From: Deltaproteobacteria bacterium
Lineage (GTDB): Bacteria > Myxococcota_A > Polyangia > JAAYKL01
NCBI GenBank assembly: GCA_030595125.1
Contig: JAUVDV010000029.1
Span: forward strand, 1-58,635
Length of the DNA stretch: 58,635 nt
Reading direction: 5' to 3'
This document shows, one piece after another, positions 1 through 58,635 of the stretch. The position numbers were made by a program, and so were the translations under genes. A model generated the notes under the pieces. That model ran no database searches, was not told where the DNA came from, and worked only from the letters and a program-made list of their open reading frames with translations. Each line of letters starts with the position of its first letter. The stretch's first letter is position 1.

Positions 1-1609
1 CCACCTCGGTCTGAAGCATCTGCCGACGGCTGAATGCCAGGAGCTGCCGCGTCAGCGCCACGGCGCGATCGCCCGCGCCCTTGATCTCGCGCACGTCCAT
101 CAGCAGCGGATCTCCCTCATGCAGATCGTCTTCCATGAACGAGCACGACGACAGAATAACCGTCAGCAGATTGTTGAAATCGTGAGCCACGCCCCCTGCC
201 AGCTGACCTACCGACTCCATCTTTCGGGACTGGAGGAGCTGAGCTTCGAGCACCGCCTTCTCCTTCTCGGCCTGCTTGCGATCGGTGATGTCGCTGTAAT
301 GCTCTATCCGACCACCAGCATAGAGACCAGATAGGATGGGCTGGCTCCAATGCTCGAGCCAGCGTTCTTCCCGGTCGCTGGCAGGGAGTATGTGGCACTC
401 AAAGTTCTCGACATAGGTATTGTCATCGTATGTGGCAAACACTTTCTCGGAAAAGTATGCCGGATCCTCAAAACTATTCTTGATCCGCTTCCGGATGAGT
501 TGCCGCTTGTCTTTCCCGACAATCTCCTTCCGCCGCAGGCCAAAATAGCGCTCCAACGCCTGGTTCACCCAGACGACCCGGAAATCAGAGTCGAGAATGA
601 AGATACCGACCGATGATGTGTCAAGGACGTCGTCAGCCAATGAACGATACCTAGATTCACTCTCACCCAGCGCCTCCACCGCCCGTCTGCGATCGTCTTC
701 GACCTCCATGGTGTGCAGGGCGAATGCGATGTCGTCGGCGGCCTCCTTGAAAAGAGACAGCTCGTCCTCGTCCCGTGCGAATTCCACGGGGATGGATACA
801 GTCAAGATTCCGTAGACCACGCCTTCGTGCTCAAGTCTTGCCGACAGCCCTCCCCTTCCCGAGTACTGACCGGCAAGCGGGCAGTCGCCGCATTCGACGC
901 CCGGATTCTCGATCGCAACAACTCCTTTTTGTCTGAGCGTCTCTCTCGCGCAACGGGTAAGATTTCCTTGTTTGAGCCGCTCGACCATGGGCCCGAAGCT
1001 CGCTTCCAGGCCGGACTCGAACAAGGCAGTCGCTCTTTGCTTCTCGTCCAGAAGCGCGATCCATGAATTGAAATAACCTCGATCCTCGGTGAGGACTTTG
1101 CAGACGCCCCGAAGCAACTTCTCGCGATCTTTCACCTTGGTGATCAACTGGTTGACGCTTCGAACAGCGCGCAATACCAGGGTGAGGTGCGCCAGGCGTT
1201 TCTCCACTCGCTTGCGGTCGGTGATGTCGTGGATTATTGCCAGGGGGACAACTGCGCCCTTCCACCTGGTCCTGGTTGTAGAGAATTCGACAGTGGCCTC
1301 TGAACCATCTTTCCTGACAATGATCCGCTCGTAGGTGGCTGGATGCGCCTCACCCCTCATCCTGCGCTCCATGATTTTTCTGTATTTGGGTATATCCTCT
1401 GGACGCGTCAGCTTCTCGAAACCGTTCATGCCTGACAGTTCTTCGACGCTGTATCCTGTGATCTCTGCAAGTCGACTGTTGGCGTACAGGATTACCCCAC
1501 CGGCGTCCGCTATTAGCATTCCATCGGGCAAGTTCTCGGCCAGATCTATGAGGTTATTCTCGCTCTCCCGCAGATCCTCCTCGTCCCCGGCTATTTTCTC
1601 GTCATTCAT
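1..1609 (-). CDS. PAS/GAF sensor histidine kinase (3' part outside window)
   Basis: The reading frame is open from an ATG at 1609 to the window edge (536 codons). GGAGG lies 8 nt before the ATG. Reading my own translation, a first PAS domain covers about residues 15-125 (LPDGMLIADAGGVILYANS), a GAF-like domain about 150-300, a second PAS about 320-445 ending in the DITDRK signature, and then a HisKA dimerisation helix with the H-box motif GGVAHDFNNLL. The window ends just after LLAFSRRQMLQ, so the ATPase domain and any receiver domain are missing from view. There is no signal peptide or clear membrane segment, which suggests a cytoplasmic sensor. The partner regulator is not visible. The H-box His supports an active kinase; the ligand is unknown. 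Confidence 0.9.
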   Translation of the reverse strand, partial: MNDEKIAGDEEDLRESENNLIDLAENLPDGMLIADAGGVILYANSRLAEITGYSVEELSGMNGFEKLTRPEDIPKYRKIMERRMRGEAHPATYERIIVRKDGSEATVEFSTTRTRWKGAVVPLAIIHDITDRKRVEKRLAHLTLVLRAVRSVNQLITKVKDREKLLRGVCKVLTEDRGYFNSWIALLDEKQRATALFESGLEASFGPMVERLKQGNLTRCARETLRQKGVVAIENPGVECGDCPLAGQYSGRGGLSARLEHEGVVYGILTVSIPVEFARDEDELSLFKEAADDIAFALHTMEVEDDRRRAVEALGESESRYRSLADDVLDTSSVGIFILDSDFRVVWVNQALERYFGLRRKEIVGKDKRQLIRKRIKNSFEDPAYFSEKVFATYDDNTYVENFECHILPASDREERWLEHWSQPILSGLYAGGRIEHYSDITDRKQAEKEKAVLEAQLLQSRKMESVGQLAGGVAHDFNNLLTVILSSCSFMEDDLHEGDPLLMDVREIKGAGDRAVALTRQLLAFSRRQMLQTEV

Positions 1610-1924
1610 CCCCCATACCTCCGCATCGCTTACTCAACAGACGTTAACCCAAAAGGAGCACCCTTGCCTGGAAGTCTCCATCTTTTCTACAATTTCATCT
1701 ATTACCATCCCCCTTGTGAACATGACTTTAGAATGAAATGTGAAATATGAAAAGTAGCATAAATCCCCACACATTGGGTAACTGGTTTTAACAAACCTTT
1801 AATAATGCAGAATATATGTACCCTCCGCCCAAGGGGGTCAGGGTCATTTGAGAGGGCGCGTATCGACATGAACAGTCGGAAAAAGCCGTAATTACTTTGC
1901 TTTTTTAGGGGTCAGACACTTTTT
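1610..1924. other. Intergenic region with REP-like GGGGTCAG motifs
   Basis: This 315-bp stretch has no convincing gene. It is AT-rich near the kinase start. It contains GGGGGTCAGGGTCATT at 1833-1848 and GGGGTCAGACAC at 1908-1919, the latter running into a T-tract and ending a few bases from the stop codon of the next minus-strand gene. From memory, motifs of this form are common in dispersed REP-type elements linked to REP-associated tyrosine transposases. No transposase gene is present here. Confidence 0.4.
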
Positions 1925-2713
1925 TTATTGCGTTGATAGCAGCGTGCCTGAGGCGATCCAGTCGGAGATGGTCTCCATCTCTTTTTGAGAAAGCGGCTGG
2001 GTTTGTTCGCCTTCCATAAGAATCCTGGGCATCTGCTTACCGACAATGCGACGGTCGCCGATGATCTTGTAGACGAGGTAGCTCTCACCGGGGCGGGACG
2101 GGACTATTCTATCCCATCCCGACCATCCGTCCGCTGGTACGTTCAGGGCCGTTTGCCAGATGCCGTCCACATTTTCCAGGGAAAGTCCGACTATGGGCGA
2201 AGCACCCCCGTGGCACGAGGCGCAGCGGGCGTTGAAAATGTGCTCCACATCGTTGTCGTAGTAGGTCCATGGGAACGGCATGTTGTCGCCGGTTTCCGCG
2301 CCTGTTCTGAATGACGTGATGATCCCCGGCTCCACGGGGTTGCCCTCCAGACCCGTGAGGCCCTCCTTGAGTTCGAACACCCATACGGCGTTCTTTCGCA
2401 GGAGGGATGAAGGCCAGACCACCAACTTCCCACGAACCGGATCGTAATAGGACATCACCCACATGCTCACCGGGCCGGATCCCAACCTGAACACGGATCT
2501 CTTGATGCCGTGGCCGTCGATGTGGTCGCTGAACTCGGTGCGGAGCACCTTGTCGATGAAGACACCCGCCTCCCCTTCGACGGGATCGGCGCTCACCGGG
2601 TAGGGGCCGGGTGGAGGAGCCGCGTCCGGATCGACTTTATATGGAGGCGCACAACCGATCGATGCCACCGCCGAAAAGGCGAGGAGCACGACAAGCCTGG
2701 CCAGCGGGCTCAT
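1925..2713 (-). CDS. Lipoprotein with c-type cytochrome haem motif
   Basis: This 262-residue protein starts with a lipoprotein signal peptide (lipobox SIGC, Cys at about residue 20). An N-terminal part of about 100 residues resembles Ig-like domains of myxobacterial secreted proteins. A single haem-attachment motif, CASCH, lies near residue 165, inside a segment (HIFNARCASCHGG) typical of planctomycete-type cytochrome c domains. A Met about 60 residues later (GKQMPRIL) could be the axial ligand. It is probably a membrane-anchored periplasmic electron carrier. It follows the 84-residue gene by 6 bp and is probably co-transcribed with it. The physiological partner is not evident, although a 13-haem cytochrome lies 1.3 kb away on the same strand. 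Confidence 0.8.
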   Translation of the reverse strand: MSPLARLVVLLAFSAVASIGCAPPYKVDPDAAPPPGPYPVSADPVEGEAGVFIDKVLRTEFSDHIDGHGIKRSVFRLGSGPVSMWVMSYYDPVRGKLVVWPSSLLRKNAVWVFELKEGLTGLEGNPVEPGIITSFRTGAETGDNMPFPWTYYDNDVEHIFNARCASCHGGASPIVGLSLENVDGIWQTALNVPADGWSGWDRIVPSRPGESYLVYKIIGDRRIVGKQMPRILMEGEQTQPLSQKEMETISDWIASGTLLSTQ

Positions 2714-2719
2714 TGGTCT

Positions 2720-2974
2720 TCAAGAATCCGAATAGCCCAGGAGGTGTCCACGAATGACGGGGGGGGCGATGCCGGTGGAGAGATCGGCCTTGAGGCAGTC
2801 AGCAACGGCGATGAGGAGATCGTCGATCCCATTTTCTTCTATAATCTTCTGCATCAGGGCCCTGGCCACGGGACTCTCGTCCTTTCGAAGAAACCCTCTT
2901 ACCATCTCGGGCGTAACCTCTCCCTCAAAGTCCACAATCAGGTTCTCGAAAAGATACTTGGCGAGTTCGTTCAA
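2720..2974 (-). CDS. Small hypothetical protein (84 aa)
   Basis: The frame starts at TTG with GGAGG placed 7 nt upstream, which makes the unusual start credible. The product is acidic, probably helical and cytoplasmic, with no signal peptide or membrane segment. I do not recognise a family. It is the first gene of a two-gene unit with the haem lipoprotein downstream, and a good sigma-70 promoter lies about 67 bp upstream. It may be a small accessory protein, but nothing in the sequence fixes a role. Confidence 0.6.
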   Translation of the reverse strand: MNELAKYLFENLIVDFEGEVTPEMVRGFLRKDESPVARALMQKIIEENGIDDLLIAVADCLKADLSTGIAPPVIRGHLLGYSDS

Positions 2975-3040
2975 TTAATACCTCCATATCCGGCTTCGGC
3001 CTGAGCTCCTTGTGAGCCCAGTTCGTTTGAAGAATTCGAT

Positions 3041-3069
3041 TTTATATAGGTCCCCAAAACGTTGGGCAA
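3041..3069 (-). promoter_or_regulatory. Sigma-70-type promoter for the 2974-1925 unit
   Basis: On the minus strand, TTGCCC (-35, 3069-3064) and TATAAA (-10, 3046-3041) are separated by exactly 17 bp. The predicted transcript has a leader of about 60 nt before the TTG start at 2974. Confidence 0.55.
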
Positions 3070-3130
3070 GACAAATCTCCGAAGCCAGTGCCTCTTCGAC
3101 TGAAAATTGACGGGTGAAATTGAAGCGGCG

Positions 3131-3868
3131 CTATATGCCCAGCACCTGGATGAGAAGCCCGCTCACCAGGATGGCTCCACCCGACAGAGCGTGAACGTAC
3201 TTCTCCAGGAAACCGAAATTTACGAAGCGAAGACCCATGTAACCGAAGGTGACCGCCGTCAGCATGGTGCCTATGGTGGCTACCGCGAAGACACCTGCCA
3301 CCGCGGCGATCCCCGCGATACTGTGCTCGGACGCCGGAACCAGCAAGAGCGGTATGAGCGGCTCGCAGGGACCGAGCACAAAGATGATGAAGATAACCCA
3401 GAGAGTGCGCCGGTGTTGCCTCACGTGTCCGGTATCCTCGTGGGCCGTGCGCTCGTGACCGTCATCGTTCGCGCCCTTGCCGTGATCGTGAGCGTGCTTG
3501 TGAACGGTGCCGTCCGCATGAACATGAACGTGGGTGTGCCCTCCCCTGCGCGCCTGAAAGATCCCCCACAACATATACACCGCGCCGAACCCCATCAGCA
3601 CGTAGCTCGCCAGATCGCCGCGAACTCCCTCGAACCACTCCATACCGGACAGGCTCCAGCCCAGGCCGATTCCGAGCCCGCCCACCACGACAGATGACCC
3701 CACGTGGCCCACGCCGCACAGGAACGTCCAGAAAAGGGTCCGCTTCAGGCTCCAGCCCTCGGAGCGAGCCAGAACGACAAAGGGAAGATAGTGATCCGGG
3801 CCTATGGCCGTATGAGTCAACCCCAACCCGAGCGCTGCCAACATCAGTACGTTTATAGATTCAAACAT
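3131..3868 (-). CDS. NicO/TauE-type membrane transporter with His-rich loop
   Basis: This is a 245-residue integral membrane protein with about six hydrophobic segments. The motif HTAIGPDHYLPF near the N-terminus matches the HxxxxDH signature of nickel/cobalt (NicO/RcnA-like) transporters and related SafE/UreH-type exporters. A cytoplasmic or periplasmic loop around residues 108-150 is packed with His, Asp and Glu, which suggests metal binding. The second half has GPCEPLIPLLL, a conserved helix motif of the family. The substrate is probably a divalent metal, but sulfite or organic-sulfur export by relatives cannot be excluded. A possible -35/-10 pair (TTGACC, 18 bp, ATAGAT; 3980-3951) lies upstream. 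Genes on both sides encode c-type cytochromes, so a link to cofactor or metal supply is conceivable. Confidence 0.75.
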   Translation of the reverse strand: MFESINVLMLAALGLGLTHTAIGPDHYLPFVVLARSEGWSLKRTLFWTFLCGVGHVGSSVVVGGLGIGLGWSLSGMEWFEGVRGDLASYVLMGFGAVYMLWGIFQARRGGHTHVHVHADGTVHKHAHDHGKGANDDGHERTAHEDTGHVRQHRRTLWVIFIIFVLGPCEPLIPLLLVPASEHSIAGIAAVAGVFAVATIGTMLTAVTFGYMGLRFVNFGFLEKYVHALSGGAILVSGLLIQVLGI

Positions 3869-4004
3869 GTTGCACCATTCGAGGAAACCTGAAGCCCACC
3901 GATCTGGACCCCTGATACGAAATTGGGTTCCGGTAGCACGATTTCGAATTATCTATGGACCAAAGACCGCCGCAGGTCAAGACTGCCCCGCCCTCGAACG
4001 CTCT

Positions 4005-5123
4005 CTACTTACAACGCCTCCATATGCTATCCGAGTGGCACTTCACGCAAGCCCGCTGGTTTTTCATGACGAGTGGCTTGCAACGCTTTGCGAATCCGGC
4101 CGGATGCGGATTGATGACCGCGTGACACTGGATGCAGGAACTCTCGGAGTGACACGACACGCACGCGGCGATGTCGTACCTCGCCCTCCTGCAGATCTTG
4201 GCGGGACTCTGATTCTTGTGAAAACTCCCGGCGCTCGACGGACCTGCCCTTGACGGAGAATCCGGAGCGACCCCCGCCCGGCGATGGCAGGTAAGGCAGA
4301 AAGACTGGGACTTGTGGCAACCGGCACAACGAGGGTTGCCCATCCTGGTGCTGACGCCGTGGGAAGACAGCCAGTCGCCCGGATGCACGATCCTCGGTCG
4401 CAGCCTTCCCGTATGACAATCCTGGCAGAACTTCTCCCTGTGGCACGAGGAGCAGAAATCCGAGTCGGCCCCGGCGGTGGGAGCGTGTCGCCCGACCCAG
4501 TCCTCCCCGTGGGACGGACCCTTCAACCAGCCTGGCGGAGTCAGGACGGCATCGCCGAAATTGGTGATCATGCGGCCGTCGGGATGAATGAGGTGACACG
4601 TGCGACACCTGGACGATGCGCCGGATTCCCTTTCATGGCACCGATAACACGCCTTCATTTCCACCACGTCGCGACCTGGAGAATCTTGCTGCCTGCGATG
4701 CGCCCCCTGGTGGCATGATGCGCAACCCAGAATCTTGTGCGCCTTGTGCGAGAACCTTATGTTCGGACGCGGATACTCACCGCGATGCGGGCGCTCACCG
4801 GCCTTGAGCCTGGTGTGACATTTTCTGCAGTCGGCGGTGAGTTCGGTGAACACCGTGACCCCGACTGCCGATTCGTGACACTCGGCGCAAGTGCTCATAT
4901 CCGGAACCAATCGATCAGAGGCCCATCGGGAGGTATTGGCCCGGGGGTGACATTTTACGCAGGCGGGCTTGCCAGGGGCGTGCAACCCGTGAACATCTCC
5001 CACCGACGTTTGCCCCACCGGAAGTAGCTCCAGCGAGATTCCCCTGAGATCGGTCGCCCCGACGCAGATCCCCAGAACAAGGAGCGCGGCAGCCACCGTT
5101 AATGCTATCCGGTTTCGCATCAT
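4005..5123 (-). CDS. 13-haem c-type cytochrome
   Basis: A signal peptide is followed by thirteen CXXCH motifs (CVKCH, CAECH, CRKCH, CASCH, CYRCH, CRTCH, CSSCH, CQDCH, CAGCH, CLTCH, CVSCH, CIQCH, CVKCH) in about 370 residues, with many free His residues as possible distal ligands. The protein is rich in Arg and Lys outside the motifs. It is probably periplasmic or at the outer membrane and acts in long-range electron transfer. The start overlaps the stop codon of the upstream beta-barrel gene. ATG at 5123 or 5120, or GTG at 5129, are all possible because the only SD-like GGAG is inside the overlap. The tight coupling to a porin-like gene suggests a porin-cytochrome pair. The exact family is not recognised. 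Confidence 0.85.
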   Translation of the reverse strand: MMRNRIALTVAAALLVLGICVGATDLRGISLELLPVGQTSVGDVHGLHAPGKPACVKCHPRANTSRWASDRLVPDMSTCAECHESAVGVTVFTELTADCRKCHTRLKAGERPHRGEYPRPNIRFSHKAHKILGCASCHQGAHRRQQDSPGRDVVEMKACYRCHERESGASSRCRTCHLIHPDGRMITNFGDAVLTPPGWLKGPSHGEDWVGRHAPTAGADSDFCSSCHREKFCQDCHTGRLRPRIVHPGDWLSSHGVSTRMGNPRCAGCHKSQSFCLTCHRRAGVAPDSPSRAGPSSAGSFHKNQSPAKICRRARYDIAACVSCHSESSCIQCHAVINPHPAGFAKRCKPLVMKNQRACVKCHSDSIWRRCK

Positions 5124-6574
5124 CTCCACAGATCCAATTGCAAAAGAGCGAGGACGACGACCCGTGGATCTTCTCCCTCGCTGAAATAGTTTTCCAGCTC
5201 GCCGGCCAGGTGGGCTCCCTTCAACAACCTGAAACGAGCCGAGGCCATGTATCCGAACAGATCTCCGCTGAAACGTTCGGAATAGTCATCGTCGATGTGC
5301 CAGTACGACAATCTCAAGCCAAGCCAGAGGCGCCCGGATACGAATCCGTGTCCGCCGCCTATCTCGGCGCCCACCCTGCTCTCTCCCCATTCCCGCAGGG
5401 CGCTTACCCTGGACGAAAAACGATTGGACAGAGTTCTGTAATTTCCGCCGAAACCCCCGCCGACTCCGGAGACTGTTGCGTCGATCTCCTCGCCGCTCAG
5501 GCCCGCGCTCTGGTCGGCCATCCGCGCGTATGCCCAGGTGGCAACGGAGACCTTCCCGCCGGGAAAGACCTCCAGACGTCCACCCAGATCCCTCCTCGGG
5601 GCCAGATCGAAAACGTTAAAAATGGAATCGGCGGCGAACATCGGCCGAAACAGGTGGTACTCGGCGCTCAGGGCGAGGGCGTCGACGGGGGTAACCGTGA
5701 TCTCCGCGTCGGCCTCCCGAAGCAAGGTTCCCTCCGCAACTGCGGCGGACAGATCGTCGCGCCTATCGAGCATGGGGCTCCACATGATCCTGCCGTGAAA
5801 CCTCAACGGATCCGTGCCCGCGTCCAGCCTGCCGCCAAAAAGTTGTGACGAGATCTCCTTTGACAACCCGACGACGCGGACCGCCGCGCCCACGTCGAGC
5901 CACGATCGGGGATACCACGAAACCTCGGTCCCGAAGACCATCTCCGAATCCGGATCTTCCCTGTCGGAATACGTGCCGGGATCCATCCCGTCCCGGCCGC
6001 CCGAGTCCACGCCGTCGAGCTCGAGCTGGTCGTACCCGAGTCGATGTCCACCCTTCACCTCGTAACCAAGGTAGGTGGACACAGCCAGATAGCCCGGAAG
6101 GTGGAGCACGGTCTCAATTCCGTCAAAAGCAAAGAAACCGATGGTGTCCACGCGGATCTGCCTGCCCGCGCGAACATCCAGCACCCCTTCCCAGAACCCT
6201 CGCGCGTCCAGATACACGAACATCATGTCCATCTGCATGGGGGTGAGCCCCGGAATATACGCATCCGCTATGGATGAATCACTCTCGCTTTGTGAGATCG
6301 AGAAATCGGTGTCCAGCCTCAGGGACATCTCCACTGAAAGCCGGAGCCCCTGGTAGTAGGGGTCGTCCGACCCGGGCAACAGATTCCACGCGGCCAGATG
6401 AAGATCCTCTACCAGCCTTCTGCGCGAGATCAGGGATCCGTCACTTGCGGGAACGGAATAGCCCTGCGCCCACAGCTCGGAAGAAACCTGCATGTCGTGG
6501 CCGAACATCCATGAAGGGATGAGGAAAAGAGCGATCGCGATCGCCGCAGCGTGATGTCCTATTTGAGATCGCAC
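5120..6574 (-). CDS. Outer-membrane beta-barrel (porin-like) protein
   Basis: This 484-residue protein has an N-terminal signal peptide, then alternating amphipathic strands with aromatic girdle residues and acidic, Gly-rich loops throughout. It ends in LQLDLWR, close to the aromatic-ending C-terminal strand of outer-membrane proteins. The likely start is GTG at 6574, overlapping the end of the YbjN-like gene by 16 bp. The 3' end overlaps the 13-haem cytochrome gene. No named porin family is recognised. In MtrAB-type or PioAB-type systems, a barrel of this kind houses a multihaem cytochrome, and that role is inferred here from gene order only. Confidence 0.7.
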   Translation of the reverse strand: MRSQIGHHAAAIAIALFLIPSWMFGHDMQVSSELWAQGYSVPASDGSLISRRRLVEDLHLAAWNLLPGSDDPYYQGLRLSVEMSLRLDTDFSISQSESDSSIADAYIPGLTPMQMDMMFVYLDARGFWEGVLDVRAGRQIRVDTIGFFAFDGIETVLHLPGYLAVSTYLGYEVKGGHRLGYDQLELDGVDSGGRDGMDPGTYSDREDPDSEMVFGTEVSWYPRSWLDVGAAVRVVGLSKEISSQLFGGRLDAGTDPLRFHGRIMWSPMLDRRDDLSAAVAEGTLLREADAEITVTPVDALALSAEYHLFRPMFAADSIFNVFDLAPRRDLGGRLEVFPGGKVSVATWAYARMADQSAGLSGEEIDATVSGVGGGFGGNYRTLSNRFSSRVSALREWGESRVGAEIGGGHGFVSGRLWLGLRLSYWHIDDDYSERFSGDLFGYMASARFRLLKGAHLAGELENYFSEGEDPRVVVLALLQLDLWR

Positions 6575-7023
6575 ACCCGGGTGCCCCCGAATTCGTCTAC
6601 CAGAAGATCGTCGTACTTGTCGGCGTAATGACCGATCACAGCCAGCATCTCCTCCACCTCGGCCCTGTCCAGATACTCCACACTGCGCTCGGCCACCAGC
6701 GCCACTATCTTTCCGCTGAGCGTGCCGAATGCGATCCCCGGAAGCCAGGCTCCATTGAGCTCCAACAGGCGCTCCGCGAGGCCCAATGGAAGATCAGGAT
6801 CAAATTTGACGATGGGGGAAACGACCCGCAAGCGGGCTGTCGACCCGTCCTGCCCGGGATTGATCGCGATCATCACATCTGCGGAACCCTTGGCAATTTG
6901 CCATGCCGCGCCACCTTCCACCGCCTTGATCTCACTCTTCTCGGGATCGACCCCGAGACTCTTGATCACCGCAGCGACCGCCTTGACGGCCTTTTTTATC
7001 GTGCCCTGAGTCTGGAAGACCAT
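6559..7023 (-). CDS. YbjN-like / T3SS-chaperone-fold protein
   Basis: This 154-residue soluble protein has no signal peptide. Its pattern of an N-terminal helix, antiparallel strands with the segment ADVMIAINPG, a central LAERLLELNG helix and the later strand GKIVALVAERS is typical of YbjN-like proteins that share the type III secretion chaperone fold. Members of this group bind partner proteins. It begins with ATG preceded by GGGAGTAGAA and overlaps the barrel gene downstream, so it is probably the first gene of a three-gene operon (ybjN-like, barrel, cytochrome). A chaperone or regulatory role for that operon is an inference. Confidence 0.65.
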   Translation of the reverse strand: MVFQTQGTIKKAVKAVAAVIKSLGVDPEKSEIKAVEGGAAWQIAKGSADVMIAINPGQDGSTARLRVVSPIVKFDPDLPLGLAERLLELNGAWLPGIAFGTLSGKIVALVAERSVEYLDRAEVEEMLAVIGHYADKYDDLLVDEFGGTRVCDLK

Positions 7024-7110
7024 TTCTACTCCCTGCTCGTCGAAAAAAGAGCCAACAGTTTCATCTGTGATGCTCGCGCGAACGAGCAGTGATTGTCAAC
7101 GTGTTTGACG

Positions 7111-7593
7111 TCAGTACGCGCACTTCCACGTGTAATCGCAGGTGCAGAAACAGGTTGTCATCCCACCCAGCGGGCACATGAGCCCCGCGATACTGCATCC
7201 GGTATCCGGAACGGGGTTGACGGAGGAGCACAGGGACTCGGGGTCGGGCAGGGGATCGGGCATGCAGACGTAACCGTCCCAATCCTGAATACAAGCGTAG
7301 CCCCCGCAGCACTGATCGTCGGCCTCGTCGCAGGTCACGCACTCGTCCAGGCAGTAGGCCCCGGTATCTCCACCCGTATCGGAATCGGTATCAGTGTCGG
7401 TGTCAGCATCTGTATCCGTGTCGGTATCAGTATCGCCATCTGTGTCGCCGTCGGTATCGCCGTCAGTGTCGCCGTCGGTGTCGCCGTCGGTATCACCATC
7501 CGTCCCACCGTCGAGGCCGCCGGGCGAACCGTCCGAGCAGCCGGCGGTACAGAAAAACGCAACCGTCAAAATAAAGAGATGATTTCTGTTCAT
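7111..7593 (-). CDS. Lipoprotein: DGDT linker and Cys-rich domain
   Basis: The signal peptide ends in lipobox TAGC at about residue 19. Residues 25-80 are a (DGDT)n/(DT)n low-complexity linker. The last 85 residues form a compact Cys-rich domain with CC-x2-Y-x-C-I, a later CM and a terminal CFCTCDYTWKC. The same spacing recurs in the protein at 43000-43407 (CYCTCDGWEC ending), so the two are homologous although the linkers differ (DGDT against DSDT). No named domain is recognised; many Cys pairs suggest disulfide bonds outside the cytoplasm. It lies 28 bp downstream of the thioredoxin-like lipoprotein gene and may be co-transcribed with it. Confidence 0.75.
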   Translation of the reverse strand: MNRNHLFILTVAFFCTAGCSDGSPGGLDGGTDGDTDGDTDGDTDGDTDGDTDGDTDTDTDTDADTDTDTDSDTGGDTGAYCLDECVTCDEADDQCCGGYACIQDWDGYVCMPDPLPDPESLCSSVNPVPDTGCSIAGLMCPLGGMTTCFCTCDYTWKCAY

Positions 7594-7621
7594 CGTTCAC
7601 TACCCCCATTTCAGGGAACGA

Positions 7622-8332
7622 TTACTCTCCCAGGTTGGCGTCGGTGACCAGCTGAATTATCTCCGGCCCCGTCATCACATCACCGTCGCCGGCGTAGTAG
7701 TCGACCCTGAGTATAATTCCCGTGTTCAGATCGACGACGGCCATGTTCGGGTAGTAGGAATAACTGAAGAAATTACTGGCCGGAACCCCCGAATAGTAGC
7801 CCGGATCGAAGCCGTAGTGCCCCGAGAAGTACTCGTAATTCTCCAGTGCTGTTCTTGTTTGTTGTCCGAGCCCACCACTGTAGAACATCAACATCACTGA
7901 ATTCTGCGCGGTAATATCATCAAAAAAGGAAGTCGCGGCAAGCTCTCCATATCTGACGCCGCATGGTGGGCAGTCCTCGTCACTGACTGCAAATATGACC
8001 GTCTGATAACCCGCACAGAAGATCTCTTCCAACGTGAACGGGGCTTCTGTATCATCGACAACGCCGTCGCTATCGCCATCAAAAAGACCGGTAATGTTGA
8101 AGTTTGCCACATTACTGCCGTTGCTGAAGACGCCGCCGCCCCATTGCGCGGTTACTTCGCACGGGCCGGTATCGGTGTCGGTGTCAGTGTCGGTGTCAGT
8201 GTCAGTGTCGGTGTCGGCATCTCCATCCGCATCCGAGTCGCTGCCGGAACTTCCCTCATCGTCGCATCCGACCATGCCCGATCCGACAAGAACCACCAGG
8301 AGTAATGCGAGCAGTAATGTAAAGCGTTTCAT
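7622..8332 (-). CDS. Thioredoxin-like lipoprotein with Asp-Thr linker
   Basis: A signal peptide with lipobox MVGC is followed by an acidic D[ST] linker (about residues 30-55). The globular part contains VSDEDCPPCGVRY, which carries a CPPC redox motif placed after a predicted strand as in TlpA/AhpC-like thioredoxin folds, and then a long helix and the strand NMAVVDLNTGIIL. The role is probably thiol-disulfide exchange outside the cytoplasm. The CPPC dipeptide differs from the CGPC of thioredoxins. The ATG is preceded by AGAGGTAACGAAA. A neighbouring Cys-rich lipoprotein downstream could be a substrate, which is speculative. Confidence 0.75.
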   Translation of the reverse strand: MKRFTLLLALLLVVLVGSGMVGCDDEGSSGSDSDADGDADTDTDTDTDTDTDTDTGPCEVTAQWGGGVFSNGSNVANFNITGLFDGDSDGVVDDTEAPFTLEEIFCAGYQTVIFAVSDEDCPPCGVRYGELAATSFFDDITAQNSVMLMFYSGGLGQQTRTALENYEYFSGHYGFDPGYYSGVPASNFFSYSYYPNMAVVDLNTGIILRVDYYAGDGDVMTGPEIIQLVTDANLGE

Positions 8333-8474
8333 TTTCGTTACCTCTTTCTCAATAATCTCGTTTATCGACCTGTGAACCGTCGCTCGTGTGCATGTACCAC
8401 ATCATCTATATTCTTAAGTGTAAATCTCGTCTGAACAAGTAGAAAGAAATTTCTCAGACTTAAAAAACACCGCG

Positions 8475-10469
8475 CTAGTAACCGTTTACAATAACAAAAT
8501 CCGACGGATGGGGTGCGGGCACACGGATGAAACCCACCGGATCGTGATCGATGGGTTCCCGCTCGACCGCGCAGGCTTCGTTCTCGCACACCAGGGTCTC
8601 CAGCCAGTGGTACCGCAACACCACGTCCTCGTCGGGTCGCGTGCCCGTTACCTCCAGACGGTTCATGGACGCCTCCACCCTTCCGTCATTCACGGCGAAG
8701 AAACTGACCGGCACCTTTGTCTTGTAAACCCGGTGACGCGGTATCCCCTCATCGTCGTAGGGCGGAATCCCCCCGAGGGGCTCGAGCAGGTCGGTGTTGT
8801 CCTCGAGCTTCTTGGCAGAAGTCATTATCACCCACTTGACCGCGTAGTCCTCTAAATAGATGCGCAGCTCCTCGGTAGGCAGATCGCCCTCCTCGTCCCG
8901 CCGGAAGAGATCCGCCGCTGTGTGCATCAGGTTGCGCTCGTGAAAACCTCCCAATATCTGGGACTTTGTTCTCCAGGCCAGATGCTCGCCGAGCACGTAC
9001 CATTCCACCAGCACCCTGCCCTGTCCGTCGTCGTTCTCGATGAGAAAACGGGTGACGTCGTTCATATCCTGGTAGTGCGGCTCGTGCCGCAAATCCATTT
9101 GCTTGTGGAAACCGGCCCCCGGAAGATTCTTGCCGAACACCTTTTGATCTCCAGTGGGCACGGGCATCACCTCGTGCAGCGGCTTGAGGGAGGGAAGGAA
9201 CCCGGGGAAAAAGTAAAGCACGTCCCTGGCCAGAGCAGGAACCGTGACGAAGAGCATGATCCCCATGACCACGTACGCCAGGCGTGGCAACTTGCGCAGG
9301 CTCTTCGATCGAATAGCTCGCGCCAGGAAGTTCGCGCCGGGGATCACCGTCAGGAATATAGCGGGCAGTATGAAGCGATACGGTTGAACCTGCTTGGTGA
9401 GCCACACATAGCTCCCGAGATATGTAACGGCGAAGGTGGCGCCCAGCGCCACAGCGAAGGGCAAAAATCGATCGTCCCGCTTCTTTTTCCAGAAATACAG
9501 GGTGATGATCGATCCCAGGATACCGATCAGCCGAAACGCCGTACGGTTGCTCAGCACGCCGGAAACCAGCGGATCCGCGCCGATCAACCCAAGGTAGTCC
9601 GTGAGCAGATATCCCACCCCTCCCTGAAAACAGTACCCGGAATCCAGAATGTAGTGCCAGAACCGAAGCGCGACGATCAACCAGTAAGAGTTGGCGGCAA
9701 GGGTGAACGCGGCGATTGCCCAGACCCCCACGTGCCGCCTGATGGATATCTGCCTGAAAGACCGAGCGTACATTGCAAGCATGGGCAGCGCCGCCACCGC
9801 GAAGGTATACGGATGCACGAGGTGGGCTGCCGCGAGCACCACCGCGCAGGCTGCCGCGCGCCAGGCCTTGCCGTCATCCAGAAATCGATACAGCAGTGCA
9901 ATCGGCAGGAGCGACAGGTACCCGGCCATGGCCCAGGAGGTCATCCCTATCCAGGTGCACCACCGGGGAAAACCGTCGAAAAACCAGATGGACATCCCCA
10001 TGGTCATCGCCAGGAGCGCCGCCCATCTGTCGAGCCTGAACAACCTGGCCGAGGCGAACACGACCCAGGGGACCAGGATGTGGGACAGGAGAATGAACAT
10101 GTTGAAAGCCAGCCCCCTGGGAAGCCCCAGCTTCCAGAGCGCGAAGGTCCACAGCTCCCACCCCTTGTTGTCCGCATTGAAAATGATTCCATTGGGGTGC
10201 CCGGCCAGCAACTGATGATCGTACGCCCAGCTCTTGCCCCATCCGTCGAGGGCTTCGGTCACGCGCCAGACCTGCGCGATGTGAGTGTCGAAATCGAGCC
10301 ATGAGATCGGATCGTTACTGAAGATAACCCGGGGTCTCTCGACGTAAAACGTGAGCGCGAGATGCACGATCATCACAATCGCGAAAGCGATCACAAACGC
10401 GAGGCGTTTGGGCCGGGCCTCCCGCTTTGCTTCTTCGCTATGTGGCACGGTTTCCGTTTCGACGCTCAT
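8475..10469 (-). CDS. Large polytopic membrane protein, GT-C glycosyltransferase-like
   Basis: This 664-residue protein has one N-terminal membrane segment, then an extended loop with the acidic motif WLDFDTH, then about ten further hydrophobic segments up to about residue 420, and a soluble C-terminal domain of about 230 residues. Acidic residues just after the first membrane helix and a C-terminal extracytoplasmic domain are the layout of GT-C fold glycosyltransferases that use lipid-linked sugars, and of the related 6-pyruvoyl-tetrahydropterin synthase-related membrane proteins. Substrate unknown. It is transcribed away from the alkaline-phosphatase-type operon at 10568, with which it shares a 98-bp intergenic region, so both may act on envelope glycoconjugates. 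Confidence 0.65.
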   Translation of the reverse strand: MSVETETVPHSEEAKREARPKRLAFVIAFAIVMIVHLALTFYVERPRVIFSNDPISWLDFDTHIAQVWRVTEALDGWGKSWAYDHQLLAGHPNGIIFNADNKGWELWTFALWKLGLPRGLAFNMFILLSHILVPWVVFASARLFRLDRWAALLAMTMGMSIWFFDGFPRWCTWIGMTSWAMAGYLSLLPIALLYRFLDDGKAWRAAACAVVLAAAHLVHPYTFAVAALPMLAMYARSFRQISIRRHVGVWAIAAFTLAANSYWLIVALRFWHYILDSGYCFQGGVGYLLTDYLGLIGADPLVSGVLSNRTAFRLIGILGSIITLYFWKKKRDDRFLPFAVALGATFAVTYLGSYVWLTKQVQPYRFILPAIFLTVIPGANFLARAIRSKSLRKLPRLAYVVMGIMLFVTVPALARDVLYFFPGFLPSLKPLHEVMPVPTGDQKVFGKNLPGAGFHKQMDLRHEPHYQDMNDVTRFLIENDDGQGRVLVEWYVLGEHLAWRTKSQILGGFHERNLMHTAADLFRRDEEGDLPTEELRIYLEDYAVKWVIMTSAKKLEDNTDLLEPLGGIPPYDDEGIPRHRVYKTKVPVSFFAVNDGRVEASMNRLEVTGTRPDEDVVLRYHWLETLVCENEACAVEREPIDHDPVGFIRVPAPHPSDFVIVNGY

Positions 10470-10567
10470 CGCAGGAGAGTATATTGACTAATTGCTCATC
10501 ACACCATAATCCGCACATGCAAAGTCTGAAATTGAGCAGAAACCGGTAAGCTGATACATCTTTCCGG

Positions 10568-11953
10568 GTGTCACACCTCCGAACCATAGCTCTGCTGTCA
10601 ATCTTTGCGGCAGCCGCCCTTTGCGCGTGTTCCGGATCGGACTCTTCTGAACGATCGGCTCCGAAAAAAGTCGACAGCAGGCTCCTCCTGTTCGGAGTGG
10701 ACGGCGCCACGTGGGATCTGATGGATCCGCTCCTGAAAGAGGGACTCCTTCCCAACTTCAAAAAGCTGATCGACCACGGCGTGAGATCTCCTTTAAAGAC
10801 CTACAAACCCACCCTCTCCCCACTCATCTGGACCACCATCGCGACGGGGTTTGCGCCAAAAAAACACGGTATCGAAGGGTTCACCGCAAAGGTCCGGGGC
10901 ACGGACGAAAAGGTGCTGGTCACGAGCAACATGCGCAAGGTCAAGGCCGTGTGGAACATCCTGTCCGAACACGAAAAGACCGTCGGGGTGATCGGCTGGT
11001 GGGCGTCGTACCCCGCCCAGAAGGTGAACGGCTTCGTCATCTCCGATCAGGCCGGCACGCTGCGCAAGGAGAACTACCGCATCGCGCTGGATCTGAAACC
11101 TGCCGCCGACGATGACAAAATCGATCCCAAAACCACCTGGCCCCCTTCCCTGGCCACGGAATTGAAAGATCACCTGAGACTGTCTTCCAAAATCGATGCG
11201 GCGATCATCGATCGTTTTTTCGAGCTTGACGCAAAGCAACGAGAAGAACTCGCGCAAGACGGCATCGTGGACAAGGAAGACATCCTGTCCATTTTCAAGT
11301 TTGCCTACCTCATCGACCGATCGTTCATCGACTCCGGCCTGGTTGCCCTGGAAAAACACAAACCCGATTTCGGGGCGCTCTACCTGAACGGTCTCGACGC
11401 TGCCGAACATCATTTCTGGAAGTACTTCGAGCCGGGCGAATTTGAAAACGTCCGCGAGGAGGATATCGCCAGATACGAAAAGGTCATTCGCCGATACTAC
11501 GTTTACATGGATGAAATTCTCGGACGCTTGATGAAGCTTTATCCTCTGGAATCATCGACGATCATGGTGGTCTCGGACCACGGCCACGAGGCGAACGCAA
11601 ACTACGATCCGTCATCATCCAACCATTACAACCGCATCTGTTCGGGGGGACATGAGGAAGCCCCCGACGGCGTCTTCATTATGGGCGGCGTCCTCGCCGG
11701 CCGAGGCAAGATCCCCGCGCCAAATGTGTTCGACGTAACGCCGACGATTCTCACGCTGATGGGAACTCCCGTGGGACGGGACATGCCCGGAAAGACCGTC
11801 ATGGAGTCCATCGATCGAAAATTCCTGGGGTCCCATCCCCCGACGAAGGTCAATACCCACGGGCCGAACCCGTTCTTCTCGCAAGCGCCCGTCCCTTCCG
11901 CAATGAACGACGCACTCAAGGAGAAACTCAGAGGGCTTGGCTATATCGAGTGA
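10568..11953 (+). CDS. Alkaline-phosphatase-superfamily phosphodiesterase lipoprotein
   Basis: The start is GTG at 10568, followed by a lipoprotein signal peptide (lipobox LCAC). The domain begins with LLLFGVDGATWDLMDP, the metal-binding Asp motif of type I phosphodiesterase/nucleotide pyrophosphatases (COG3379-like). The segment TLSPLIWTTIATG supplies the expected Thr nucleophile, and VVSDHGHEAN supplies the paired metal ligands Asp-His near residue 340. A His metal ligand is also present in GGHEEAPDG. It probably hydrolyses a phosphodiester or phosphonate outside the cytoplasm. No SD sequence is visible, but TGATACATC lies 7 nt upstream, compatible with a leaderless transcript. It is followed after 19 bp by a coiled-coil membrane protein gene. 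Confidence 0.85.
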   Translation: MSHLRTIALLSIFAAAALCACSGSDSSERSAPKKVDSRLLLFGVDGATWDLMDPLLKEGLLPNFKKLIDHGVRSPLKTYKPTLSPLIWTTIATGFAPKKHGIEGFTAKVRGTDEKVLVTSNMRKVKAVWNILSEHEKTVGVIGWWASYPAQKVNGFVISDQAGTLRKENYRIALDLKPAADDDKIDPKTTWPPSLATELKDHLRLSSKIDAAIIDRFFELDAKQREELAQDGIVDKEDILSIFKFAYLIDRSFIDSGLVALEKHKPDFGALYLNGLDAAEHHFWKYFEPGEFENVREEDIARYEKVIRRYYVYMDEILGRLMKLYPLESSTIMVVSDHGHEANANYDPSSSNHYNRICSGGHEEAPDGVFIMGGVLAGRGKIPAPNVFDVTPTILTLMGTPVGRDMPGKTVMESIDRKFLGSHPPTKVNTHGPNPFFSQAPVPSAMNDALKEKLRGLGYIE

Positions 11954-11972
11954 AGCTCATAGGATTACGCTC

Positions 11973-12791
11973 ATGAACACTACCGCATGGAAAAAGATCG
12001 AGACCGTCCTCCTGGTGCTGCTGCTCATCACCACCGCCGGACTCGGCATCTATCTTGTAACAGCCGTCGGTCAGATCCGGAGCCGGCTCGGCCGGCTGGA
12101 AGACGAGGTCTTGGATCTGGCACACCCTGACGGCGCCACAAGATCCGCTGCAACGAGAATGAAGAAGATGTCGGCCGACATGGCCGACCTCACGGACCGG
12201 TTAGAGGCGCTGGATGACCGCATCGGCGCGATCCTTCTCAAGGCGCGGGCAAACTCCAAACGCCTGGACAGCCTGGAGGCGGGAGATCTATCCGACCTGG
12301 GACTGGGTGCGCTCATCGACAGGAAACTGCAAGGGGGAGCGCAGGGCGCGGGTCCGTTGGGATCTTTCGCGGGCCGCGACATAGATTCGATCGGCGACAA
12401 GATCCAGCTCACCGATCTGCAGCGGCGTCGCGTCGCCAACTTGATGGACAAGGCAAAAGAGGATGTCATGGACGTGCTCACGGCAGCTCGACAGGAGGAT
12501 CCCGAGCTGGTCGAGTACATCGGAAACGTCATGCGCTCGGGCGAGGACATAAAGAGTGTCGCCAACCAGCTCCTCCCCAAACTCTTTAACAACAACGTAC
12601 CGGGCACCGACGAGAGCTACTTCTCCGCCCTTCTGGATATTCGCCATAACGCCACCGCAGACTTCGGAAACATCCTGTCTGCCGATCAGCTGAACGCTTT
12701 TGGCAAACTGGAAATAGACATATTCGGCATCGGCACGGGCTACTCGCCGTTCAAGAAAGAAGGAGAAAAACTGGCGACGGAGAACCAGTGA
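11973..12791 (+). CDS. Membrane-anchored coiled-coil protein
   Basis: ATG at 11973 is chosen because AGGA lies 8 nt upstream and a membrane helix (VLLVLLLITTAGLGIYLV) follows directly. An in-frame extension up to 11937 would overlap the previous gene without an SD. After the single helix, residues 30-100 show heptad spacing (RSRLGRLEDEVLDL and MADLTDRLEALDDR), so a coiled coil outside the membrane is likely. The C-terminal half is helical (DLQRRRVANLMDKAKED) and recalls Spy/periplasmic-stress helices, but no family is certain. The stop overlaps the GTG of the next gene, so the three genes 10568-14182 form one operon. Confidence 0.65.
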   Translation: MNTTAWKKIETVLLVLLLITTAGLGIYLVTAVGQIRSRLGRLEDEVLDLAHPDGATRSAATRMKKMSADMADLTDRLEALDDRIGAILLKARANSKRLDSLEAGDLSDLGLGALIDRKLQGGAQGAGPLGSFAGRDIDSIGDKIQLTDLQRRRVANLMDKAKEDVMDVLTAARQEDPELVEYIGNVMRSGEDIKSVANQLLPKLFNNNVPGTDESYFSALLDIRHNATADFGNILSADQLNAFGKLEIDIFGIGTGYSPFKKEGEKLATENQ

Positions 12792-14182
12792 CCCGCAGGT
12801 CCACCACACCCCGAATCGGCATCGCGTTCACCGGCGTCGTCCTGCTCGGGCTGGTCGCCGCGGGGATAGCGTACAAGCTGACGGGCGATCCCTATTCGAC
12901 ACAGCCCGATGTGGTTTTCATAGTCATGGACATGGTTCGCTCTGATCGTCTGTCCATGTGCGGCCACAACCGCCCCACGTCACCGGTGCTCGATGCCCTC
13001 GCTGAAAAACCGGGCGTCCTGGCAACCTGCAACGCTTACTCGCCAGGCACATGGACCCTCCCGAGCCACGCCAGCTACTTCACTGGCGAGGAGGTGCCGG
13101 TCCACGGCGCAGACTGCATTCTCAAACCCGACGGAGTGGACTCGGTCTCCCTGTGGGGCGATCCGGTTCGCCCCCTGACCGGGAACATTCCAACTCTTGC
13201 GCAGAGAATGCGCGACCGGGGATACAGGACCGTGATGGTATCCGGCAACCCGGTGGTTTCGCGATGGGCGGCCACCGGCCTGGATCGCGGTTTTCAGGTA
13301 CTTCGCGAATCCAGACAGTTCGGAGATCTCTACGGAGACGACCTCGTGGCCGCGCTGAAGAGCGCGCTTTTAGAAGTAACCGACGATGCCCCTCTCTTCC
13401 TGTTCATCAACATCGCCGACGTTCACCATCCCTGGCTACCCGTCCCGAATGATCTCGAATGGGTACAACCGCGCCCGTTCCTGGACAACCGACCCAGAAT
13501 TCCCGACAACCCCTATCCGCGATTTTTCAGGGACGAGATGACCGATGAGGAGAAGAAGAACTTCCTGGCTCACGCAAACGATTCTTATGACTACGCTGTG
13601 TGGAGAGCGGACAACACCCTGGGTCGGGTGCTCGAAATACTGAAGAAGCGCGGCACGACAAGGAGGCCGCATCGCCTGATCGTCACCAGCGATCACGGTG
13701 AGTTCCTCGGCGAGCACGATCTCCTCTCCCACGGGATTTTTGTATACGAGCCCGACACCCGCGTGCCTCTGGTTTTCGCGTCTTCGACTCCCTCCTCTTC
13801 CTTCAAAACCTCCAGACCCATGACTGCGCTAGCGTCTTACGATCTGGCCCTCGATGGTGCGCTCAGAGACATCCCCCGCCCCGTACGCGCTGCGGGATAT
13901 CCGGACGGCCTCCTGAGCAAGCTGTTCGGTGACAAACTCACGGCCACGACCGCTGCTCAATGGAACGGCGACGAGAAGTTGTTTTACTTGAACGGAGAGT
14001 ACTCCGTCTTCAATCTGAAAACGGACCCGGGCGAACTCGCCCCCCGCCCCATGCCCAATAGTCACCCCCTGAAAAAACGCTTCGAAGGCTTCGTAAAGCA
14101 AATCATGAAGACCTCTCGTCGAAAGACCGAACCGTCAAAAGAGATGATCGAAGCACTGCGCGCGCTGGGCTACGTGGAGTAA
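12788..14182 (+). CDS. Membrane-anchored sulfatase-like hydrolase (Thr at nucleophile position)
   Basis: GTG at 12788 overlaps the preceding stop (GTGA). One N-terminal membrane helix precedes the domain. VVFIVMDMVRSDRLS is the first metal-binding block; TLPSHASYFTG aligns with the sulfatase signature C-x-P-S-R but has Thr in place of the Cys or Ser that is converted to formylglycine, and His in place of Arg. Later, VTSDHGEFLGEHDLLSHG supplies the conserved Asp-His metal site and the downstream His. Thr at this position is usual in phosphoethanolamine or phosphoglycerol transferase-like members, so transfer or hydrolysis of a phospho-group is more likely than sulfate ester cleavage. Its operon partner is another alkaline-phosphatase-fold enzyme. 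Confidence 0.8.
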   Translation: MTRRSTTPRIGIAFTGVVLLGLVAAGIAYKLTGDPYSTQPDVVFIVMDMVRSDRLSMCGHNRPTSPVLDALAEKPGVLATCNAYSPGTWTLPSHASYFTGEEVPVHGADCILKPDGVDSVSLWGDPVRPLTGNIPTLAQRMRDRGYRTVMVSGNPVVSRWAATGLDRGFQVLRESRQFGDLYGDDLVAALKSALLEVTDDAPLFLFINIADVHHPWLPVPNDLEWVQPRPFLDNRPRIPDNPYPRFFRDEMTDEEKKNFLAHANDSYDYAVWRADNTLGRVLEILKKRGTTRRPHRLIVTSDHGEFLGEHDLLSHGIFVYEPDTRVPLVFASSTPSSSFKTSRPMTALASYDLALDGALRDIPRPVRAAGYPDGLLSKLFGDKLTATTAAQWNGDEKLFYLNGEYSVFNLKTDPGELAPRPMPNSHPLKKRFEGFVKQIMKTSRRKTEPSKEMIEALRALGYVE

Positions 14183-14212
14183 CCGGACGCCCCATACTCT
14201 CGTAATGTTTTT

Positions 14213-15199
14213 TTACGGACAGCCCGCTGGAACCGGCGTGCAGGAGTCGTCGAGATTGGATTCGACATGTATCGACGTGGGAGTGCTGGTGAGCTGGTCC
14301 AGAACGTCGCACACCTCGCAGTCGGGAAGAACGTCGTTGCCGTATATATGAAAGTCTTCACTCACCGAAGTAAGAGCGACAAGCCCGTCCAGGTCGGTGA
14401 GGGCATCGTTGAAGCGGATCTCCAAGTCCCAACCCACCGAGTTGATGTTGCTAAGGCCGTCAAGGTTGGTGAGGGCGGCGTTGCCTTCGATGTGCAAGGT
14501 CTGGCCCACAGAGGTGATGCCGCTCAGCCCGTCCAGGTTTGTAAGGGCGTCGTTAAAGGAGATTTCCAAGCCCTCACCCAGCGAGGTGAAAGCGCTCAGC
14601 CCGTCCAGATTTGTGAGCACGTCGTTCCATGTGATGCTCAACCACCCGACCACCGAGGTGAGTGCGCTCAAGCCGTCCAGGCTGGCGAGGGCGTTGTTAA
14701 CGCCGATTGTCACAACCCCGCCCACAGAGGAGAGGGCGCTTAGACCGTCCAGATTGACTAGGGCGGGGTTGCCAATAATGCCCAAAGACCAGCCTAGCGA
14801 GTTGAGAGCGCCAAGGCCGTCCAGGTTGGTGAGGGCGGCGTTTTCCACGATCATCAAGTTCCCGCCCACAGAGGTGAGGCAAACCAACTCACTCAGGTCA
14901 ATGCACGAAGGGCACTCGATTCTAAGCTCTCCAGAGATCGAGGTGTATCCCGCGAGGGCTGCAACTTGCGCCTGTGTTGTGATGATAAGATCGCCGCTGT
15001 ACACTCCTAGATTACAATCGGCATCGGTATCCGTGTCGGTATCCGTATCCGTGTCTGTATCCGAGTCGGTATCGGTGTCGGTATCGGTGTCGGTATCGGT
15101 GTCGCCACCGTCGGTCCCACCGTCACTGTTCGACGAACCGTTCGAGCACCCGCCGAAAACCAGCAAAGTCGCCAGCGCTATCAAAAACAAGGATCGCAT
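14213..15199 (-). CDS. LRR (receptor-L-like) lipoprotein with Asp-Thr linker
   Basis: A signal peptide with lipobox FGGC is followed by a DT/DS linker at about residues 28-60. A capped repeat domain then contains seven copies of a unit of about 24-25 residues of the form ALTNLDGLSALTSVGG, each followed by an inward strand. This resembles receptor L-type leucine-rich repeats. The cap segments (LAGYTSISGELRIECPSC and LPDCEVCDVLDQL) are almost the same as in the protein at 43569-44582, so these are paralogues. It probably mediates binding outside the cell. The ATG is preceded by GGCGGGGG and by the shared promoter/leader cassette. Confidence 0.85.
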   Translation of the reverse strand: MRSLFLIALATLLVFGGCSNGSSNSDGGTDGGDTDTDTDTDTDTDSDTDTDTDTDTDTDADCNLGVYSGDLIITTQAQVAALAGYTSISGELRIECPSCIDLSELVCLTSVGGNLMIVENAALTNLDGLGALNSLGWSLGIIGNPALVNLDGLSALSSVGGVVTIGVNNALASLDGLSALTSVVGWLSITWNDVLTNLDGLSAFTSLGEGLEISFNDALTNLDGLSGITSVGQTLHIEGNAALTNLDGLSNINSVGWDLEIRFNDALTDLDGLVALTSVSEDFHIYGNDVLPDCEVCDVLDQLTSTPTSIHVESNLDDSCTPVPAGCP

Positions 15200-15237
15200 T
15201 CCCCCGCCTTTCGTTTTGCACGTAGGAGTATTCTATA
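15200..15237 (-). promoter_or_regulatory. Conserved promoter/leader cassette, copy 1
   Basis: On the minus strand a TAGAAT -10 box (15235-15230) is followed 31 nt later by the ATG. The leader carries ACGTGCAAAACGAAAGGC and GGGGGA as the SD. The same arrangement occurs at 42964, 43533 and 54984. Confidence 0.6.
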
Positions 15238-15253
15238 ATGCTACGTGGAATAA

Positions 15254-16324
15254 TCACTCACAATAGACGACGCCCTCGGTTCCCACCGCGAACACTTCGC
15301 CGGTCTGCGCCACCCAGACATCGTTGAGCGGAAAGTCGAACGGGCCGGTCACTTTGGACCATGAAGAACCGTTGTAGTGGAGAACCACGCCACCGGATCC
15401 TTCTTTGCCCACGGCGAAGATGTCCGACGACGACCGCCCTCCGATGCCGGTCAAGGTGACATTTGCGCCATCAGAGCCAAGTGAAACCTCGCTCCACCCT
15501 CCGGCATCCTTGTGGAACATGGACGCATCGGCCCCCATGACCATGCTACCTACCGCGTGGATATCCGTGGAAGAGCTGCCCCATATCGCCTCCAGTGAGG
15601 AGAGCATCGCCAGTGTCGTCGCCTCGGAAGACCAGCCCGATCCGTTGTAGTGGAGGATCGCACCACTCCCCACCACATAGACGTTGCTGCCAGAGGTGCC
15701 CCACACATCGGCCGGGAGGGTGGTCGTTACCGGGATCCCCGACATCTCCGTCCACCCCGAACCGTCGTAGTGCGCGACCATCGGTGACAGAAGACCCCCC
15801 ACTGCGAAAACGTCGTCGCTCGACACGCCCCACACTCCGTTGAGGAAATCGGCAATGCCGATGACTGTTTGGGTCCAGTCCAACCCGTTGTAGCGGAGGA
15901 CGAGGTCAAGCTCTCCGACGATGAACACGTCTGTGGCGCCGGTCCCCCAAACTCCGCGAAGCCCCACCGCCCCGATCCCCGGATTCAGCGCGTTCCATGA
16001 GCCATCGTGGTAGTGGAACACCGTGGTTTCCACCAGAGTGTCGCCGCCCACCATGAACACATCGTTCGCGGACGCCCCCCATACAGACGAAAGGGAAGCC
16101 GAGGTGTGTACATTCCACGCGCAGGGAAAATCGGTGTCCGTATCGGTGTCTGTGTCTGTATCTGTGTCTGTGTCGGCATCTGTGTCGGCATCTGTATCCG
16201 TATCAGTATCGGTGTCCGTGCCCGTATCGCCCACCCATCCCAGGGGTACCACCCTGTCGCAGCCCACCGCACAACAGGAGGCAACTATAACGGCGAGAAC
16301 AGTTGTAGGAATTGCACGTGTCAT
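15254..16324 (-). CDS. Seven-blade beta-propeller lipoprotein with Asp-Thr linker
   Basis: ATG at 16324 starts a good signal peptide (MTRAIPTTVLAVIVASC, lipobox AVGC); an in-frame GTG 33 nt upstream would add a polar extension and has no SD. After a (DT)n/(DADT) linker, seven repeats of the form VWGASANDVFMVG alternate with strands such as HYDGSGWTEM. Seven such units fit a closed seven-blade propeller. Similar Myxococcota proteins are annotated only as lipoproteins. No catalytic residues are visible; a binding role is more likely. TACAAT lies 6 nt before the ATG, so the mRNA may be leaderless. Confidence 0.8.
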   Translation of the reverse strand: MTRAIPTTVLAVIVASCCAVGCDRVVPLGWVGDTGTDTDTDTDTDADTDADTDTDTDTDTDTDTDFPCAWNVHTSASLSSVWGASANDVFMVGGDTLVETTVFHYHDGSWNALNPGIGAVGLRGVWGTGATDVFIVGELDLVLRYNGLDWTQTVIGIADFLNGVWGVSSDDVFAVGGLLSPMVAHYDGSGWTEMSGIPVTTTLPADVWGTSGSNVYVVGSGAILHYNGSGWSSEATTLAMLSSLEAIWGSSSTDIHAVGSMVMGADASMFHKDAGGWSEVSLGSDGANVTLTGIGGRSSSDIFAVGKEGSGGVVLHYNGSSWSKVTGPFDFPLNDVWVAQTGEVFAVGTEGVVYCE

Positions 16325-16489
16325 GAAAATATTGTATCGGCTCGACCAGTTACTCACAATAACAACGAGCCTCTCATGATTTGGGGGGGTATTAATGTAT
16401 TTAGAACGCTACTTTCATAAAAAAAGATTCCCCAAAAGGACTTTACGAGTATACAATTTTATCAAACAATTCCAATCCAATCAAAGCGA

Positions 16490-19400
16490 ATGGAGTGCGA
16501 TGTGAATTATAAAGCAATACAACTATCGGTGATATTGGTTCCATGCTTTCTATTGATCCAATGTTCCAACGACCCAGCCGATCCGGACTTTGATTCCGGA
16601 ACCGGCGACACGGATACTGATACGGATACCGATACTGACACGGACACCGATACCGATACGGACACCGATACGGACACGGACACCGATACCGATACGGACA
16701 CCGATACCGATACTGACACCGATACCGATACCGATACGGACACCGATACCGATACCGGCACGGACACGGGAACGGATACGGGAACGGATACGGGAACGGA
16801 TACGGGAACGGATACCGACACGGACACCGATACCGATGTAGATGCCGGACCGGATGGCGGCGGGGACGCAGGACCGATCGATCTCTGCCCGGGTGATCCT
16901 CTCAAAACAGATCCCGGTGTTTGTGGTTGCGGTGTCCCGGATGTGGACATCGATCTCGACAGCACAATGGACTGCCTGGACACCTGCATCGATCTGGATG
17001 GCGACGGATACGGTTTGCCCGGGGGCGCGGGAGACACCTGCCTCGGCGCGGACTGCGATGATGATCCATCCGCATGCGGCGCGGGTTGCTATCCCGGGAA
17101 CACCGCTCTGGATATTTGCGACACCTACAACCAGGATTGCGATGGCTTTGTTGACGAGGACCCGGACCTCACCTGGTACGAGGATTCCGACGGCGACACT
17201 TTCGGCAATCCTGCTGTTTCCTCAACCGTTTGCGCAGCCCCGGGTGGTTATGTCGCGGACAACACCGACTGCGACGACGACACTTCCGCGTGCGGCGCCG
17301 GTTGTTATCCAGGAAACACCGCTCTGGATATTTGCGACACTTACAACCAGGATTGCGATGCCTTCGTCGACGAGGACTCGGACCTCACCTGGTACGAGGA
17401 TTCCGACGGCGACACTTTCGGCAATCCTGCCGTTTCCTCAACCGTTTGCGCAGCCCCGGGTGGTTATGTCGCGGACAACACCGACTGCGACGACGACACT
17501 TCCGCGTGCGGTGCCGGTTGCTATCCCGGTAACTTGGCTCCGGATATTTGCGACACTTACAACCAGGATTGCGATGCCTTTGTCGACGAGGACCCGGAGT
17601 TTACGTGGTACGCCGACACCGACGGCGACGGCTACGGTGATTTAACGGTCCCGACCGACGCATGCACCGCTCCACTGGGTTATGTCGCGGACAACACCGA
17701 CTGCGACGACGACACTTCCGCGTGCGGCGCCGATTGCTATCCCGGTAACGTGGCTCCGGATATTTGCGACACTTACAACCAGGATTGCGATGCCTTTATT
17801 GACGAGGACCCGGACGTAACCTGGTACGAGGACTCCGACAGTGACACTTTCGGAAATCCCGCTGTAACCATAATTGCTTGCGCAGCTCCGGTCGGATATG
17901 TGGCGGACAACACAGACTGCGACGACGACACTTCCGCGTGTGGCGCTGGTTGCTATCCCGGTAACACCGCTTTGGATATTTGCGACACTTACAACCAGGA
18001 TTGCGATGCCTTTGTCGACGAGGACCCGGAGTTTACCTGGTACGCCGACACCGACGGCGACGGCTACGGTGATTTAACGGTCCCGACCGACGCATGCACC
18101 GCTCCACTGGGTTATGTCGCGGACAACACAGACTGCGACGACGACACTTCCGCGTGCGGCGCCGGTTGCTATCCCGGTAACTTGGCTCCGGATATTTGCA
18201 ACACTTACAACCAGGATTGCGATGCCTTTGTCGACGAGGACCCGGAGTTTACGTGGTACGCCGACACCGACGGCGACGGCTACGGTGATTTAACGGTCCC
18301 GGCCGACGCATGCGCCGCTCCGTTTGGTTACGTCGCGGACAACACCGACTGCGATGACGACACTTCCGCATGCGGCGCTGGCTGCTATCCCGGTAACGTG
18401 GCTCCGGACATCTGCGACACATACAACCAGGATTGCGATGCTTTTGTTGACGAGGACCCGGACATAACCTGGTACGAGGACTCCGACGGTGACGGTTACG
18501 GTAATTTCATGGTCATGACCATCGCGTGTACCGCTCCGGTCGGTTATGTCGCAGACGACACGGACTGCAACGACTCATACGACGGCTGCTGGCAACTCGG
18601 TGTCGAAACCGCAACATGCGATCCCAATTGCACCTCCGCCATCTGTGGCGACACATACCCCAACGCCACCGCCGGAGAGGCTTGCGACGACGGAACCAAC
18701 GATGGTTCCTATGGTACCTGCATGCCCGGCTGCGGCGCTCTGGCCCCATACTGTGGAGACGGAGCCACCGAGCCTGGTGAGGAAGATTGCGACGATTCCG
18801 GCGAGTCCGCAACCTGCGACTCGGATTGCACCTTCGCTGTTTGTCCGGATGGCATCCTCAATACCACCGCCGGGGAGATCTGCGATGAGGGCGGCGACAC
18901 TGCGGCCTGTGACGGAGACTGCACCGGGGTCCTGTGCGGCGACATGTATATCAACGGCGTCGCCGGAGAGGCTTGCGACGACGGAACAAATAACGGTTCC
19001 TATGGCACCTGCATGCCAGGCTGCGGCGCTCTGGCCCCCTATTGCGGAGATGGAATCATCGATCCTCCCGATGAGGAGTGCGACGGAGATCCCGATTGCA
19101 ATACCGATTGCACATGGGACTTCTACTGCTCGTACGTCAGCCCCGGAACCCTCTCGAGTACGACAGATTGCGATCTCACAGTTCTGGGTAACGGTTTCGA
19201 TACGGACATGACGGTCACTCTCATTGGACAACCGCCACTAAACCCGTTGGTCGACATCGCCGTGCTCAACCCCTACTGGCTCATGAGCACGGGTTCCATC
19301 TCGCTGGTGGCGGCTACCCTGGGATTGAACGACGGCACCTACCAGGTCGTGCTCGACAACGTGGCCGATGGCGAGACGGCTCTTTGCGCCGACACGGTCG

Positions 19401-21574
19401 ATCTGGTGAGCACAACCGGAATCACGGTAACCGACGTTGAGCCCGACATCGCGTGGACGGGCTCGGTCATGGACAGCATCATCTCTGACATGATCGTTGA
19501 GGTCACCGGGACCGGGTTCACGGAAGTTCCCATGGTCACATGGATCAACGATAGCAACCCGAGCATTCGCTTCGACGCGCCGTATGTGATCTGGAACAAC
19601 TCCACTTCTCTTACCGCCCTTTGTCCCACGGAGAGCGAGAGCATGCCTCCGGGTATATACAACGTGGAGGTAGTGAACCCGTTGCCCCTGGACGTGGGCG
19701 CCTTCTGGATAGATGGAGTGGTTCTCGGCGAGTTCGAGGTCACGGCTTCGCCGCCTCCCATTATCAATGAAATGGATCCGTTCAGGTCACCGTCGGGTGT
19801 TTCCAACCTGGTGACAATCGAAGGCGCCAACTTCGCGACAGGGGTTGTCGTTCAACTCCTGGACGCTTCCGATCTGTCGTCGGTGCTGTATACTTTCACA
19901 CCCGCTCCTGGGGATGTGGATCCGGGTGGAACCTGGCTCGAGGTCACTATTACCGGCGTAGTTCAGGGTGTCTTCCCGGTCAGGGTTTTAAACCCGGACG
20001 GTCAATCAGATCTGTACTACTTCTGGGGATCGACCTCGTCGGCTGTGGCCCATCTCACGGAATTCGTCGAATATCCGGCAGTGACAATGGCCACACCAAG
20101 ATGGCGTCATGCGTCGGTTCAGGGGTTCGATCCGTACGGAGGAGCATACATTTATACCGGTGGAGGTCTCGACACAGCCGGAACCGTTCTCGATACAGTG
20201 GAGATCATGCCCGTTTCGATTTCCGGCGAGCTTGACACACCCTGGATCTCCCAGAAATGGGACCCCTCAACCGAGACTCATGTCGACAATACCTTCAACA
20301 CCGCGCGCCAGGGACTCTCGATTGTCAGGTACGGCGAATGGGTTTACGCGCTCGGCGGCACCCAATTCAACACCACACTCGATACAACTGTCCATCCGGC
20401 CCTTGACGACATCGAAAGAGCCTCCATGCTTGGCACTGACGAACAGCCGTTCACCACTTCATACGTTGTGGATGATACGGTCGGCAGTATGGCTCTGGGC
20501 ACCTGGTACTACCAGATTTCAGCCATCGGCTCCTGGGGCGAGTCCCTCGCTTCGATTCTCAGGATGGTTCCCAACGGCGAGGGGACAGTCACGATCAACT
20601 GGAACCCGATCGTGGGCGCCACGCACTACAATATCTACAGAAACATCAACCCCGATGGTGATGGAGGCGAGACATTCCTGGTTGACACTATTACAGCGGC
20701 ATCCACCAGTTTCATCGATACCGGGGTAGCCGCAGATCCCACAGAGAAGCCATTGCCCCTGGGGGCTATAGGCGAGTGGGAAACACTCTCCACTACAATG
20801 AACAGCCAGAGAGAGGGACTGGACGCGGTCAAGATTACCGTCCCGGACGGAGTTGGAGGAGGAACACCCTTCATCTACGTGGTCGGCGGTCGCGTGGATT
20901 CCGCCGCATACAATGTCGGGCCACCGGAGTCCGAGGCCTGGACACTGGATACGGTTGAGCGTTCTACCATAGGACTGACCGGGGATCTCTCAGCCTTCAC
21001 TATCCTGACCGAGACTCTCAGCAACGAACGCGCATTCTTCCCGCTTCTTACAAGTCAGGGTCAAAACGCTTTCGTTTCCAGAGAAGAAGTGTTTGACGAC
21101 TCTGAGCTCCTGCGGTTGATCGCCGTCACGGGAGATGATTACTGGGATGATTTCACTACCCCAATTTCTCAGGCAAATAATGGTCAGAACTGGATTGACA
21201 TCTGCACCATCATCGACGCCGCAGGCAATATCAGTCCCTGGGTCACACAAAATCTCTCAGCCACAAAGGCGAACCACGGCGACGACTCTCTGCTCTTCTT
21301 CGATGCGCTCTTCATTTTCAACGGGGTAAAATCTGAGTCTCTGGGAGCCTATCCCAGCGCCCACGGTGGGACCACCCAGCGCCTCCAGTACGACGAAACA
21401 TTCTACTATCCCAACCTCGTTGCCATGGAGGACATTCTGTTCGGCGGCAGTTCGTCAAATGAGACTCCGCAAACCCGCGCATACCTTTCGGTGGTAAGAC
21501 TCAACGGCTACATCTTCGCCATTGGTGGTGTTGACAGCGGCCCGCCCATCGCGGAGATCGACAGAGGGCACTAG
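16490..21574 (+). CDS. Giant modular lipoprotein: Asp-Thr linker, MopE repeats, IPT/TIG, kelch
   Basis: This 1694-residue protein begins with a signal peptide (lipobox LIQC). Residues 40-117 are (DT)n with DTGT variants. Residues about 133-180 form a DPxKTDPGVCGCG-type module. Residues 188-691 are seven exact 72-residue MopE-type putative metal-binding repeats (TDCDDDTSACGAGCYPGN). Residues about 700-880 hold Myxococcus-type Cys-rich repeats (GEACDDGTNDGSYGTC). Three IPT/TIG-like domains span about 885-1185. The rest is kelch-like (GEWVYALGGTQ, GYIFAIGGVDSG) with an inserted fibronectin-III-like module (GATHYNIYRNINPDGDG). It is probably a large surface protein that may bind calcium or copper. 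No SD is visible before the ATG. The gene converges on lysS with a 4-bp overlap. Confidence 0.85.
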   Translation: MECDVNYKAIQLSVILVPCFLLIQCSNDPADPDFDSGTGDTDTDTDTDTDTDTDTDTDTDTDTDTDTDTDTDTDTDTDTDTDTDTDTDTGTDTGTDTGTDTGTDTGTDTDTDTDTDVDAGPDGGGDAGPIDLCPGDPLKTDPGVCGCGVPDVDIDLDSTMDCLDTCIDLDGDGYGLPGGAGDTCLGADCDDDPSACGAGCYPGNTALDICDTYNQDCDGFVDEDPDLTWYEDSDGDTFGNPAVSSTVCAAPGGYVADNTDCDDDTSACGAGCYPGNTALDICDTYNQDCDAFVDEDSDLTWYEDSDGDTFGNPAVSSTVCAAPGGYVADNTDCDDDTSACGAGCYPGNLAPDICDTYNQDCDAFVDEDPEFTWYADTDGDGYGDLTVPTDACTAPLGYVADNTDCDDDTSACGADCYPGNVAPDICDTYNQDCDAFIDEDPDVTWYEDSDSDTFGNPAVTIIACAAPVGYVADNTDCDDDTSACGAGCYPGNTALDICDTYNQDCDAFVDEDPEFTWYADTDGDGYGDLTVPTDACTAPLGYVADNTDCDDDTSACGAGCYPGNLAPDICNTYNQDCDAFVDEDPEFTWYADTDGDGYGDLTVPADACAAPFGYVADNTDCDDDTSACGAGCYPGNVAPDICDTYNQDCDAFVDEDPDITWYEDSDGDGYGNFMVMTIACTAPVGYVADDTDCNDSYDGCWQLGVETATCDPNCTSAICGDTYPNATAGEACDDGTNDGSYGTCMPGCGALAPYCGDGATEPGEEDCDDSGESATCDSDCTFAVCPDGILNTTAGEICDEGGDTAACDGDCTGVLCGDMYINGVAGEACDDGTNNGSYGTCMPGCGALAPYCGDGIIDPPDEECDGDPDCNTDCTWDFYCSYVSPGTLSSTTDCDLTVLGNGFDTDMTVTLIGQPPLNPLVDIAVLNPYWLMSTGSISLVAATLGLNDGTYQVVLDNVADGETALCADTVDLVSTTGITVTDVEPDIAWTGSVMDSIISDMIVEVTGTGFTEVPMVTWINDSNPSIRFDAPYVIWNNSTSLTALCPTESESMPPGIYNVEVVNPLPLDVGAFWIDGVVLGEFEVTASPPPIINEMDPFRSPSGVSNLVTIEGANFATGVVVQLLDASDLSSVLYTFTPAPGDVDPGGTWLEVTITGVVQGVFPVRVLNPDGQSDLYYFWGSTSSAVAHLTEFVEYPAVTMATPRWRHASVQGFDPYGGAYIYTGGGLDTAGTVLDTVEIMPVSISGELDTPWISQKWDPSTETHVDNTFNTARQGLSIVRYGEWVYALGGTQFNTTLDTTVHPALDDIERASMLGTDEQPFTTSYVVDDTVGSMALGTWYYQISAIGSWGESLASILRMVPNGEGTVTINWNPIVGATHYNIYRNINPDGDGGETFLVDTITAASTSFIDTGVAADPTEKPLPLGAIGEWETLSTTMNSQREGLDAVKITVPDGVGGGTPFIYVVGGRVDSAAYNVGPPESEAWTLDTVERSTIGLTGDLSAFTILTETLSNERAFFPLLTSQGQNAFVSREEVFDDSELLRLIAVTGDDYWDDFTTPISQANNGQNWIDICTIIDAAGNISPWVTQNLSATKANHGDDSLLFFDALFIFNGVKSESLGAYPSAHGGTTQRLQYDETFYYPNLVAMEDILFGGSSSNETPQTRAYLSVVRLNGYIFAIGGVDSGPPIAEIDRGH
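16607..16839 (+). repeat. Hexanucleotide array encoding the Asp-Thr linker
   Basis: About 38 hexamers of the form GAYACN (Asp-Thr) run without interruption, with some GGNACG variants encoding Gly-Thr. It is the longest of the linker arrays in the window. Synonymous third positions vary (ACC, ACG, ACT), so the amino-acid pattern is kept more strictly than the nucleotide pattern. Confidence 0.9.
17051..18562 (+). repeat. Seven 216-bp tandem repeats (MopE modules)
   Basis: Units begin at GACTGCGAY and recur at 17051, 17267 and so on to 18347, in constant register of 216 bp. Several neighbouring units are nearly identical over long blocks, which points to recent duplication or gene conversion. 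Confidence 0.9.
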
Positions 21575-23154
21575 AGTCCACGTTCGTCGATGAGCTCGAT
21601 GACCCGTTGCACGCCCACGAGCCTGGCAAAGGTACCAAACCTGGGTCCCCTCTCCTGACCAAGAAGCACCTGGTAGATGGCGGCGAACAGATCCTTCGGC
21701 TCCACGTCTTTCTCTCTGGCGATATCGAACACCAGACTCTGGAGTTCCTTCTCGCTCATCTCGGACGCGCCGACCGCGCCCAGGGCCTCCTTGAGATCCC
21801 CGAACAGGCCTTTCTCCGCATCCGTGGGCTCCCGGTACTTCTTGTTGGGCAGGATCCGGTCGTTGTAGTAGGCGATACCCTTTTCTACGAGAGTGTCGAC
21901 GACGTCCGGATACTTCGCCACCTCAGCGTCGTACCGGGTCATGAACCCGCGCACCAGCTCCGCTTCCGGGTTTCCCAGAGCAGAAACCAGGTTGTTGACC
22001 ATGGTGAAGTTGATGGCAGACCCATACTCGGGCACGGAGGCGCCGGCCCCGTGAATGTGCCACAGGGGAGAATCCAACCGCTTGGCCTCATCCATATCCC
22101 GGTACCGTCGCAGGTTGTCGAGGTACTCATCCACGGTCCTGGGGATCATGTCCAGATGAAGCCTCTTGGCTGCTCTGGGATCTCGAAAGATGAAGTACGC
22201 CAGTGATTCGACCGGAGCGTACCCGAGCCACTCCTCCACCGAAACGCCGTTGCCACGAGACTTGGAGATCTTTTCTCCGTTCTCGTCCAGGAACATCTCG
22301 TAGAAGAAACCACACGGCGGGGCGCCGCCCATGATCTTGACAATCTTGTAAGACAGCTCCGCCGAAGGGATAAGGTCCTTGCCGTACATTTCGTAGTTGA
22401 CGCCGTATGAGAACCAGCGCAGGGCCCAATCCACCTTCCAGCCCACCTTTACTCCGCCGTCGAGGACAGAGGCTGTTCCCTCGTGACCGCAACCCATGAC
22501 CTCTCCGAAGGGCGCGTCACACACGTAGTCAACAGTAAATTCATCCGGGTGGTAGCCGGTGACGCGGGTGGTGTAGAGCCTGTTGCAGCTCTCGCACGCT
22601 GGAAAGAACGGGGACCAACCCTCCCGGTTCTCCTCCTTGAGCGTGGGCAAAATGATCTCCAGGATCTTGTCCACGTTTTGCAAAAGAAGCTTCAGCCCCT
22701 CGTTGAATTCTCCGCTTCTGTAGGCCTGCGAAGCGCTGCGCAGCTCGTAGTCGAACCCGAAGGTATCCAGGAACTCCTTCAGCTTGCCAATCATGTGCCC
22801 CGAGAACGATTCACAACAACCATACGGATCCGGGATGTCCGAAAGGGGCTTGCCCAGGTTCTGCCGAAGCATCTCTGGTTTGGGAAGGTTGTCGGGCACC
22901 TTGCGCAATCCATCCAGATCGTCACTGAAGGCGATGAGCCTGGTCTTCGCGCCGGTGAGTTTCTCGTATGCCCTGCGCACCCAGGTGGTTCGCGCTACCT
23001 CCGCAAAGGTTCCAATGTGCGGCAGCCCGCTGGGACCGAAACCGGTCTGGAACACAGCCTCATTGCTCAACCCGCCCGGCCCCACGAACTTGACTATCCG
23101 CTGGGCCTCCTTGAAGGGCCACGATTTGTAATTGGTTTTTTTGCCGGTGTTCAT
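21571..23154 (-). CDS. lysS: Lysyl-tRNA synthetase, class I
   Basis: The 527-residue enzyme charges tRNA-Lys. It has the class I signatures: GFGPSGLPHIGTFAEV holds the HIGH-like motif (HIGT) and GEKISKSRGN is the KMSKS loop. The zinc-type Cys pairs PACESCNRLY and the later C-x-H segment fit the insertion domain of archaeal-type LysRS-I. This class is common in archaea and occurs in some bacterial groups, including alphaproteobacteria, spirochaetes and some deltaproteobacteria. Length matches the family. It converges with the giant lipoprotein gene, with overlapping stop codons, and lies 45 bp downstream of lptE on the same strand. Confidence 0.95.
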   Translation of the reverse strand: MNTGKKTNYKSWPFKEAQRIVKFVGPGGLSNEAVFQTGFGPSGLPHIGTFAEVARTTWVRRAYEKLTGAKTRLIAFSDDLDGLRKVPDNLPKPEMLRQNLGKPLSDIPDPYGCCESFSGHMIGKLKEFLDTFGFDYELRSASQAYRSGEFNEGLKLLLQNVDKILEIILPTLKEENREGWSPFFPACESCNRLYTTRVTGYHPDEFTVDYVCDAPFGEVMGCGHEGTASVLDGGVKVGWKVDWALRWFSYGVNYEMYGKDLIPSAELSYKIVKIMGGAPPCGFFYEMFLDENGEKISKSRGNGVSVEEWLGYAPVESLAYFIFRDPRAAKRLHLDMIPRTVDEYLDNLRRYRDMDEAKRLDSPLWHIHGAGASVPEYGSAINFTMVNNLVSALGNPEAELVRGFMTRYDAEVAKYPDVVDTLVEKGIAYYNDRILPNKKYREPTDAEKGLFGDLKEALGAVGASEMSEKELQSLVFDIAREKDVEPKDLFAAIYQVLLGQERGPRFGTFARLVGVQRVIELIDERGL

Positions 23155-23199
23155 CGCCCGACTATGGCCGTGGCTGGGAACATGTCAAGTGGGTAAGGA

Positions 23200-23724
23200 T
23201 CATCGCACCTCGAGGACCATCAACACAACGCGCTGTGCCAGATCGCCAACGATCTCCTCCCGCGCCGCTTCGCTCAACGACTCCACTGATGCCACGCTCC
23301 CCTGTGCGACGCTCCTTGCCGTTGCCTCGATTCGGGTGGACTCGATCAACTCGGCGCTGTTCGGCCCGTTGAGCGCAACGCGAAGCACCACGGTCCACAC
23401 AATATCTCGGGGTGTCAGGCGATTCGACTCCACACCCAGCATGCCCGGCGCCCCGGTAACACTTTCTATCGCGAGCTTTAGATCGGCCGCCCTCTCGTTG
23501 CCGCTCACCGTCTCCACTCCGCTGCGAGCAAGGCCGCGCCTCACCGCGGAAGTCAACTGGGCGCTCATACCTGCATACGAGGTCTCGTTTCTCGCGGTCG
23601 GCACCTTCACCGGACCGATGGAATCACTCCTCTCTCCCAGCAACGGCCTGTAACCGCACGAGCAGATTGCAAGCACGAGAACAATCGCAGCGGCAATCCC
23701 AATTGGTGTCTTCATGGTCTTCAT
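23200..23724 (-). CDS. lptE: LPS-assembly lipoprotein LptE
   Basis: The 174-residue lipoprotein (lipobox ICSC) begins its mature part with CGYRPLLGE, the classic start of LptE. This is followed by VPTARNETSYAGMSAQL and a helix that ends TSAVRRGLARSG, then two further strand-helix units, as in the LptE fold. LptE plugs the LptD barrel and delivers LPS to the outer leaflet. The 5'-end could be ATG at 23724 or 23715; both keep the signal peptide. Its presence supports a Gram-negative organism with LPS. Confidence 0.85.
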   Translation of the reverse strand: MKTMKTPIGIAAAIVLVLAICSCGYRPLLGERSDSIGPVKVPTARNETSYAGMSAQLTSAVRRGLARSGVETVSGNERAADLKLAIESVTGAPGMLGVESNRLTPRDIVWTVVLRVALNGPNSAELIESTRIEATARSVAQGSVASVESLSEAAREEIVGDLAQRVVLMVLEVR

Positions 23725-23780
23725 GTCAGGACCAACCTACTCTCTTCACCCCGCCTTCGAAACATGTTCTATTCATAAAC

Positions 23781-24317
23781 ATGCACGAGAAGAACCCGAC
23801 CGTGGCGCGAGCAATGATAGCCATGATCGCCACGATAGTCATTCACGGAGCTTTCGCGATCGTCACCTTCTGGAGTCTTCCCGCCAAGATCCCTGTTCAC
23901 TTCAACGCTAACGGTGTCACGGACAGTTTCTCCGAACCTTCCGTATGCTCCTGGTTCGGACTGTTCTTCGTTTCCGTCGGTCTGGGTCTTCTCATGGGAG
24001 CTGTCGCTCTGTCTGTCTTCAATATCCCCTCGCGCTACCTGAGCATCCCCCGCAAGAAGGAATATCTGGCTCTTGGAGAACACCAGAAGAGACGGCTGAT
24101 GGGAGTGATCTCCACTCACACTCTCATCATGGGAATCGTGAGTATTGCGCTGATGCTCTGCGTTCATATCTCGATGGCCCTGCTCGCCCACGGGAGCATC
24201 GAGAGATTTCCCGCGTGGGTTGTCTTTGCGGCCATGTTTGTCATAATCATCGAATTGGTAGTAATGATCTCTTCGTTTTCAAGAAAACTGGACAATGAAA
24301 TAAGGAGAATGAAATGA
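23781..24317 (+). CDS. DUF1648-family membrane protein
   Basis: ATG at 23781 is preferred; the open frame extends upstream to 23667, but that part is polar and lies over the divergent lptE start. The 178-residue product has four hydrophobic segments. The sequence SLPAKIPVHFNANGVTD between helix 1 and helix 2 is the DUF1648 signature, known from SdpI-like immunity/signalling membrane proteins and many uncharacterised relatives. Function unknown. Its stop codon overlaps the ATG of the cyclophilin lipoprotein gene (ATGA), so the two are co-translated. Confidence 0.75.
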   Translation: MHEKNPTVARAMIAMIATIVIHGAFAIVTFWSLPAKIPVHFNANGVTDSFSEPSVCSWFGLFFVSVGLGLLMGAVALSVFNIPSRYLSIPRKKEYLALGEHQKRRLMGVISTHTLIMGIVSIALMLCVHISMALLAHGSIERFPAWVVFAAMFVIIIELVVMISSFSRKLDNEIRRMK

Positions 24318-25009
24318 AAACCATCACATTGTCGACAATCGTCACCGTCCTCTTGTTGGTGTGCCCCTTCGGCTGCGGCGACGACGACACCGGAACCGAC
24401 TCTGATTCCGATGGCGACTCCGATTCGGATTCGGACACCGACAGCGACACCGATTCCGACACGGACACGGACACGGACTCGGACACGGACTCGGACACCG
24501 ACAGCGACACGGACCCCGAAAGCTTCACCGAACGCGTGGAGTTCACCACCTCCATGGGAAGCTTCGTGATCGGCCTGTACGGCAACGCCGCACCGATAAC
24601 CGTGAACAATTTCCTCGCCTACGTGGATGACGGTTTCTACACCGACCTGATCTTCCATCGGGTTATTCCCAACTTCATGATCCAGGGCGGCGGCTTCGAC
24701 GAGAGCATGGTCCAGGCCCCGACCGATCCACCCATCACGCTGGAGATAGTCGACTGGTTGGTACATACGCCGGGGGTACTTTCCATGGCCCGATTGAGCA
24801 CTCCGGTGGACAGCGCCACCAGCCAGTTCTTCGTCTGCGTGGCCACCTACCCCAGCCTCGACGGCGAATACGCGGCATTCGGAGAAACCGAGAGCGGCTA
24901 CGACGTTGTAGAGGCCATCTCTGCGGTGGCCACCACAAGCACGGGGGGGCACGAGGACGTGCCCGTGACACCTGTTATCATAGAGTCCGTAGAGCGATTG
25001 GGGCTGTAG
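24314..25009 (+). CDS. Cyclophilin-type peptidyl-prolyl isomerase lipoprotein
   Basis: A signal peptide (lipobox PFGC) and a DSDT linker (about residues 27-68) precede a compact cyclophilin domain. Diagnostic segments are TSMGSFVIGLYGNAAPITVN, FHRVIPNFMIQGGG (with the catalytic Arg) and a later SQFFVC in place of the usual SQFFI. The enzyme would speed cis-trans proline isomerisation outside the cytoplasm, probably helping folding of secreted proteins. It is an example of a known enzyme carried on the Asp-rich tether. ATGA overlap with the upstream gene. Confidence 0.9.
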   Translation: MKTITLSTIVTVLLLVCPFGCGDDDTGTDSDSDGDSDSDSDTDSDTDSDTDTDTDSDTDSDTDSDTDPESFTERVEFTTSMGSFVIGLYGNAAPITVNNFLAYVDDGFYTDLIFHRVIPNFMIQGGGFDESMVQAPTDPPITLEIVDWLVHTPGVLSMARLSTPVDSATSQFFVCVATYPSLDGEYAAFGETESGYDVVEAISAVATTSTGGHEDVPVTPVIIESVERLGL

Positions 25010-25019
25010 AGGCTAACGA

Positions 25020-25430
25020 TCAGTCCAGAATTGACAGATCTCCGCAGCACCACTGGCCGTCCGGACAACCCATCTTCCATCCATCGAGCGGAGCGCACCC
25101 CTGCTCGTCGCACCAGAGCCCAACCGAGAAGTACTTCTCGCACTGATCATCTTTTATGCAGCACTTGAGCTTGTCCTGGTCGGCGCAGTCACCGCTCTCA
25201 TCGTCGGGAAAGGTTCCACCGGGACAATCCTCGGAAGGCGCATCCTTGTGAACACATTTACCTTCCATGTTCGCCATGCCAAACAGGACGACGTTGCAGG
25301 TGTCGCCCTCGCCCTCTATTTCACCCTCGACCTCCAACTCGTCGAGGCCGATGATCCGCTCGCATCCCATGGCCGTAAAAACAATGAAACACATTACAAG
25401 AAACCCCATCCCGGCATTATTAATACGCAT
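25020..25430 (-). CDS. Cys-rich lipoprotein, no recognised family
   Basis: The 136-residue product has a signal peptide with lipobox AMGC. A short Glu/Gly stretch (EVEGEIEGEGD) replaces the Asp-Thr linker of other lipoproteins here. The rest contains about eleven Cys, including CC and C-x4-C spacing (GCPDGQWCCGD near the end), so a disulfide-stabilised domain is likely. GGAGG lies 8 nt before the ATG. The gene starts 2 bp after the stop of the TPR/PEGA protein and belongs to its operon. Confidence 0.65.
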   Translation of the reverse strand: MRINNAGMGFLVMCFIVFTAMGCERIIGLDELEVEGEIEGEGDTCNVVLFGMANMEGKCVHKDAPSEDCPGGTFPDDESGDCADQDKLKCCIKDDQCEKYFSVGLWCDEQGCAPLDGWKMGCPDGQWCCGDLSILD

Positions 25431-25432
25431 GA

Positions 25433-26383
25433 TTAGAACCTCCCCGTTATCAGAAGGCCTGCGCCGCTCGGCCCGGCGGCGGCTCCCACCTCGACGTTCT
25501 TTTCCCTGGGTTTGCGGCCGACGATGAGAAGAACAACCCCCGTGGTGACCGCCAGGCCTGAAAAAACACCCAGGATGGTGGACATGGTCGCCGCTCTTTT
25601 TGCATCGTCGTAGTCATTTTTGTACTCCGGCGGACATGAATCGTCAGGGCAAACGCCCTCTAGTTCTTCAGTCAGGTTCCCGGCGTTCACTCCGGTAAGC
25701 GCTGTCCCCACGATGGCCGCACCCCCCACAGCCAGGGCCACCACACCCAAAACTCGCAAGGTCTTGGACCCCCTCCTTTCAACCTGCTGATCGGACACAT
25801 GAACCGCCATCGTTGTGTCTTCCTTTACCGGCCCGGTCTCTACCCGAATGGGAAACTCCTGCCCTCCGGCCACCCTGACAAACTCATGAAACAGCTCCTC
25901 TCCGAATATCTTGACGACGACCTCGTGCTCCCCGAGTTTGACCATGACCGGTCCGTCGAAGGGCGCCTCTCCCATTCGCCTGCCGTCGACCATCAGGACG
26001 GCTCCATCCTGCGCTCCTTCAACCCTCAACGAGCCCACCAGAGTTTTCAGCCGCGCGATCTCCTTGTCCACCGCTGCCTCCCTGTCGGCAGGGACATCGT
26101 CGCCGCCCTCCTCCAGATAACGCGTGTAGGCGTCGAGTGCGCGCACGTAGTCTCCGTTTTCGTTCTCGACCTGTCCTATGTTGTAGAGGATCTTGAACGA
26201 CGGCTTGAGTTCGTAAGCCCGCTGAAAAGCGATGGCTGCCTCCGTGAACTTGTCGGCTTCGTAGAGTTCCTTGCCGCGCTCATATTGGGCACGCGCCTCA
26301 TCGTCGTTTTCATCGGCTGCTGCGCTACCGATATACAGAGCAACCGTAACGATAACCGAAATGAAAATTAAAAATCGTTTCAA
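25433..26383 (-). CDS. TPR/PEGA-type envelope protein
   Basis: After a signal peptide, residues about 25-100 form tandem tetratricopeptide-like helices (ARAQYERGKELYEADKF, then AFQRAYELKPSFKILYNIG). Residues about 115-185 are a PEGA-like beta domain (VLMVDGRRMGEAPFDGPV). Two hydrophobic helices with a Cys-containing loop between them lie near residues 215-290. This layout is common among myxobacterial proteins of unknown function. It probably sits in the inner membrane facing the periplasm. The S46 peptidase gene lies 14 bp upstream on the same strand, so the three genes may form one transcript. Confidence 0.75.
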   Translation of the reverse strand: MKRFLIFISVIVTVALYIGSAAADENDDEARAQYERGKELYEADKFTEAAIAFQRAYELKPSFKILYNIGQVENENGDYVRALDAYTRYLEEGGDDVPADREAAVDKEIARLKTLVGSLRVEGAQDGAVLMVDGRRMGEAPFDGPVMVKLGEHEVVVKIFGEELFHEFVRVAGGQEFPIRVETGPVKEDTTMAVHVSDQQVERRGSKTLRVLGVVALAVGGAAIVGTALTGVNAGNLTEELEGVCPDDSCPPEYKNDYDDAKRAATMSTILGVFSGLAVTTGVVLLIVGRKPREKNVEVGAAAGPSGAGLLITGRF

Positions 26384-26397
26384 TTTCTTCTCCTTGA

Positions 26398-28653
26398 TCA
26401 GTCAGACTCAGTCGCGCCGATCTTCATTTCATCGAGAACGACCTTCGCGTTGTTGACCTTCGAGGCCAGGAAGAGCGCGTAGCGAATATCGACGACTATG
26501 GAGCGCTGCTCCTTTTCCAGATACTGCCAATCACTGAGTTGTGATTCCGGCGTTCCATCGAATAACAGGCCCACAAGCCTGCCCGACGCGTCGAGAACCG
26601 CAGATCCCGAGTTGCCTCCGGTGGTGTCCAGGGTGCAGGTGAAGTTCACGGGAACGTCGTCGATGTTGGTGTCCACGAAGCTACCCTTGTCTTTCTGCGC
26701 CGCCTCCTTGAGTTCTTCTGGAACGTCGAACGGGTCCTCACCCTTGTCCTTGTCGAGCACTCCCTGAAGATCGGTGATGTATCGATGCACCTTCCCATCC
26801 TCTGATGCGGTGTAGTCGTCTACCTTTCCGTGACTGAGCCGCACCTGGAAATTGGCGTCCGGATAGGTGGCCTCCACGGCCTCCACGTACTTCGGTCGAA
26901 GAACGGTATCGAAGGTTTCCTCCACCGCGCGATAGGGCCCCTTCTTGATTTGCTCCAGCTCCTTTGCCACGTTGCGGGCGAAGTCGAGCAGCGGATCCTT
27001 GAACCTCCTGGCGTCCCTGACATCGTTGTAGAACAGGCGCCGCCGCTGGAACAGGGCGCGATCCATCTCGGCATGATCCAGACCATGAGCGATGAGCTTT
27101 GTCCTGGCGTACATCAGATCGACGGCGGTGGTGACAGGATCCTTCACCGGATCGGAACCCGTCAACTCACGGTAGTGCTCGTCATATGGTTTCCCGGCCT
27201 TTCGCGCCTCTTTCTTGAGGGCTCGCTGGGCCTTCTTGCCCCACCTGACGAGCTTCTTCACTGCCCTGATCTTTGCCTTCCCCGGAAGTTTCTGAGCCTC
27301 CTTGATAATATGCCCGAGTAACGCCTTCTCAGCCCCGATGGTCATTTGCTCGTCCAGGAGGTCGGACTTGCCCACCGTCTTGTACATATTCTTGTTCTTG
27401 TACGCTTCTTCCTTGCGCTCCCGGTCGGGCTTGACGCGCTCCTTTGTCCACATTGCAATGTCCAACGAAGTTCCCACACTCTTGACGATCCACGCCAGCC
27501 GATTGAGCATGAAGAACTTGGGGTAAACGCGGTTGAATCGCTTGTAGATCCCGTCAATTTTCTTGACGAGCTTCTTGTCGACAGTCTTGTCCCGTTGTTC
27601 CCTTTTTTCTACGATCTTCCACTGTTCGAAACTGGTCAGCACGTCGGCATAGTACTTGGTGGCGTTGTTGAGGCCCGCATCGAGACCCTGGTAACGCCGC
27701 TTTGCAAGATCGTCCTTTTCGCTGACCTTATTGAGCACCTCGAGCAGGCCGTCGTAGATCTTCTTGCGGGTAGGCATGTCGACCTGCGAGGCGAAGCGCG
27801 CGGACGCGGCGGGAAAGTTGCGTTTGGTGCGAGCGGGAAAACCTATCACCAGAACCTGATCGTCCTTCGCCACTCCCTGGGTTGACACCTCCAGGTGAAC
27901 GGCCGGTTTGAACGGCACGTTGCTACCCGAAAACGCTTCGCCCTTTCCGTCCTCACTCACGTACGCGCGCAGAAACGTGAAATCCGCCGTATGGCGCGGG
28001 TATCTCCAGTTGTCCACATCGCCGCCGAATTTTCCCAGAGCCGCCGGCGGCGCGTACACGAGACGAACATCCTTGATCAGTTTGTACACCATCATGTGGT
28101 AGCCCAGGCCGCCGTCCAGCGGGTCGGCGTCGCAGTACAAACCCTCTCCCTCCTTTCGGCACTCGCCCTCCAGATCCTCCATCGCGAGTCTGATCGCCTC
28201 GAACCTCTTGTGACCCTTCAGCTTCGCGCCGACGGATTCGCGCACCCGATCCGTGATATCTCGAACATCATCGACCACCATCAAATCGTAACCAGGGCAC
28301 GAGATCTCCTGACCCCGCGTGGCGGCCACGTGTCCCCTCTTCATTACACCCTTGTGCTCGGCCGTCCCGTCCAGGGCCGCCAGGCATCGATAGGCGACAT
28401 GATGATTTGTCACCAGCAGGCCGTCCGAAGATACGAACGAGCCGCTGCCTCCGGCGGCGACCTTGGCCACCGCCTTGCGGAGATCCATGAGATCTGCGGG
28501 CTCCATCTTCAGCCCGTCCTTCTTCATCTTTTCAAGCGGCCACGACTCCGTGCTATCCAGCGGGTACATCCCCTCGTCGGCGAATACCGCACAACACATG
28601 GTCATCGCCGTGATGACAAACGCAAACGCGACAAGAATCTTGATAGCCCTCAT
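26398..28653 (-). CDS. S46-family dipeptidyl peptidase (DPP7/DPP11-like)
   Basis: ATG at 28653 is chosen because GGAGGAAAAT precedes it directly and a signal peptide follows. Catalytic triad motifs are visible: TNHHVAYR (His, about residue 85), GGDVDNWRYPRHTADF (Asp) and DTTGGNSGSAVLD (Ser, near residue 650). A helical domain separates the halves of the double-beta-barrel, as in the family, and total length (about 750) is normal. These enzymes cleave dipeptides from the N-terminus of peptides in the periplasm and fit a proteolytic, amino-acid-using lifestyle. The residue that sets P1 preference cannot be assigned by eye. Confidence 0.92.
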   Translation of the reverse strand: MRAIKILVAFAFVITAMTMCCAVFADEGMYPLDSTESWPLEKMKKDGLKMEPADLMDLRKAVAKVAAGGSGSFVSSDGLLVTNHHVAYRCLAALDGTAEHKGVMKRGHVAATRGQEISCPGYDLMVVDDVRDITDRVRESVGAKLKGHKRFEAIRLAMEDLEGECRKEGEGLYCDADPLDGGLGYHMMVYKLIKDVRLVYAPPAALGKFGGDVDNWRYPRHTADFTFLRAYVSEDGKGEAFSGSNVPFKPAVHLEVSTQGVAKDDQVLVIGFPARTKRNFPAASARFASQVDMPTRKKIYDGLLEVLNKVSEKDDLAKRRYQGLDAGLNNATKYYADVLTSFEQWKIVEKREQRDKTVDKKLVKKIDGIYKRFNRVYPKFFMLNRLAWIVKSVGTSLDIAMWTKERVKPDRERKEEAYKNKNMYKTVGKSDLLDEQMTIGAEKALLGHIIKEAQKLPGKAKIRAVKKLVRWGKKAQRALKKEARKAGKPYDEHYRELTGSDPVKDPVTTAVDLMYARTKLIAHGLDHAEMDRALFQRRRLFYNDVRDARRFKDPLLDFARNVAKELEQIKKGPYRAVEETFDTVLRPKYVEAVEATYPDANFQVRLSHGKVDDYTASEDGKVHRYITDLQGVLDKDKGEDPFDVPEELKEAAQKDKGSFVDTNIDDVPVNFTCTLDTTGGNSGSAVLDASGRLVGLLFDGTPESQLSDWQYLEKEQRSIVVDIRYALFLASKVNNAKVVLDEMKIGATESD

Positions 28654-28743
28654 ATTTTCCTCCGATTTATTGAAGTCCACATCTTGTGAAACAAAAAACT
28701 GGCACATGAATGTACGGTGGTCAATCTGCGTGTCGGTGATGGG

Positions 28744-29946
28744 TCAATCTCCCATCGCTTTGCGCAGAATTTGCGCGGTCTTCGCGTGACCGGCGGCCCC
28801 GGCGATCTCGGCGGCGTTCTGGCCGAGACCGTCTTTGACCCTGGGATCCGCGCCCCTTTCGAGAAGAAGAGTTACTACCTCTTGATGGCCCTTCCCGGCG
28901 CCAAACATGAGCGGTGTCCAGCCTACCCGGTTGACGCTGTTCGGTTCGGCCCCCGCGTCGAGAAGCAACATGGAGATCCCTGAGTCCCCGTTTCCGGCCG
29001 CCAGCATGAGCGCATTGAGCCCGTGACCCTTGGACACATTTGCATCCACCCCGGCCTCCAGCAAGAACCCCACGAACTCCGCCCGCCCCTTCCGCGCAGC
29101 CACCATCAGGGGTGTCTCGCCCTTCTTGTTCGCCGCCTTCGGATCCGCCCCCTTCGCCATCAGCAGTTCGCCGATCTTTCGATCCCCACCGAAGGCCGCA
29201 GCCATCATTATCGTCCCCCCATCATCGTCCGTAGTATTCACGACCGCGCCACTCGTAACCAACAGCTCGACCAGCGCGAGCGTCCCCGAAGTCGCCGCGA
29301 ACGCGAGCACGGTCTTCCCGTCTATCCGCGAGGTGGAAGGACTTATCTCGCGATCCAGCAGGAGACGCACAACGTCCAAGTGCCCCTCCGCAGCTGCCAC
29401 TATGATCGGGCTCTCCCCCTTCTCCTCCACGGCGTCGGCCCGGGCTCCCTTCTGCAATAGAAGATCCACCAGGTCGGCGTTCCCATCCATTGCGGCGAAC
29501 ATCAACGCGGTTATTCCCCCGTCGGTTCTGGCGCGAACGTCGGCGCCACCGTCGAGCAACAACCGGATAATCTGCTCGTCACCCAGGCCGGCGGCCACCA
29601 TCAGTGCCGTGGCGCCGTCTGCCTGTCGCATATCCACCGAGGCTCCACGGTCCAGCAACAGGCTCGCCATATCGATGCGGCCGAGAGCCGTCGCAAGCAT
29701 CAACGGCGTCCTTCCTCCACCGGATGCCTTGTCGACATCGGCGCCACCGTCAATGAGCTCCTGCAGTCCGTCCAGATCCCCGGACTGCACCACTTCCATC
29801 AGGGGGGTTACGGTCTCACGACCTTCGAGCGGCTCCACATGAACCGTGTACTCGCCTCTCGGGTCGGCACCTCCGCAACCGATCGCCCACAGGGACGCGC
29901 ACACACAGAACATGATTGTTATCATCGTCACTCGTTCGGTATTCAT
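28744..29946 (-). CDS. Ankyrin-repeat lipoprotein
   Basis: ATG at 29946 with GAGGG upstream gives a proper signal peptide with lipobox AIGC. After a short linker, ten full ankyrin repeats of 33 residues follow (for example TPLMVAARKGRAEFVGFLLE), plus a capping half-repeat at the C-terminus. Ankyrin stacks bind proteins; the partner is unknown. A periplasmic or surface location is expected from the lipobox. It lies 90 bp upstream of the S46 peptidase gene on the same strand. Some repeats keep the consensus closely, which suggests duplication within the gene. Confidence 0.9.
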   Translation of the reverse strand: MNTERVTMITIMFCVCASLWAIGCGGADPRGEYTVHVEPLEGRETVTPLMEVVQSGDLDGLQELIDGGADVDKASGGGRTPLMLATALGRIDMASLLLDRGASVDMRQADGATALMVAAGLGDEQIIRLLLDGGADVRARTDGGITALMFAAMDGNADLVDLLLQKGARADAVEEKGESPIIVAAAEGHLDVVRLLLDREISPSTSRIDGKTVLAFAATSGTLALVELLVTSGAVVNTTDDDGGTIMMAAAFGGDRKIGELLMAKGADPKAANKKGETPLMVAARKGRAEFVGFLLEAGVDANVSKGHGLNALMLAAGNGDSGISMLLLDAGAEPNSVNRVGWTPLMFGAGKGHQEVVTLLLERGADPRVKDGLGQNAAEIAGAAGHAKTAQILRKAMGD

Positions 29947-29996
29947 GAAACCCTCTTTTCTCAACGAGCCGTCTGGGAAATGATATAGTATATTTT

Positions 29997-30884
29997 ATGA
30001 CAAGATGGCTTCTCGTATTTTGCATTGCATCTCTCATCGTCGGCCGATTGGGATGCGCAACTGAACCGACGGGCAACTCGCTCGAGGTCGACAGCGTGAA
30101 CCCTAATTCCTGTCACGAGGGCGAAACCCCGGAGATCACCATCGAGGGGTACGGCATGCAGCCGAGCATTTTTCGGAACGCGAGCTGCTCGGGCGACTCC
30201 GTTCAGATGGACGACGAATTTGACGCGACGCTCGGAAACACGGCCCTGTCCCAAATTGAGTGGCAGGACTCCAACAACCTGACAGCCAGAATCCCGGACA
30301 CGCTGGAGGCAGGTCTTTACGATCTCACGGTGGTCGGTCCCCAGGGAGATACCATCGTTCTGAAAGACGCTTTCGAGGTTCTGACGGGCGGAAGTGACAC
30401 CGATACGGACACTGACATCGACACCGATACAGACACCGATACCGATACCGATACGGACACCGACACGGACACCGATGGCGACGACGACGGTTCCTCTTGC
30501 GGAAACGCCTTCATCATCAACTCAAACGATTTCGATTACACCGGGAACCTGAACTGGGATGATTTTACGAGTTCGTTCACGCCGAGCAACGACTGCGGCG
30601 ACGGAGGCCGGGACATCTGGTTCAATGTTCACCAGACGCCAAATGAAGCGCTGCTGATAACAGAGACCTCTGACGTGGACGTGGTGATCCGGCACGTGAC
30701 CAACTGCGAGGATTTCGACTGCATCGATTACTCCGACGAGCCCGAGCAATTGTGCATCGACGGCGATGTGACTTCTGCAATAAGATACATCGTCGTGACG
30801 GAGATCGACGCTCAACCGGGGAGCATCTCTACAATCAAAATGGAAAGTCTTGACGACGACTGCAGTTACTACGGCGCCAACTGA
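29997..30884 (+). CDS. IPT/TIG-like lipoprotein with Asp-Thr linker in the middle
   Basis: A signal peptide (lipobox RLGC) is followed by an IPT/TIG-like Ig domain (about residues 25-130; EGETPEITIEGYGMQPSIF) and then the (DT)n linker at about 134-160, so here the linker joins two domains instead of following the Cys. The C-terminal 135 residues (CGNAFIINSNDFDYTGNLN, later DIWFNVHQTPNE) look like a beta-sandwich often found in secreted proteins of this group. No enzyme motif is visible. There is no SD; TGATATAGT lies 7 nt upstream, compatible with a leaderless mRNA. Confidence 0.75.
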   Translation: MTRWLLVFCIASLIVGRLGCATEPTGNSLEVDSVNPNSCHEGETPEITIEGYGMQPSIFRNASCSGDSVQMDDEFDATLGNTALSQIEWQDSNNLTARIPDTLEAGLYDLTVVGPQGDTIVLKDAFEVLTGGSDTDTDTDIDTDTDTDTDTDTDTDTDTDGDDDGSSCGNAFIINSNDFDYTGNLNWDDFTSSFTPSNDCGDGGRDIWFNVHQTPNEALLITETSDVDVVIRHVTNCEDFDCIDYSDEPEQLCIDGDVTSAIRYIVVTEIDAQPGSISTIKMESLDDDCSYYGAN

Positions 30885-30887
30885 CGC

Positions 30888-30909
30888 GGGCGAAAACATG
30901 GTTTCGCCC
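30888..30909. repeat. Perfect 8-bp palindrome between convergent genes
   Basis: GGGCGAAA (30888-30895) and TTTCGCCC (30902-30909) form a perfect stem with a 6-nt loop in the 25-bp gap between two convergent genes. No T-tract follows on either strand, so a simple intrinsic terminator is not supported. GTAGGGGCG-type palindromes are known as dispersed repeats in various bacteria. Confidence 0.6.
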
Positions 30910-32469
30910 CTACGGGATCTCCTTGTTCAGGAGGCTCGTCTTCCCGGCCCTGACGCGAACCGAATAGGCCTTGCGAAACCCCAACTCGTCGTTTGCAAGA
31001 ACCACCCGGTGGGGGCCGCTTGTCAGCCGAAGTTTCTTGATGGGAGTGGTTCCGATCTTTCTGCCGTCCACGGTCACCTTCGCCCATGGACGACAATTGA
31101 CCTGCAGGTATCCCGTTGAAACGGGCCTTGCCACCTCTTCATCCGGCGGCGCTCCGGCGTCCTCCACCACTGAACCGGCGGCTGACGACCCTTCCTCGCC
31201 GGGGTCGATTCGTACCACCGGTTGTTCAATAACTTCACTATTGGTCGGCTCCACCGTCTCGCTTCGCGCGACTTCCGCCTCCGCTTGCAGCGGCTCAACG
31301 TCGTCCCCGAAAAGGCTGAACCCAGCGCCGATGCCCACACCCACCAGCAGCGCCGCAAGGGCCAACAGCATTGGTCGCACGAATCGACTCTTCGCCTGGA
31401 TTAAACCGGGCTCAACCGGGATGTCCGATTTGGATTTACGCGTGGGACCGCTCTCGGAGGTGCCTTCATCCACAGCTTTCTCGTCATCCGCAGCTTTCTC
31501 GTCATCCACCTGGATCTGCGGCGCAGGCACCTCGCTGCTCGACGGCCTCTTGATGTTGGTAGCGCCGTCGCCGGTCGCCAGGTCCATCAGCCCGACCAGC
31601 AGACTGCCCGCTTCACCGGGCGAGTACCGGTGATCCTTGAGATCCGCCAGAACCTGCAGCGCCTCTTCCGCGCTCGCGTACCTGTCCACCGGATCCGCCT
31701 TCAGCAGTCGCTGGACGAAATCGTTCAATCCATCCGACAACCACGAAATAAGCGGCGCTCTCGGGTTGAACACCTGGGCGAGCACCTCGCGATCGTCCCT
31801 CCCTCGAAACAACCTCCTGCCCGACAGCATCTCCCACAGCACGAGTCCCGCTCCGAAGAGGTCGGACGCCGGCCCCGCATCCTGCGCGCTCGCCTGCTCG
31901 GGGGAGAGATAGGCGAGCTTTCCCTTGACCACGCCGGTGCGAGTCGCGCTCGATCCGCCCCGAGCTTTGGCTATTCCGAAGTCGGTCAATTTCACGAACC
32001 CATCCTGCGAAACAAGTATGTTGTGCGGAGAAATGTCTCTGTGAATCACCGGCATCAGGACGCCGTCAACGACGTTGGCGTGCGCGTGCTTCAGCGCCTC
32101 GAGGAGTCCCTCGGTGACATGGAGGGCAAACTCGACGGGAACTCGAACACCGATGGCCGCGGTCTCCTTTAGAATCTGCCGAACATCCATCCCCTCGATG
32201 TACTCCATGGCGAGAAACAGCCGACCATCATATCGATCGAAATCGAAAACCTGGACGATGTTCGGGTGCTGCAGGTTGGCGGAGATTCGGGCCTCGCGCT
32301 TGAACATTTCCACAAACTCGGGATCATCGCTTAACTCCGGTCTCACTCGCTTTATGCACACGGGTCTGGTAAACCCCGAAGTTCCGGTGGCCGTAGCCCT
32401 GAAGACCTCGGCCATTCCACCTCTGGCCACCAGGGTCTCGAGACGGTATTTTCCACACTGACCTAGCAA
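30910..32469 (-). CDS. Ser/Thr protein kinase with PEGA-like C-terminal domain
   Basis: The frame starts at TTG, with AGGAGG 7 nt upstream. The kinase domain (about residues 8-275) has the Gly loop (VARGGMAEVF), the VAIK-like Lys (CIKRVRPEL), catalytic HRDISPHN and the DFG motif in KLTDFGIAKARG, so it should be active. A low-complexity juxtamembrane region, one membrane helix near 370 and a PEGA-like domain at the C-terminus (LQVNCRPWAKVTVDGRKIG) follow. This architecture is typical of Myxococcota. The start codon overlaps the end of thiL by 7 bp, so expression is probably coupled. Confidence 0.93.
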   Translation of the reverse strand: MLGQCGKYRLETLVARGGMAEVFRATATGTSGFTRPVCIKRVRPELSDDPEFVEMFKREARISANLQHPNIVQVFDFDRYDGRLFLAMEYIEGMDVRQILKETAAIGVRVPVEFALHVTEGLLEALKHAHANVVDGVLMPVIHRDISPHNILVSQDGFVKLTDFGIAKARGGSSATRTGVVKGKLAYLSPEQASAQDAGPASDLFGAGLVLWEMLSGRRLFRGRDDREVLAQVFNPRAPLISWLSDGLNDFVQRLLKADPVDRYASAEEALQVLADLKDHRYSPGEAGSLLVGLMDLATGDGATNIKRPSSSEVPAPQIQVDDEKAADDEKAVDEGTSESGPTRKSKSDIPVEPGLIQAKSRFVRPMLLALAALLVGVGIGAGFSLFGDDVEPLQAEAEVARSETVEPTNSEVIEQPVVRIDPGEEGSSAAGSVVEDAGAPPDEEVARPVSTGYLQVNCRPWAKVTVDGRKIGTTPIKKLRLTSGPHRVVLANDELGFRKAYSVRVRAGKTSLLNKEIP

Positions 32470-33488
32470 CCGGATCCTCCTGACTCAAAATGATCGAACC
32501 CCGCCACCGCAGGATCGATTCTCTTTCCATCACGAATAACGATCACCTCGGGGGCGCCATCCACAATCTCTCCGATTTTCCGGGCCGAAATACCGGTTTC
32601 CTCTTTCAACCGCGCCAGGATCCCGTCGCATTCGACCGGATCGGCGGTAAACAATAACTCGTAGTCCTCTCCCCCGCCGAGGGCCAGATCCATCCAGTCC
32701 ATGCGCAGCGACGTCGCGACAGTTCTGACATCGGCGCTCACCGGGATCTCCTCCGCGTGGATACAAACTCCCACACCGCTTCGTTGCGCGATGTGCCCTG
32801 CATCCTGAAACAACCCGTCGCTGAGATCTATGCAGGCTGTCACTGCGCCAGTCGCTCCTAGCATCCTTCCCTGCTCAATCCTCGGTGATGGGATCAGGTG
32901 CCTGTGAACGAGAGACTCCCTCACCGCCGCATCGCAAGCTGCAGATTTGTTTTGGTTAAGGAAGAGGCCCGCAGCAGACGATCCGAGATCTCCTGTAACG
33001 CACAGCGCATCGCCGACCCTGGCGCCGTCACGGGTGAGGAGGTTTTCCCTCTCGACCTCTCCGACGAGCGTCATATCGATGGTCAGCGGCCCGGATGTGG
33101 ATGACGTGTTTCCGCCCACAATCCGAGCGCCTGATCGGGAAAGCTCGCCCGCCATGCCGCGATATATCTCCTCCAGATACTCCACCTCGGTAGACGGGGG
33201 GACGGTCAGCGAAACCAGCGCCCAGAGAGGTGAACCACCCATGGCCGCGATGTCGCTCAGGTTGACGGCCGCAACACGGCTCCCGATCTGCACGGGCTCG
33301 ATGGCGCCAGAAACAAAATGCACTCCCTGGATCTGGATATCGCAAGTCGCCAACAACAGTCGATCCGCTCTTCCCTCCAACACCGCAGCGTCGTCTCCGA
33401 TCCCCCGCAAGACCCGGTCTCCCGCCGCTCCCAGCGTACCCGCAAGGCGATCGATGAGCCCGAACTCTCCTATGTTCCCTGTCTTCAT
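32463..33488 (-). CDS. thiL: Thiamine-monophosphate kinase
   Basis: ThiL phosphorylates thiamine monophosphate to the active cofactor thiamine diphosphate. ATG at 33488 is chosen because the family begins with IGEFGLIDRL about 5 residues in; the frame extends upstream without family similarity. GIGDDAAVL is the metal and nucleotide-binding block, VNLSDIAAMGG and TGDLGSSAAGL are further conserved loops, and ACIDLSDGLFQD and GGGEDYELLF complete the AIRS-type fold. Length of 341 residues is normal. It is divergent from the yceD-rpmF-fab operon. Confidence 0.95.
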   Translation of the reverse strand: MKTGNIGEFGLIDRLAGTLGAAGDRVLRGIGDDAAVLEGRADRLLLATCDIQIQGVHFVSGAIEPVQIGSRVAAVNLSDIAAMGGSPLWALVSLTVPPSTEVEYLEEIYRGMAGELSRSGARIVGGNTSSTSGPLTIDMTLVGEVERENLLTRDGARVGDALCVTGDLGSSAAGLFLNQNKSAACDAAVRESLVHRHLIPSPRIEQGRMLGATGAVTACIDLSDGLFQDAGHIAQRSGVGVCIHAEEIPVSADVRTVATSLRMDWMDLALGGGEDYELLFTADPVECDGILARLKEETGISARKIGEIVDGAPEVIVIRDGKRIDPAVAGFDHFESGGSGC

Positions 33489-33655
33489 ATGCGTGTCGCC
33501 TCTTGTAACCGACTGAAAACACGAACGGTAATTGGTTTTCGAAAAGCCTTTTATACCGATTGTGCATCTTAATGTAGTCAAAAACGTGCACTCGGGGCCG
33601 TGGTGCGTAGGGATTTTCTCACCTGCTTGCCCGATATGCGAATAAATCTATCCAC

Positions 33656-33684
33656 TTGACAGTGCGTGGGTTGCCTCGTAATGT
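33656..33684 (+). promoter_or_regulatory. Consensus promoter of the yceD-rpmF-fab operon
   Basis: TTGACA (33656-33661) and TAATGT (33679-33684) are separated by 17 bp. The expected transcript begins near 33690, shortly before the ATG at 33728. An upstream GTG in the same frame as YceD falls in this promoter and is therefore not used. Confidence 0.65.
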
Positions 33685-33727
33685 GCCGCTCATCGCGCGA
33701 ACCGGCAACTCCTGCGCGCACAAAAAG

Positions 33728-34285
33728 ATGACTGGTGGAAACACAAAGAAACACTCTGACTCCTTTTTCACAATGGATTTGGAAGATCTGGAGAAGGGGC
33801 CGGGAAATATTGATCGGGACATCCCGCTCGACTGGCTTGGGCAAGAAATGAAAGCCTGTGAGTACAACGTCGAACCTACCAGGGCGCACACGCAAATGAC
33901 CCTGAACGCCTCTGATCAGGGAGTTCTGATGTCGGGAAGCGCAAGCGTCAGGGTCAAGACCGAATGCGGCAAGTGCCTCGCAGAGATGTACCTGGATCTG
34001 GAGTGTCCGCTCAACAGCTTCCTGATGCCCATCGAAGCAAGGCAGGAACTCGATGACCGTGACGATGAGCTTACTCCCCAGGATTTGAAGCGTGATTGGT
34101 ACTACAATGACACCATCGTCCTGGATGAACTCGTTCGTGACGCCATCATGCTCGAATTGCCCATGAACCCGAGGTGCTCAGACTCGTGCCCGGGCATTGA
34201 AATGCAAAAACTCGATAAAAACAAAGAAGATTATATAGACCCCAGGCTCGCGCCCCTCGCGAGCATAAAGCTATCAAAGGAGTAG
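33728..34285 (+). CDS. yceD: YceD/DUF177-family protein
   Basis: The product (185 residues from ATG 33728; ATG 33773 is an alternative) has the DUF177 pattern: an N-terminal DLEDLEKGPG segment, central ASVRVKTECGKCLAEM with the two conserved Cys, and a second Cys pair near the C-terminus (MNPRCSDSCPGIE). DUF177 proteins are almost always encoded just before rpmF, as here with 4 bp between them, and have been linked to 23S rRNA accumulation. It is probably the first gene of a transcript that runs through the fatty-acid genes. Confidence 0.88.
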   Translation: MTGGNTKKHSDSFFTMDLEDLEKGPGNIDRDIPLDWLGQEMKACEYNVEPTRAHTQMTLNASDQGVLMSGSASVRVKTECGKCLAEMYLDLECPLNSFLMPIEARQELDDRDDELTPQDLKRDWYYNDTIVLDELVRDAIMLELPMNPRCSDSCPGIEMQKLDKNKEDYIDPRLAPLASIKLSKE

Positions 34286-34289
34286 AACA

Positions 34290-34484
34290 GTGGCCGTCCC
34301 CAAGAAAAAAACATCGAAATCCCGCCGTGACAGCAGGCGCGCCAATCACGACCGCATGGATATGCCGGCAATCTCCGATTGTCGCCAGTGCGGCGCCCCT
34401 GTACCTCCGCATCAGGTTTGCCCCGAGTGCGGAACTTATCGCGATAGACAGGTCCTTGAGGTCGACGAGGAGACCACCAAATAA
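34290..34484 (+). CDS. rpmF: 50S ribosomal protein L32
   Basis: The 64-residue protein begins MAVPKKKTSKSRRDSRRA, the conserved L32 start, and has a zinc-type CRQCG...CPECG arrangement (residues 31-47). The start codon is GTG with AAAGGAG upstream. It is translated 4 bp after yceD and just before fabH, the usual bacterial order except that plsX is absent. Confidence 0.97.
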   Translation: MAVPKKKTSKSRRDSRRANHDRMDMPAISDCRQCGAPVPPHQVCPECGTYRDRQVLEVDEETTK

Positions 34485-34488
34485 AGCC

Positions 34489-35481
34489 ATGACCCAAGAT
34501 GTTCGCATCAGGATCGTCGGCACGGGCAGCTACAAGGCTGCAGGTGTGCTCACCAACCAGGATCTGGAAAAAATGGTGGACACCAGTGACGACTGGATCA
34601 TCGAACGGACCGGGATCCGGGAACGCCGTGTGGCACAGAAAGATGTCTTCACGTCCGACATGGCAACCCACGCCCTTCGCCAGGCCCTTGACGCGGCAGG
34701 ACTGCAGGCAAACGATCTCGACATGATCATCTGTGGAACGGTCACGCCGGACCGCCAGCTGCCGGCGACAGCGGCTTACGTTCAACAAAAGATCGGCGCC
34801 ACCAACCACTGCGCTTCCTTTGACCTGGCCGCCGCCTGCGCGGGGTTCCTCTACGGACTCTCCATCGCGGACGTATTCATCAAAACGGGCAAGGCCAAGA
34901 CAATCGGCATCATCGGCGTAGAGCTCCTGTCCCGGGTCCTCGACTACAAGGACAGAAACACGTGCGTTCTCTTTGGAGACGGCGCCGGCGCCGCAGTGGT
35001 AACGGGCGATACCTCCGAACGTGGCTTGCTTTCCACCCACTTGTTTACCGACGGATCCCTCACCGAGAGCCTGTACATCCCGGGTGGCGGATCGCGTATG
35101 CCGGCATCAAGAGAAACCGTGGACAATCGTCAGCACTACGTTCATATGGCCGGCAAGGAGGTCTTCAAACACGCGGTGCGCTATCTCTCGAGCGCCGCGA
35201 AGCTGGCCCTCGAAACAAATGGCAAGGGTCCCAACGACGTCGATGTGGTGGTCGCCCACCAGGCCAATATGAGAATCCTCGACGCGGTCTCCCGACGCGT
35301 TGAGATCCCACTGGAAAAATTCGTGCTCAATATCGAGCATTACGGCAATACCTCCAGCGCTTCCATCCCTATCGCTCTCGATGAGGCGGTACGGAGCGGG
35401 CGGATCAAGCAGAATGACACCATGCTGATGATCGCCCTTGGAGGGGGCATTTCCTGGGCCTCGGCCCTGCTGAACTGGTGA
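34489..35481 (+). CDS. fabH: Beta-ketoacyl-ACP synthase III
   Basis: FabH condenses acetyl-CoA (or another short acyl-CoA) with malonyl-ACP to start fatty-acid synthesis. ATG at 34489 gives the normal 330-residue length; the longer frame would overlap rpmF. Catalytic Cys is in LAAACAGFLYGL, His in AHQANMRI and Asn in EHYGNTSSAS. DDWIIERTGIRERR is the conserved N-terminal CoA-binding block. fabD follows after 4 bp. Confidence 0.97.
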   Translation: MTQDVRIRIVGTGSYKAAGVLTNQDLEKMVDTSDDWIIERTGIRERRVAQKDVFTSDMATHALRQALDAAGLQANDLDMIICGTVTPDRQLPATAAYVQQKIGATNHCASFDLAAACAGFLYGLSIADVFIKTGKAKTIGIIGVELLSRVLDYKDRNTCVLFGDGAGAAVVTGDTSERGLLSTHLFTDGSLTESLYIPGGGSRMPASRETVDNRQHYVHMAGKEVFKHAVRYLSSAAKLALETNGKGPNDVDVVVAHQANMRILDAVSRRVEIPLEKFVLNIEHYGNTSSASIPIALDEAVRSGRIKQNDTMLMIALGGGISWASALLNW

Positions 35482-35485
35482 GAAG

Positions 35486-36424
35486 ATGAAGGTTGCATTT
35501 GTATTTCCAGGTCAGGGAGCCCAGAAGGTCGGAATGGGCCGCGAACTCGCTGATGCCTTTGAGGTATCCCGCGCCACCTTCGACGAAGCCGACGCCGCGA
35601 TCGGAGAAGATCTGTCCAGGCTGATATTTGAGGGCCCCGCGGACACCCTCACTCTGACCGCCAACACCCAGCCTTCCATCGTCACTGTCTCCATCGCCGC
35701 CCTGCGCGCGTTTCAGGAGCGATCGAACCTGACGCCGTCCTTCGTGGCGGGTCACAGTCTCGGCGAATTCAGCGCGCTTGTATGCTCCGGAGCCATGAGC
35801 TTCACCGACGCCGTTCGCACCACCCGGGCACGCGGCACATTCATGCAAGAAGCGGTACCCCCGGGCGAGGGGGCCATGGCCGCCGTGATGAAGATGAACC
35901 CCAATGACGTTGAAGCCGCTTGCGGCGAGGGAGCTTCGATGGGCGTGGTCTGCGCGGCGAACTTCAATTCTCCGGGCCAGACCGTCATCTCGGGCGCCGC
36001 AGGGGCCGTGGAACACGTTTGCGCCATCATCAAGGAACGTGGAGGAAGGGTCATCCCCCTCAAGGTGAGCGCTCCTTTCCATTGCGCCCTGATGGAGCCC
36101 GCGGCCACAGGACTGAACGGTTTTCTCGGCGAGATCGATTTTGCCGATCCCGTCCCGCCGGTGGTTACAAACGTGGAGGCCGAGCCCAATTCCGACGGGA
36201 ATCGGATCCGCGATCTTCTTGTGCGTCAGGTTACTTCTCCGGTACGCTGGACCGAATCCGTGGCCTTCATGATCGGCCAGGGCGTTACCAGGTTCGTGGA
36301 GTTCGGCCCAGGAAACGTACTCGCCGGGCTCATCGCAAAAATAGACAGTTCGATAAAAGTAATGTCAGTAAACACTCCCGAAAGCCTCGAAAAGGCATTG
36401 GAATCATTCGGAGCACAAAATTAG
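35486..36424 (+). CDS. fabD: Malonyl-CoA:ACP transacylase
   Basis: FabD moves malonyl from CoA to ACP. The 312-residue sequence starts MKVAFVFPGQGAQKVGMG, has the nucleophile elbow GHSLGEFSAL (Ser near residue 92), the Arg in TTRARGTFMQ, and the His in VSAPFHCALM. All catalytic features are in place and the length is typical. It is 4 bp after fabH and 15 bp before acpP. Confidence 0.97.
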   Translation: MKVAFVFPGQGAQKVGMGRELADAFEVSRATFDEADAAIGEDLSRLIFEGPADTLTLTANTQPSIVTVSIAALRAFQERSNLTPSFVAGHSLGEFSALVCSGAMSFTDAVRTTRARGTFMQEAVPPGEGAMAAVMKMNPNDVEAACGEGASMGVVCAANFNSPGQTVISGAAGAVEHVCAIIKERGGRVIPLKVSAPFHCALMEPAATGLNGFLGEIDFADPVPPVVTNVEAEPNSDGNRIRDLLVRQVTSPVRWTESVAFMIGQGVTRFVEFGPGNVLAGLIAKIDSSIKVMSVNTPESLEKALESFGAQN

Positions 36425-36439
36425 AAATTGGAGGTAAAA

Positions 36440-36673
36440 ATGGAATTGGAAAACAAAGTTCGCGAAATCGTATGCCAGCAACTGGATGTAGAAGCCGACA
36501 AGGTCAAGAAGGAGACCTCCTTCGTGGAAGATCTCGGCGCCGATTCACTTGCAGTGGTAGAGTTGGTCCTCGCCCTGGAAGAAGCGTTCGACATAGACAT
36601 CCCCGATGAGGACACCGAGAAGCTGCGTACGTTCAATGACGCGGTCACGTACATAAAATCCAAGGTTTCCTGA
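36440..36673 (+). CDS. acpP: Acyl carrier protein
   Basis: ATG at 36440 is preceded by GGAGGTAAAA; an in-frame TTG at 36428 overlaps this SD and is rejected. The 77-residue acidic protein contains [17 protein letters not shown] with the phosphopantetheine Ser (DSL). It carries the growing acyl chain between the Fab enzymes. fabG, which usually lies just upstream, is not present in this cluster. Confidence 0.97.
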
Positions 36674-36696
36674 GGAGCGGGCAAGGAGCTATTCTG

Positions 36697-37941
36697 ATGG
36701 ACAAACGAAGGGTAGTCATAACCGGCCTGGGCTGTGTCTCCCCCCTGGGACTCACCGTGGACGCGCTCCAGAAGGGATTCGAGGAGTCGCGTAACGGAAT
36801 CGGCCTGATAACCAGGTTCGACACCGAAGGGTTCGCAACCAAGATCGCCGGTGAGGTCAAGGACTTCGATCCGCTCAAGTGGGTAGAGAAGAGAGAGACC
36901 CGCCAGATGGATCGGTTCATCTTGCTGGCCATCGCAGCCGCACAAGAGGCCATGGACGACTCCGGCCTGGAGATCACCGACGATCTGGCTCTCAGGGTGG
37001 GAACCGTCCTCGGTATCGGCGTCGGCGGGCTCGAATCAATCGAGAACACGCATACGGTGCTGACCAACAAGGGTCCCAGAAGAATCTCTCCGTACTTCAT
37101 TCCCATGATGATCTCCAACCTGGCGCCGGGGCAAATCTCCCTTCGCTTCAACGCCAAGGGCCCCTCGTTCACCACTACCTCCGCTTGCGCGTCCTCGTCC
37201 CATGCCCTCGGAGAGGCGTTCCGGATGATCCAGTACGGAACGTGCGATGCGATGATCACGGGCGGAGCTGAGGCCACGGTGACACCGCTCGGGATCGGCG
37301 GATTCAACGCGCTCAAGGCCCTCTCCACCCGAAACGACAGCCCGGAAACATCGAGCAGACCCTTCGAAAAGAACCGGGACGGTTTTGTGCTGGCGGAGGG
37401 AGCCGGCATTCTGATCCTGGAGGAGCTCGAGCACGCAAAAGCCCGCGGGGCAAATATCTACGCCGAGGTAACCGGATACGCCGCCACCGCAGACGCCAAC
37501 CACATCACCGCTCCCGCGCCGGGCGGAGAGGGAGCGGTTCGGTGCATGCGCCTTTGCCTCCAGGATGCAAGGCTCAACCTCGAGGATATCCATTACATCA
37601 ACGCCCACGGCACATCCACACCCGTCAACGATCCGCTGGAGACCATCGCCGTAAAGACCGCATTCGGCGATCACGCTTACAAGCTCGCCATAAGCTCCAC
37701 CAAATCGATGACCGGACACCTCCTCGGCGCCGCAGGAGCCGTGGAGAGCATCGCCGCTGCAAAAGCCATCGATACACAAACCGCGCCGCCCACTACAAAC
37801 CTGTTCGAGCCCGATCCCCAATGCGATCTCGACTATGTGCCCGGCGAGGCCAGACAAATGAAGATCGACCACGCCTTGTCCAACTCGCTCGGTTTCGGCG
37901 GGACCAACGCGACATTGATCTTTTCACGTTTCACGGAGTAA
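36697..37941 (+). CDS. fabF: Beta-ketoacyl-ACP synthase II
   Basis: The 414-residue enzyme elongates acyl-ACP. It begins MDKRRVVITGLGCVSPLG, carries the nucleophile Cys in TTSACASSSHAL, the two catalytic His residues in NAHGTSTPVND and MTGHLLGAAG, and a C-terminal SLGFGGTNATL. An AAGGAG SD lies upstream of the ATG. It ends the fatty-acid part of the operon; rpiB begins 6 bp later. Confidence 0.97.
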   Translation: MDKRRVVITGLGCVSPLGLTVDALQKGFEESRNGIGLITRFDTEGFATKIAGEVKDFDPLKWVEKRETRQMDRFILLAIAAAQEAMDDSGLEITDDLALRVGTVLGIGVGGLESIENTHTVLTNKGPRRISPYFIPMMISNLAPGQISLRFNAKGPSFTTTSACASSSHALGEAFRMIQYGTCDAMITGGAEATVTPLGIGGFNALKALSTRNDSPETSSRPFEKNRDGFVLAEGAGILILEELEHAKARGANIYAEVTGYAATADANHITAPAPGGEGAVRCMRLCLQDARLNLEDIHYINAHGTSTPVNDPLETIAVKTAFGDHAYKLAISSTKSMTGHLLGAAGAVESIAAAKAIDTQTAPPTTNLFEPDPQCDLDYVPGEARQMKIDHALSNSLGFGGTNATLIFSRFTE

Positions 37942-37947
37942 TAAATC

Positions 37948-38385
37948 ATGGCTCTTCGCCTCGTAATGGCCAGTGACCACGGAGGCTTTGCGCTCAAGGA
38001 AGATCTGAAAAAGGCGCTGGCATCCGCCGATGTCCTGATAACCGATCTCGGCGTTCACGAGGAAAGCTCCGTGGATTACCCTGACCTGGCCCACGCGCTT
38101 TGCGATACTATCCTTGATGGCGAGGCCGACCTGGGACTGCTCGTGTGCGGGACCGGGATCGGCATGAGCATGGCGGCCAACCGTCACCCCGGTATTCGGG
38201 CGGCCCTGTGCACAGACCCATACATGTCCCGAATGGCCAGAGAACACAATGACGCCAACGTGCTCTGCCTTGGCGGACGCGTGATCGGGCCTTCTCTTGC
38301 CGAGAATATCGTCCGGGAGTTCCTCGATGGAAACTACGAGGGCGGCAGGCACGCCCGCCGTATCGACAAGATCGATCTTCGATGA
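37948..38385 (+). CDS. rpiB: Ribose-5-phosphate isomerase B
   Basis: RpiB interconverts ribose-5-phosphate and ribulose-5-phosphate. Family features are MASDHGGFALKEDL at the N-terminus, LLVCGTGIGMSMAAN with the catalytic Cys, and the anion-binding block EHNDANVLCLGGRVIG. Length 145 is normal. Its last codons overlap the ATG of nrdR. In many bacteria rpiB is followed by glyA, nrdR and ribD; here glyA has moved to 48372. Confidence 0.95.
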   Translation: MALRLVMASDHGGFALKEDLKKALASADVLITDLGVHEESSVDYPDLAHALCDTILDGEADLGLLVCGTGIGMSMAANRHPGIRAALCTDPYMSRMAREHNDANVLCLGGRVIGPSLAENIVREFLDGNYEGGRHARRIDKIDLR

Positions 38386-38864
38386 GATGCCCGGCCTGCG
38401 GCGCAACTGACACGCGGGTCATCGACTCCCGGGTCATCAAGGAAAACACCGAAATCCGTCGACGCAGGCAGTGCGATTCCTGCTCCAACAGATTCACCAC
38501 CTACGAGAGAACCGTCGGCACATTTCCGGCGATCATCAAGAAGGACGGAAGACGTGAAGACTGGGACCGCGAGAAGATCCTTCGGGGCCTGTCAAAGGCT
38601 TGCGAAAAGCGACCTATCTCCGTCAATCAGATCGAGCAACTCGTCGACGAGATAGAGCGAACGGTGGGCGGGCTCACCGAAACCGAGGTCCCCGCCGCCG
38701 TCATCGGAGAGCACCTGATGTCGGGCCTGCGCAAGCTCGATGAAGTTGCGTACGTGCGGTTCGCCAGCGTATATAGATCGTTCAAGGACATTGACGAATT
38801 CATCGATGAACTCTCGGATCTGATCAAAAACCGCGACGGCAAGATCGAGGAAAAGGCGAAATGA
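38382..38864 (+). CDS. nrdR: Transcriptional repressor NrdR
   Basis: NrdR represses ribonucleotide reductase genes according to ATP/dATP. The zinc ribbon MRCPACGATDTRVIDSR with the second pair CDSCSNRF is followed by the ATP-cone domain (VIKKDGRREDWDREKI). Length is 160. It overlaps rpiB (ATGA) and ribD (ATGA). No ribonucleotide reductase gene lies in the window, so its targets are elsewhere. Confidence 0.96.
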   Translation: MRCPACGATDTRVIDSRVIKENTEIRRRRQCDSCSNRFTTYERTVGTFPAIIKKDGRREDWDREKILRGLSKACEKRPISVNQIEQLVDEIERTVGGLTETEVPAAVIGEHLMSGLRKLDEVAYVRFASVYRSFKDIDEFIDELSDLIKNRDGKIEEKAK

Positions 38865-39982
38865 CCAGACTGGGCCCCAAACAGGACAGAAAATTCATGA
38901 GCCTTGCCCTGGATCTGGCCAAAAAGAGCAGACCGAGCCCCAACCCCCCGGTGGGAGCGGTGGTGGTAGTGGAAGATCGCGTTGTGGGCTCTGGCTATCA
39001 TGAGCGTGCGGGAGAACCCCATGCCGAAATCAACGCCCTGACCGATGCGGGCGCACAGGCAAAAGGGGCCACGTTATTTGTCACTCTCGAGCCCTGCTGG
39101 CACGAGGGCAAGACCGGGCCCTGTACGGAGGCCATTCACGAGGCAGGTATAGGTCGAGTGGTAGTGGGAATGGTCGATCCCGATGACCAGGTCCACGGCC
39201 AGGGTATCGGCCGGCTTCGATCCCTGGGCCATGTGGTTGACGTCGGCACGATGGAGGACGAGTGCGCTGAGCTACTCGCCGGCTACATTATACATCGACT
39301 TCACGGCCGCCCCCTGGTCACCCTCAAGGCCGCCGTCACCCTCGACGGCTACATTGCAAGCAACACCGGTGATTCGCAGTGGATTTCGGGGCCAGAATCC
39401 AGAAGCCGGGCCCACGCCATGCGCGCCAAATCCGACGCCGTCCTCGTGGGAATAGAAACCGTTCTCTCCGACGATCCGCTACTCACGGTACGGCATGTGA
39501 CGGGCCTCGATCCCATGCGGGTGGTGATGGACTCTTCCCTGCGCATTCCGGAGTCGAGCCGGTTAATAGAGACCGCGCCACAGACACCCGTCCTCCTGGT
39601 TCATACAGGGGCGGATGCAAAACGGATTAAAACTCTGAACGCCATTGACGGAGTAGAAACTTTGATCTGCGACCCCAATGTAGACGGTCGAGTGAGCCTC
39701 ACAGATCTGCTCGACAAGCTAGCCGCAAGAGGCGTTCTCTCTCTTCTGGTGGAAGGGGGCGGCTCGGTTCACGGTTCGTTTGCGAAGGCTTCTCTCGCAG
39801 ACCGTTTCTGCCTCTTTATCGCCCCGAAGCTTCTGGGAAACGGAAGACCCTGGGTTGCCTTCAAGGGAATCTCAAATATCGACGACGCAATCGCGCTTCA
39901 CGATCTGGGCGTAACCCCCATTGGCAACGACCTGATGATCGAGGGCGTCTTTAACGACGCGAAGCACAGCCACAAGATCTGA
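38861..39982 (+). CDS. ribD: Bifunctional riboflavin biosynthesis deaminase/reductase
   Basis: The N-terminal deaminase domain has the zinc signature HAEINAL and the paired Cys in [12 protein letters not shown], with usual spacing. The C-terminal reductase domain begins near residue 150 ([20 protein letters not shown]) and contains [18 protein letters not shown] and [13 protein letters not shown]. The enzyme makes 5-amino-6-ribitylamino-uracil phosphate for riboflavin. The gene overlaps nrdR and ends the operon. The other rib genes are not next to it, at least not within the window. Confidence 0.95.
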
Positions 39983-40001
39983 GCGCCGGGAACTATACAG
40001 A

Positions 40002-40517
40002 CTACTCCCCCGAGGCCAGAGGCGGCATTTCGGAAAACCCCCTCAGATCAGTGTTGTGCACATCGTCGGCCTCGAGAAGCCTGGTCAAGCCGGACATCTC
40101 GAGTTGCCTGATCCTCTCCCTCGTCAGGTTCATTATCTCGCCGACCTCCTCGAGAGTGACCCCGCCTCTCTTGGCCACGTCCAGGGCGCAGGTCTCATCC
40201 ATCTCCCACACCTCGATATCCGGGAAGTTGAGCTTGATCGAGCCCGTCTCCGGATTGACGTCGAGATAAAGATGATACTTGCAGCTTACAAACGGGCACG
40301 GTCTCTCCCCGTTCCCGCAATCCGCGCGAACTTGCGGGCGCTCGTATTCCATCTCTGGATACATGAGCCTGCCGATTCGCAGCTGCTCCTTGGTCATCTT
40401 CTTGATTGGGATGGTTCTTGCCCGAACCGGCCGCTTCCTTCGGGTGTTGCGCCTCTTGGCTCCACCCTCCTGCGGACTCTCCTCTTGCGAACCTTCCAGT
40501 CTCTTTGCCTCGTCCAT
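40002..40517 (-). CDS. Sigma-70 region 4-like DNA-binding protein
   Basis: The 171-residue basic protein has a central Cys motif ([16 protein letters not shown]) followed by [15 protein letters not shown], then a helix-turn-helix that matches sigma-70 region 4.2 ([21 protein letters not shown]). Proteins of this type occur in Myxococcota and relatives; target promoters are unknown. RBS GGAGGAGATC directly precedes the ATG. The Cys cluster could bind a metal or sense redox. It lies downstream of a MerR-type gene on the same strand. Confidence 0.75.
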
Positions 40518-40566
40518 GATCTCCTCCCGGTCTTCTGCGACAAGCGGGAAGCCACTCCCGCCTGGT

Positions 40567-41106
40567 TTACATCGCGTCTCTGGCTACACGTGCCTGCTCT
40601 CTGATCAGCCGGGCCGCTCCCTCCAGCTGTTCCACGAGCAATTCAGCGGACCTCTTCGCCTCGTCAATCCGCTTTCCCGCTCCCATATGCGCCAGACCGC
40701 CAACCTCGCCACTCGTCATACTCTGCTCGAGCTTCTCCACTATCCGCCCGAGCAACCTCCTCAACTCCTCGATTTCTCCACCCACAAAGGCAAACTGCCG
40801 GCATATCTCCTCGATCGTGTAATCGAGAGCCATCAGCCTCTTGATTTCATTGATCTGACGCAGGGTCCCGATTGGATAGATGCCCCTGGACCCCTTGTGC
40901 TTTCCCTTGGTACCGACCCGCCGGCTTCTGGGGAGAAGACCGAGCTGTACGTACTTGCGGAAGGTCGCCTCCGAAAACTTTACTTCCCTGCTGGCAAAAA
41001 CATCCACAATTTGCGCGGAACTCATCCCTTCGGGGAAATTCCCTTCGTAAACCTCGATCTCCTCAATAGTGAGAAGTCCCGTGGTTTTATTGTGAATATA
41101 ATCCAT
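40567..41106 (-). CDS. MerR-type transcriptional regulator
   Basis: The 179-residue product has an N-terminal extension of about 27 residues, then a winged helix-turn-helix of MerR type ([20 protein letters not shown] and [19 protein letters not shown]), and a C-terminal helical part with coiled-coil character ([16 protein letters not shown]) likely to dimerise. No metal-binding Cys is found, so the effector is not a classic metal. The promoter upstream has a perfect dyad in its spacer, which suggests autoregulation. Confidence 0.85.
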
Positions 41107-41150
41107 TATACGGATTCCATTCCCTGGCTTACCTTCTTTGGTTACCAGGG

Positions 41151-41180
41151 AATATAATCTATTGAATAGATTCTTGTCAA
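41151..41180 (-). promoter_or_regulatory. MerR-type promoter with dyad in the 18-bp spacer
   Basis: On the minus strand TTGACA (41180-41175) and TATATT (41156-41151) are 18 bp apart. A perfect palindrome AATCTATT-C-AATAGATT (41156-41172) fills the spacer, the position where MerR-family regulators bind and distort their promoters. A second inverted pair, ATTCCCTGG at 41119-41127 and CCAGGGAAT at 41145-41153, lies just downstream of the promoter. Confidence 0.75.
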
Positions 41181-41252
41181 CAGCTTTTTTTCAGCGTCTC
41201 CCGGGCTGGTTGAACAGGGTCCAGGGCGGCAAGGTAATTTGGATCAGAGCCC

Positions 41253-42086
41253 TTATTCTTGAATCTTGCTGAGGAGCCGTCTGGCGTGGGGGCGCCATCG
41301 CTCACCGTCGTTCGCCCACCTGCCCACCTTTGGCGCCGCCAGGACCTTCTTGAGCTCATTCCTGGCATCCTCCAACTCGTCATCCTCGATGAGTACCTCG
41401 GCCATTATCAGGTGGTTCATGGGATAGTCGGACTGGTCGATGGCCTTTTGCGCAAACTCTATGGCTTTATCCATATCGCCGATACTCGTGGGCCATGGAG
41501 GCGCGTTGGCGTAGAGCATGGCGAGCAACCGGTATGGAGCGCCATCCTCGAAGCTCGGATCTATCTTCGCCGCCTCTTCACCAAGGTCCTCCACTTTTCT
41601 GGCCAGGATCATGGCGCTGAAACCAAGACCGGATATCTCCGCACGACGCCCCTTGAGCACGGCGAGATAGTAATACCCCTCCACTCTGTCAGGGCGCTCC
41701 CGCACGGCGTTCTGCCCTGCATCCTCCCCCTTTACAATCCAGGAGAGCCTGATGGAGGCTTCCTTCTCCTGCTCGCTGGCATAGAAGCACGCTCTGGCGA
41801 GGCGCCATTGCACCTCCATCATCTGGGTTTCCGAAGGCCTTTGCGCAAGCAACTTCACCACCTTCTCCAAAGCGGCGATCGCCTCGCTCAGATCTCCGAT
41901 CGACGAGTCCGACTCGGACCCCGCCTCGGCCATGGCCAACAGCTCCTGGATATCGTCGGGAAGTTTATCTTCCGGTTCGGGCTTGTTCGCGGGGGTTGTC
42001 TTTGGAACGGAAGGACCGCAACCCGCTGCCAGCAAACAGACGGCAACTGCACACAGCCATTGTCGCAGCCGGTCGGAAAAAAACAT
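41253..42086 (-). CDS. TatT-like TPR lipoprotein
   Basis: ATG at 42086 begins a lipoprotein signal peptide (LLAAGCGPSV); the frame extends further upstream but only through rplS. About 277 residues form helical repeats. The segment RVEGYYYLAVLKGRRAEISG resembles the TatT component of TRAP transporters, a periplasmic TPR-type protein. No TRAP transporter genes are present here, so a general scaffold role is equally possible. It lies 29 bp downstream of the rplS stop and is probably co-transcribed with it. Confidence 0.7.
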   Translation of the reverse strand: MFFSDRLRQWLCAVAVCLLAAGCGPSVPKTTPANKPEPEDKLPDDIQELLAMAEAGSESDSSIGDLSEAIAALEKVVKLLAQRPSETQMMEVQWRLARACFYASEQEKEASIRLSWIVKGEDAGQNAVRERPDRVEGYYYLAVLKGRRAEISGLGFSAMILARKVEDLGEEAAKIDPSFEDGAPYRLLAMLYANAPPWPTSIGDMDKAIEFAQKAIDQSDYPMNHLIMAEVLIEDDELEDARNELKKVLAAPKVGRWANDGERWRPHARRLLSKIQE

Positions 42087-42114
42087 GTTACCTGTTGCGA
42101 AGCGAATACGCGCC

Positions 42115-42477
42115 TCAGTGCACACCGATCTCTCGAATCCTGGCCGCCTTGCCGCTACGCTTGCGCAGGTAGTAGAGGCGAGCCTGGCGAACACGCCCGT
42201 GGCTCTTGACTTCGAGGCGGTCGATTCTTGGCGAATGCACAGGGAAAACACGCTCCACACCAATGCCGTAGGAAACCTTGCGAACGGTGAAGGTGCTGCG
42301 CAGCCCTCCCCCATGACGCTTGATCACGACACCCTCGAAGACCTGCACCCTCTCCTTCTCACCTTCGCGAATCTTGTAGAAAACACGAACCGTATCACCG
42401 GCCCTGAAGGTTGGAAGAGGATTAGGCCGAAGCTGTTCCTGTTCGATTTCGTATAGTTTTAAAACGGTTCCACTCAT
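42115..42477 (-). CDS. rplS: 50S ribosomal protein L19
   Basis: ATG at 42477 with GAGG upstream gives 121 residues, close to the usual 115-120. Signature segments are [40 protein letters not shown] and the C-terminal [20 protein letters not shown]19 sits at the subunit interface. Usual neighbours rpsP, rimM and trmD are missing. A tRNA-Pro gene lies 144 bp upstream on the other strand. Confidence 0.97.
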
Positions 42478-42615
42478 AACCGATACCTCGCTGCAATGGT
42501 TCACTGAAAACCAAGGAGTTGGGATTATGCTCAAATAGTGCATCGTGTCAATGTTAACTACCAGTCATCTAAAGAATCTTGCCTTGGCGCAAACTTGCAC
42601 GTAATGTCTGCGCTG

Positions 42616-42694
<79 letters not shown>

Positions 42695-42738
42695 CCGGAG
42701 TTATTGAGAATAATCGATCTTTGACAAGATGGTTTAAG

Positions 42739-42864
42739 ATTGCGCTGGCCAGGGTCGAGCGAGCTTCGTGCGCCCCCGCAGACGGCAACGAACGCGTACT
42801 TCGGGTACGCGGAGGAAGCTGGCGAGGAGGTAAGCCGAAGATCGCCGAGCCTGAACTGCGCAAT
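42739..42864. repeat. Imperfect inverted-repeat element between two tRNA genes
   Basis: ATTGCGC at 42739-42745 pairs with GCGCAAT at 42858-42864. Further inward, CAGG/CCTG and AGCTTC/GAAGCT can pair, and a perfect GCGTAC-TTCGG-GTACGC hairpin lies near the centre (42793-42809). No plausible gene is present. It may be a structured RNA, a tRNA spacer element or a small non-autonomous repeat. Confidence 0.45.
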
Positions 42865-42866
42865 AG

Positions 42867-42940
<74 letters not shown>

Positions 42941-42963
42941 CCGAGTTTATCCCAGATCACTGA

Positions 42964-42999
42964 TAGAATGCTCTCACGTGCAAAACGAAAGGTGGGGGA
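42964..42999 (+). promoter_or_regulatory. Conserved promoter/leader cassette, copy 2
   Basis: An extended -10 (TGATAGAAT, TAGAAT at 42964-42969) is followed by CTCTCACGTGCAAAACGAAA and a GGTGGGGGA SD, then the TTG start 31 nt after the -10. Upstream GATCACTG is shared with the copy at 43533. Confidence 0.65.
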
Positions 43000-43407
43000 T
43001 TGCGATACTTACTGTTGATGATCCTGGCGACCGTGCTGGTTTGCGGCGGGTGTGGCGATGATGACAACGACGACACCGGCGGGGACTCCGACTCTGACTC
43101 CGATACCGATACGGACACCGACTCGGACTCGGATTCCGACACGGACACGGACGCGGACACGGGCAGCGATTCCGAGTGCGACGACTTGTGTGAACCTTGC
43201 AGCGACGAGCCGGAAAGCTGCTGCGAGCCGTACCAGTGCATAGTCGCCCCGGGGGAAGACCTCTGCATGTATTTCGATCCCGACCTGGAGCTGTGCCCCG
43301 AGAACGAGCCGACCGATCTCACCACCTGCGAGCACCCGGGCCTCGACTGCGTGTTCGAGTACACCGACTGCTACTGCACCTGTGACGGCTGGGAGTGCGG
43401 TGATTGA
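43000..43407 (+). CDS. Lipoprotein: Asp-Ser/Thr linker and Cys-rich domain
   Basis: The start is TTG, in the place where paralogous leaders have ATG, directly behind GGTGGGGGA. The signal peptide MRYLLLMILATVLVCGGC is nearly identical to that of the protein at 55021. After a D[ST] linker (about residues 28-57), the C-terminal Cys-rich domain has CC-x2-Y-x-C-I and ends CYCTCDGWECGD, matching the lipoprotein at 7111-7593. The family is not recognised beyond this pair. Disulfide bonding outside the cytoplasm is expected. Confidence 0.8.
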   Translation: MRYLLLMILATVLVCGGCGDDDNDDTGGDSDSDSDTDTDTDSDSDSDTDTDADTGSDSECDDLCEPCSDEPESCCEPYQCIVAPGEDLCMYFDPDLELCPENEPTDLTTCEHPGLDCVFEYTDCYCTCDGWECGD

Positions 43408-43434
43408 GGCATGACGGCTCTCTTCAGCTGACTG

Positions 43435-43450
43435 AGCCGAAAACTCGGCT
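43435..43450 (+). terminator. Possible weak hairpin after the 43000 gene
   Basis: AGCCGA-AAAC-TCGGCT forms a 6-bp perfect stem 28 nt after the stop codon and is followed by GTTTCC. The lack of a real T-tract makes intrinsic termination doubtful. Confidence 0.3.
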
Positions 43451-43532
43451 GTTTCCGACCTTGCACCCCTACCCCCGCGAACTGTCCGTGAAGCTGGTCT
43501 TTCCCTTCGTGGCGCCTTTCCGCGATCACTGG

Positions 43533-43568
43533 TAAAATACTCTCACGTACAAAATGAAAGGCGGGGGA
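43533..43568 (+). promoter_or_regulatory. Conserved promoter/leader cassette, copy 3
   Basis: TGGTAAAAT (extended -10, TAAAAT at 43533-43538) is followed by CTCTCACGTACAAAATGAAA and GGCGGGGGA, with ATG 31 nt after the -10. It matches copy 2 at nearly every position. Confidence 0.65.
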
Positions 43569-44582
43569 ATGAAGTACTTGCTTTTGATGGTCATGGCGAC
43601 CGTGATTGTGTGCGGCGGGTGTGGTGATGATGACGATGACGATTTCGATGGTGGCACCGACACGGACACCGATACAGATACAGACCCGGTCGAGTGCAAC
43701 ATGGGAGAGTACAGCGACCATTTCGAGATCAATACACAATCATATATTCAATGGCTCGCGGGATACACATCCATCTCAGGAATCCTTACAATCAAGTGCC
43801 CTTCGTGCACCGACTTGAGCGAATTGATTTGCCTTGCCTCGACTGGCTGGGATTTGCGGATCCAAGAAAACGACGCCCTCACAAACCTTGACGGTCTGAG
43901 TGGTCTCACCTCGGTGGGCGAAGCCTTGGAGATCGAATTTAACCCCTCCCTCACAAACCTGAACGGCCTGAGCGCCCTCAATTCAGTGGGTGGGTATTTG
44001 CGGATCTGCGGAAACCTCGCCCTCACAAACCTGGACGGCCTGAGCGCCGTCACCTCGGTGGAGGACTTGCACATTCTCAGCAACCCCTCCCTCACCAACC
44101 TTGACGGTCTAAGCGCCGTCACCTCGGTGGGCGGGGACTTGGGTATCTCCGGGAACGACACTCTTACCAACGTGGACGGGCTGAGCAATCTCACCTCGGT
44201 AGGTTGGGAGTTGGCAATCTCCTACAACGACGCCCTCACCAACGTGGACGGGCTGAGTTCCCTCACCTCGGTGGGTGGGAATTTGCTGATAGGTACGGGT
44301 CCAGGGGGCGGCAACGATGTCCTCACCAACGTGGACGGGCTGAGCAATCTCACCTCGGTGGGCGAAGCATTGGCGATCGATAACAATGACGCCCTCACAA
44401 ACCTGGACGGGCTGAGCGCACTCACCTTGGTGGGCGGGGATTTGAGTATCTCCGGGAACGACGCTCTGCCCGATTGCGAAGTGTGTGATCTTCTGGACCA
44501 GCTCGCTACCACACCCACTTCGATAAATGTCCACGACAACCTCTCCGACACATGCACGCCGGTTCCGGCGAACTGTCCGTAG
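43569..44582 (+). CDS. LRR (receptor-L-like) lipoprotein, paralogue of 14213-15199
   Basis: ATG at 43569 is preceded by GGCGGGGGA; an in-frame ATG 15 nt upstream lies before this SD. The signal peptide (VCGGC) and a short D/DT linker lead to eight LRR units of the type ALTNVDGLSNLTSVG. One unit carries a 7-residue Gly-rich insertion (GTGPGGG). Cap sequences LAGYTSISGILTIKCPSC and LPDCEVCDLLDQLATTPTSI are shared with the paralogue. It probably mediates extracellular binding. The linker here is much shorter than in the paralogue, so linker length is not fixed by the cargo domain. Confidence 0.85.
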   Translation: MKYLLLMVMATVIVCGGCGDDDDDDFDGGTDTDTDTDTDPVECNMGEYSDHFEINTQSYIQWLAGYTSISGILTIKCPSCTDLSELICLASTGWDLRIQENDALTNLDGLSGLTSVGEALEIEFNPSLTNLNGLSALNSVGGYLRICGNLALTNLDGLSAVTSVEDLHILSNPSLTNLDGLSAVTSVGGDLGISGNDTLTNVDGLSNLTSVGWELAISYNDALTNVDGLSSLTSVGGNLLIGTGPGGGNDVLTNVDGLSNLTSVGEALAIDNNDALTNLDGLSALTLVGGDLSISGNDALPDCEVCDLLDQLATTPTSINVHDNLSDTCTPVPANCP

Positions 44583-44600
44583 GTAGATCCAAAACCTTCT

Positions 44601-47231
44601 CTACAAGTTAATGGGAAGCATGCCCGCGCACTCGTTGAAGATCTCCGTGCACGAGGTCGCCTCCTGCACGCAGTCGATCCACTCTTCGAGTTCGGGGTCC
44701 TCCAGAGAGGACGCAAGGACCGCGCACCCCTGCGGGCACCCCTGATCTCCGCCATCGCAGACCATATTGGAAGAATCGAGATCGCCGTACCTGGTCTTCG
44801 CCCGTTTGCACTGCGCGCCCTCCTCGCAATCGTCGTCTCCTTCACATGCCTCGCGACAGGATGTCGCCGCGCAGCTGTTGTCCGCGGGGCATCCGAGCCC
44901 CTGCTGGAGGCAACGAACCGAGGAGCTGCCGCAGTCGATACCGTCGTCAACCTCTCCGTTGCAGTCGTCGTCCCGTCCGTTGCACACCTCCGAGCCAGAA
45001 CAGAGGGAGCAGGCGGCGCGGGTGGGGATGCAATGACCGCCCACGAACTCGAAATCGGTCGCGCAGTCGTCGGTGGCGGTCTGGCGGACGCATACCATGT
45101 CCCCGAGGGCCGGCAGTGCCTGGCAGACGTACCCGGCAGCGCAGTAGTCGTGTGTCCGACAGCTGTCGCACTCCACCCCCGTACCGCAGCTGGACGCGCA
45201 GTCGTCCGAGGGAGCGGGGCAACTATCGGGATCGACGCAGGTGCCGCTGGCGAGCTGAACCGCCTTGTAGGCGTTGACGGCTCCGTACCCGTAGTAGGGA
45301 GAGAAACCTGCGGCCCAGTCGCCCCAGACGGGGTCTACCTCGGTGGCGCTGTCGGTGAGTATCAACCTCACTTCGGCGGCCGTGAGGGCGGAATTGGCCG
45401 AGAGGATCAGACCCACCAATCCGGCGACGAAGGGGGTGGCAGAGGACGTGCCCCCAAATTCGTAGGTGTACTGGGGATCGGTGGCGGCGTCTGTACTGGT
45501 GGACGTAGTGGTGATCCCGTTAAGACCACCGCTGGACGGCGCGACCACGTCCAGCTTGGTGCCGTAGCTGCTGTAGTACGACTTGAGCCCGTCGTCGTCG
45601 ATGGCGCCCACCGCGACCACGTTGTCGTACGCCACGTAGGTGTCAGCGTCTGCGTCCTGGTTGCTGTTGCCCGAGGCGTAGAGGATCAGGGTCCCGAGAC
45701 CGCCACGACCGTCAGTCTCCGCGTAGGCGAAGGCTGCGGAGACAGTAGCGGACAACGAGGGGGCGCCGAACCCGGAGGACTCCACGCTGGGATCTTCGCC
45801 GCCGGGACCCCAGCTGTTGGAGATGACTGCCGCGCCCAGATCGACCAGATCTGTGAAGATATCGGCCAGCTCGGTGTCCGTGACCTGGAAGCTGCCCATG
45901 GTGGGCGGCCCGGCGGCGCCCATCAGCATCGCCGGCAGTAGCGTGCAGTCCGGGCATACTCCGGACACGCCGATGCCGTTGTTCCCCCTGGCCGCGGCGA
46001 CTCCCGCGCAGCTGGTGCCGTGCCCCGTGAGGTAGGTGGACCCCAGGTAGCTCTCCCAGTCATCGACGAAGTTGTACTCGGCCATCAGGTTGGGGGCGAG
46101 ATCGGGGTGGTTCAGGTTAACTCCATCATCGAGAATGGCCACGATAACGGCCGCGTTGCCCGTCGTCACGTCCCACGCCTCGTCGACCCGCGCATCCGCG
46201 CCGACGGAGGAGAGCTGGGGGCCTCCCGACTCCTCGGGGTCGGCCTGCCCCGTGTTCAGAAGATGCCACTGGTCGTCGAACATCGGATCGTTGGGGATCA
46301 GGCGCTTCTCGTACAACCTCAACATGTCGAGTTCGGCGGTGATACCATCGAGCTGGTTGAGTTGCGCCAGGACATCGAGGGCCGCCCAGCCGTCGCCTCC
46401 CACGGCGATGACCATGCGGTCCGTCCAGTCGAGGCTCCTCACGGAGTGGTAGCCAGAGGAGGTCAGGAGCCCCCTGGCTGTGGCCAGGGCGGTCGGATCC
46501 TCGGGAATGACGACGATGTCGCCGGTCGCCGCCGCTACCCTGCCGGCGCTGTCGACAAAAGTGGGAAGGTGGATCTCGCCGCGCATCAGATCGATTCCGA
46601 TGCGTTTACCGAGCGGTTTGTTGAAGTTGAGGAAGGTAAAGCCCGCCTGGTCCATCACCTCGGCGCCGTACCGCGCATGGTAGTCGACGGATTCCTCCTG
46701 CTGCCGAACCACGGTTACGCTTGGAGCCCACTCATAGCCCGGCGGCGGGGTCTTCATGGAGCGCAGCAACCCCAGGGCGCTGCTCCCGAAGATGCATGAG
46801 CACATCTCTACGCAGGGCTGGTCGGTGTCGGGATGGTGCAGCCATCCGCCGCAGCCCGCAACGTCAACACAGTCCTCCTGGGAAACGCAGCAGCGGAAGT
46901 TGCCGGAGACGTCGTCCCACATGTATCCGTTGTACGCGATGTCACAGAGGGTGTTGCACTCGTCGTTTTCCATCGGGAAGGCGGGATGATCAGCGCCCTC
47001 GCATTCATCGAGCCTGGCGCAGGCTTCCCCGCAGTTGAGAATGCAGTCATCGGGGAAGTCGGCCGGATCGCCGCGTCCGGGATCAGCATCCGGACCTGCA
47101 TCGACATCCGTGCCGCCGTCAGGGCCGCTATCTGCGGGACTTGACTTTTTCTTGTCGTCGCAACCCATGAAAACAAGGGACAACAACAAAAACGCCAGGA
47201 CCGATATTGAAAAAACATTACGTGGGCTCAT
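44601..47231 (-). CDS. S8 subtilisin-like peptidase lipoprotein
   Basis: ATG at 47231 is favoured because GGAG is 7 nt upstream; the ATG at 47237 has only 1 nt of spacing. A lipobox (FMGC) is followed by a DxGPDxGTDVDAG linker and a Cys-rich region (residues 60-150). The catalytic domain has Asp in AILDDGVNLNHPDL (about 369), His in TGHGTSCAGVAAA (about 404), Asn in YASGNSN and Ser in GGTSSATPFVAGLVG (about 596). A Cys-rich C-terminal part holds a MopE-like motif (CNGRDDDCNGEVDDG). It is probably an outer-membrane-anchored protease that degrades external protein. The residues before the domain may act as a propeptide. Confidence 0.92.
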   Translation of the reverse strand: MSPRNVFSISVLAFLLLSLVFMGCDDKKKSSPADSGPDGGTDVDAGPDADPGRGDPADFPDDCILNCGEACARLDECEGADHPAFPMENDECNTLCDIAYNGYMWDDVSGNFRCCVSQEDCVDVAGCGGWLHHPDTDQPCVEMCSCIFGSSALGLLRSMKTPPPGYEWAPSVTVVRQQEESVDYHARYGAEVMDQAGFTFLNFNKPLGKRIGIDLMRGEIHLPTFVDSAGRVAAATGDIVVIPEDPTALATARGLLTSSGYHSVRSLDWTDRMVIAVGGDGWAALDVLAQLNQLDGITAELDMLRLYEKRLIPNDPMFDDQWHLLNTGQADPEESGGPQLSSVGADARVDEAWDVTTGNAAVIVAILDDGVNLNHPDLAPNLMAEYNFVDDWESYLGSTYLTGHGTSCAGVAAARGNNGIGVSGVCPDCTLLPAMLMGAAGPPTMGSFQVTDTELADIFTDLVDLGAAVISNSWGPGGEDPSVESSGFGAPSLSATVSAAFAYAETDGRGGLGTLILYASGNSNQDADADTYVAYDNVVAVGAIDDDGLKSYYSSYGTKLDVVAPSSGGLNGITTTSTSTDAATDPQYTYEFGGTSSATPFVAGLVGLILSANSALTAAEVRLILTDSATEVDPVWGDWAAGFSPYYGYGAVNAYKAVQLASGTCVDPDSCPAPSDDCASSCGTGVECDSCRTHDYCAAGYVCQALPALGDMVCVRQTATDDCATDFEFVGGHCIPTRAACSLCSGSEVCNGRDDDCNGEVDDGIDCGSSSVRCLQQGLGCPADNSCAATSCREACEGDDDCEEGAQCKRAKTRYGDLDSSNMVCDGGDQGCPQGCAVLASSLEDPELEEWIDCVQEATSCTEIFNECAGMLPINL

Positions 47232-47355
47232 CTGCATTCTCCAGTCGTATGAGTGTCTGACATTGTTTTAGCCATTCTTAGTCGAATACTTGCATTGCTA
47301 TAGATAGACAAGTGTCATGAAACCGGATTGAGGCTCAGATTTCTTGCCTGTGTGG

Positions 47356-47784
47356 CTACTTGCCGTCACGAAGACCACACGCATCGGTGTCGCCCTTCTC
47401 GCAGGCGATGTTAAAGTATTTGCGGGCCAACGCGCGATCTTTCGGGATCATTTCACCCGCCAGGTAGAGCTTGGCCAGGTTCGAGCACCCGGCGCCGCTG
47501 CCAAGGTCACACGCTTTCTTGAAGAGAGCCGCGGCCACGTTGCCCTTGCCGCTCATCGCCGCGAAGACGCCCATATTTTTACAGGCTTCCTTGCCCTCGC
47601 ACTTCGGGACCATGTCGGCCGAGTCGTCCCCGGGCACATCAGTCATCTTTCCCTCTGCTTCGATGGTCGTCTCGCCGCCATCGGCATTCTCCACGAGGGC
47701 GGGTTCTTCTGAAACAGCAACTACGCCGCCACAACCCAAGGCGACGATGGAGAGAGTGAAGATTGCTGGCGCGAGAAGTCTCAT
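47356..47784 (-). CDS. Sel1-like repeat lipoprotein
   Basis: ATG at 47784 with AGGA upstream starts a signal peptide (lipobox ALGC). The mature part has a Glu/Ala-rich linker and then Sel1-type helical repeats (AALFKKACDLGSGAGCSNLA, then ARKYFNIACEKGDTDACGL) with conserved Cys in each unit. Such proteins are scaffolds in the periplasm or are exported. No partner is apparent. It is divergent from the 47879 lipoprotein gene. Confidence 0.8.
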   Translation of the reverse strand: MRLLAPAIFTLSIVALGCGGVVAVSEEPALVENADGGETTIEAEGKMTDVPGDDSADMVPKCEGKEACKNMGVFAAMSGKGNVAAALFKKACDLGSGAGCSNLAKLYLAGEMIPKDRALARKYFNIACEKGDTDACGLRDGK

Positions 47785-47811
47785 GGGAGTCCTTTCATTA
47801 CATTGCGAATC

Positions 47812-47841
47812 TTGCGACAAGTCCTGCATGTCTGTTATATA
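47812..47841 (+). promoter_or_regulatory. Probable promoter of the 47879 gene
   Basis: TTGCGA (47812-47817) and TATATA (47836-47841) are 18 bp apart in the 94-bp divergent gap. The predicted leader contains AAAAGGAG before the ATG. Confidence 0.45.
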
Positions 47842-47878
47842 CTTATCGAATACAGATACAGAAAAGGAGATGATGACA

Positions 47879-48271
47879 ATGAAATACATTAGCAAGACAT
47901 CCATTATTCTCATGGCCCTTTGCCTTATCGCCGGGTTCGCTATCGCGATCTCCTGTTCCGATAGCACGGTCGCGCCGGAATGCGACGGAGACGGTCCTGA
48001 TAACGGCTGCCCTCCAGGTCAATATTGCGACATACACAACACTTGCCAGTCTGACTGCACCACCGACCATGATTGCGAGCAGATACACGGCGCCTACTGG
48101 GAATGCAACGAGTACGGCCAGTGCGTGCAGGGCGGTCCGTCGGACTCCGACTCGGATTCGGACACAGATTCCGACACGGATTCGGACACCGACACTGATA
48201 CTGATTCGGACACTGACACTGACACTGACACCGACGCCGACGCCGGCCCCGATGCCGGCGACGCGGGCTAG
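47879..48271 (+). CDS. Lipoprotein with Cys-rich head and C-terminal Asp-Ser/Thr tail
   Basis: ATG at 47879 has GGAG 9 nt upstream. The signal peptide ends in AISC. Here the order is reversed: a small Cys-rich domain (PPGQYCDIHNTCQSDCTT) comes first and the D[ST] repeat with DADAGPDAGDAG forms the C-terminus, with no domain behind it. This shows the tract is not always a spacer to a distal domain. Family unknown. Confidence 0.75.
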   Translation: MKYISKTSIILMALCLIAGFAIAISCSDSTVAPECDGDGPDNGCPPGQYCDIHNTCQSDCTTDHDCEQIHGAYWECNEYGQCVQGGPSDSDSDSDTDSDTDSDTDTDTDSDTDTDTDTDADAGPDAGDAG

Positions 48272-48371
48272 AGACCATACGATCCCGCCTCATTCGGTAC
48301 TCGACGGCCCGATGGTCAGGCAGGGCCCACGATCAATACATTCTTGAACCCTCGGCTCAAAGGAGAGCGAC

Positions 48372-49610
48372 ATGAATAACCTGAAAACAGTCGACCCGGA
48401 AATTGCAGATCTGGTCCATCAGGAGATCGAGCGACAACGCGACAAGATCCGGCTCATCCCGTCAGAGAACTACGTCTCCTCTGCGGTGCTGGAGGTTTCG
48501 GGCTCTGTCCTGACCAACAAGTACTCGGAGGGTTACTCGAAGAAACGCTATTACGAGGGACAGCAAATTATCGATCAGATCGAGCTGAAGGCCATCAGAC
48601 GCGCCAAGGCGTTGTTCGGATCAGAGAGCGCGAATGTGCAGCCCTACTCCGGATCGCCGGCCAATCTGGCCGTCTACTACGCCTTCGCCCGTCCCGGCGA
48701 CCCCATAATGGGACTCGCCCTCGACCACGGCGGCCACCTGACGCACGGATGGGGAGTGAGCATCACCGGTGATTTCTTCACCCCCGTGCGATACGAACTC
48801 CACCCGGAGACTCACCTCATCGACTACGACATGGTGCGCGATCTTGCGCTCAAGCATCGCCCCAAGGTGATCATGGCTGGGGCCACGGCCTATCCGCGTA
48901 TCATCGATTTCGAGATATTCGCGCAGGTAGCGAAAGAGGTGGAGGCCATCTTCTGCGTGGACATGGCTCACATCGCGGGTCTGGTTGCAGGCGGCGCTCA
49001 CCCCTCCCCTGTTCCTCACGCGGATGTGGTGACCACCACTACCCACAAATCACTGAGGGGTCCTCGCGGGGGGATGATCCTCATGAAGAAGAAGCACCGC
49101 AAGGCCATCAACAAGGCCGTCTTCCCGGGCTTGCAGGGTGGTCCCCACAATCACACCACCGCCGGTATCGCCGTCGCCCTCAAGGAGGCGTCAACCGATG
49201 AGTTCAAGGCCTACGCTCACAAGATTGTCGAGAACGCGAAGCACCTGGCGCAATGTCTCAACGAGAAGGGGTTCGATCTGGTCTCGGGCGGTACGGACAA
49301 CCACCTCATCCTGGTAGACGTGACCAAACGCGGAACCACCGGCAAACCCTTCGCCAAGGCCCTCGACAAGGCGGGCATCGTCTGCAACTACAACACTGTT
49401 CCCTTCGATCCGCGCCCCCCGTTTGATCCCAGCGGAATTAGGCTCGGAACCCCGTCCCTGACATCGAGGGGCATGGGCAAACCCGAGATGGAGAAGCTGG
49501 CCGACTGGATGGCTATTGTCTCGGATAACCTCGAAAACGAGGACGCCCTCGCCGGCATCGCTGGCGAAGTCAAAGAACTCTGCAACGGCTTCCCCGCCCC
49601 CGGGATTTAG
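48372..49610 (+). CDS. glyA: Serine hydroxymethyltransferase
   Basis: GlyA interconverts serine and glycine with tetrahydrofolate and supplies one-carbon units. The 412-residue sequence contains LIPSENYVSSAVLE, KYSEGYSKKRYYEG, the PLP-binding Lys in TTTTHKSLRGPRGG and FPGLQGGPHNHTTAG. All catalytic motifs are conserved. AAAGGAGAGCGAC precedes the ATG. The gene stands alone among lipoprotein genes, away from the rpiB-nrdR-ribD group with which it is often linked. Confidence 0.97.
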   Translation: MNNLKTVDPEIADLVHQEIERQRDKIRLIPSENYVSSAVLEVSGSVLTNKYSEGYSKKRYYEGQQIIDQIELKAIRRAKALFGSESANVQPYSGSPANLAVYYAFARPGDPIMGLALDHGGHLTHGWGVSITGDFFTPVRYELHPETHLIDYDMVRDLALKHRPKVIMAGATAYPRIIDFEIFAQVAKEVEAIFCVDMAHIAGLVAGGAHPSPVPHADVVTTTTHKSLRGPRGGMILMKKKHRKAINKAVFPGLQGGPHNHTTAGIAVALKEASTDEFKAYAHKIVENAKHLAQCLNEKGFDLVSGGTDNHLILVDVTKRGTTGKPFAKALDKAGIVCNYNTVPFDPRPPFDPSGIRLGTPSLTSRGMGKPEMEKLADWMAIVSDNLENEDALAGIAGEVKELCNGFPAPGI

Positions 49611-49691
49611 GGTCACAATTTGTGACTCAAAAAAGAAGCCTCTCTGGAGCAAGTGATCCTTGTTTTGGGGAAGAGACGAGAACTTGCGGAA

Positions 49692-50111
49692 TCAATCCTC
49701 TTTCCAATCAGACTCAATATCTGTCTCAACATCCTTACAATCCAGCTCTTCGTCGTCCAGATCACAATCATATTCAAAGTCGTCAGGCTTGACGCTGCAG
49801 CCGTCATCTCCGTCTTGTTCGCCGCAATCGTCGTCGTAATCAAATTCAATCTCATAATCGTTGTGCTTTGGGGTTACCCAAACGTCGTACTTGTACCAGT
49901 AGCATGTTGTTCCAACCGGGAAATGAAAAGTAGCTCTGCCTTTTAAAAACTCGTCTATTTCCATTCTGTTGTCGTTACAATTCCCGTTTGCGTTGTTGTT
50001 TCTCCATTTGCCGACAATCGGATCCAGCTTCGGCTCATCCTGAAGCAGAACGCACCCACCCACCAGAGCTGCAATCACACCCGAGATGACCAGTGAATAA
50101 ATGGCTCTCAT
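49692..50111 (-). CDS. Small acidic lipoprotein
   Basis: The 139-residue product has a signal peptide with lipobox VGGC. The mature part begins with IVGKWRNNNANGNCNDN and later has WVTPKHNDYEIEFDYDDD, which suggests a small lipocalin-like or META-like beta fold with four or more Cys, ending in a strongly acidic tail. The start codon overlaps the stop of the trypsin-like protease gene by one base, so they are co-translated. No family is certain. Confidence 0.65.
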   Translation of the reverse strand: MRAIYSLVISGVIAALVGGCVLLQDEPKLDPIVGKWRNNNANGNCNDNRMEIDEFLKGRATFHFPVGTTCYWYKYDVWVTPKHNDYEIEFDYDDDCGEQDGDDGCSVKPDDFEYDCDLDDEELDCKDVETDIESDWKED

Positions 50112-51829
50112 TAGAACCTCCCTCTGACAAATCCGCCGTTGCCGCTGAATCCGAAGGAGACCTTTACATAGCCTGGTTCACCAGCTCCTTTGGCAGGAGT
50201 TACTCCGCCCTGAGCGGCAGGCTTGAAACGCTTGGGCGTGAACATGAAGACACCCAACCCAACCAGGCCGATACCGCCTGCCACCCATCCTCCAAGGTTG
50301 ATCCATTTCAACATGTTGAAATCGCGCTCCCAGCCCTCAAAGCTCAGTTTCTCATCGAGATATTTTTCTTTCTGGGTTTTATAGGCCGACCACGAATAAA
50401 TGGTTGCACCGGCGCCACCAGCTATAAACACCAATGATCCGACGAAAAGTGGGGTTCTGATATCGCCGTAAAAAAATCGAAGTTCGCCTTTCCTCCGCTT
50501 CTCCTCCGCCTCTGCGGCTGTCTTGGCCTCGACTCTCGCACGCTCGAACGCCTTTGGATCGTATGGCCGATCGGCCAGGTCCAGGATGGGGTATTTCTGG
50601 CCCGTATCCTGGGTTATCAGGCTGTTGTCAGGGGTAACGGTTGTCACCGCACCTGGGCTTATGGCCAATCGACCGGTCGCCTGTGTAACAGGAACTCCGA
50701 ACCCGAGCCCCTCGAACCCCGAAAGCGCAATCTTCCAGCTGACTATGGCGATGGCTTCCCCTGACTTGTTCAGGAGCGGGCCGCCACTGTTTCCGGCGTT
50801 GAGGCTCGCGTCGGTCTGAACGAATTTCTGGCCATCCAGATCCCGAAATCCGCTCACGATCCCCTTTGATGTGGAGAAGGCGAGGTCTTCTCCCGCCGGG
50901 GCTCCAATTGCAAACAGCTCGGTGCCGGGCTGCGGCATCTCGCTTACAAAAGGCAGGCAGTTGTTGTATTGCGCATTGACTTTCAACAAGGCGATGTCGT
51001 GTACCCGGTCTATCCGCAGAACAGTGACGCCAAGAGAACGTCCGTCATGGGTCTTCGCTTCGATCGCCCCCTGGCCCTCGACAACGTGGGCGGCGGTGAG
51101 AGCGAGACCGTCCGGAGAGATGAAGAAGCCGCTTCCCACGCCGGCGTTCGTCTTGATCAATATGACCGCCGATAGCACGTCGTTCATTTTTGCCGGTATC
51201 TCGACGGGGCCGCGTTTACAGGTGGCAAACGTCTCCATCGAGTATTGGGGCTTGTCTGCCGTTTCCTCGCGCCTGAGGAGAACCTGATTGAATAATGGTC
51301 TGGAGGTAAGCGACGCCAACGCGCCGACGACAAGCCTGAACACCAGTTCTTTGGGTTTGCGACGAAGTTCGACCGTCTGAACATCTTCGTGTTTCCGGGT
51401 GACCACCTTGTAGATCACTTCGTCGCGCTTCCTGTCGAACAGCTCCCACGAAATTGCCATATCGCAGGAGGTTGTCCTGCCCCTGTAACCCGTCCTTTCG
51501 CAGTTAATTTCAGTGATCACTCCTCCCAGAAGCAAGGAGGCTTCGGCAGACTTGTCCTGGTCGAAAAGAAGATTCTCCACACCGACGATGTTGTATCCTC
51601 TATTTCTGAGCTCATCGAGGATGGCCAACCTGACGGTGCCGTCGTCGACCGTAATGTCATACTGCCCGTCGGGTTTCAGTATGAGCTTTGAAAATGTCAT
51701 CGGTTCGTACTTGGATGATGCTCCGTCTGTTTTATTCCACAGATCCTGTGCTATGGCGGATTGCGATGTGGCGAGCAGTGCGACCGCAAACAGCAGGGAA
51801 GACGAGATCTTGATGATGTGTTGATTCAT
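50111..51829 (-). CDS. Trypsin-like (S1C/HtrA-type) serine protease with membrane helices
   Basis: A signal peptide is followed by about 190 residues of unassigned N-terminal domain and then a chymotrypsin-fold protease. The triad is visible: His in LTAAHVVEGQ, Asp in DRVHDIALLKV and Ser in DASLNAGNSGGPLL. No PDZ domain is seen; instead two hydrophobic helices lie near the C-terminus (PLFVGSLVFIAGGAGATI and NLGGWVAGGIGLVGLGVFMF). It probably acts as an envelope quality-control or regulatory protease. It is 11 bp downstream of the VWA lipoprotein gene, so the three genes from 52968 to 49692 form an operon. Confidence 0.85.
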   Translation of the reverse strand: MNQHIIKISSSLLFAVALLATSQSAIAQDLWNKTDGASSKYEPMTFSKLILKPDGQYDITVDDGTVRLAILDELRNRGYNIVGVENLLFDQDKSAEASLLLGGVITEINCERTGYRGRTTSCDMAISWELFDRKRDEVIYKVVTRKHEDVQTVELRRKPKELVFRLVVGALASLTSRPLFNQVLLRREETADKPQYSMETFATCKRGPVEIPAKMNDVLSAVILIKTNAGVGSGFFISPDGLALTAAHVVEGQGAIEAKTHDGRSLGVTVLRIDRVHDIALLKVNAQYNNCLPFVSEMPQPGTELFAIGAPAGEDLAFSTSKGIVSGFRDLDGQKFVQTDASLNAGNSGGPLLNKSGEAIAIVSWKIALSGFEGLGFGVPVTQATGRLAISPGAVTTVTPDNSLITQDTGQKYPILDLADRPYDPKAFERARVEAKTAAEAEEKRRKGELRFFYGDIRTPLFVGSLVFIAGGAGATIYSWSAYKTQKEKYLDEKLSFEGWERDFNMLKWINLGGWVAGGIGLVGLGVFMFTPKRFKPAAQGGVTPAKGAGEPGYVKVSFGFSGNGGFVRGRF

Positions 51830-51840
51830 ATTCTCTCACC

Positions 51841-52968
51841 TCAATTATCGTCGAATTGTCTCTGGATCATCTGGGCGATGTCCTGCATGGCCGGATTCCA
51901 GTCGGAGTTGCAGATAGAATAGATGTAACCGTTTGGCCCAAACTTGTTGGCTGCCAGATCCACGAAACGCCTGCCGGGCTGAGCCTGTGTTTCCACGCCC
52001 CTGGTGCAAGCATTTTCGAAATAGTAGGTATCGGCGCCCGAGGAACTCTCCTTGATTACCTCGGTCAACTCCATTTCGGACTGATCCAGACAGTCGGAGA
52101 TGTCGTCGCCGGTGCCTTCGCAATGATCATTCTGCGGGACGCCGACGATGGCGGCGAAGAGAACCGCGTTATACGCATAGCCCGTTGTCTGCCAGAAGGC
52201 GTCGGCGTAGTGAAGCGTGGAGTAGAGGTATTCCTGATGATTACCGCACGCTACGTTCATCCTGTTTATGCCGTCGCTGGGGTTCTGGATATCGTCGGTC
52301 GCGAATAACGAAGGGCCGTCTTCCATTGAGCAGTCCATCTCATCGGTGACTACCAAAATGACAAGTAAGTCGTTGGAGTGAACGAACCAGCTATTATCCG
52401 ACCTGGCCAACCCAGCGGCGGCCGACTGGAGTTGCTGTTCCCAGCCGCACCCCGAGGTGCCTTGATCAATAAGGCCTGCCGCCTCCGATGAAATGTTGGA
52501 GTTGGGCGCAAGGGGTGTGGTTTCGGTGGAACCCTGAAATGTGCCGTTGTCACCCGACGCGGAGCACGGGTTTGTTCCCGGCCATCCGTCGCCTTCCTGA
52601 TACGGTTGCCCGCCCCACGAAAGGCCCATATCACTCGTCACCACCGCAAAGCGCATGTCGTCTATACCGATGCCGACGCTCCCCGTTATCGAGTTCACGA
52701 GGGACGGAATCGCGCCCTCGAGAATTTCCTGTTCTTCGCTCATGGAGATAGTATTGTCCACCACCACGAGCATCGCCACGCCGGTAAGAGGTATGTTATG
52801 CATGGTGTCGGTGTCGATGTCGGTGTCGATGTCGGTATCGCCGTCGGTATCGCCGTCGGAATCGGAGTCGGCGTCGGAGTCGGAGCCTTCCAGGTCAGCT
52901 TCGCTGACACATTGTACGAGACTGAAACCAAACAGAAACAATAGGCTAAAAAATGTAACTTTTTTCAT
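51841..52968 (-). CDS. VWA-like lipoprotein with Asp-rich linker
   Basis: A signal peptide (lipobox LVQC) and a DSD/DGDT/DIDT linker (about residues 28-55) precede a von Willebrand A-like domain. VAMLVVVDNTISMSEEQ carries a MIDAS-like DxTxS motif in place of the usual DxSxS, and LLVILVVTDEMDCS fits the later MIDAS Asp strand. VWA domains bind proteins through a metal ion. Several Cys in the second half suggest extra disulfides. It is the first gene of an operon with the trypsin-like protease, and it may present substrates or sense surface contact; that is speculative. GGGGAAATATACG precedes the ATG. Confidence 0.8.
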   Translation of the reverse strand: MKKVTFFSLLFLFGFSLVQCVSEADLEGSDSDADSDSDGDTDGDTDIDTDIDTDTMHNIPLTGVAMLVVVDNTISMSEEQEILEGAIPSLVNSITGSVGIGIDDMRFAVVTSDMGLSWGGQPYQEGDGWPGTNPCSASGDNGTFQGSTETTPLAPNSNISSEAAGLIDQGTSGCGWEQQLQSAAAGLARSDNSWFVHSNDLLVILVVTDEMDCSMEDGPSLFATDDIQNPSDGINRMNVACGNHQEYLYSTLHYADAFWQTTGYAYNAVLFAAIVGVPQNDHCEGTGDDISDCLDQSEMELTEVIKESSSGADTYYFENACTRGVETQAQPGRRFVDLAANKFGPNGYIYSICNSDWNPAMQDIAQMIQRQFDDN

Positions 52969-53065
52969 CGTATATTTCCCCTAATTGAGAACATTGTATC
53001 GGAAAATGAGGTAAGAAACAGTCGATTTTTCGCTTCAGCGAGCCAGGAGCCTATCCCAGTAGGCA

Positions 53066-53452
53066 CTAAACAGATTCGTTCTTCTGACCGTCCATTGTCC
53101 ACTGGCCAAAACGCTGCTTGTACGTCTTTCGCGCAACCAGGAAACCGATGAAACCACCGCCAACCACTCCGCCGCCGATGGTCTCCGCCCAGAAGGCCTC
53201 GATGACCCCGTTGACGTAGATTTTGAAAAGAAAGTACCCGGCCGTGGCGAGGACCAGGCCGAGGCCACCCAGACCGATCATCCAGCGCGTGTAGGTCCTG
53301 GATCTGGCCCTGTCGTCCAGGTTCATCAACTCGAATCGAACATCGTCGTCATCAGGATCCAGCAGAGGCTCCTCGGGATGGACCGGGCACATCTGCGCCG
53401 GGTTGTGGAGCTTCGCGCACTCGATGCAAAGGAGCTGCTTGTCATTATTCAT
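53066..53452 (-). CDS. Small membrane protein with zinc-ribbon-like N-terminus
   Basis: ATG at 53452 with GGAG upstream is preferred to an in-frame ATG 42 nt earlier. The N-terminal CIECAKLHNPAQMCPVHPEE has C-x2-C...C-x2-H spacing and may bind zinc. Two membrane helices follow (IGLGGLGLVLATAGYFLF and a Gly-rich GGGVVGGGFIGFLVA). The C-terminus is basic and short. I do not recognise a family. It is divergent from the C1 peptidase gene with a 105-bp gap. Confidence 0.6.
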   Translation of the reverse strand: MNNDKQLLCIECAKLHNPAQMCPVHPEEPLLDPDDDDVRFELMNLDDRARSRTYTRWMIGLGGLGLVLATAGYFLFKIYVNGVIEAFWAETIGGGVVGGGFIGFLVARKTYKQRFGQWTMDGQKNESV

Positions 53453-53557
53453 GCGACAAATATCTCCATTACTCGCGCCCGAGTAAAGCATCATCGTATT
53501 GTCTCGCGCCTCGCCAGGCGTTACCTTCGACCATCGGACAATTCAAGGAGGAGCTCA

Positions 53558-54946
53558 ATGATCCTTTCACCCAAAACAATCGTCGCCTTTCTCGCAGCCG
53601 CATCTCTCTTTGCAGGCTGCACCCCGCAAGAGCACGTCACCTGCGCAGAGCCGGCCGGCGACGCGGGCGCGCCGCAAGAGGAGGCGCGGAAGGTCGTCAT
53701 AGAGGCGCCTGCCATGGCGGACACCACGCAGGACACGGGCGTCGAGACCCGCTACGAGCCAAAGTTTCGGGATCCATTGCTGGAAAAGATCCGCAAGCGC
53801 GAGGACGACAGGAAGGCGGCCCTGGCAAAGGAGACGTCGGCCAACCAGGAGCGCCAGGAGACGGAGAAGGAAGCCAAGAAAAAGAATGCTCTCTCCTTCG
53901 TCAGTTCCCTCCCGGACGATCAGCGCCCCAGCGCCCTCGACCAGTTCAAGATACTGCCCCACCTGCCGCCGGTGCCCCAGCACTACACGGGAACCTGCTG
54001 GTCTTTCGCCGGAACCTCTCTGCTGGAATCAGAGGTCATCAGGATAACCGGCAAGGAGATCAAGCTGTCGGAGATCCACACCGTTTACCATGAGTACCTG
54101 GCCAAGGCCGCCCGCTACCTGACGGAGCGTGGTGAGTCGGCCTTCGGAGAGGGTTCCCAGACCAACGCCGTGACCCGCATGTGGAAGGAGCACGGAGTCT
54201 GCCCCGGGGTTGTCTATGACGGGGTCGTCAACGAGGACGGGCTCCACGACCACATCAGGATGTTCAGAGAGATGAAGGACATCCTCCACCACGCTCGCGA
54301 CAAGGCGCTCTGGGACGACGCCACCGTGCTGGACATGCTGCGGGTGATGCTCGACCGGAACCTGGGTGCGCCGCCTGTCGAGTTCGAATTCGACGACGCA
54401 AAATACACTCCCGCAAACTTCCTTACGAGCGTTCTCAAGGTGAACCCGGATGATTACGTGTCCATCATGTCCACCCTGCGCGAGCCGTTCTGGAAGCAGG
54501 GAGAGTACGAGGTCCAGGACAATTGGTGGCATTCAAAGGAGTACTACAACGTGCCCCTCGATGACTTCTACAACGTCATCAAGACGGCCCTGAACAAGGG
54601 CTACACGCTGACCATAGGTGGTGACGTCTCCGAGCCGGGCAAGGACGGGGTAAACGACGTGTTGTTTGTGCCGCCGTATGATATCCCGTCAAAAAACATC
54701 GACCAGCTGGCCCGCGAATACAGGATAGTCAACAAGTCCACCGGCGACGACCACGGCATCCACCTGGTGGGCCATGCCGAACTGGGCGGCCACGACTGGT
54801 TTCTCATCAAGGACTCGGGACGGAGCTCCAGACGCGGCGCGCACAAGGGCTACTACTTCATGAGAGGCGACTATGTACGCCTGAAAATGCTCACCATCTC
54901 GGTCCACAAAGACGCCGTGCCCGACCTGATCGCGAAGTTCGGATAG
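53558..54946 (+). CDS. C1 papain-like (bleomycin-hydrolase-like) peptidase lipoprotein
   Basis: ATG at 53558 follows AAGGAGGAGCTCA. The signal peptide ends in lipobox FAGC. A charged linker region (residues 55-115, rich in Lys and Glu) precedes a C1-type domain with catalytic Cys in YTGTCWSFAGTSLLES and His in DDHGIHLVGHAEL, then WFLIKDSGRSS at the place of the third catalytic residue, where Asn is usual (NSWG). The Asn is replaced by Asp if this alignment is right. The order resembles bleomycin hydrolase/C1B enzymes, which degrade short peptides. Membrane anchoring is unusual for that group. Confidence 0.8.
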   Translation: MILSPKTIVAFLAAASLFAGCTPQEHVTCAEPAGDAGAPQEEARKVVIEAPAMADTTQDTGVETRYEPKFRDPLLEKIRKREDDRKAALAKETSANQERQETEKEAKKKNALSFVSSLPDDQRPSALDQFKILPHLPPVPQHYTGTCWSFAGTSLLESEVIRITGKEIKLSEIHTVYHEYLAKAARYLTERGESAFGEGSQTNAVTRMWKEHGVCPGVVYDGVVNEDGLHDHIRMFREMKDILHHARDKALWDDATVLDMLRVMLDRNLGAPPVEFEFDDAKYTPANFLTSVLKVNPDDYVSIMSTLREPFWKQGEYEVQDNWWHSKEYYNVPLDDFYNVIKTALNKGYTLTIGGDVSEPGKDGVNDVLFVPPYDIPSKNIDQLAREYRIVNKSTGDDHGIHLVGHAELGGHDWFLIKDSGRSSRRGAHKGYYFMRGDYVRLKMLTISVHKDAVPDLIAKFG

Positions 54947-54951
54947 GCGCC

Positions 54952-54989
54952 CCCAAATAATGACTCCCACTCCTTGGAAAGAGTAAGAT
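54952..54989 (+). promoter_or_regulatory. Duplicated 38-bp promoter region, copy A
   Basis: A 38-bp sequence beginning CCCAAATAATGACT and ending CCTTGGAAAGAGTAAGAT is repeated at 55776-55813 with three mismatches. ATGACT (54960-54965) and TAAGAT (54984-54989) are 18 bp apart and can act as -35 and -10. The conserved leader ACGTGCAAAATGAAAGGC follows (cassette copy 4). Confidence 0.65.
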
Positions 54990-55020
54990 AACGCTACGTG
55001 CAAAATGAAAGGCTTGGGGA

Positions 55021-55749
55021 ATGCGATATTTGCTGTTGATGATTCTGGCGACAGTGCTGGTGTGCGGTGGGTGTAGTGATGATGATGGCATCGGTGGAGG
55101 TGGGGACTCGGACTCTGACTCCGATTCAGACACTGACACGGATACAGACTCGGATACAGACTCGGACACCGACTCGGACACCGATACGGATTTTACTTAC
55201 GGTGTGTGCAAATTGAGCTGCACCGCACCCGCAGACTGCGTACCGGACACCCCCAACGAAACACATGACGCGGACAATTTCGACTGCACCGATGACGTTT
55301 GCACATGGAAGGGCTGTCTCAACACCGCCGAATGCGCAGTAGTGTTCCCCGGCATCACCGGCATCGCATGCGACACCAATGTGGACCCGCCGAAGTGCCA
55401 CGTACCTTGCTCCGCTCCCGCCGACTGCGCCCTTGACTCGTCAGCGGTACTCTATCCGATCTTCGGGTCCGACAACTCCACCTGCGACAACAGCCTGTGC
55501 GTCTGGACCGGATGCAACAACGACCAGGAGTGCGTCGACGCGTATCCCGCCAAAACATGGGTTTGCCATGAGTATTTGAATACCCCCATATGCGGCGTTG
55601 GCTGCACGACGCCGGCCGACTGCGCCTTGACGGATGACCTCTTCAACGAGGACCACTGGCTGTGCACTGACGGCGCCTGCGAGCACACGGGCTGCGCCTC
55701 CACCGCAGAGTGTATTTTCTACACCGCCGACCATGTCTGCGTGAAGTAG
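55021..55749 (+). CDS. Lipoprotein: Asp-Ser/Thr linker and three Cys-rich repeats
   Basis: The signal peptide MRYLLLMILATVLVCGGC matches that at 43000 almost fully. After a D[ST] linker (about residues 28-57), three tandem Cys-rich units of about 55-60 residues follow, with the pattern CTAPADCV...CTWKGCLNTAECAV, CSAPADCAL...CVWTGCNNDQECV and CTTPADCAL...CEHTGCASTAECI. No named domain is recognised. Regular spacing of Cys suggests three disulfide knots. The leader cassette is copy 4, and the upstream promoter region is copy A of the 38-bp duplication. Confidence 0.78.
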   Translation: MRYLLLMILATVLVCGGCSDDDGIGGGGDSDSDSDSDTDTDTDSDTDSDTDSDTDTDFTYGVCKLSCTAPADCVPDTPNETHDADNFDCTDDVCTWKGCLNTAECAVVFPGITGIACDTNVDPPKCHVPCSAPADCALDSSAVLYPIFGSDNSTCDNSLCVWTGCNNDQECVDAYPAKTWVCHEYLNTPICGVGCTTPADCALTDDLFNEDHWLCTDGACEHTGCASTAECIFYTADHVCVK

Positions 55750-55775
55750 TCTCCCCCCGTTCCCACTGGTCTCCA

Positions 55776-55813
55776 CCCAAATAATGACTTCCACTCCTTG
55801 GAAAGGGTATGAT
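55776..55813 (+). promoter_or_regulatory. Duplicated 38-bp promoter region, copy B
   Basis: This copy has ATGACT and TATGAT at 18-bp spacing and precedes the 55841 gene. The downstream leader differs from copy A: the leader here holds GGAGGTGGGCGACA. Confidence 0.65.
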
Positions 55814-55840
55814 CGCCCCAATAGATGGAGGTGGGCGACA

Positions 55841-57115
55841 ATGATCGATATTAAATATCTTTCTCTGATCCTGGTCGTGGCCATCACCGCCTGCTCGAAC
55901 GACCCGACGGACAACATGGACGCAGGCTCCGATTCAAGCACGGACACAGACACCGATACAGACACCGATTCAGACACTGACTCGGACTCCGACACCGATT
56001 CTGACACCGACTCTGACACCGATTCTGACACCGATTCTGACACTGATACCGGACCTCCCGACCTGCCGCTAGGTTGTCAGGCGATCACACCGTGCACGAC
56101 AAACGGCGATGGGTGGTACGGTTGGGTCAATATGGACAACGATCACATGGTCTGGAAGTGGATCGATAATGGATTAATTCCTTCGGAGTACATTTTGATG
56201 AAACGTCAATTATCATCCGGTACACAAACCGAGGTTCTCAGGTCTGTTTCCCCCGTTGGAATTACGGGTCCCAGCATATACGGCGACAAGGTGTTCTTCG
56301 AAAGAGAAACAACTCCTGGAGACGCCGTTACAAGAGAAATCTTTGAAATCGATCTGTATGGAACTACCGAATCGCAAGTTACGTCGAATATTCAAACGGA
56401 CGGTTCCGTAGCCGCCGGTCAGAATTTCATTGTGTATTCATATGCCTGGCATCCGATTGCCGGTTACGAATCGGGCATCAAGTACTACGATCTCAACGCC
56501 CACACGGAAGGCTACGTCCTCCAGGGGGCAACTGGAAGCTGGACGTTCGCCTTCGACGGCGACCATTGGGTAGCGTTCGTCAACGACACACATCTCTACA
56601 AGTTCGACCTCAACAACCCCTCCGCCGGAGCGCAGATCATGTACCCCGATCCACTGGGAATCATGTGGATGTCCTTCAACGCAGTTACAAGTGAGATTGT
56701 TTCAGGCACATTTATTCCGGGTCTTACAGATAGCTACAGCCTGGATGCATGGGACATCAACACCAACGCAAGGACAACTCTTATAGATGATCCATGGGAT
56801 CAGATGGCCCCGGATGCAGACGGCCATCTGGTAGCCTATATTGATTCTCAGATAACCGGTGGCACTTGGCTTCCAAATCAACTGGGCCAGATAAAGCTGA
56901 TCGATAGAACAACCTCCGAGGTTCGCACGATCACGCCATTCGTCGATTACCAGTATAATCTAGCAATCTGGGACAGGTGGCTCGCGTTCAACAACGTGGG
57001 CATCTGGGGCGATGTGCTGATTCTCTGTGACCTGGAGGCTGGTGGGTTCATCGACACGAGCGGTCACGTGATTCCGGTGGGTAGTCCGGACGGCGGTGTG
57101 GATGGCGGGAAGTGA
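55841..57115 (+). CDS. TolB/propeller-like lipoprotein with Asp-Ser/Thr linker
   Basis: ATG at 55841 with GGAGG 9 nt upstream gives a signal peptide with lipobox ITAC. A long DSDT linker (about residues 27-70) leads to about 340 residues of beta-rich repeats with segments such as GPSIYGDKVFFERE, GQNFIVYSYAWHP and DGHLVAYIDSQITGG, like TolB-type or WD-type blades. It ends DGGVDGGK. It may bind carbohydrates or proteins; no catalytic site is seen. Confidence 0.75.
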   Translation: MIDIKYLSLILVVAITACSNDPTDNMDAGSDSSTDTDTDTDTDSDTDSDSDTDSDTDSDTDSDTDSDTDTGPPDLPLGCQAITPCTTNGDGWYGWVNMDNDHMVWKWIDNGLIPSEYILMKRQLSSGTQTEVLRSVSPVGITGPSIYGDKVFFERETTPGDAVTREIFEIDLYGTTESQVTSNIQTDGSVAAGQNFIVYSYAWHPIAGYESGIKYYDLNAHTEGYVLQGATGSWTFAFDGDHWVAFVNDTHLYKFDLNNPSAGAQIMYPDPLGIMWMSFNAVTSEIVSGTFIPGLTDSYSLDAWDINTNARTTLIDDPWDQMAPDADGHLVAYIDSQITGGTWLPNQLGQIKLIDRTTSEVRTITPFVDYQYNLAIWDRWLAFNNVGIWGDVLILCDLEAGGFIDTSGHVIPVGSPDGGVDGGK

Positions 57116-57186
57116 CGATTGCCGTGTGATGTTTGTCCTGCGCCGCTCGGCTTCTGCCGAGCTATGCAGGATGGCACGATTTGGAT

Positions 57187-57231
57187 TGGAGCGGGACACG
57201 AGATTTGAACTCGCGACTTCCAGCTTGGGAA
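57187..57231 (-). other. 3' fragment of tRNA-Gly (CCC), probable attachment-site scar
   Basis: Reading the minus strand from 57231 to 57187: anticodon loop TTCCCAA (anticodon CCC), 3' anticodon stem GCTGG, AAGTC variable loop, T-arm GCGAG-TTCAAAT-CTCGT, acceptor 3' strand GTCCCGC, T and encoded CCA. The 5' half (acceptor 5' strand, D-arm, 5' anticodon stem) is absent; the sequence changes exactly at the anticodon loop. Integrases often cross over there and leave such a 45-nt 3' remnant at the distal end of the element. Confidence 0.75.
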
Positions 57232-57274
57232 AACTCACGGCACTGAGTCCCACCGCGTATTCTTTACTCCTTAT

Positions 57275-57297
57275 GGCTCACTACAATCACTTGAGCC
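57275..57297. repeat. Inverted repeat next to the tRNA fragment
   Basis: GGCTCA and TGAGCC are 11 nt apart, 44 bp from the tRNA fragment, on the side where the presumed element lies. It may be an integrase arm-type or accessory site. Confidence 0.4.
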
Positions 57298-57355
57298 ACT
57301 CAGACTAACACAGATTCAGTAAAAGAGACTTTTCAAAGAGACCATTTGCCGTGAT

Positions 57356-57540
57356 CTACTCCGACTGCTCCTCGTCCTTTTCCGCCTTTTCTATGGTGAG
57401 ATCAGGAGCCGCATCGCGGGGAAACTTCTGCATCTTGCTGGGATTTGCAGGCCAAGTTGGTGGTCCAGAGTATGGCCGCCGAGACGAAAGACGAGGGCGA
57501 TGCTTCGTCCCGGCAAAACAAGTATGATCACGGCACGCAG
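57356..57540 (-). other. Low-complexity region, no clear gene
   Basis: A short minus-strand frame ends in FPRDAAPDLTIEKAEKDEEQ, which looks like an acidic C-terminal tail, but no start with an SD and no domain can be assigned. It may be a remnant of a gene broken on the element side of the attachment scar. Confidence 0.25.
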
Positions 57541-57845
57541 CGGTACCGATCACCGTCGGCGAAGTAGTTGTTGGTAGAACCCGCGTGATATTTGCCGCCC
57601 CAGACGATCATATCGTTGCCAATCCCTCCGCGGGGTGAACGGGACGGCGGATCGTCCAGGCATTCCCATACGACACAGCGGCGAAGTTCCTCATACACGA
57701 CCGCGACGGCATCTACGGTAAATCGTCGTTCACGGGCCTCCTTCACCGTGCGAGGTAATGGGAAAATGTCGGTCGGAAACTTCCGAACGGTGGGTGAAAC
57801 TACGCAGATGAATATTTGGGAGGCACAAGTGGCAATCGGAATCTG
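57541..57845 (-). pseudogene. Decayed kelch-like C-terminal fragment
   Basis: A minus-strand frame reads like a real protein C-terminus: CVVWECLDDPPSRSPRGG, then GNDMIVWGGKYHAGSTNNYF and a final RCVP before TGA. The DMIVWGG motif is typical of kelch-like blades in proteins of this group. No start codon with SD is found, and the frame upstream continues only as antisense of the next lipoprotein gene. The fragment probably came from deletion or insertion near the attachment scar. Confidence 0.45.
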
Positions 57846-57914
57846 CCCCCGATTTTTCCCCCCGTTCGGACACCATTGCCTATATAATTTGAATACAAAA
57901 AAAAGGGGTGCAAG

Positions 57915-58635
57915 ATGTTTATTCTTCGGACAAGCATCGTAGTCTGTCTGTTGATCGCCTTGGTTGTCGTCGGGTGCTCGGGCGATAGCGGCGGTGGTGG
58001 ATCTAGTGACTCGGATTCCGACTCGGATTCCGATTCCGACAGCGATTCTGATAGTGACTCCGATTCTGATACGGACACGGATACGGATACGGACACGGAT
58101 ACGGACACGGATACGGACACTGGAACAGGTGTAGAGTGCGAGGCCGACACCGAGTGTCCGCCCTGCGGTGAGTGCGACACCGACAACACCTGCCAGTTCG
58201 TTGCCAGCGGTGACGATCCCAAGGGCGACTGCGATCCCGATGTGCCGGAAACCTGCGGGCTGAACGGCGACTGTGACGGGTTTGGTGCCTGCGAGCACTA
58301 CTCCTCGACGACGGTGTGCGACGACACGGACCTGTGCACTCACAACGACAACTGCGACGGAATGGGCGGCTGCTCAGGGGACGTCATCGTGTGTGCGGAC
58401 GACCCGCCGCCGTGCGGCGTCCAGCGAACCTGCAACGGTTCGGATACCTGCACAGAGATCTGGCCCGGCTCGACGACCTCCTGCGACGACACGGACCTGT
58501 GCACTCACAACGACAACTGCGACGGAATGGGCGGCTGCTCAGGGGACGCCGTCGTGTGCGCGGACGACCCGCCGCCGTGCGGCGTCCAGCGAACCTGCAA
58601 CGGTTCGGATACCTGCACAGAGATCTGGCCCGGCT
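57915..58635 (+). CDS. Lipoprotein: long Asp-Ser/Thr linker, Cys-rich tandem repeats (3' end outside window)
   Basis: ATG at 57915 follows AAAAGGGGTG. The signal peptide has lipobox VVGC. The linker (about residues 31-70) is first DS then DT. A Cys-rich head (CPPCGECDTDNTC) leads into tandem 55-residue repeats with CDDTDLCTHNDNC and CGVQRTCNGSDTC. Repeats of this sort are common in extracellular Myxococcota proteins. The frame is open at the window edge, so the number of repeats is unknown. The A-rich 5' leader differs from the cassette found before other family members. Confidence 0.8.
   Translation, partial: MFILRTSIVVCLLIALVVVGCSGDSGGGGSSDSDSDSDSDSDSDSDSDSDSDTDTDTDTDTDTDTDTDTGTGVECEADTECPPCGECDTDNTCQFVASGDDPKGDCDPDVPETCGLNGDCDGFGACEHYSSTTVCDDTDLCTHNDNCDGMGGCSGDVIVCADDPPPCGVQRTCNGSDTCTEIWPGSTTSCDDTDLCTHNDNCDGMGGCSGDAVVCADDPPPCGVQRTCNGSDTCTEIWPG
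58316..58635 (+). repeat. 165-bp tandem repeats, nearly identical
   Basis: The unit starting at ACGACACGGACC (58321) recurs at 58486, a period of 165 bp (55 codons), with only a few base changes (for example GTCATCGTG against GCCGTCGTG). The window ends in the second unit. Confidence 0.9.

Follow-up and report, generated by a model that had tools for sequence, protein, structure and literature searches.

Does a run of three overlapping genes in a Polyangia genome, for a small chaperone-fold protein, an outer-membrane beta-barrel and a multihaem c-type cytochrome, encode a path for electrons across the outer membrane? We addressed this question for the locus as it lies in the window (the whole 58,635-nucleotide stretch that was analysed, from a 5.4-Mb genome in 203 contigs) and for its counterparts in related genomes. 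As the original prediction had it, three overlapping open reading frames are present; all lie on the minus strand: a YbjN/TY-Chap1-fold protein (6559..7023, 154 aa, no signal peptide seen), the barrel (5120..6574, 484 aa, GTG start, signal peptide) and the cytochrome (4005..5129, 374 aa from a GTG start, or from an ATG at 5123). The YbjN-like and barrel genes overlap by 16 bp. Between the barrel and cytochrome genes the overlap is 10 bp with the GTG start; the in-frame ATG at 5123, which is favoured by profile alignment, shortens it to 4 bp (ATGA). Among 30 barrel-cytochrome pairs in related genomes, the overlap is exactly 4 bp in 13 and 10 bp in 6, and the number of haems is likewise stable (13 in 71 of 79 non-redundant pairs, 12 in three, 10 in five); these recurrences indicate that the gene arrangement in the window is not a product of chance. 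Judged from the overlaps, a fixed ratio of products is plausible. Neither a multihaem surface cytochrome nor an inner-membrane quinol oxidase is encoded at the window locus.

Thirteen CxxCH motifs were counted in the cytochrome, in agreement with the predicted 13 haems, and a signal peptide without a lipobox was identified by eye. The protein scores 48.5 bits against Pfam Cytochrome_C7, its N-terminal half matches GSU1996 (3ov0) by profile at 1.6e-37, and the N-terminal half of its model (pLDDT 70.5, a middling confidence) resembles the alternative complex III subunit ActA (Z 4.5, rmsd 6.6, 156 residues), such Z values and CxxCH-driven profile matches being weak evidence of kinship. The likeness to GSU1996-type c7-domain chains is limited to the N-terminal half, and the C-terminal seven-haem half has no comparable profile match among those listed. 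To our knowledge, GSU1996 has no barrel partner. In the 10-haem relatives of the same family (L024, L023, L031, L029 and L027), the N-terminal three-haem segment is missing and the barrel is kept.

The barrel fold was modelled with AlphaFold2 from 69 aligned homologues (mean pLDDT 90.9, pTM 0.82), and the strand list of the model comprises 22 strands after the signal-peptide helix; the model shows neither a plug nor any additional domain. A barrel of under about 20 strands had been regarded at the outset as too narrow for a conduit, and the predicted count lies above that limit. Sequence motifs of the form GRQ..DG and RPxFDxDSIFNVF are conserved across the family. The impression that the barrel belongs to no named family was borne out: nothing in Pfam or NCBIfam scored above cut-off, 31 barrel relatives showed no consistent Pfam family, and searching the PDB sequences with a profile of the barrel returned no match. 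The suggested comparison with MtrB/PioB came out negative, PF11854 being unmatched by the barrel at E 0.1 and absent from the whole genome as well. The structural matches listed for the barrel do not include MtrB. An empty plug-less barrel of 22 strands would be a large hole in the membrane, so something probably fills it, and the constant partner is the cytochrome.

This constancy was evaluated over a broad set of genomes. Of the near relatives, 33 of 39 gave a barrel match, as did 142 of 192 genomes in a sample of the class and 83 of 283 in a sample of the phylum. A genome family (f39) at first taken for Anaeromyxobacter gave no barrel match and only a small number of multihaem cytochromes; it is therefore probably another group, with no bearing on Anaeromyxobacter. 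The named relatives that carry the locus are Myxococcota (among them Polyangiaceae, Labilithrix, Sorangium, Polyangium and Nannocystis), mostly metagenome-assembled genomes, and the carriers include a cultured strain, Pyxidicoccus caerfyrddinensis CA032A. For 76 of the 80 loci from named Myxococcota, the barrel gene stands immediately upstream of the cytochrome gene, and in the other four the contig ends within about 210 bp upstream of the cytochrome; since these loci were retrieved via the cytochrome, the presence of the barrel is an independent observation. Furthermore, pairwise distances of barrel and cytochrome over 37 loci correlate at 0.94, with partial correlations of 0.77 for barrel and cytochrome (given the 84-aa protein and lipoprotein described below) and 0.61 for barrel and lipoprotein, so that barrel and cytochrome follow each other more closely than these two neighbours account for; the values are inflated by shared history, affected by the noisy distances of the short 84-aa protein and descriptive only. 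Two further candidate signals were discarded. Apparent barrel-cytochrome fusions in five genomes proved to be long open reading frames in GC-rich DNA, with translation of an unrelated frame ahead of the cytochrome. The charges are clearly complementary for the window pair (barrel -27, cytochrome +24), but the family as a whole does not show this (barrel -28 to +20, cytochrome -21 to +51), and charge was therefore left out of the argument. A second barrel pair in one relative (L047, G026:C146, 1369-3150, minus strand) has a cytochrome open reading frame with 18 CxxCH motifs and near-identical repeated segments. Our literature search returned no paper on this barrel family or on such conduits in Polyangia.

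Beyond the pair itself, the unit has companions of differing constancy. The upstream protein scores above cut-off against TY-Chap1 (PF22551, 30.2 bits, cut-off 27) and below it against YbjN (PF10722, 17.9, cut-off 22), so that the label "ybjN-like" was right at the level of fold family. Eighteen loci from several lineages have its gene close to that of the barrel, which marks it as a frequent but optional companion; the small chaperone-fold protein that had been counted into the unit is thus present here and is not a core part. Commoner partners, absent from the original prediction, are two genes on the same strand 3' of the cytochrome gene, and both belong to the unit. The first encodes a conserved 84-aa protein without a signal peptide (2720..2974, minus strand), whose family has no Pfam or NCBIfam name; of the 47 loci in which this family was found, 44 have it on the strand of the cytochrome and downstream of it, and the gene is present downstream in 41 of the 85 loci with room for it. 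The second (1925..2713, minus strand) encodes a lipoprotein with an Ig-like (Big_5-like) region and one CxxCH, its Big_5 and cytochrome matches being weak and below cut-offs, and occurs downstream in 37 of 72 loci with room. Members of this lipoprotein family adjoin the 84-aa gene and were collected from 47 loci, with a lipobox-like site in 30. Most have a single haem motif, CX4CH in 25 loci and CX2CH in 15; two loci show two motifs, and in five none was seen. The one-haem lipoprotein is a candidate outer-surface or periplasmic partner. A membrane protein with a His-rich loop, encoded between the cytochrome and 84-aa genes (3131..3868, minus strand; weak VIT1 match only), was weighed as a possible core member and rejected because its gene occurs in five loci, all of the source genus, and represents an insertion restricted to that genus. 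Elsewhere in the window (7111-8332, 14213-21574, 43000-44582 and 55021-58634) lie numerous genes for predicted lipoproteins in which the lipobox is followed by a long DTDTDT/DSDSDT linker encoded by simple repeats; a DNA pattern for paired haem motifs was also tried and rejected, as it matched only low-complexity repeats resembling DTDTD linkers.

The source genome contains a second barrel and 13-haem cytochrome pair, located beside formate dehydrogenase genes (L055; G000:C92, 1095-9598). Both members are homologous to those of the window (barrel by hhalign, 99.5%, E 2.8e-22, 349 columns; cytochrome, E 5.4e-82), and this cytochrome has a lipobox-like site. The run comprises genes for an FdnG-type formate dehydrogenase with a TAT signal, FdnH-like and FdhE-like proteins, a 4-haem lipoprotein, the barrel and the cytochrome; the FdnG-type gene has an in-frame TGA (L055:1752-1754) at the FdnG selenocysteine position (HQARI-U-HSATVASL), and no cytochrome b subunit gene was found beside it. 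We regard this run as possibly encoding a formate dehydrogenase that is electrically linked to the outer membrane, and the occurrence of a homologous pair in a redox locus supports trans-membrane wiring. In a relative (G030), one contig (L057, C59:30000-49900) carries two modules, each of barrel, 12-haem cytochrome and 11-haem lipoprotein, together with NrfD-like and 4Fe-4S proteins. Both layouts are of the type expected for conduits that would connect a redox enzyme of a membrane or of the cell surface across the outer membrane. A possible third surface cytochrome locus of the source genome (L208; G000:C27:8000-20000) has a 25-haem cytochrome open reading frame (5029-6894, minus strand, 622 aa) adjoining a 20-haem one (1871-5065, minus strand, 1065 aa, lipobox-like site).

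Comparison with known systems places the window pair by its plan. According to Shi et al. 2014 (PMC4245776), Pcc clusters combine porins of 18-22 predicted strands with periplasmic cytochromes that have 5-14 haems, ranges that include the 22 strands and 13 haems found here. The plan of one porin and one large periplasmic cytochrome in a single cluster is shared with Geobacter OmbB-OmaB-OmcB and with the two-gene group IV of Anaeromyxobacter. The Pcc clusters of Anaeromyxobacter, itself a member of the Myxococcota, and of Kuenenia consist of porin and cytochrome only, with 12 or 14 haems (PMC4245776), so the layout of porin and periplasmic cytochrome is not new to the phylum; the two-gene Anaeromyxobacter form also resembles the window in being without a surface multihaem cytochrome. 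Unlike Pcc, the window type adds the 84-aa protein and one-haem lipoprotein at roughly every second locus, and some loci have a YbjN-fold gene on the 5' side. The outer-membrane multihaem cytochrome of Pcc has no equivalent at the window beyond the one-haem lipoprotein (the formate dehydrogenase locus has its 4-haem lipoprotein). MtrAB, PioAB and MtoAB likewise set a wide barrel beside a multihaem cytochrome, and MtrB encloses MtrA within a 26-strand barrel (PMC7198977), but these systems have 26 (or predicted 28) strands against 22, 10 haems against 13, and a barrel family (PF11854) that the window barrel does not match. In Verrucomicrobia, a novel porin of at least 20 predicted strands stands beside a periplasmic eight-haem cytochrome (PMC5615132), a layout analogous by description, with eight haems against 13. 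The window pair would thus appear to be of the porin-cytochrome kind without being a named member, placed by plan and not by sequence kinship to Pcc.

Ultimately, we estimate at roughly 80% the probability that the barrel and 13-haem cytochrome form a Pcc-like trans-outer-membrane electron conduit, and the porin-cytochrome conduit originally proposed is well supported by the 22 plug-less strands, the near-obligate pairing and the homologous pair in a redox locus. Points against it are that the locus has neither a multihaem surface cytochrome nor an inner-membrane quinol oxidase gene, that confidence in the cytochrome model is middling, that shared history explains part of the distance correlation, and that several carriers are from lineages known as aerobic soil myxobacteria. 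The two proteins would form a physical complex with the cytochrome inside the barrel: the 22-stranded barrel would serve as an insulating sheath in the outer membrane, and the cytochrome would enter it from the periplasm and carry electrons across. The one-haem lipoprotein may act as the outer partner, and the YbjN-fold protein as a cytoplasmic assembly or quality-control helper. Outward is the likelier direction of electron flow, in which case minerals, humics or some other acceptor at the surface would receive the electrons. A variant of the same conduit, in which electrons would pass inward from an extracellular donor, or in which the pair would, as in DmsEFAB, serve a redox enzyme at the surface, here one whose gene lies elsewhere, seems to us rather unlikely; the paralogous pair beside a TAT-exported, selenocysteine FdnG-type enzyme with no adjacent cytochrome b subunit found, and a weak DmsE-type similarity of the cytochrome, speak for it, while the window locus is without an enzyme gene and sequence cannot reveal the direction of flow.

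Less probable still, and improbable in our estimation, is a shared operon without a complex, in which the barrel would act as a porin for solutes or metals and the cytochrome would carry or store electrons in the periplasm in the ordinary way. Solute porins (MOMP, OprD/Occ and AlgE) do rank high in Foldseek searches with the barrel, and Alginate_exp (PF13372) gives a weak, sub-threshold match (12.4 bits, cut-off 25.2); however, the near-absolute pairing and co-divergence of barrel and cytochrome argue against this explanation, as do the homologous pair in the formate dehydrogenase locus and the very wide open pore that 22 strands with no plug would leave. An usher-like secretion pore with a chaperone-fold helper is very hard to credit, for although the usher pores FimD (Z 17.6) and PapC (Z 17.3) are the nearest solved folds (rmsd 5.1-5.5 over about 350 residues) and the upstream gene has the TY-Chap1 fold, sequence identity is 7-10% only, these wide 24-strand barrels carry plug and usher domains that the 484-aa, 22-strand barrel is without (N- and C-terminal domains included), no usher Pfam family matches, there is no substrate gene, and linkage to the YbjN-like gene is optional where linkage to the cytochrome is not.

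Taking the electron conduit as the preferred reading, we advance tentatively, and at well short of even odds, the wider proposal that this is a widespread Myxococcota conduit built on a separate barrel family and present also in aerobic predatory and cellulolytic lineages, in which the outer terminus would be a single-haem (often CX4CH) lipoprotein and a paralogous copy would tie a selenocysteine-containing formate dehydrogenase to the outer membrane or connect it across that membrane. Several of the lineages with named loci are known as aerobic soil myxobacteria, for which we know of no extracellular respiration. The barrel family, which is recognised by no Pfam or NCBIfam model, would accordingly offer a new marker for conduits. 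The pair of 13 haems and 22 strands, together with the variants in nature that keep the barrel but have 10 haems, would provide a compact system in which to study how haem number is matched to barrel size. If the conduit reading is true, surface electron exchange would be common in much of the class and would extend to other Myxococcota in part, a cultured Pyxidicoccus isolate among them, and its carriers would be groups not thought to be electroactive.

Follow-up and report, generated by a model that had tools for sequence, protein, structure and literature searches.

The window analysed here is the complete contig C30 (58,635 bases) of a deltaproteobacterial genome, G000. Close to its right end, we observe a 43-nt stretch on the minus strand (57189–57231) that matches the 3′ half of tRNA-Gly(CCC) exactly, from the anticodon loop to the discriminator, and that we treat as a candidate attR-type core half site. 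When the comparison is extended to 57186–57231, 45 of 46 positions are identical to the sole intact tRNA-Gly(CCC) in the genome (G000:C39:10396-10468), in agreement with a preliminary description that had placed a 3′ fragment of this tRNA at 57187–57231. An exact match over 43 nt is far beyond what chance can account for. The sole mismatch lies at the 3′ end, where the fragment reads TCCAA and the gene reads TCAAA, and because of this difference, the "CCA" of the fragment was probably not inherited from the tRNA gene on contig C39. It may be part of the tail of an adjoining hairpin repeat, which in the alignment accounts for TCCAA equally well as an encoded CCA. Of the extent first proposed, from anticodon loop to CCA, the start in the anticodon loop stands, whereas the CCA probably does not belong to it, as the gene reads CAA and the repeat tail can explain the difference.

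No tRNA is called at the fragment by ARAGORN, and a full-length Rfam alignment of the region scores 16.4 bits, where the cut-off is 29 bits. The 40 nt flanking the fragment bear only a faint likeness to the tRNA 5′ half, with 256 of 5000 shuffles reaching the same score. Judged by these shuffles, the resemblance is a chance one, and because the 5′-half match is no better than shuffled sequence while the 3′ half is exact, the homology ends in the anticodon loop, as originally described.

Genes and repeats on the two sides of the fragment

On the host side, immediately next to the fragment's 3′ end, lies a dispersed hairpin repeat (GTTTGTCCTGCGCCGCTCGGCTnCTGCCGAGCTATGCAGGATGGCACGA, 57131–57179), which genome copies and their alignment delimit. 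It is present at least 12 times in the genome and recurs in the two relatives of the same genus. This repeat, the fragment's own 3′ flank, matches no relative's tRNA flank. Next to it is a lipoprotein gene (55784–57115, plus strand) with an ortholog of 84% identity in the same-genus relative G001. In G001, an extra 383-aa ORF (L106 611-1762), Fic-like by eye, is situated between the orthologs of 55021–55749 and 55784–57115; this ORF is missing from the window.

On the other side, we assign 57232–58635 to element DNA, as this stretch is missing from the kelch-to-tRNA interval of G001 and continues across the contig join described below. It contains an inverted pair GGCTCA/TGAGCC (57275–57297) and an arm-type direct repeat (AATGGTCTCTTTGAAAAGTCTCTT, 57323–57346, minus strand) with 2 mismatches to a motif in the genome G012. 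The arm repeat is probably a binding site for an integrase or accessory factor, the GGCTCA/TGAGCC pair probably represents further recombinase sites, and an integrase would be predicted to bind AAAAGTCTCTTTGAAAAGTC. The spacer that follows (57346–57914) contains remnants only. Frame translation suggests a possible gene 3′-end remnant (PANPSKMQKFPRDAAPDLTIEKAEKDEEQSE-stop, 57356–57520, minus strand) that ends beside the arm repeat and has no Pfam or PHROG match. A kelch-like gene remnant (NDMIVWGGKYHAG..., 57528–57650, minus strand), seen in translation and flagged already in the preliminary description, is represented by a 75-aa piece with no Pfam match. An integrase remnant in the spacer was considered and rejected, there being no Pfam or PHROG match. 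From 57915 to 58635 (plus strand), the window carries the 5′ part of a giant lipoprotein gene, encoding a signal peptide, a Ser/Asp-Thr/Asp linker and Cys-rich repeats.

Probable contig join, relatives of the same genus and the proposed left boundary

Contig C30 ends within this lipoprotein gene, in a Cys-rich repeat whose only counterpart on another contig is at the end of C39 (95% over 319 nt). The remainder of the giant gene on C39 (17388–10686) runs in the direction matching the C30 part and encodes right-handed beta-helix domains, giving a product of at least 2,186 aa. After C30 is joined to reverse-complemented C39, the intact tRNA-Gly(CCC) lies ~8.3 kb downstream in the same orientation as the fragment, where the preliminary description had expected one, and the element continues on C39 as the reverse complement of 10469–17388. 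The join is supported by synteny in G001. There, the intact tRNA lies no more than about 0.5 kb past the ortholog of 55784–57115 on contig C100. The DAGK gene that precedes tRNA-Gly(CCC) on C39 is found in G001 on contig C136, one end of which shares an 83-nt overlap with C100, and the order kelch, tRNA, DAGK is as expected if C30 and C39 are neighbors. We infer from these comparisons that the two contigs are adjacent, and the adjacency is well supported. Because the repeat units are similar rather than identical, the gap between the contigs corresponds to an unstated number of repeats, and the element length of ~8.3 kb excludes this gap. The last ~95 bases of C39 (L017 about 17295–17388) are C-rich and unlike the repeat, and are probably an assembly-end artefact.

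The visible cargo of the element consists of the one giant beta-helix lipoprotein gene plus remnants. We find no ortholog of the giant gene in G001 or G002. An integrase gene, which the earlier reading had led us to look for, did not turn up: a Pfam search for Phage_integrase has no match on C30 or C39, that is, in the visible ~8.3 kb. Since it holds one giant gene and remnants and no integrase was found, the element looks decayed and CIME-like. Searches for a plasmid or phage origin returned matches of tRNA length only.

At this locus, G001 has no fragment, no insert and no giant gene. As an empty site, G001 fits only in part, because its flanks do not match those of a simple split. Had the target simply been split, element DNA would be expected to follow the intact tRNA, whereas on C39 the first 62 nt beyond the tRNA share 97% identity with fragment-free G001. 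At the C39 (left) end, we detect no arm repeat above chance. The left end of the element would lie at the tRNA, a tentative placement because the C39 tRNA flank is also present in element-free G001. Either the element was once present in G001 and has mostly been lost there, or later rounds of insertion and deletion rebuilt the locus (accretion). The same place holds a small lipoprotein gene in G001 and an aminotransferase gene in G002, while in G003 a tRNA-Gly(CCC) 3′ half lies 316 bp after the intact tRNA (L111 5846-6283) with an unrelated element flank. The differing gene in G002 and the 3′ half in G003 mark the tRNA-Gly(CCC) site, on these comparisons, as a hot spot.

A shared att flank in a second genus

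The decisive comparison is with G012 (JAFGXQ010000187.1), a Deltaproteobacteria MAG from another genus of the same family as G000. Here, a co-oriented 3′ half lies 979 bp beyond an intact tRNA-Gly(CCC), and the 3′ flank of this half is the flank that lies beside the intact tRNA in the congeners G005 and G013 (alignment scores of 61 and 76, respectively, versus shuffle maxima of 31 and 27). By these alignments, G012 is a textbook case in which the target was split and congeners retain the empty site, and it shows directly that att sites of this type arise from a divided target. The entire G012 element is a gene pair encoding a PIN toxin and an AF2212-like antitoxin. A HepT/nucleotidyltransferase toxin–antitoxin-like pair (L110 6449-7072) also lies next to the PIN/AF2212 cassette, on the host-facing side of the G012 fragment.

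On the element side, the G012 half is accompanied by AAAAGTCTCTTTGAAAAGTCTCTT and four GGCTCA/TGAGCC motifs at the right end. In the window flank, the 24-nt arm repeat recurs with 2 mismatches, together with two GGCTCA/TGAGCC motifs, and the arm-to-core spacing is 110 nt in both. The two flanks align with a score of 42, which is above all 2000 shuffles (maximum of 31). A search of 318 genomes of the class, allowing up to 3 mismatches, finds the arm motif in the window and in G012 and nowhere else. No copy was found in viral contigs, and a match in an Acidobacteria record was set aside as unrelated, with no tRNA nearby. With the arm repeat, the motifs and the spacing all shared with G012, the window fragment is an att half site of the element type seen there. 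In G012, a partial arm copy lies 68 nt after the intact tRNA, at the other end of its element. The left ends of the G000 and G012 elements show a weak similarity that 10 of 2000 shuffles reach, and we leave it out of the evidence.

Integration model, alternatives and known systems

Taken together, the co-oriented tRNA after the join, the absence of the insert from G001 and the arm-repeat flank shared with G012 at 110 nt argue for the integrase-scar reading of the preliminary description, for its crossover in the anticodon loop and for its placement of element DNA from 57232 onward. It is very probable that the fragment is an attR-type half site left behind by an integrase, and that the element, which would target tRNA-Gly(CCC), is the ~8.3 kb to the right of the fragment. 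The attP of this element would have carried the tRNA-Gly(CCC) 3′ half from the anticodon loop on, and a tyrosine integrase would have recombined it with the host tRNA gene by crossover in the anticodon loop; we infer both the enzyme and the mechanism. Recombination would thereby have restored an intact tRNA gene at one end and displaced the original 3′ half to the other (57189–57231), with the element extending over about 8.3 kb from 57232 to the end of C30 and then along reverse-complemented C39 to the tRNA. In its present state, it would be decayed or non-autonomous (CIME-like) and would move only with an integrase acting in cis by accretion or in trans. Several observations count against this model: no integrase was found in the visible 8.3 kb, G001 has the C39 flank in common, the C39 end shows no arm repeat above chance, the contig join contains a gap, and the hairpin repeat at the 3′ side of the fragment is unlike the flank of any relative's tRNA.

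The main competitor is a variant of this explanation, which we regard as possible though the less favored, in which the half site stems from an older or different element through accretion or serial insertion. The 8.3 kb insert would then result from later deletion and homologous recombination, and the tRNA-side DNA would be native or belong to another element. Such a history would fit the 62 nt after the tRNA that G000 and G001 have in common, the C39 end without a detected arm repeat and the different genes that G001 and G002 carry at this place (a small lipoprotein gene and an aminotransferase gene, respectively), and tandem CIMEs are common elsewhere (PMC7563491). However, it takes more events than a single integration and still requires a half site made by an integrase.

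The flank shared with G012 bears on the remaining alternatives as well. That the two sides were brought together by an assembly chimera through the 43-nt tRNA repeat is very unlikely: several tRNA-bearing contigs in these assemblies do terminate at tRNAs, but the tRNA half terminates both flanks regardless, and the flank to the right is a genuine att flank that also occurs in G012. An origin without an integrase, as a full-length tRNA-Gly pseudogene in decay or through local duplication of the tRNA, would be in keeping with the weak full-length Rfam match of 16.4 bits, yet the 5′ half is not significantly tRNA-like (256/5000 shuffles) next to a perfect 3′ half, and the same flank, with the same spacing, accompanies an independent half site in G012. 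The pseudogene was rejected on the first of these grounds, and we consider this origin highly improbable. The presence of CCA where the genomic gene has CAA could recall retroposition, that is, an insertion copied from the 3′ half of a mature, CCA-bearing tRNA. The difference amounts to one base, however, and the neighboring repeat tail accounts for TTGG, which led us to reject a CCA-derived retrocopy; as the conserved att-like flank does not fit the model either, such an origin is extremely improbable.

As an integrase scar, the fragment is of a known kind of mobile DNA and is ordinary in kind. In Islander, the tDNA and a displaced fragment mark the ends of an island, and about half of the catalogued islands cross in the anticodon region (2,083 anticodon-centred islands, with the attP termed site A, versus 1,836 at the T-stem side; PMC4383910). 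Like these islands, the joined locus has a co-oriented intact tRNA with a displaced 3′ fragment from the anticodon loop downstream at the ends of the insert, and its length of about 8.3 kb plus the repeat gap falls within the Islander range of 2–200 kb; unlike them, it contains no detected integrase on C30 or C39, the gap between the contigs being outside view, whereas the Islander filter demands one (PMC4383910). Classical CIMEs are decayed, integrase-less and att-flanked, and span 1.2–13 kb (PMC7563491). The window element resembles them in combining att sites and cargo within this size range; its right att with an arm repeat is present, and the integrase and a left arm were not found. It differs in that the CIMEs described in Streptococcus derive from ICE/IME decay (PMC7563491), while no parental ICE/IME is known for the window element. 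The G012 element also fits the integrase-less, att-flanked description, although it is slightly below the classical CIME size (PMC7563491). Outside the family, ICEs of Pseudomonas are known to integrate at tRNA-Gly(CCC) (PMC8704644). ICEbph-sal shares this target but has an 18-bp terminal repeat at the tRNA 3′ end in place of a 43-nt repeat from the anticodon loop, and at 117–130 kb with integrase and conjugation genes, it is unlike the ~8.3 kb window element (PMC8704644).

The interest of the fragment is modest and comes from an att flank that two genera have conserved around cassettes with no integrase. The fragment pins down the boundary of an accessory segment in a deltaproteobacterial family that has received little study, and it defines a diagnostic att motif, a half-tRNA with an arm repeat at 110 nt. 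This motif marks an element type that surrounds a toxin–antitoxin pair in one genus and a giant surface-protein gene in the other, with an integrase found in neither. The 8.3 kb giant surface-lipoprotein gene of G000 and the 979-bp PIN toxin/antitoxin pair of G012 might be members of a lineage-specific family of integrase-less cassettes with a common att arm, moved in trans between genera of the family by an integrase encoded elsewhere. We consider this unlikely; if true, the tRNA-Gly(CCC) site would be a cassette dock. In G006 and G009, from two other genera of the family, an intact tyrosine integrase gene directly follows tRNA-Gly(CCC) (L118 5030-6580 and L120 4995-6343), and the arm repeat was not found at these two loci. 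Finally, the source genome itself has tyrosine integrase genes directly after tRNA-Met(CAT), tRNA-Arg(CCT) and tRNA-Thr(CGT) (L180 1053-2330, L181 1522-2163 and L182 1497-2546, respectively). These three loci are probable further islands, and at tRNA-Met and tRNA-Thr, repeated motifs lie between the tRNA and the integrase gene.
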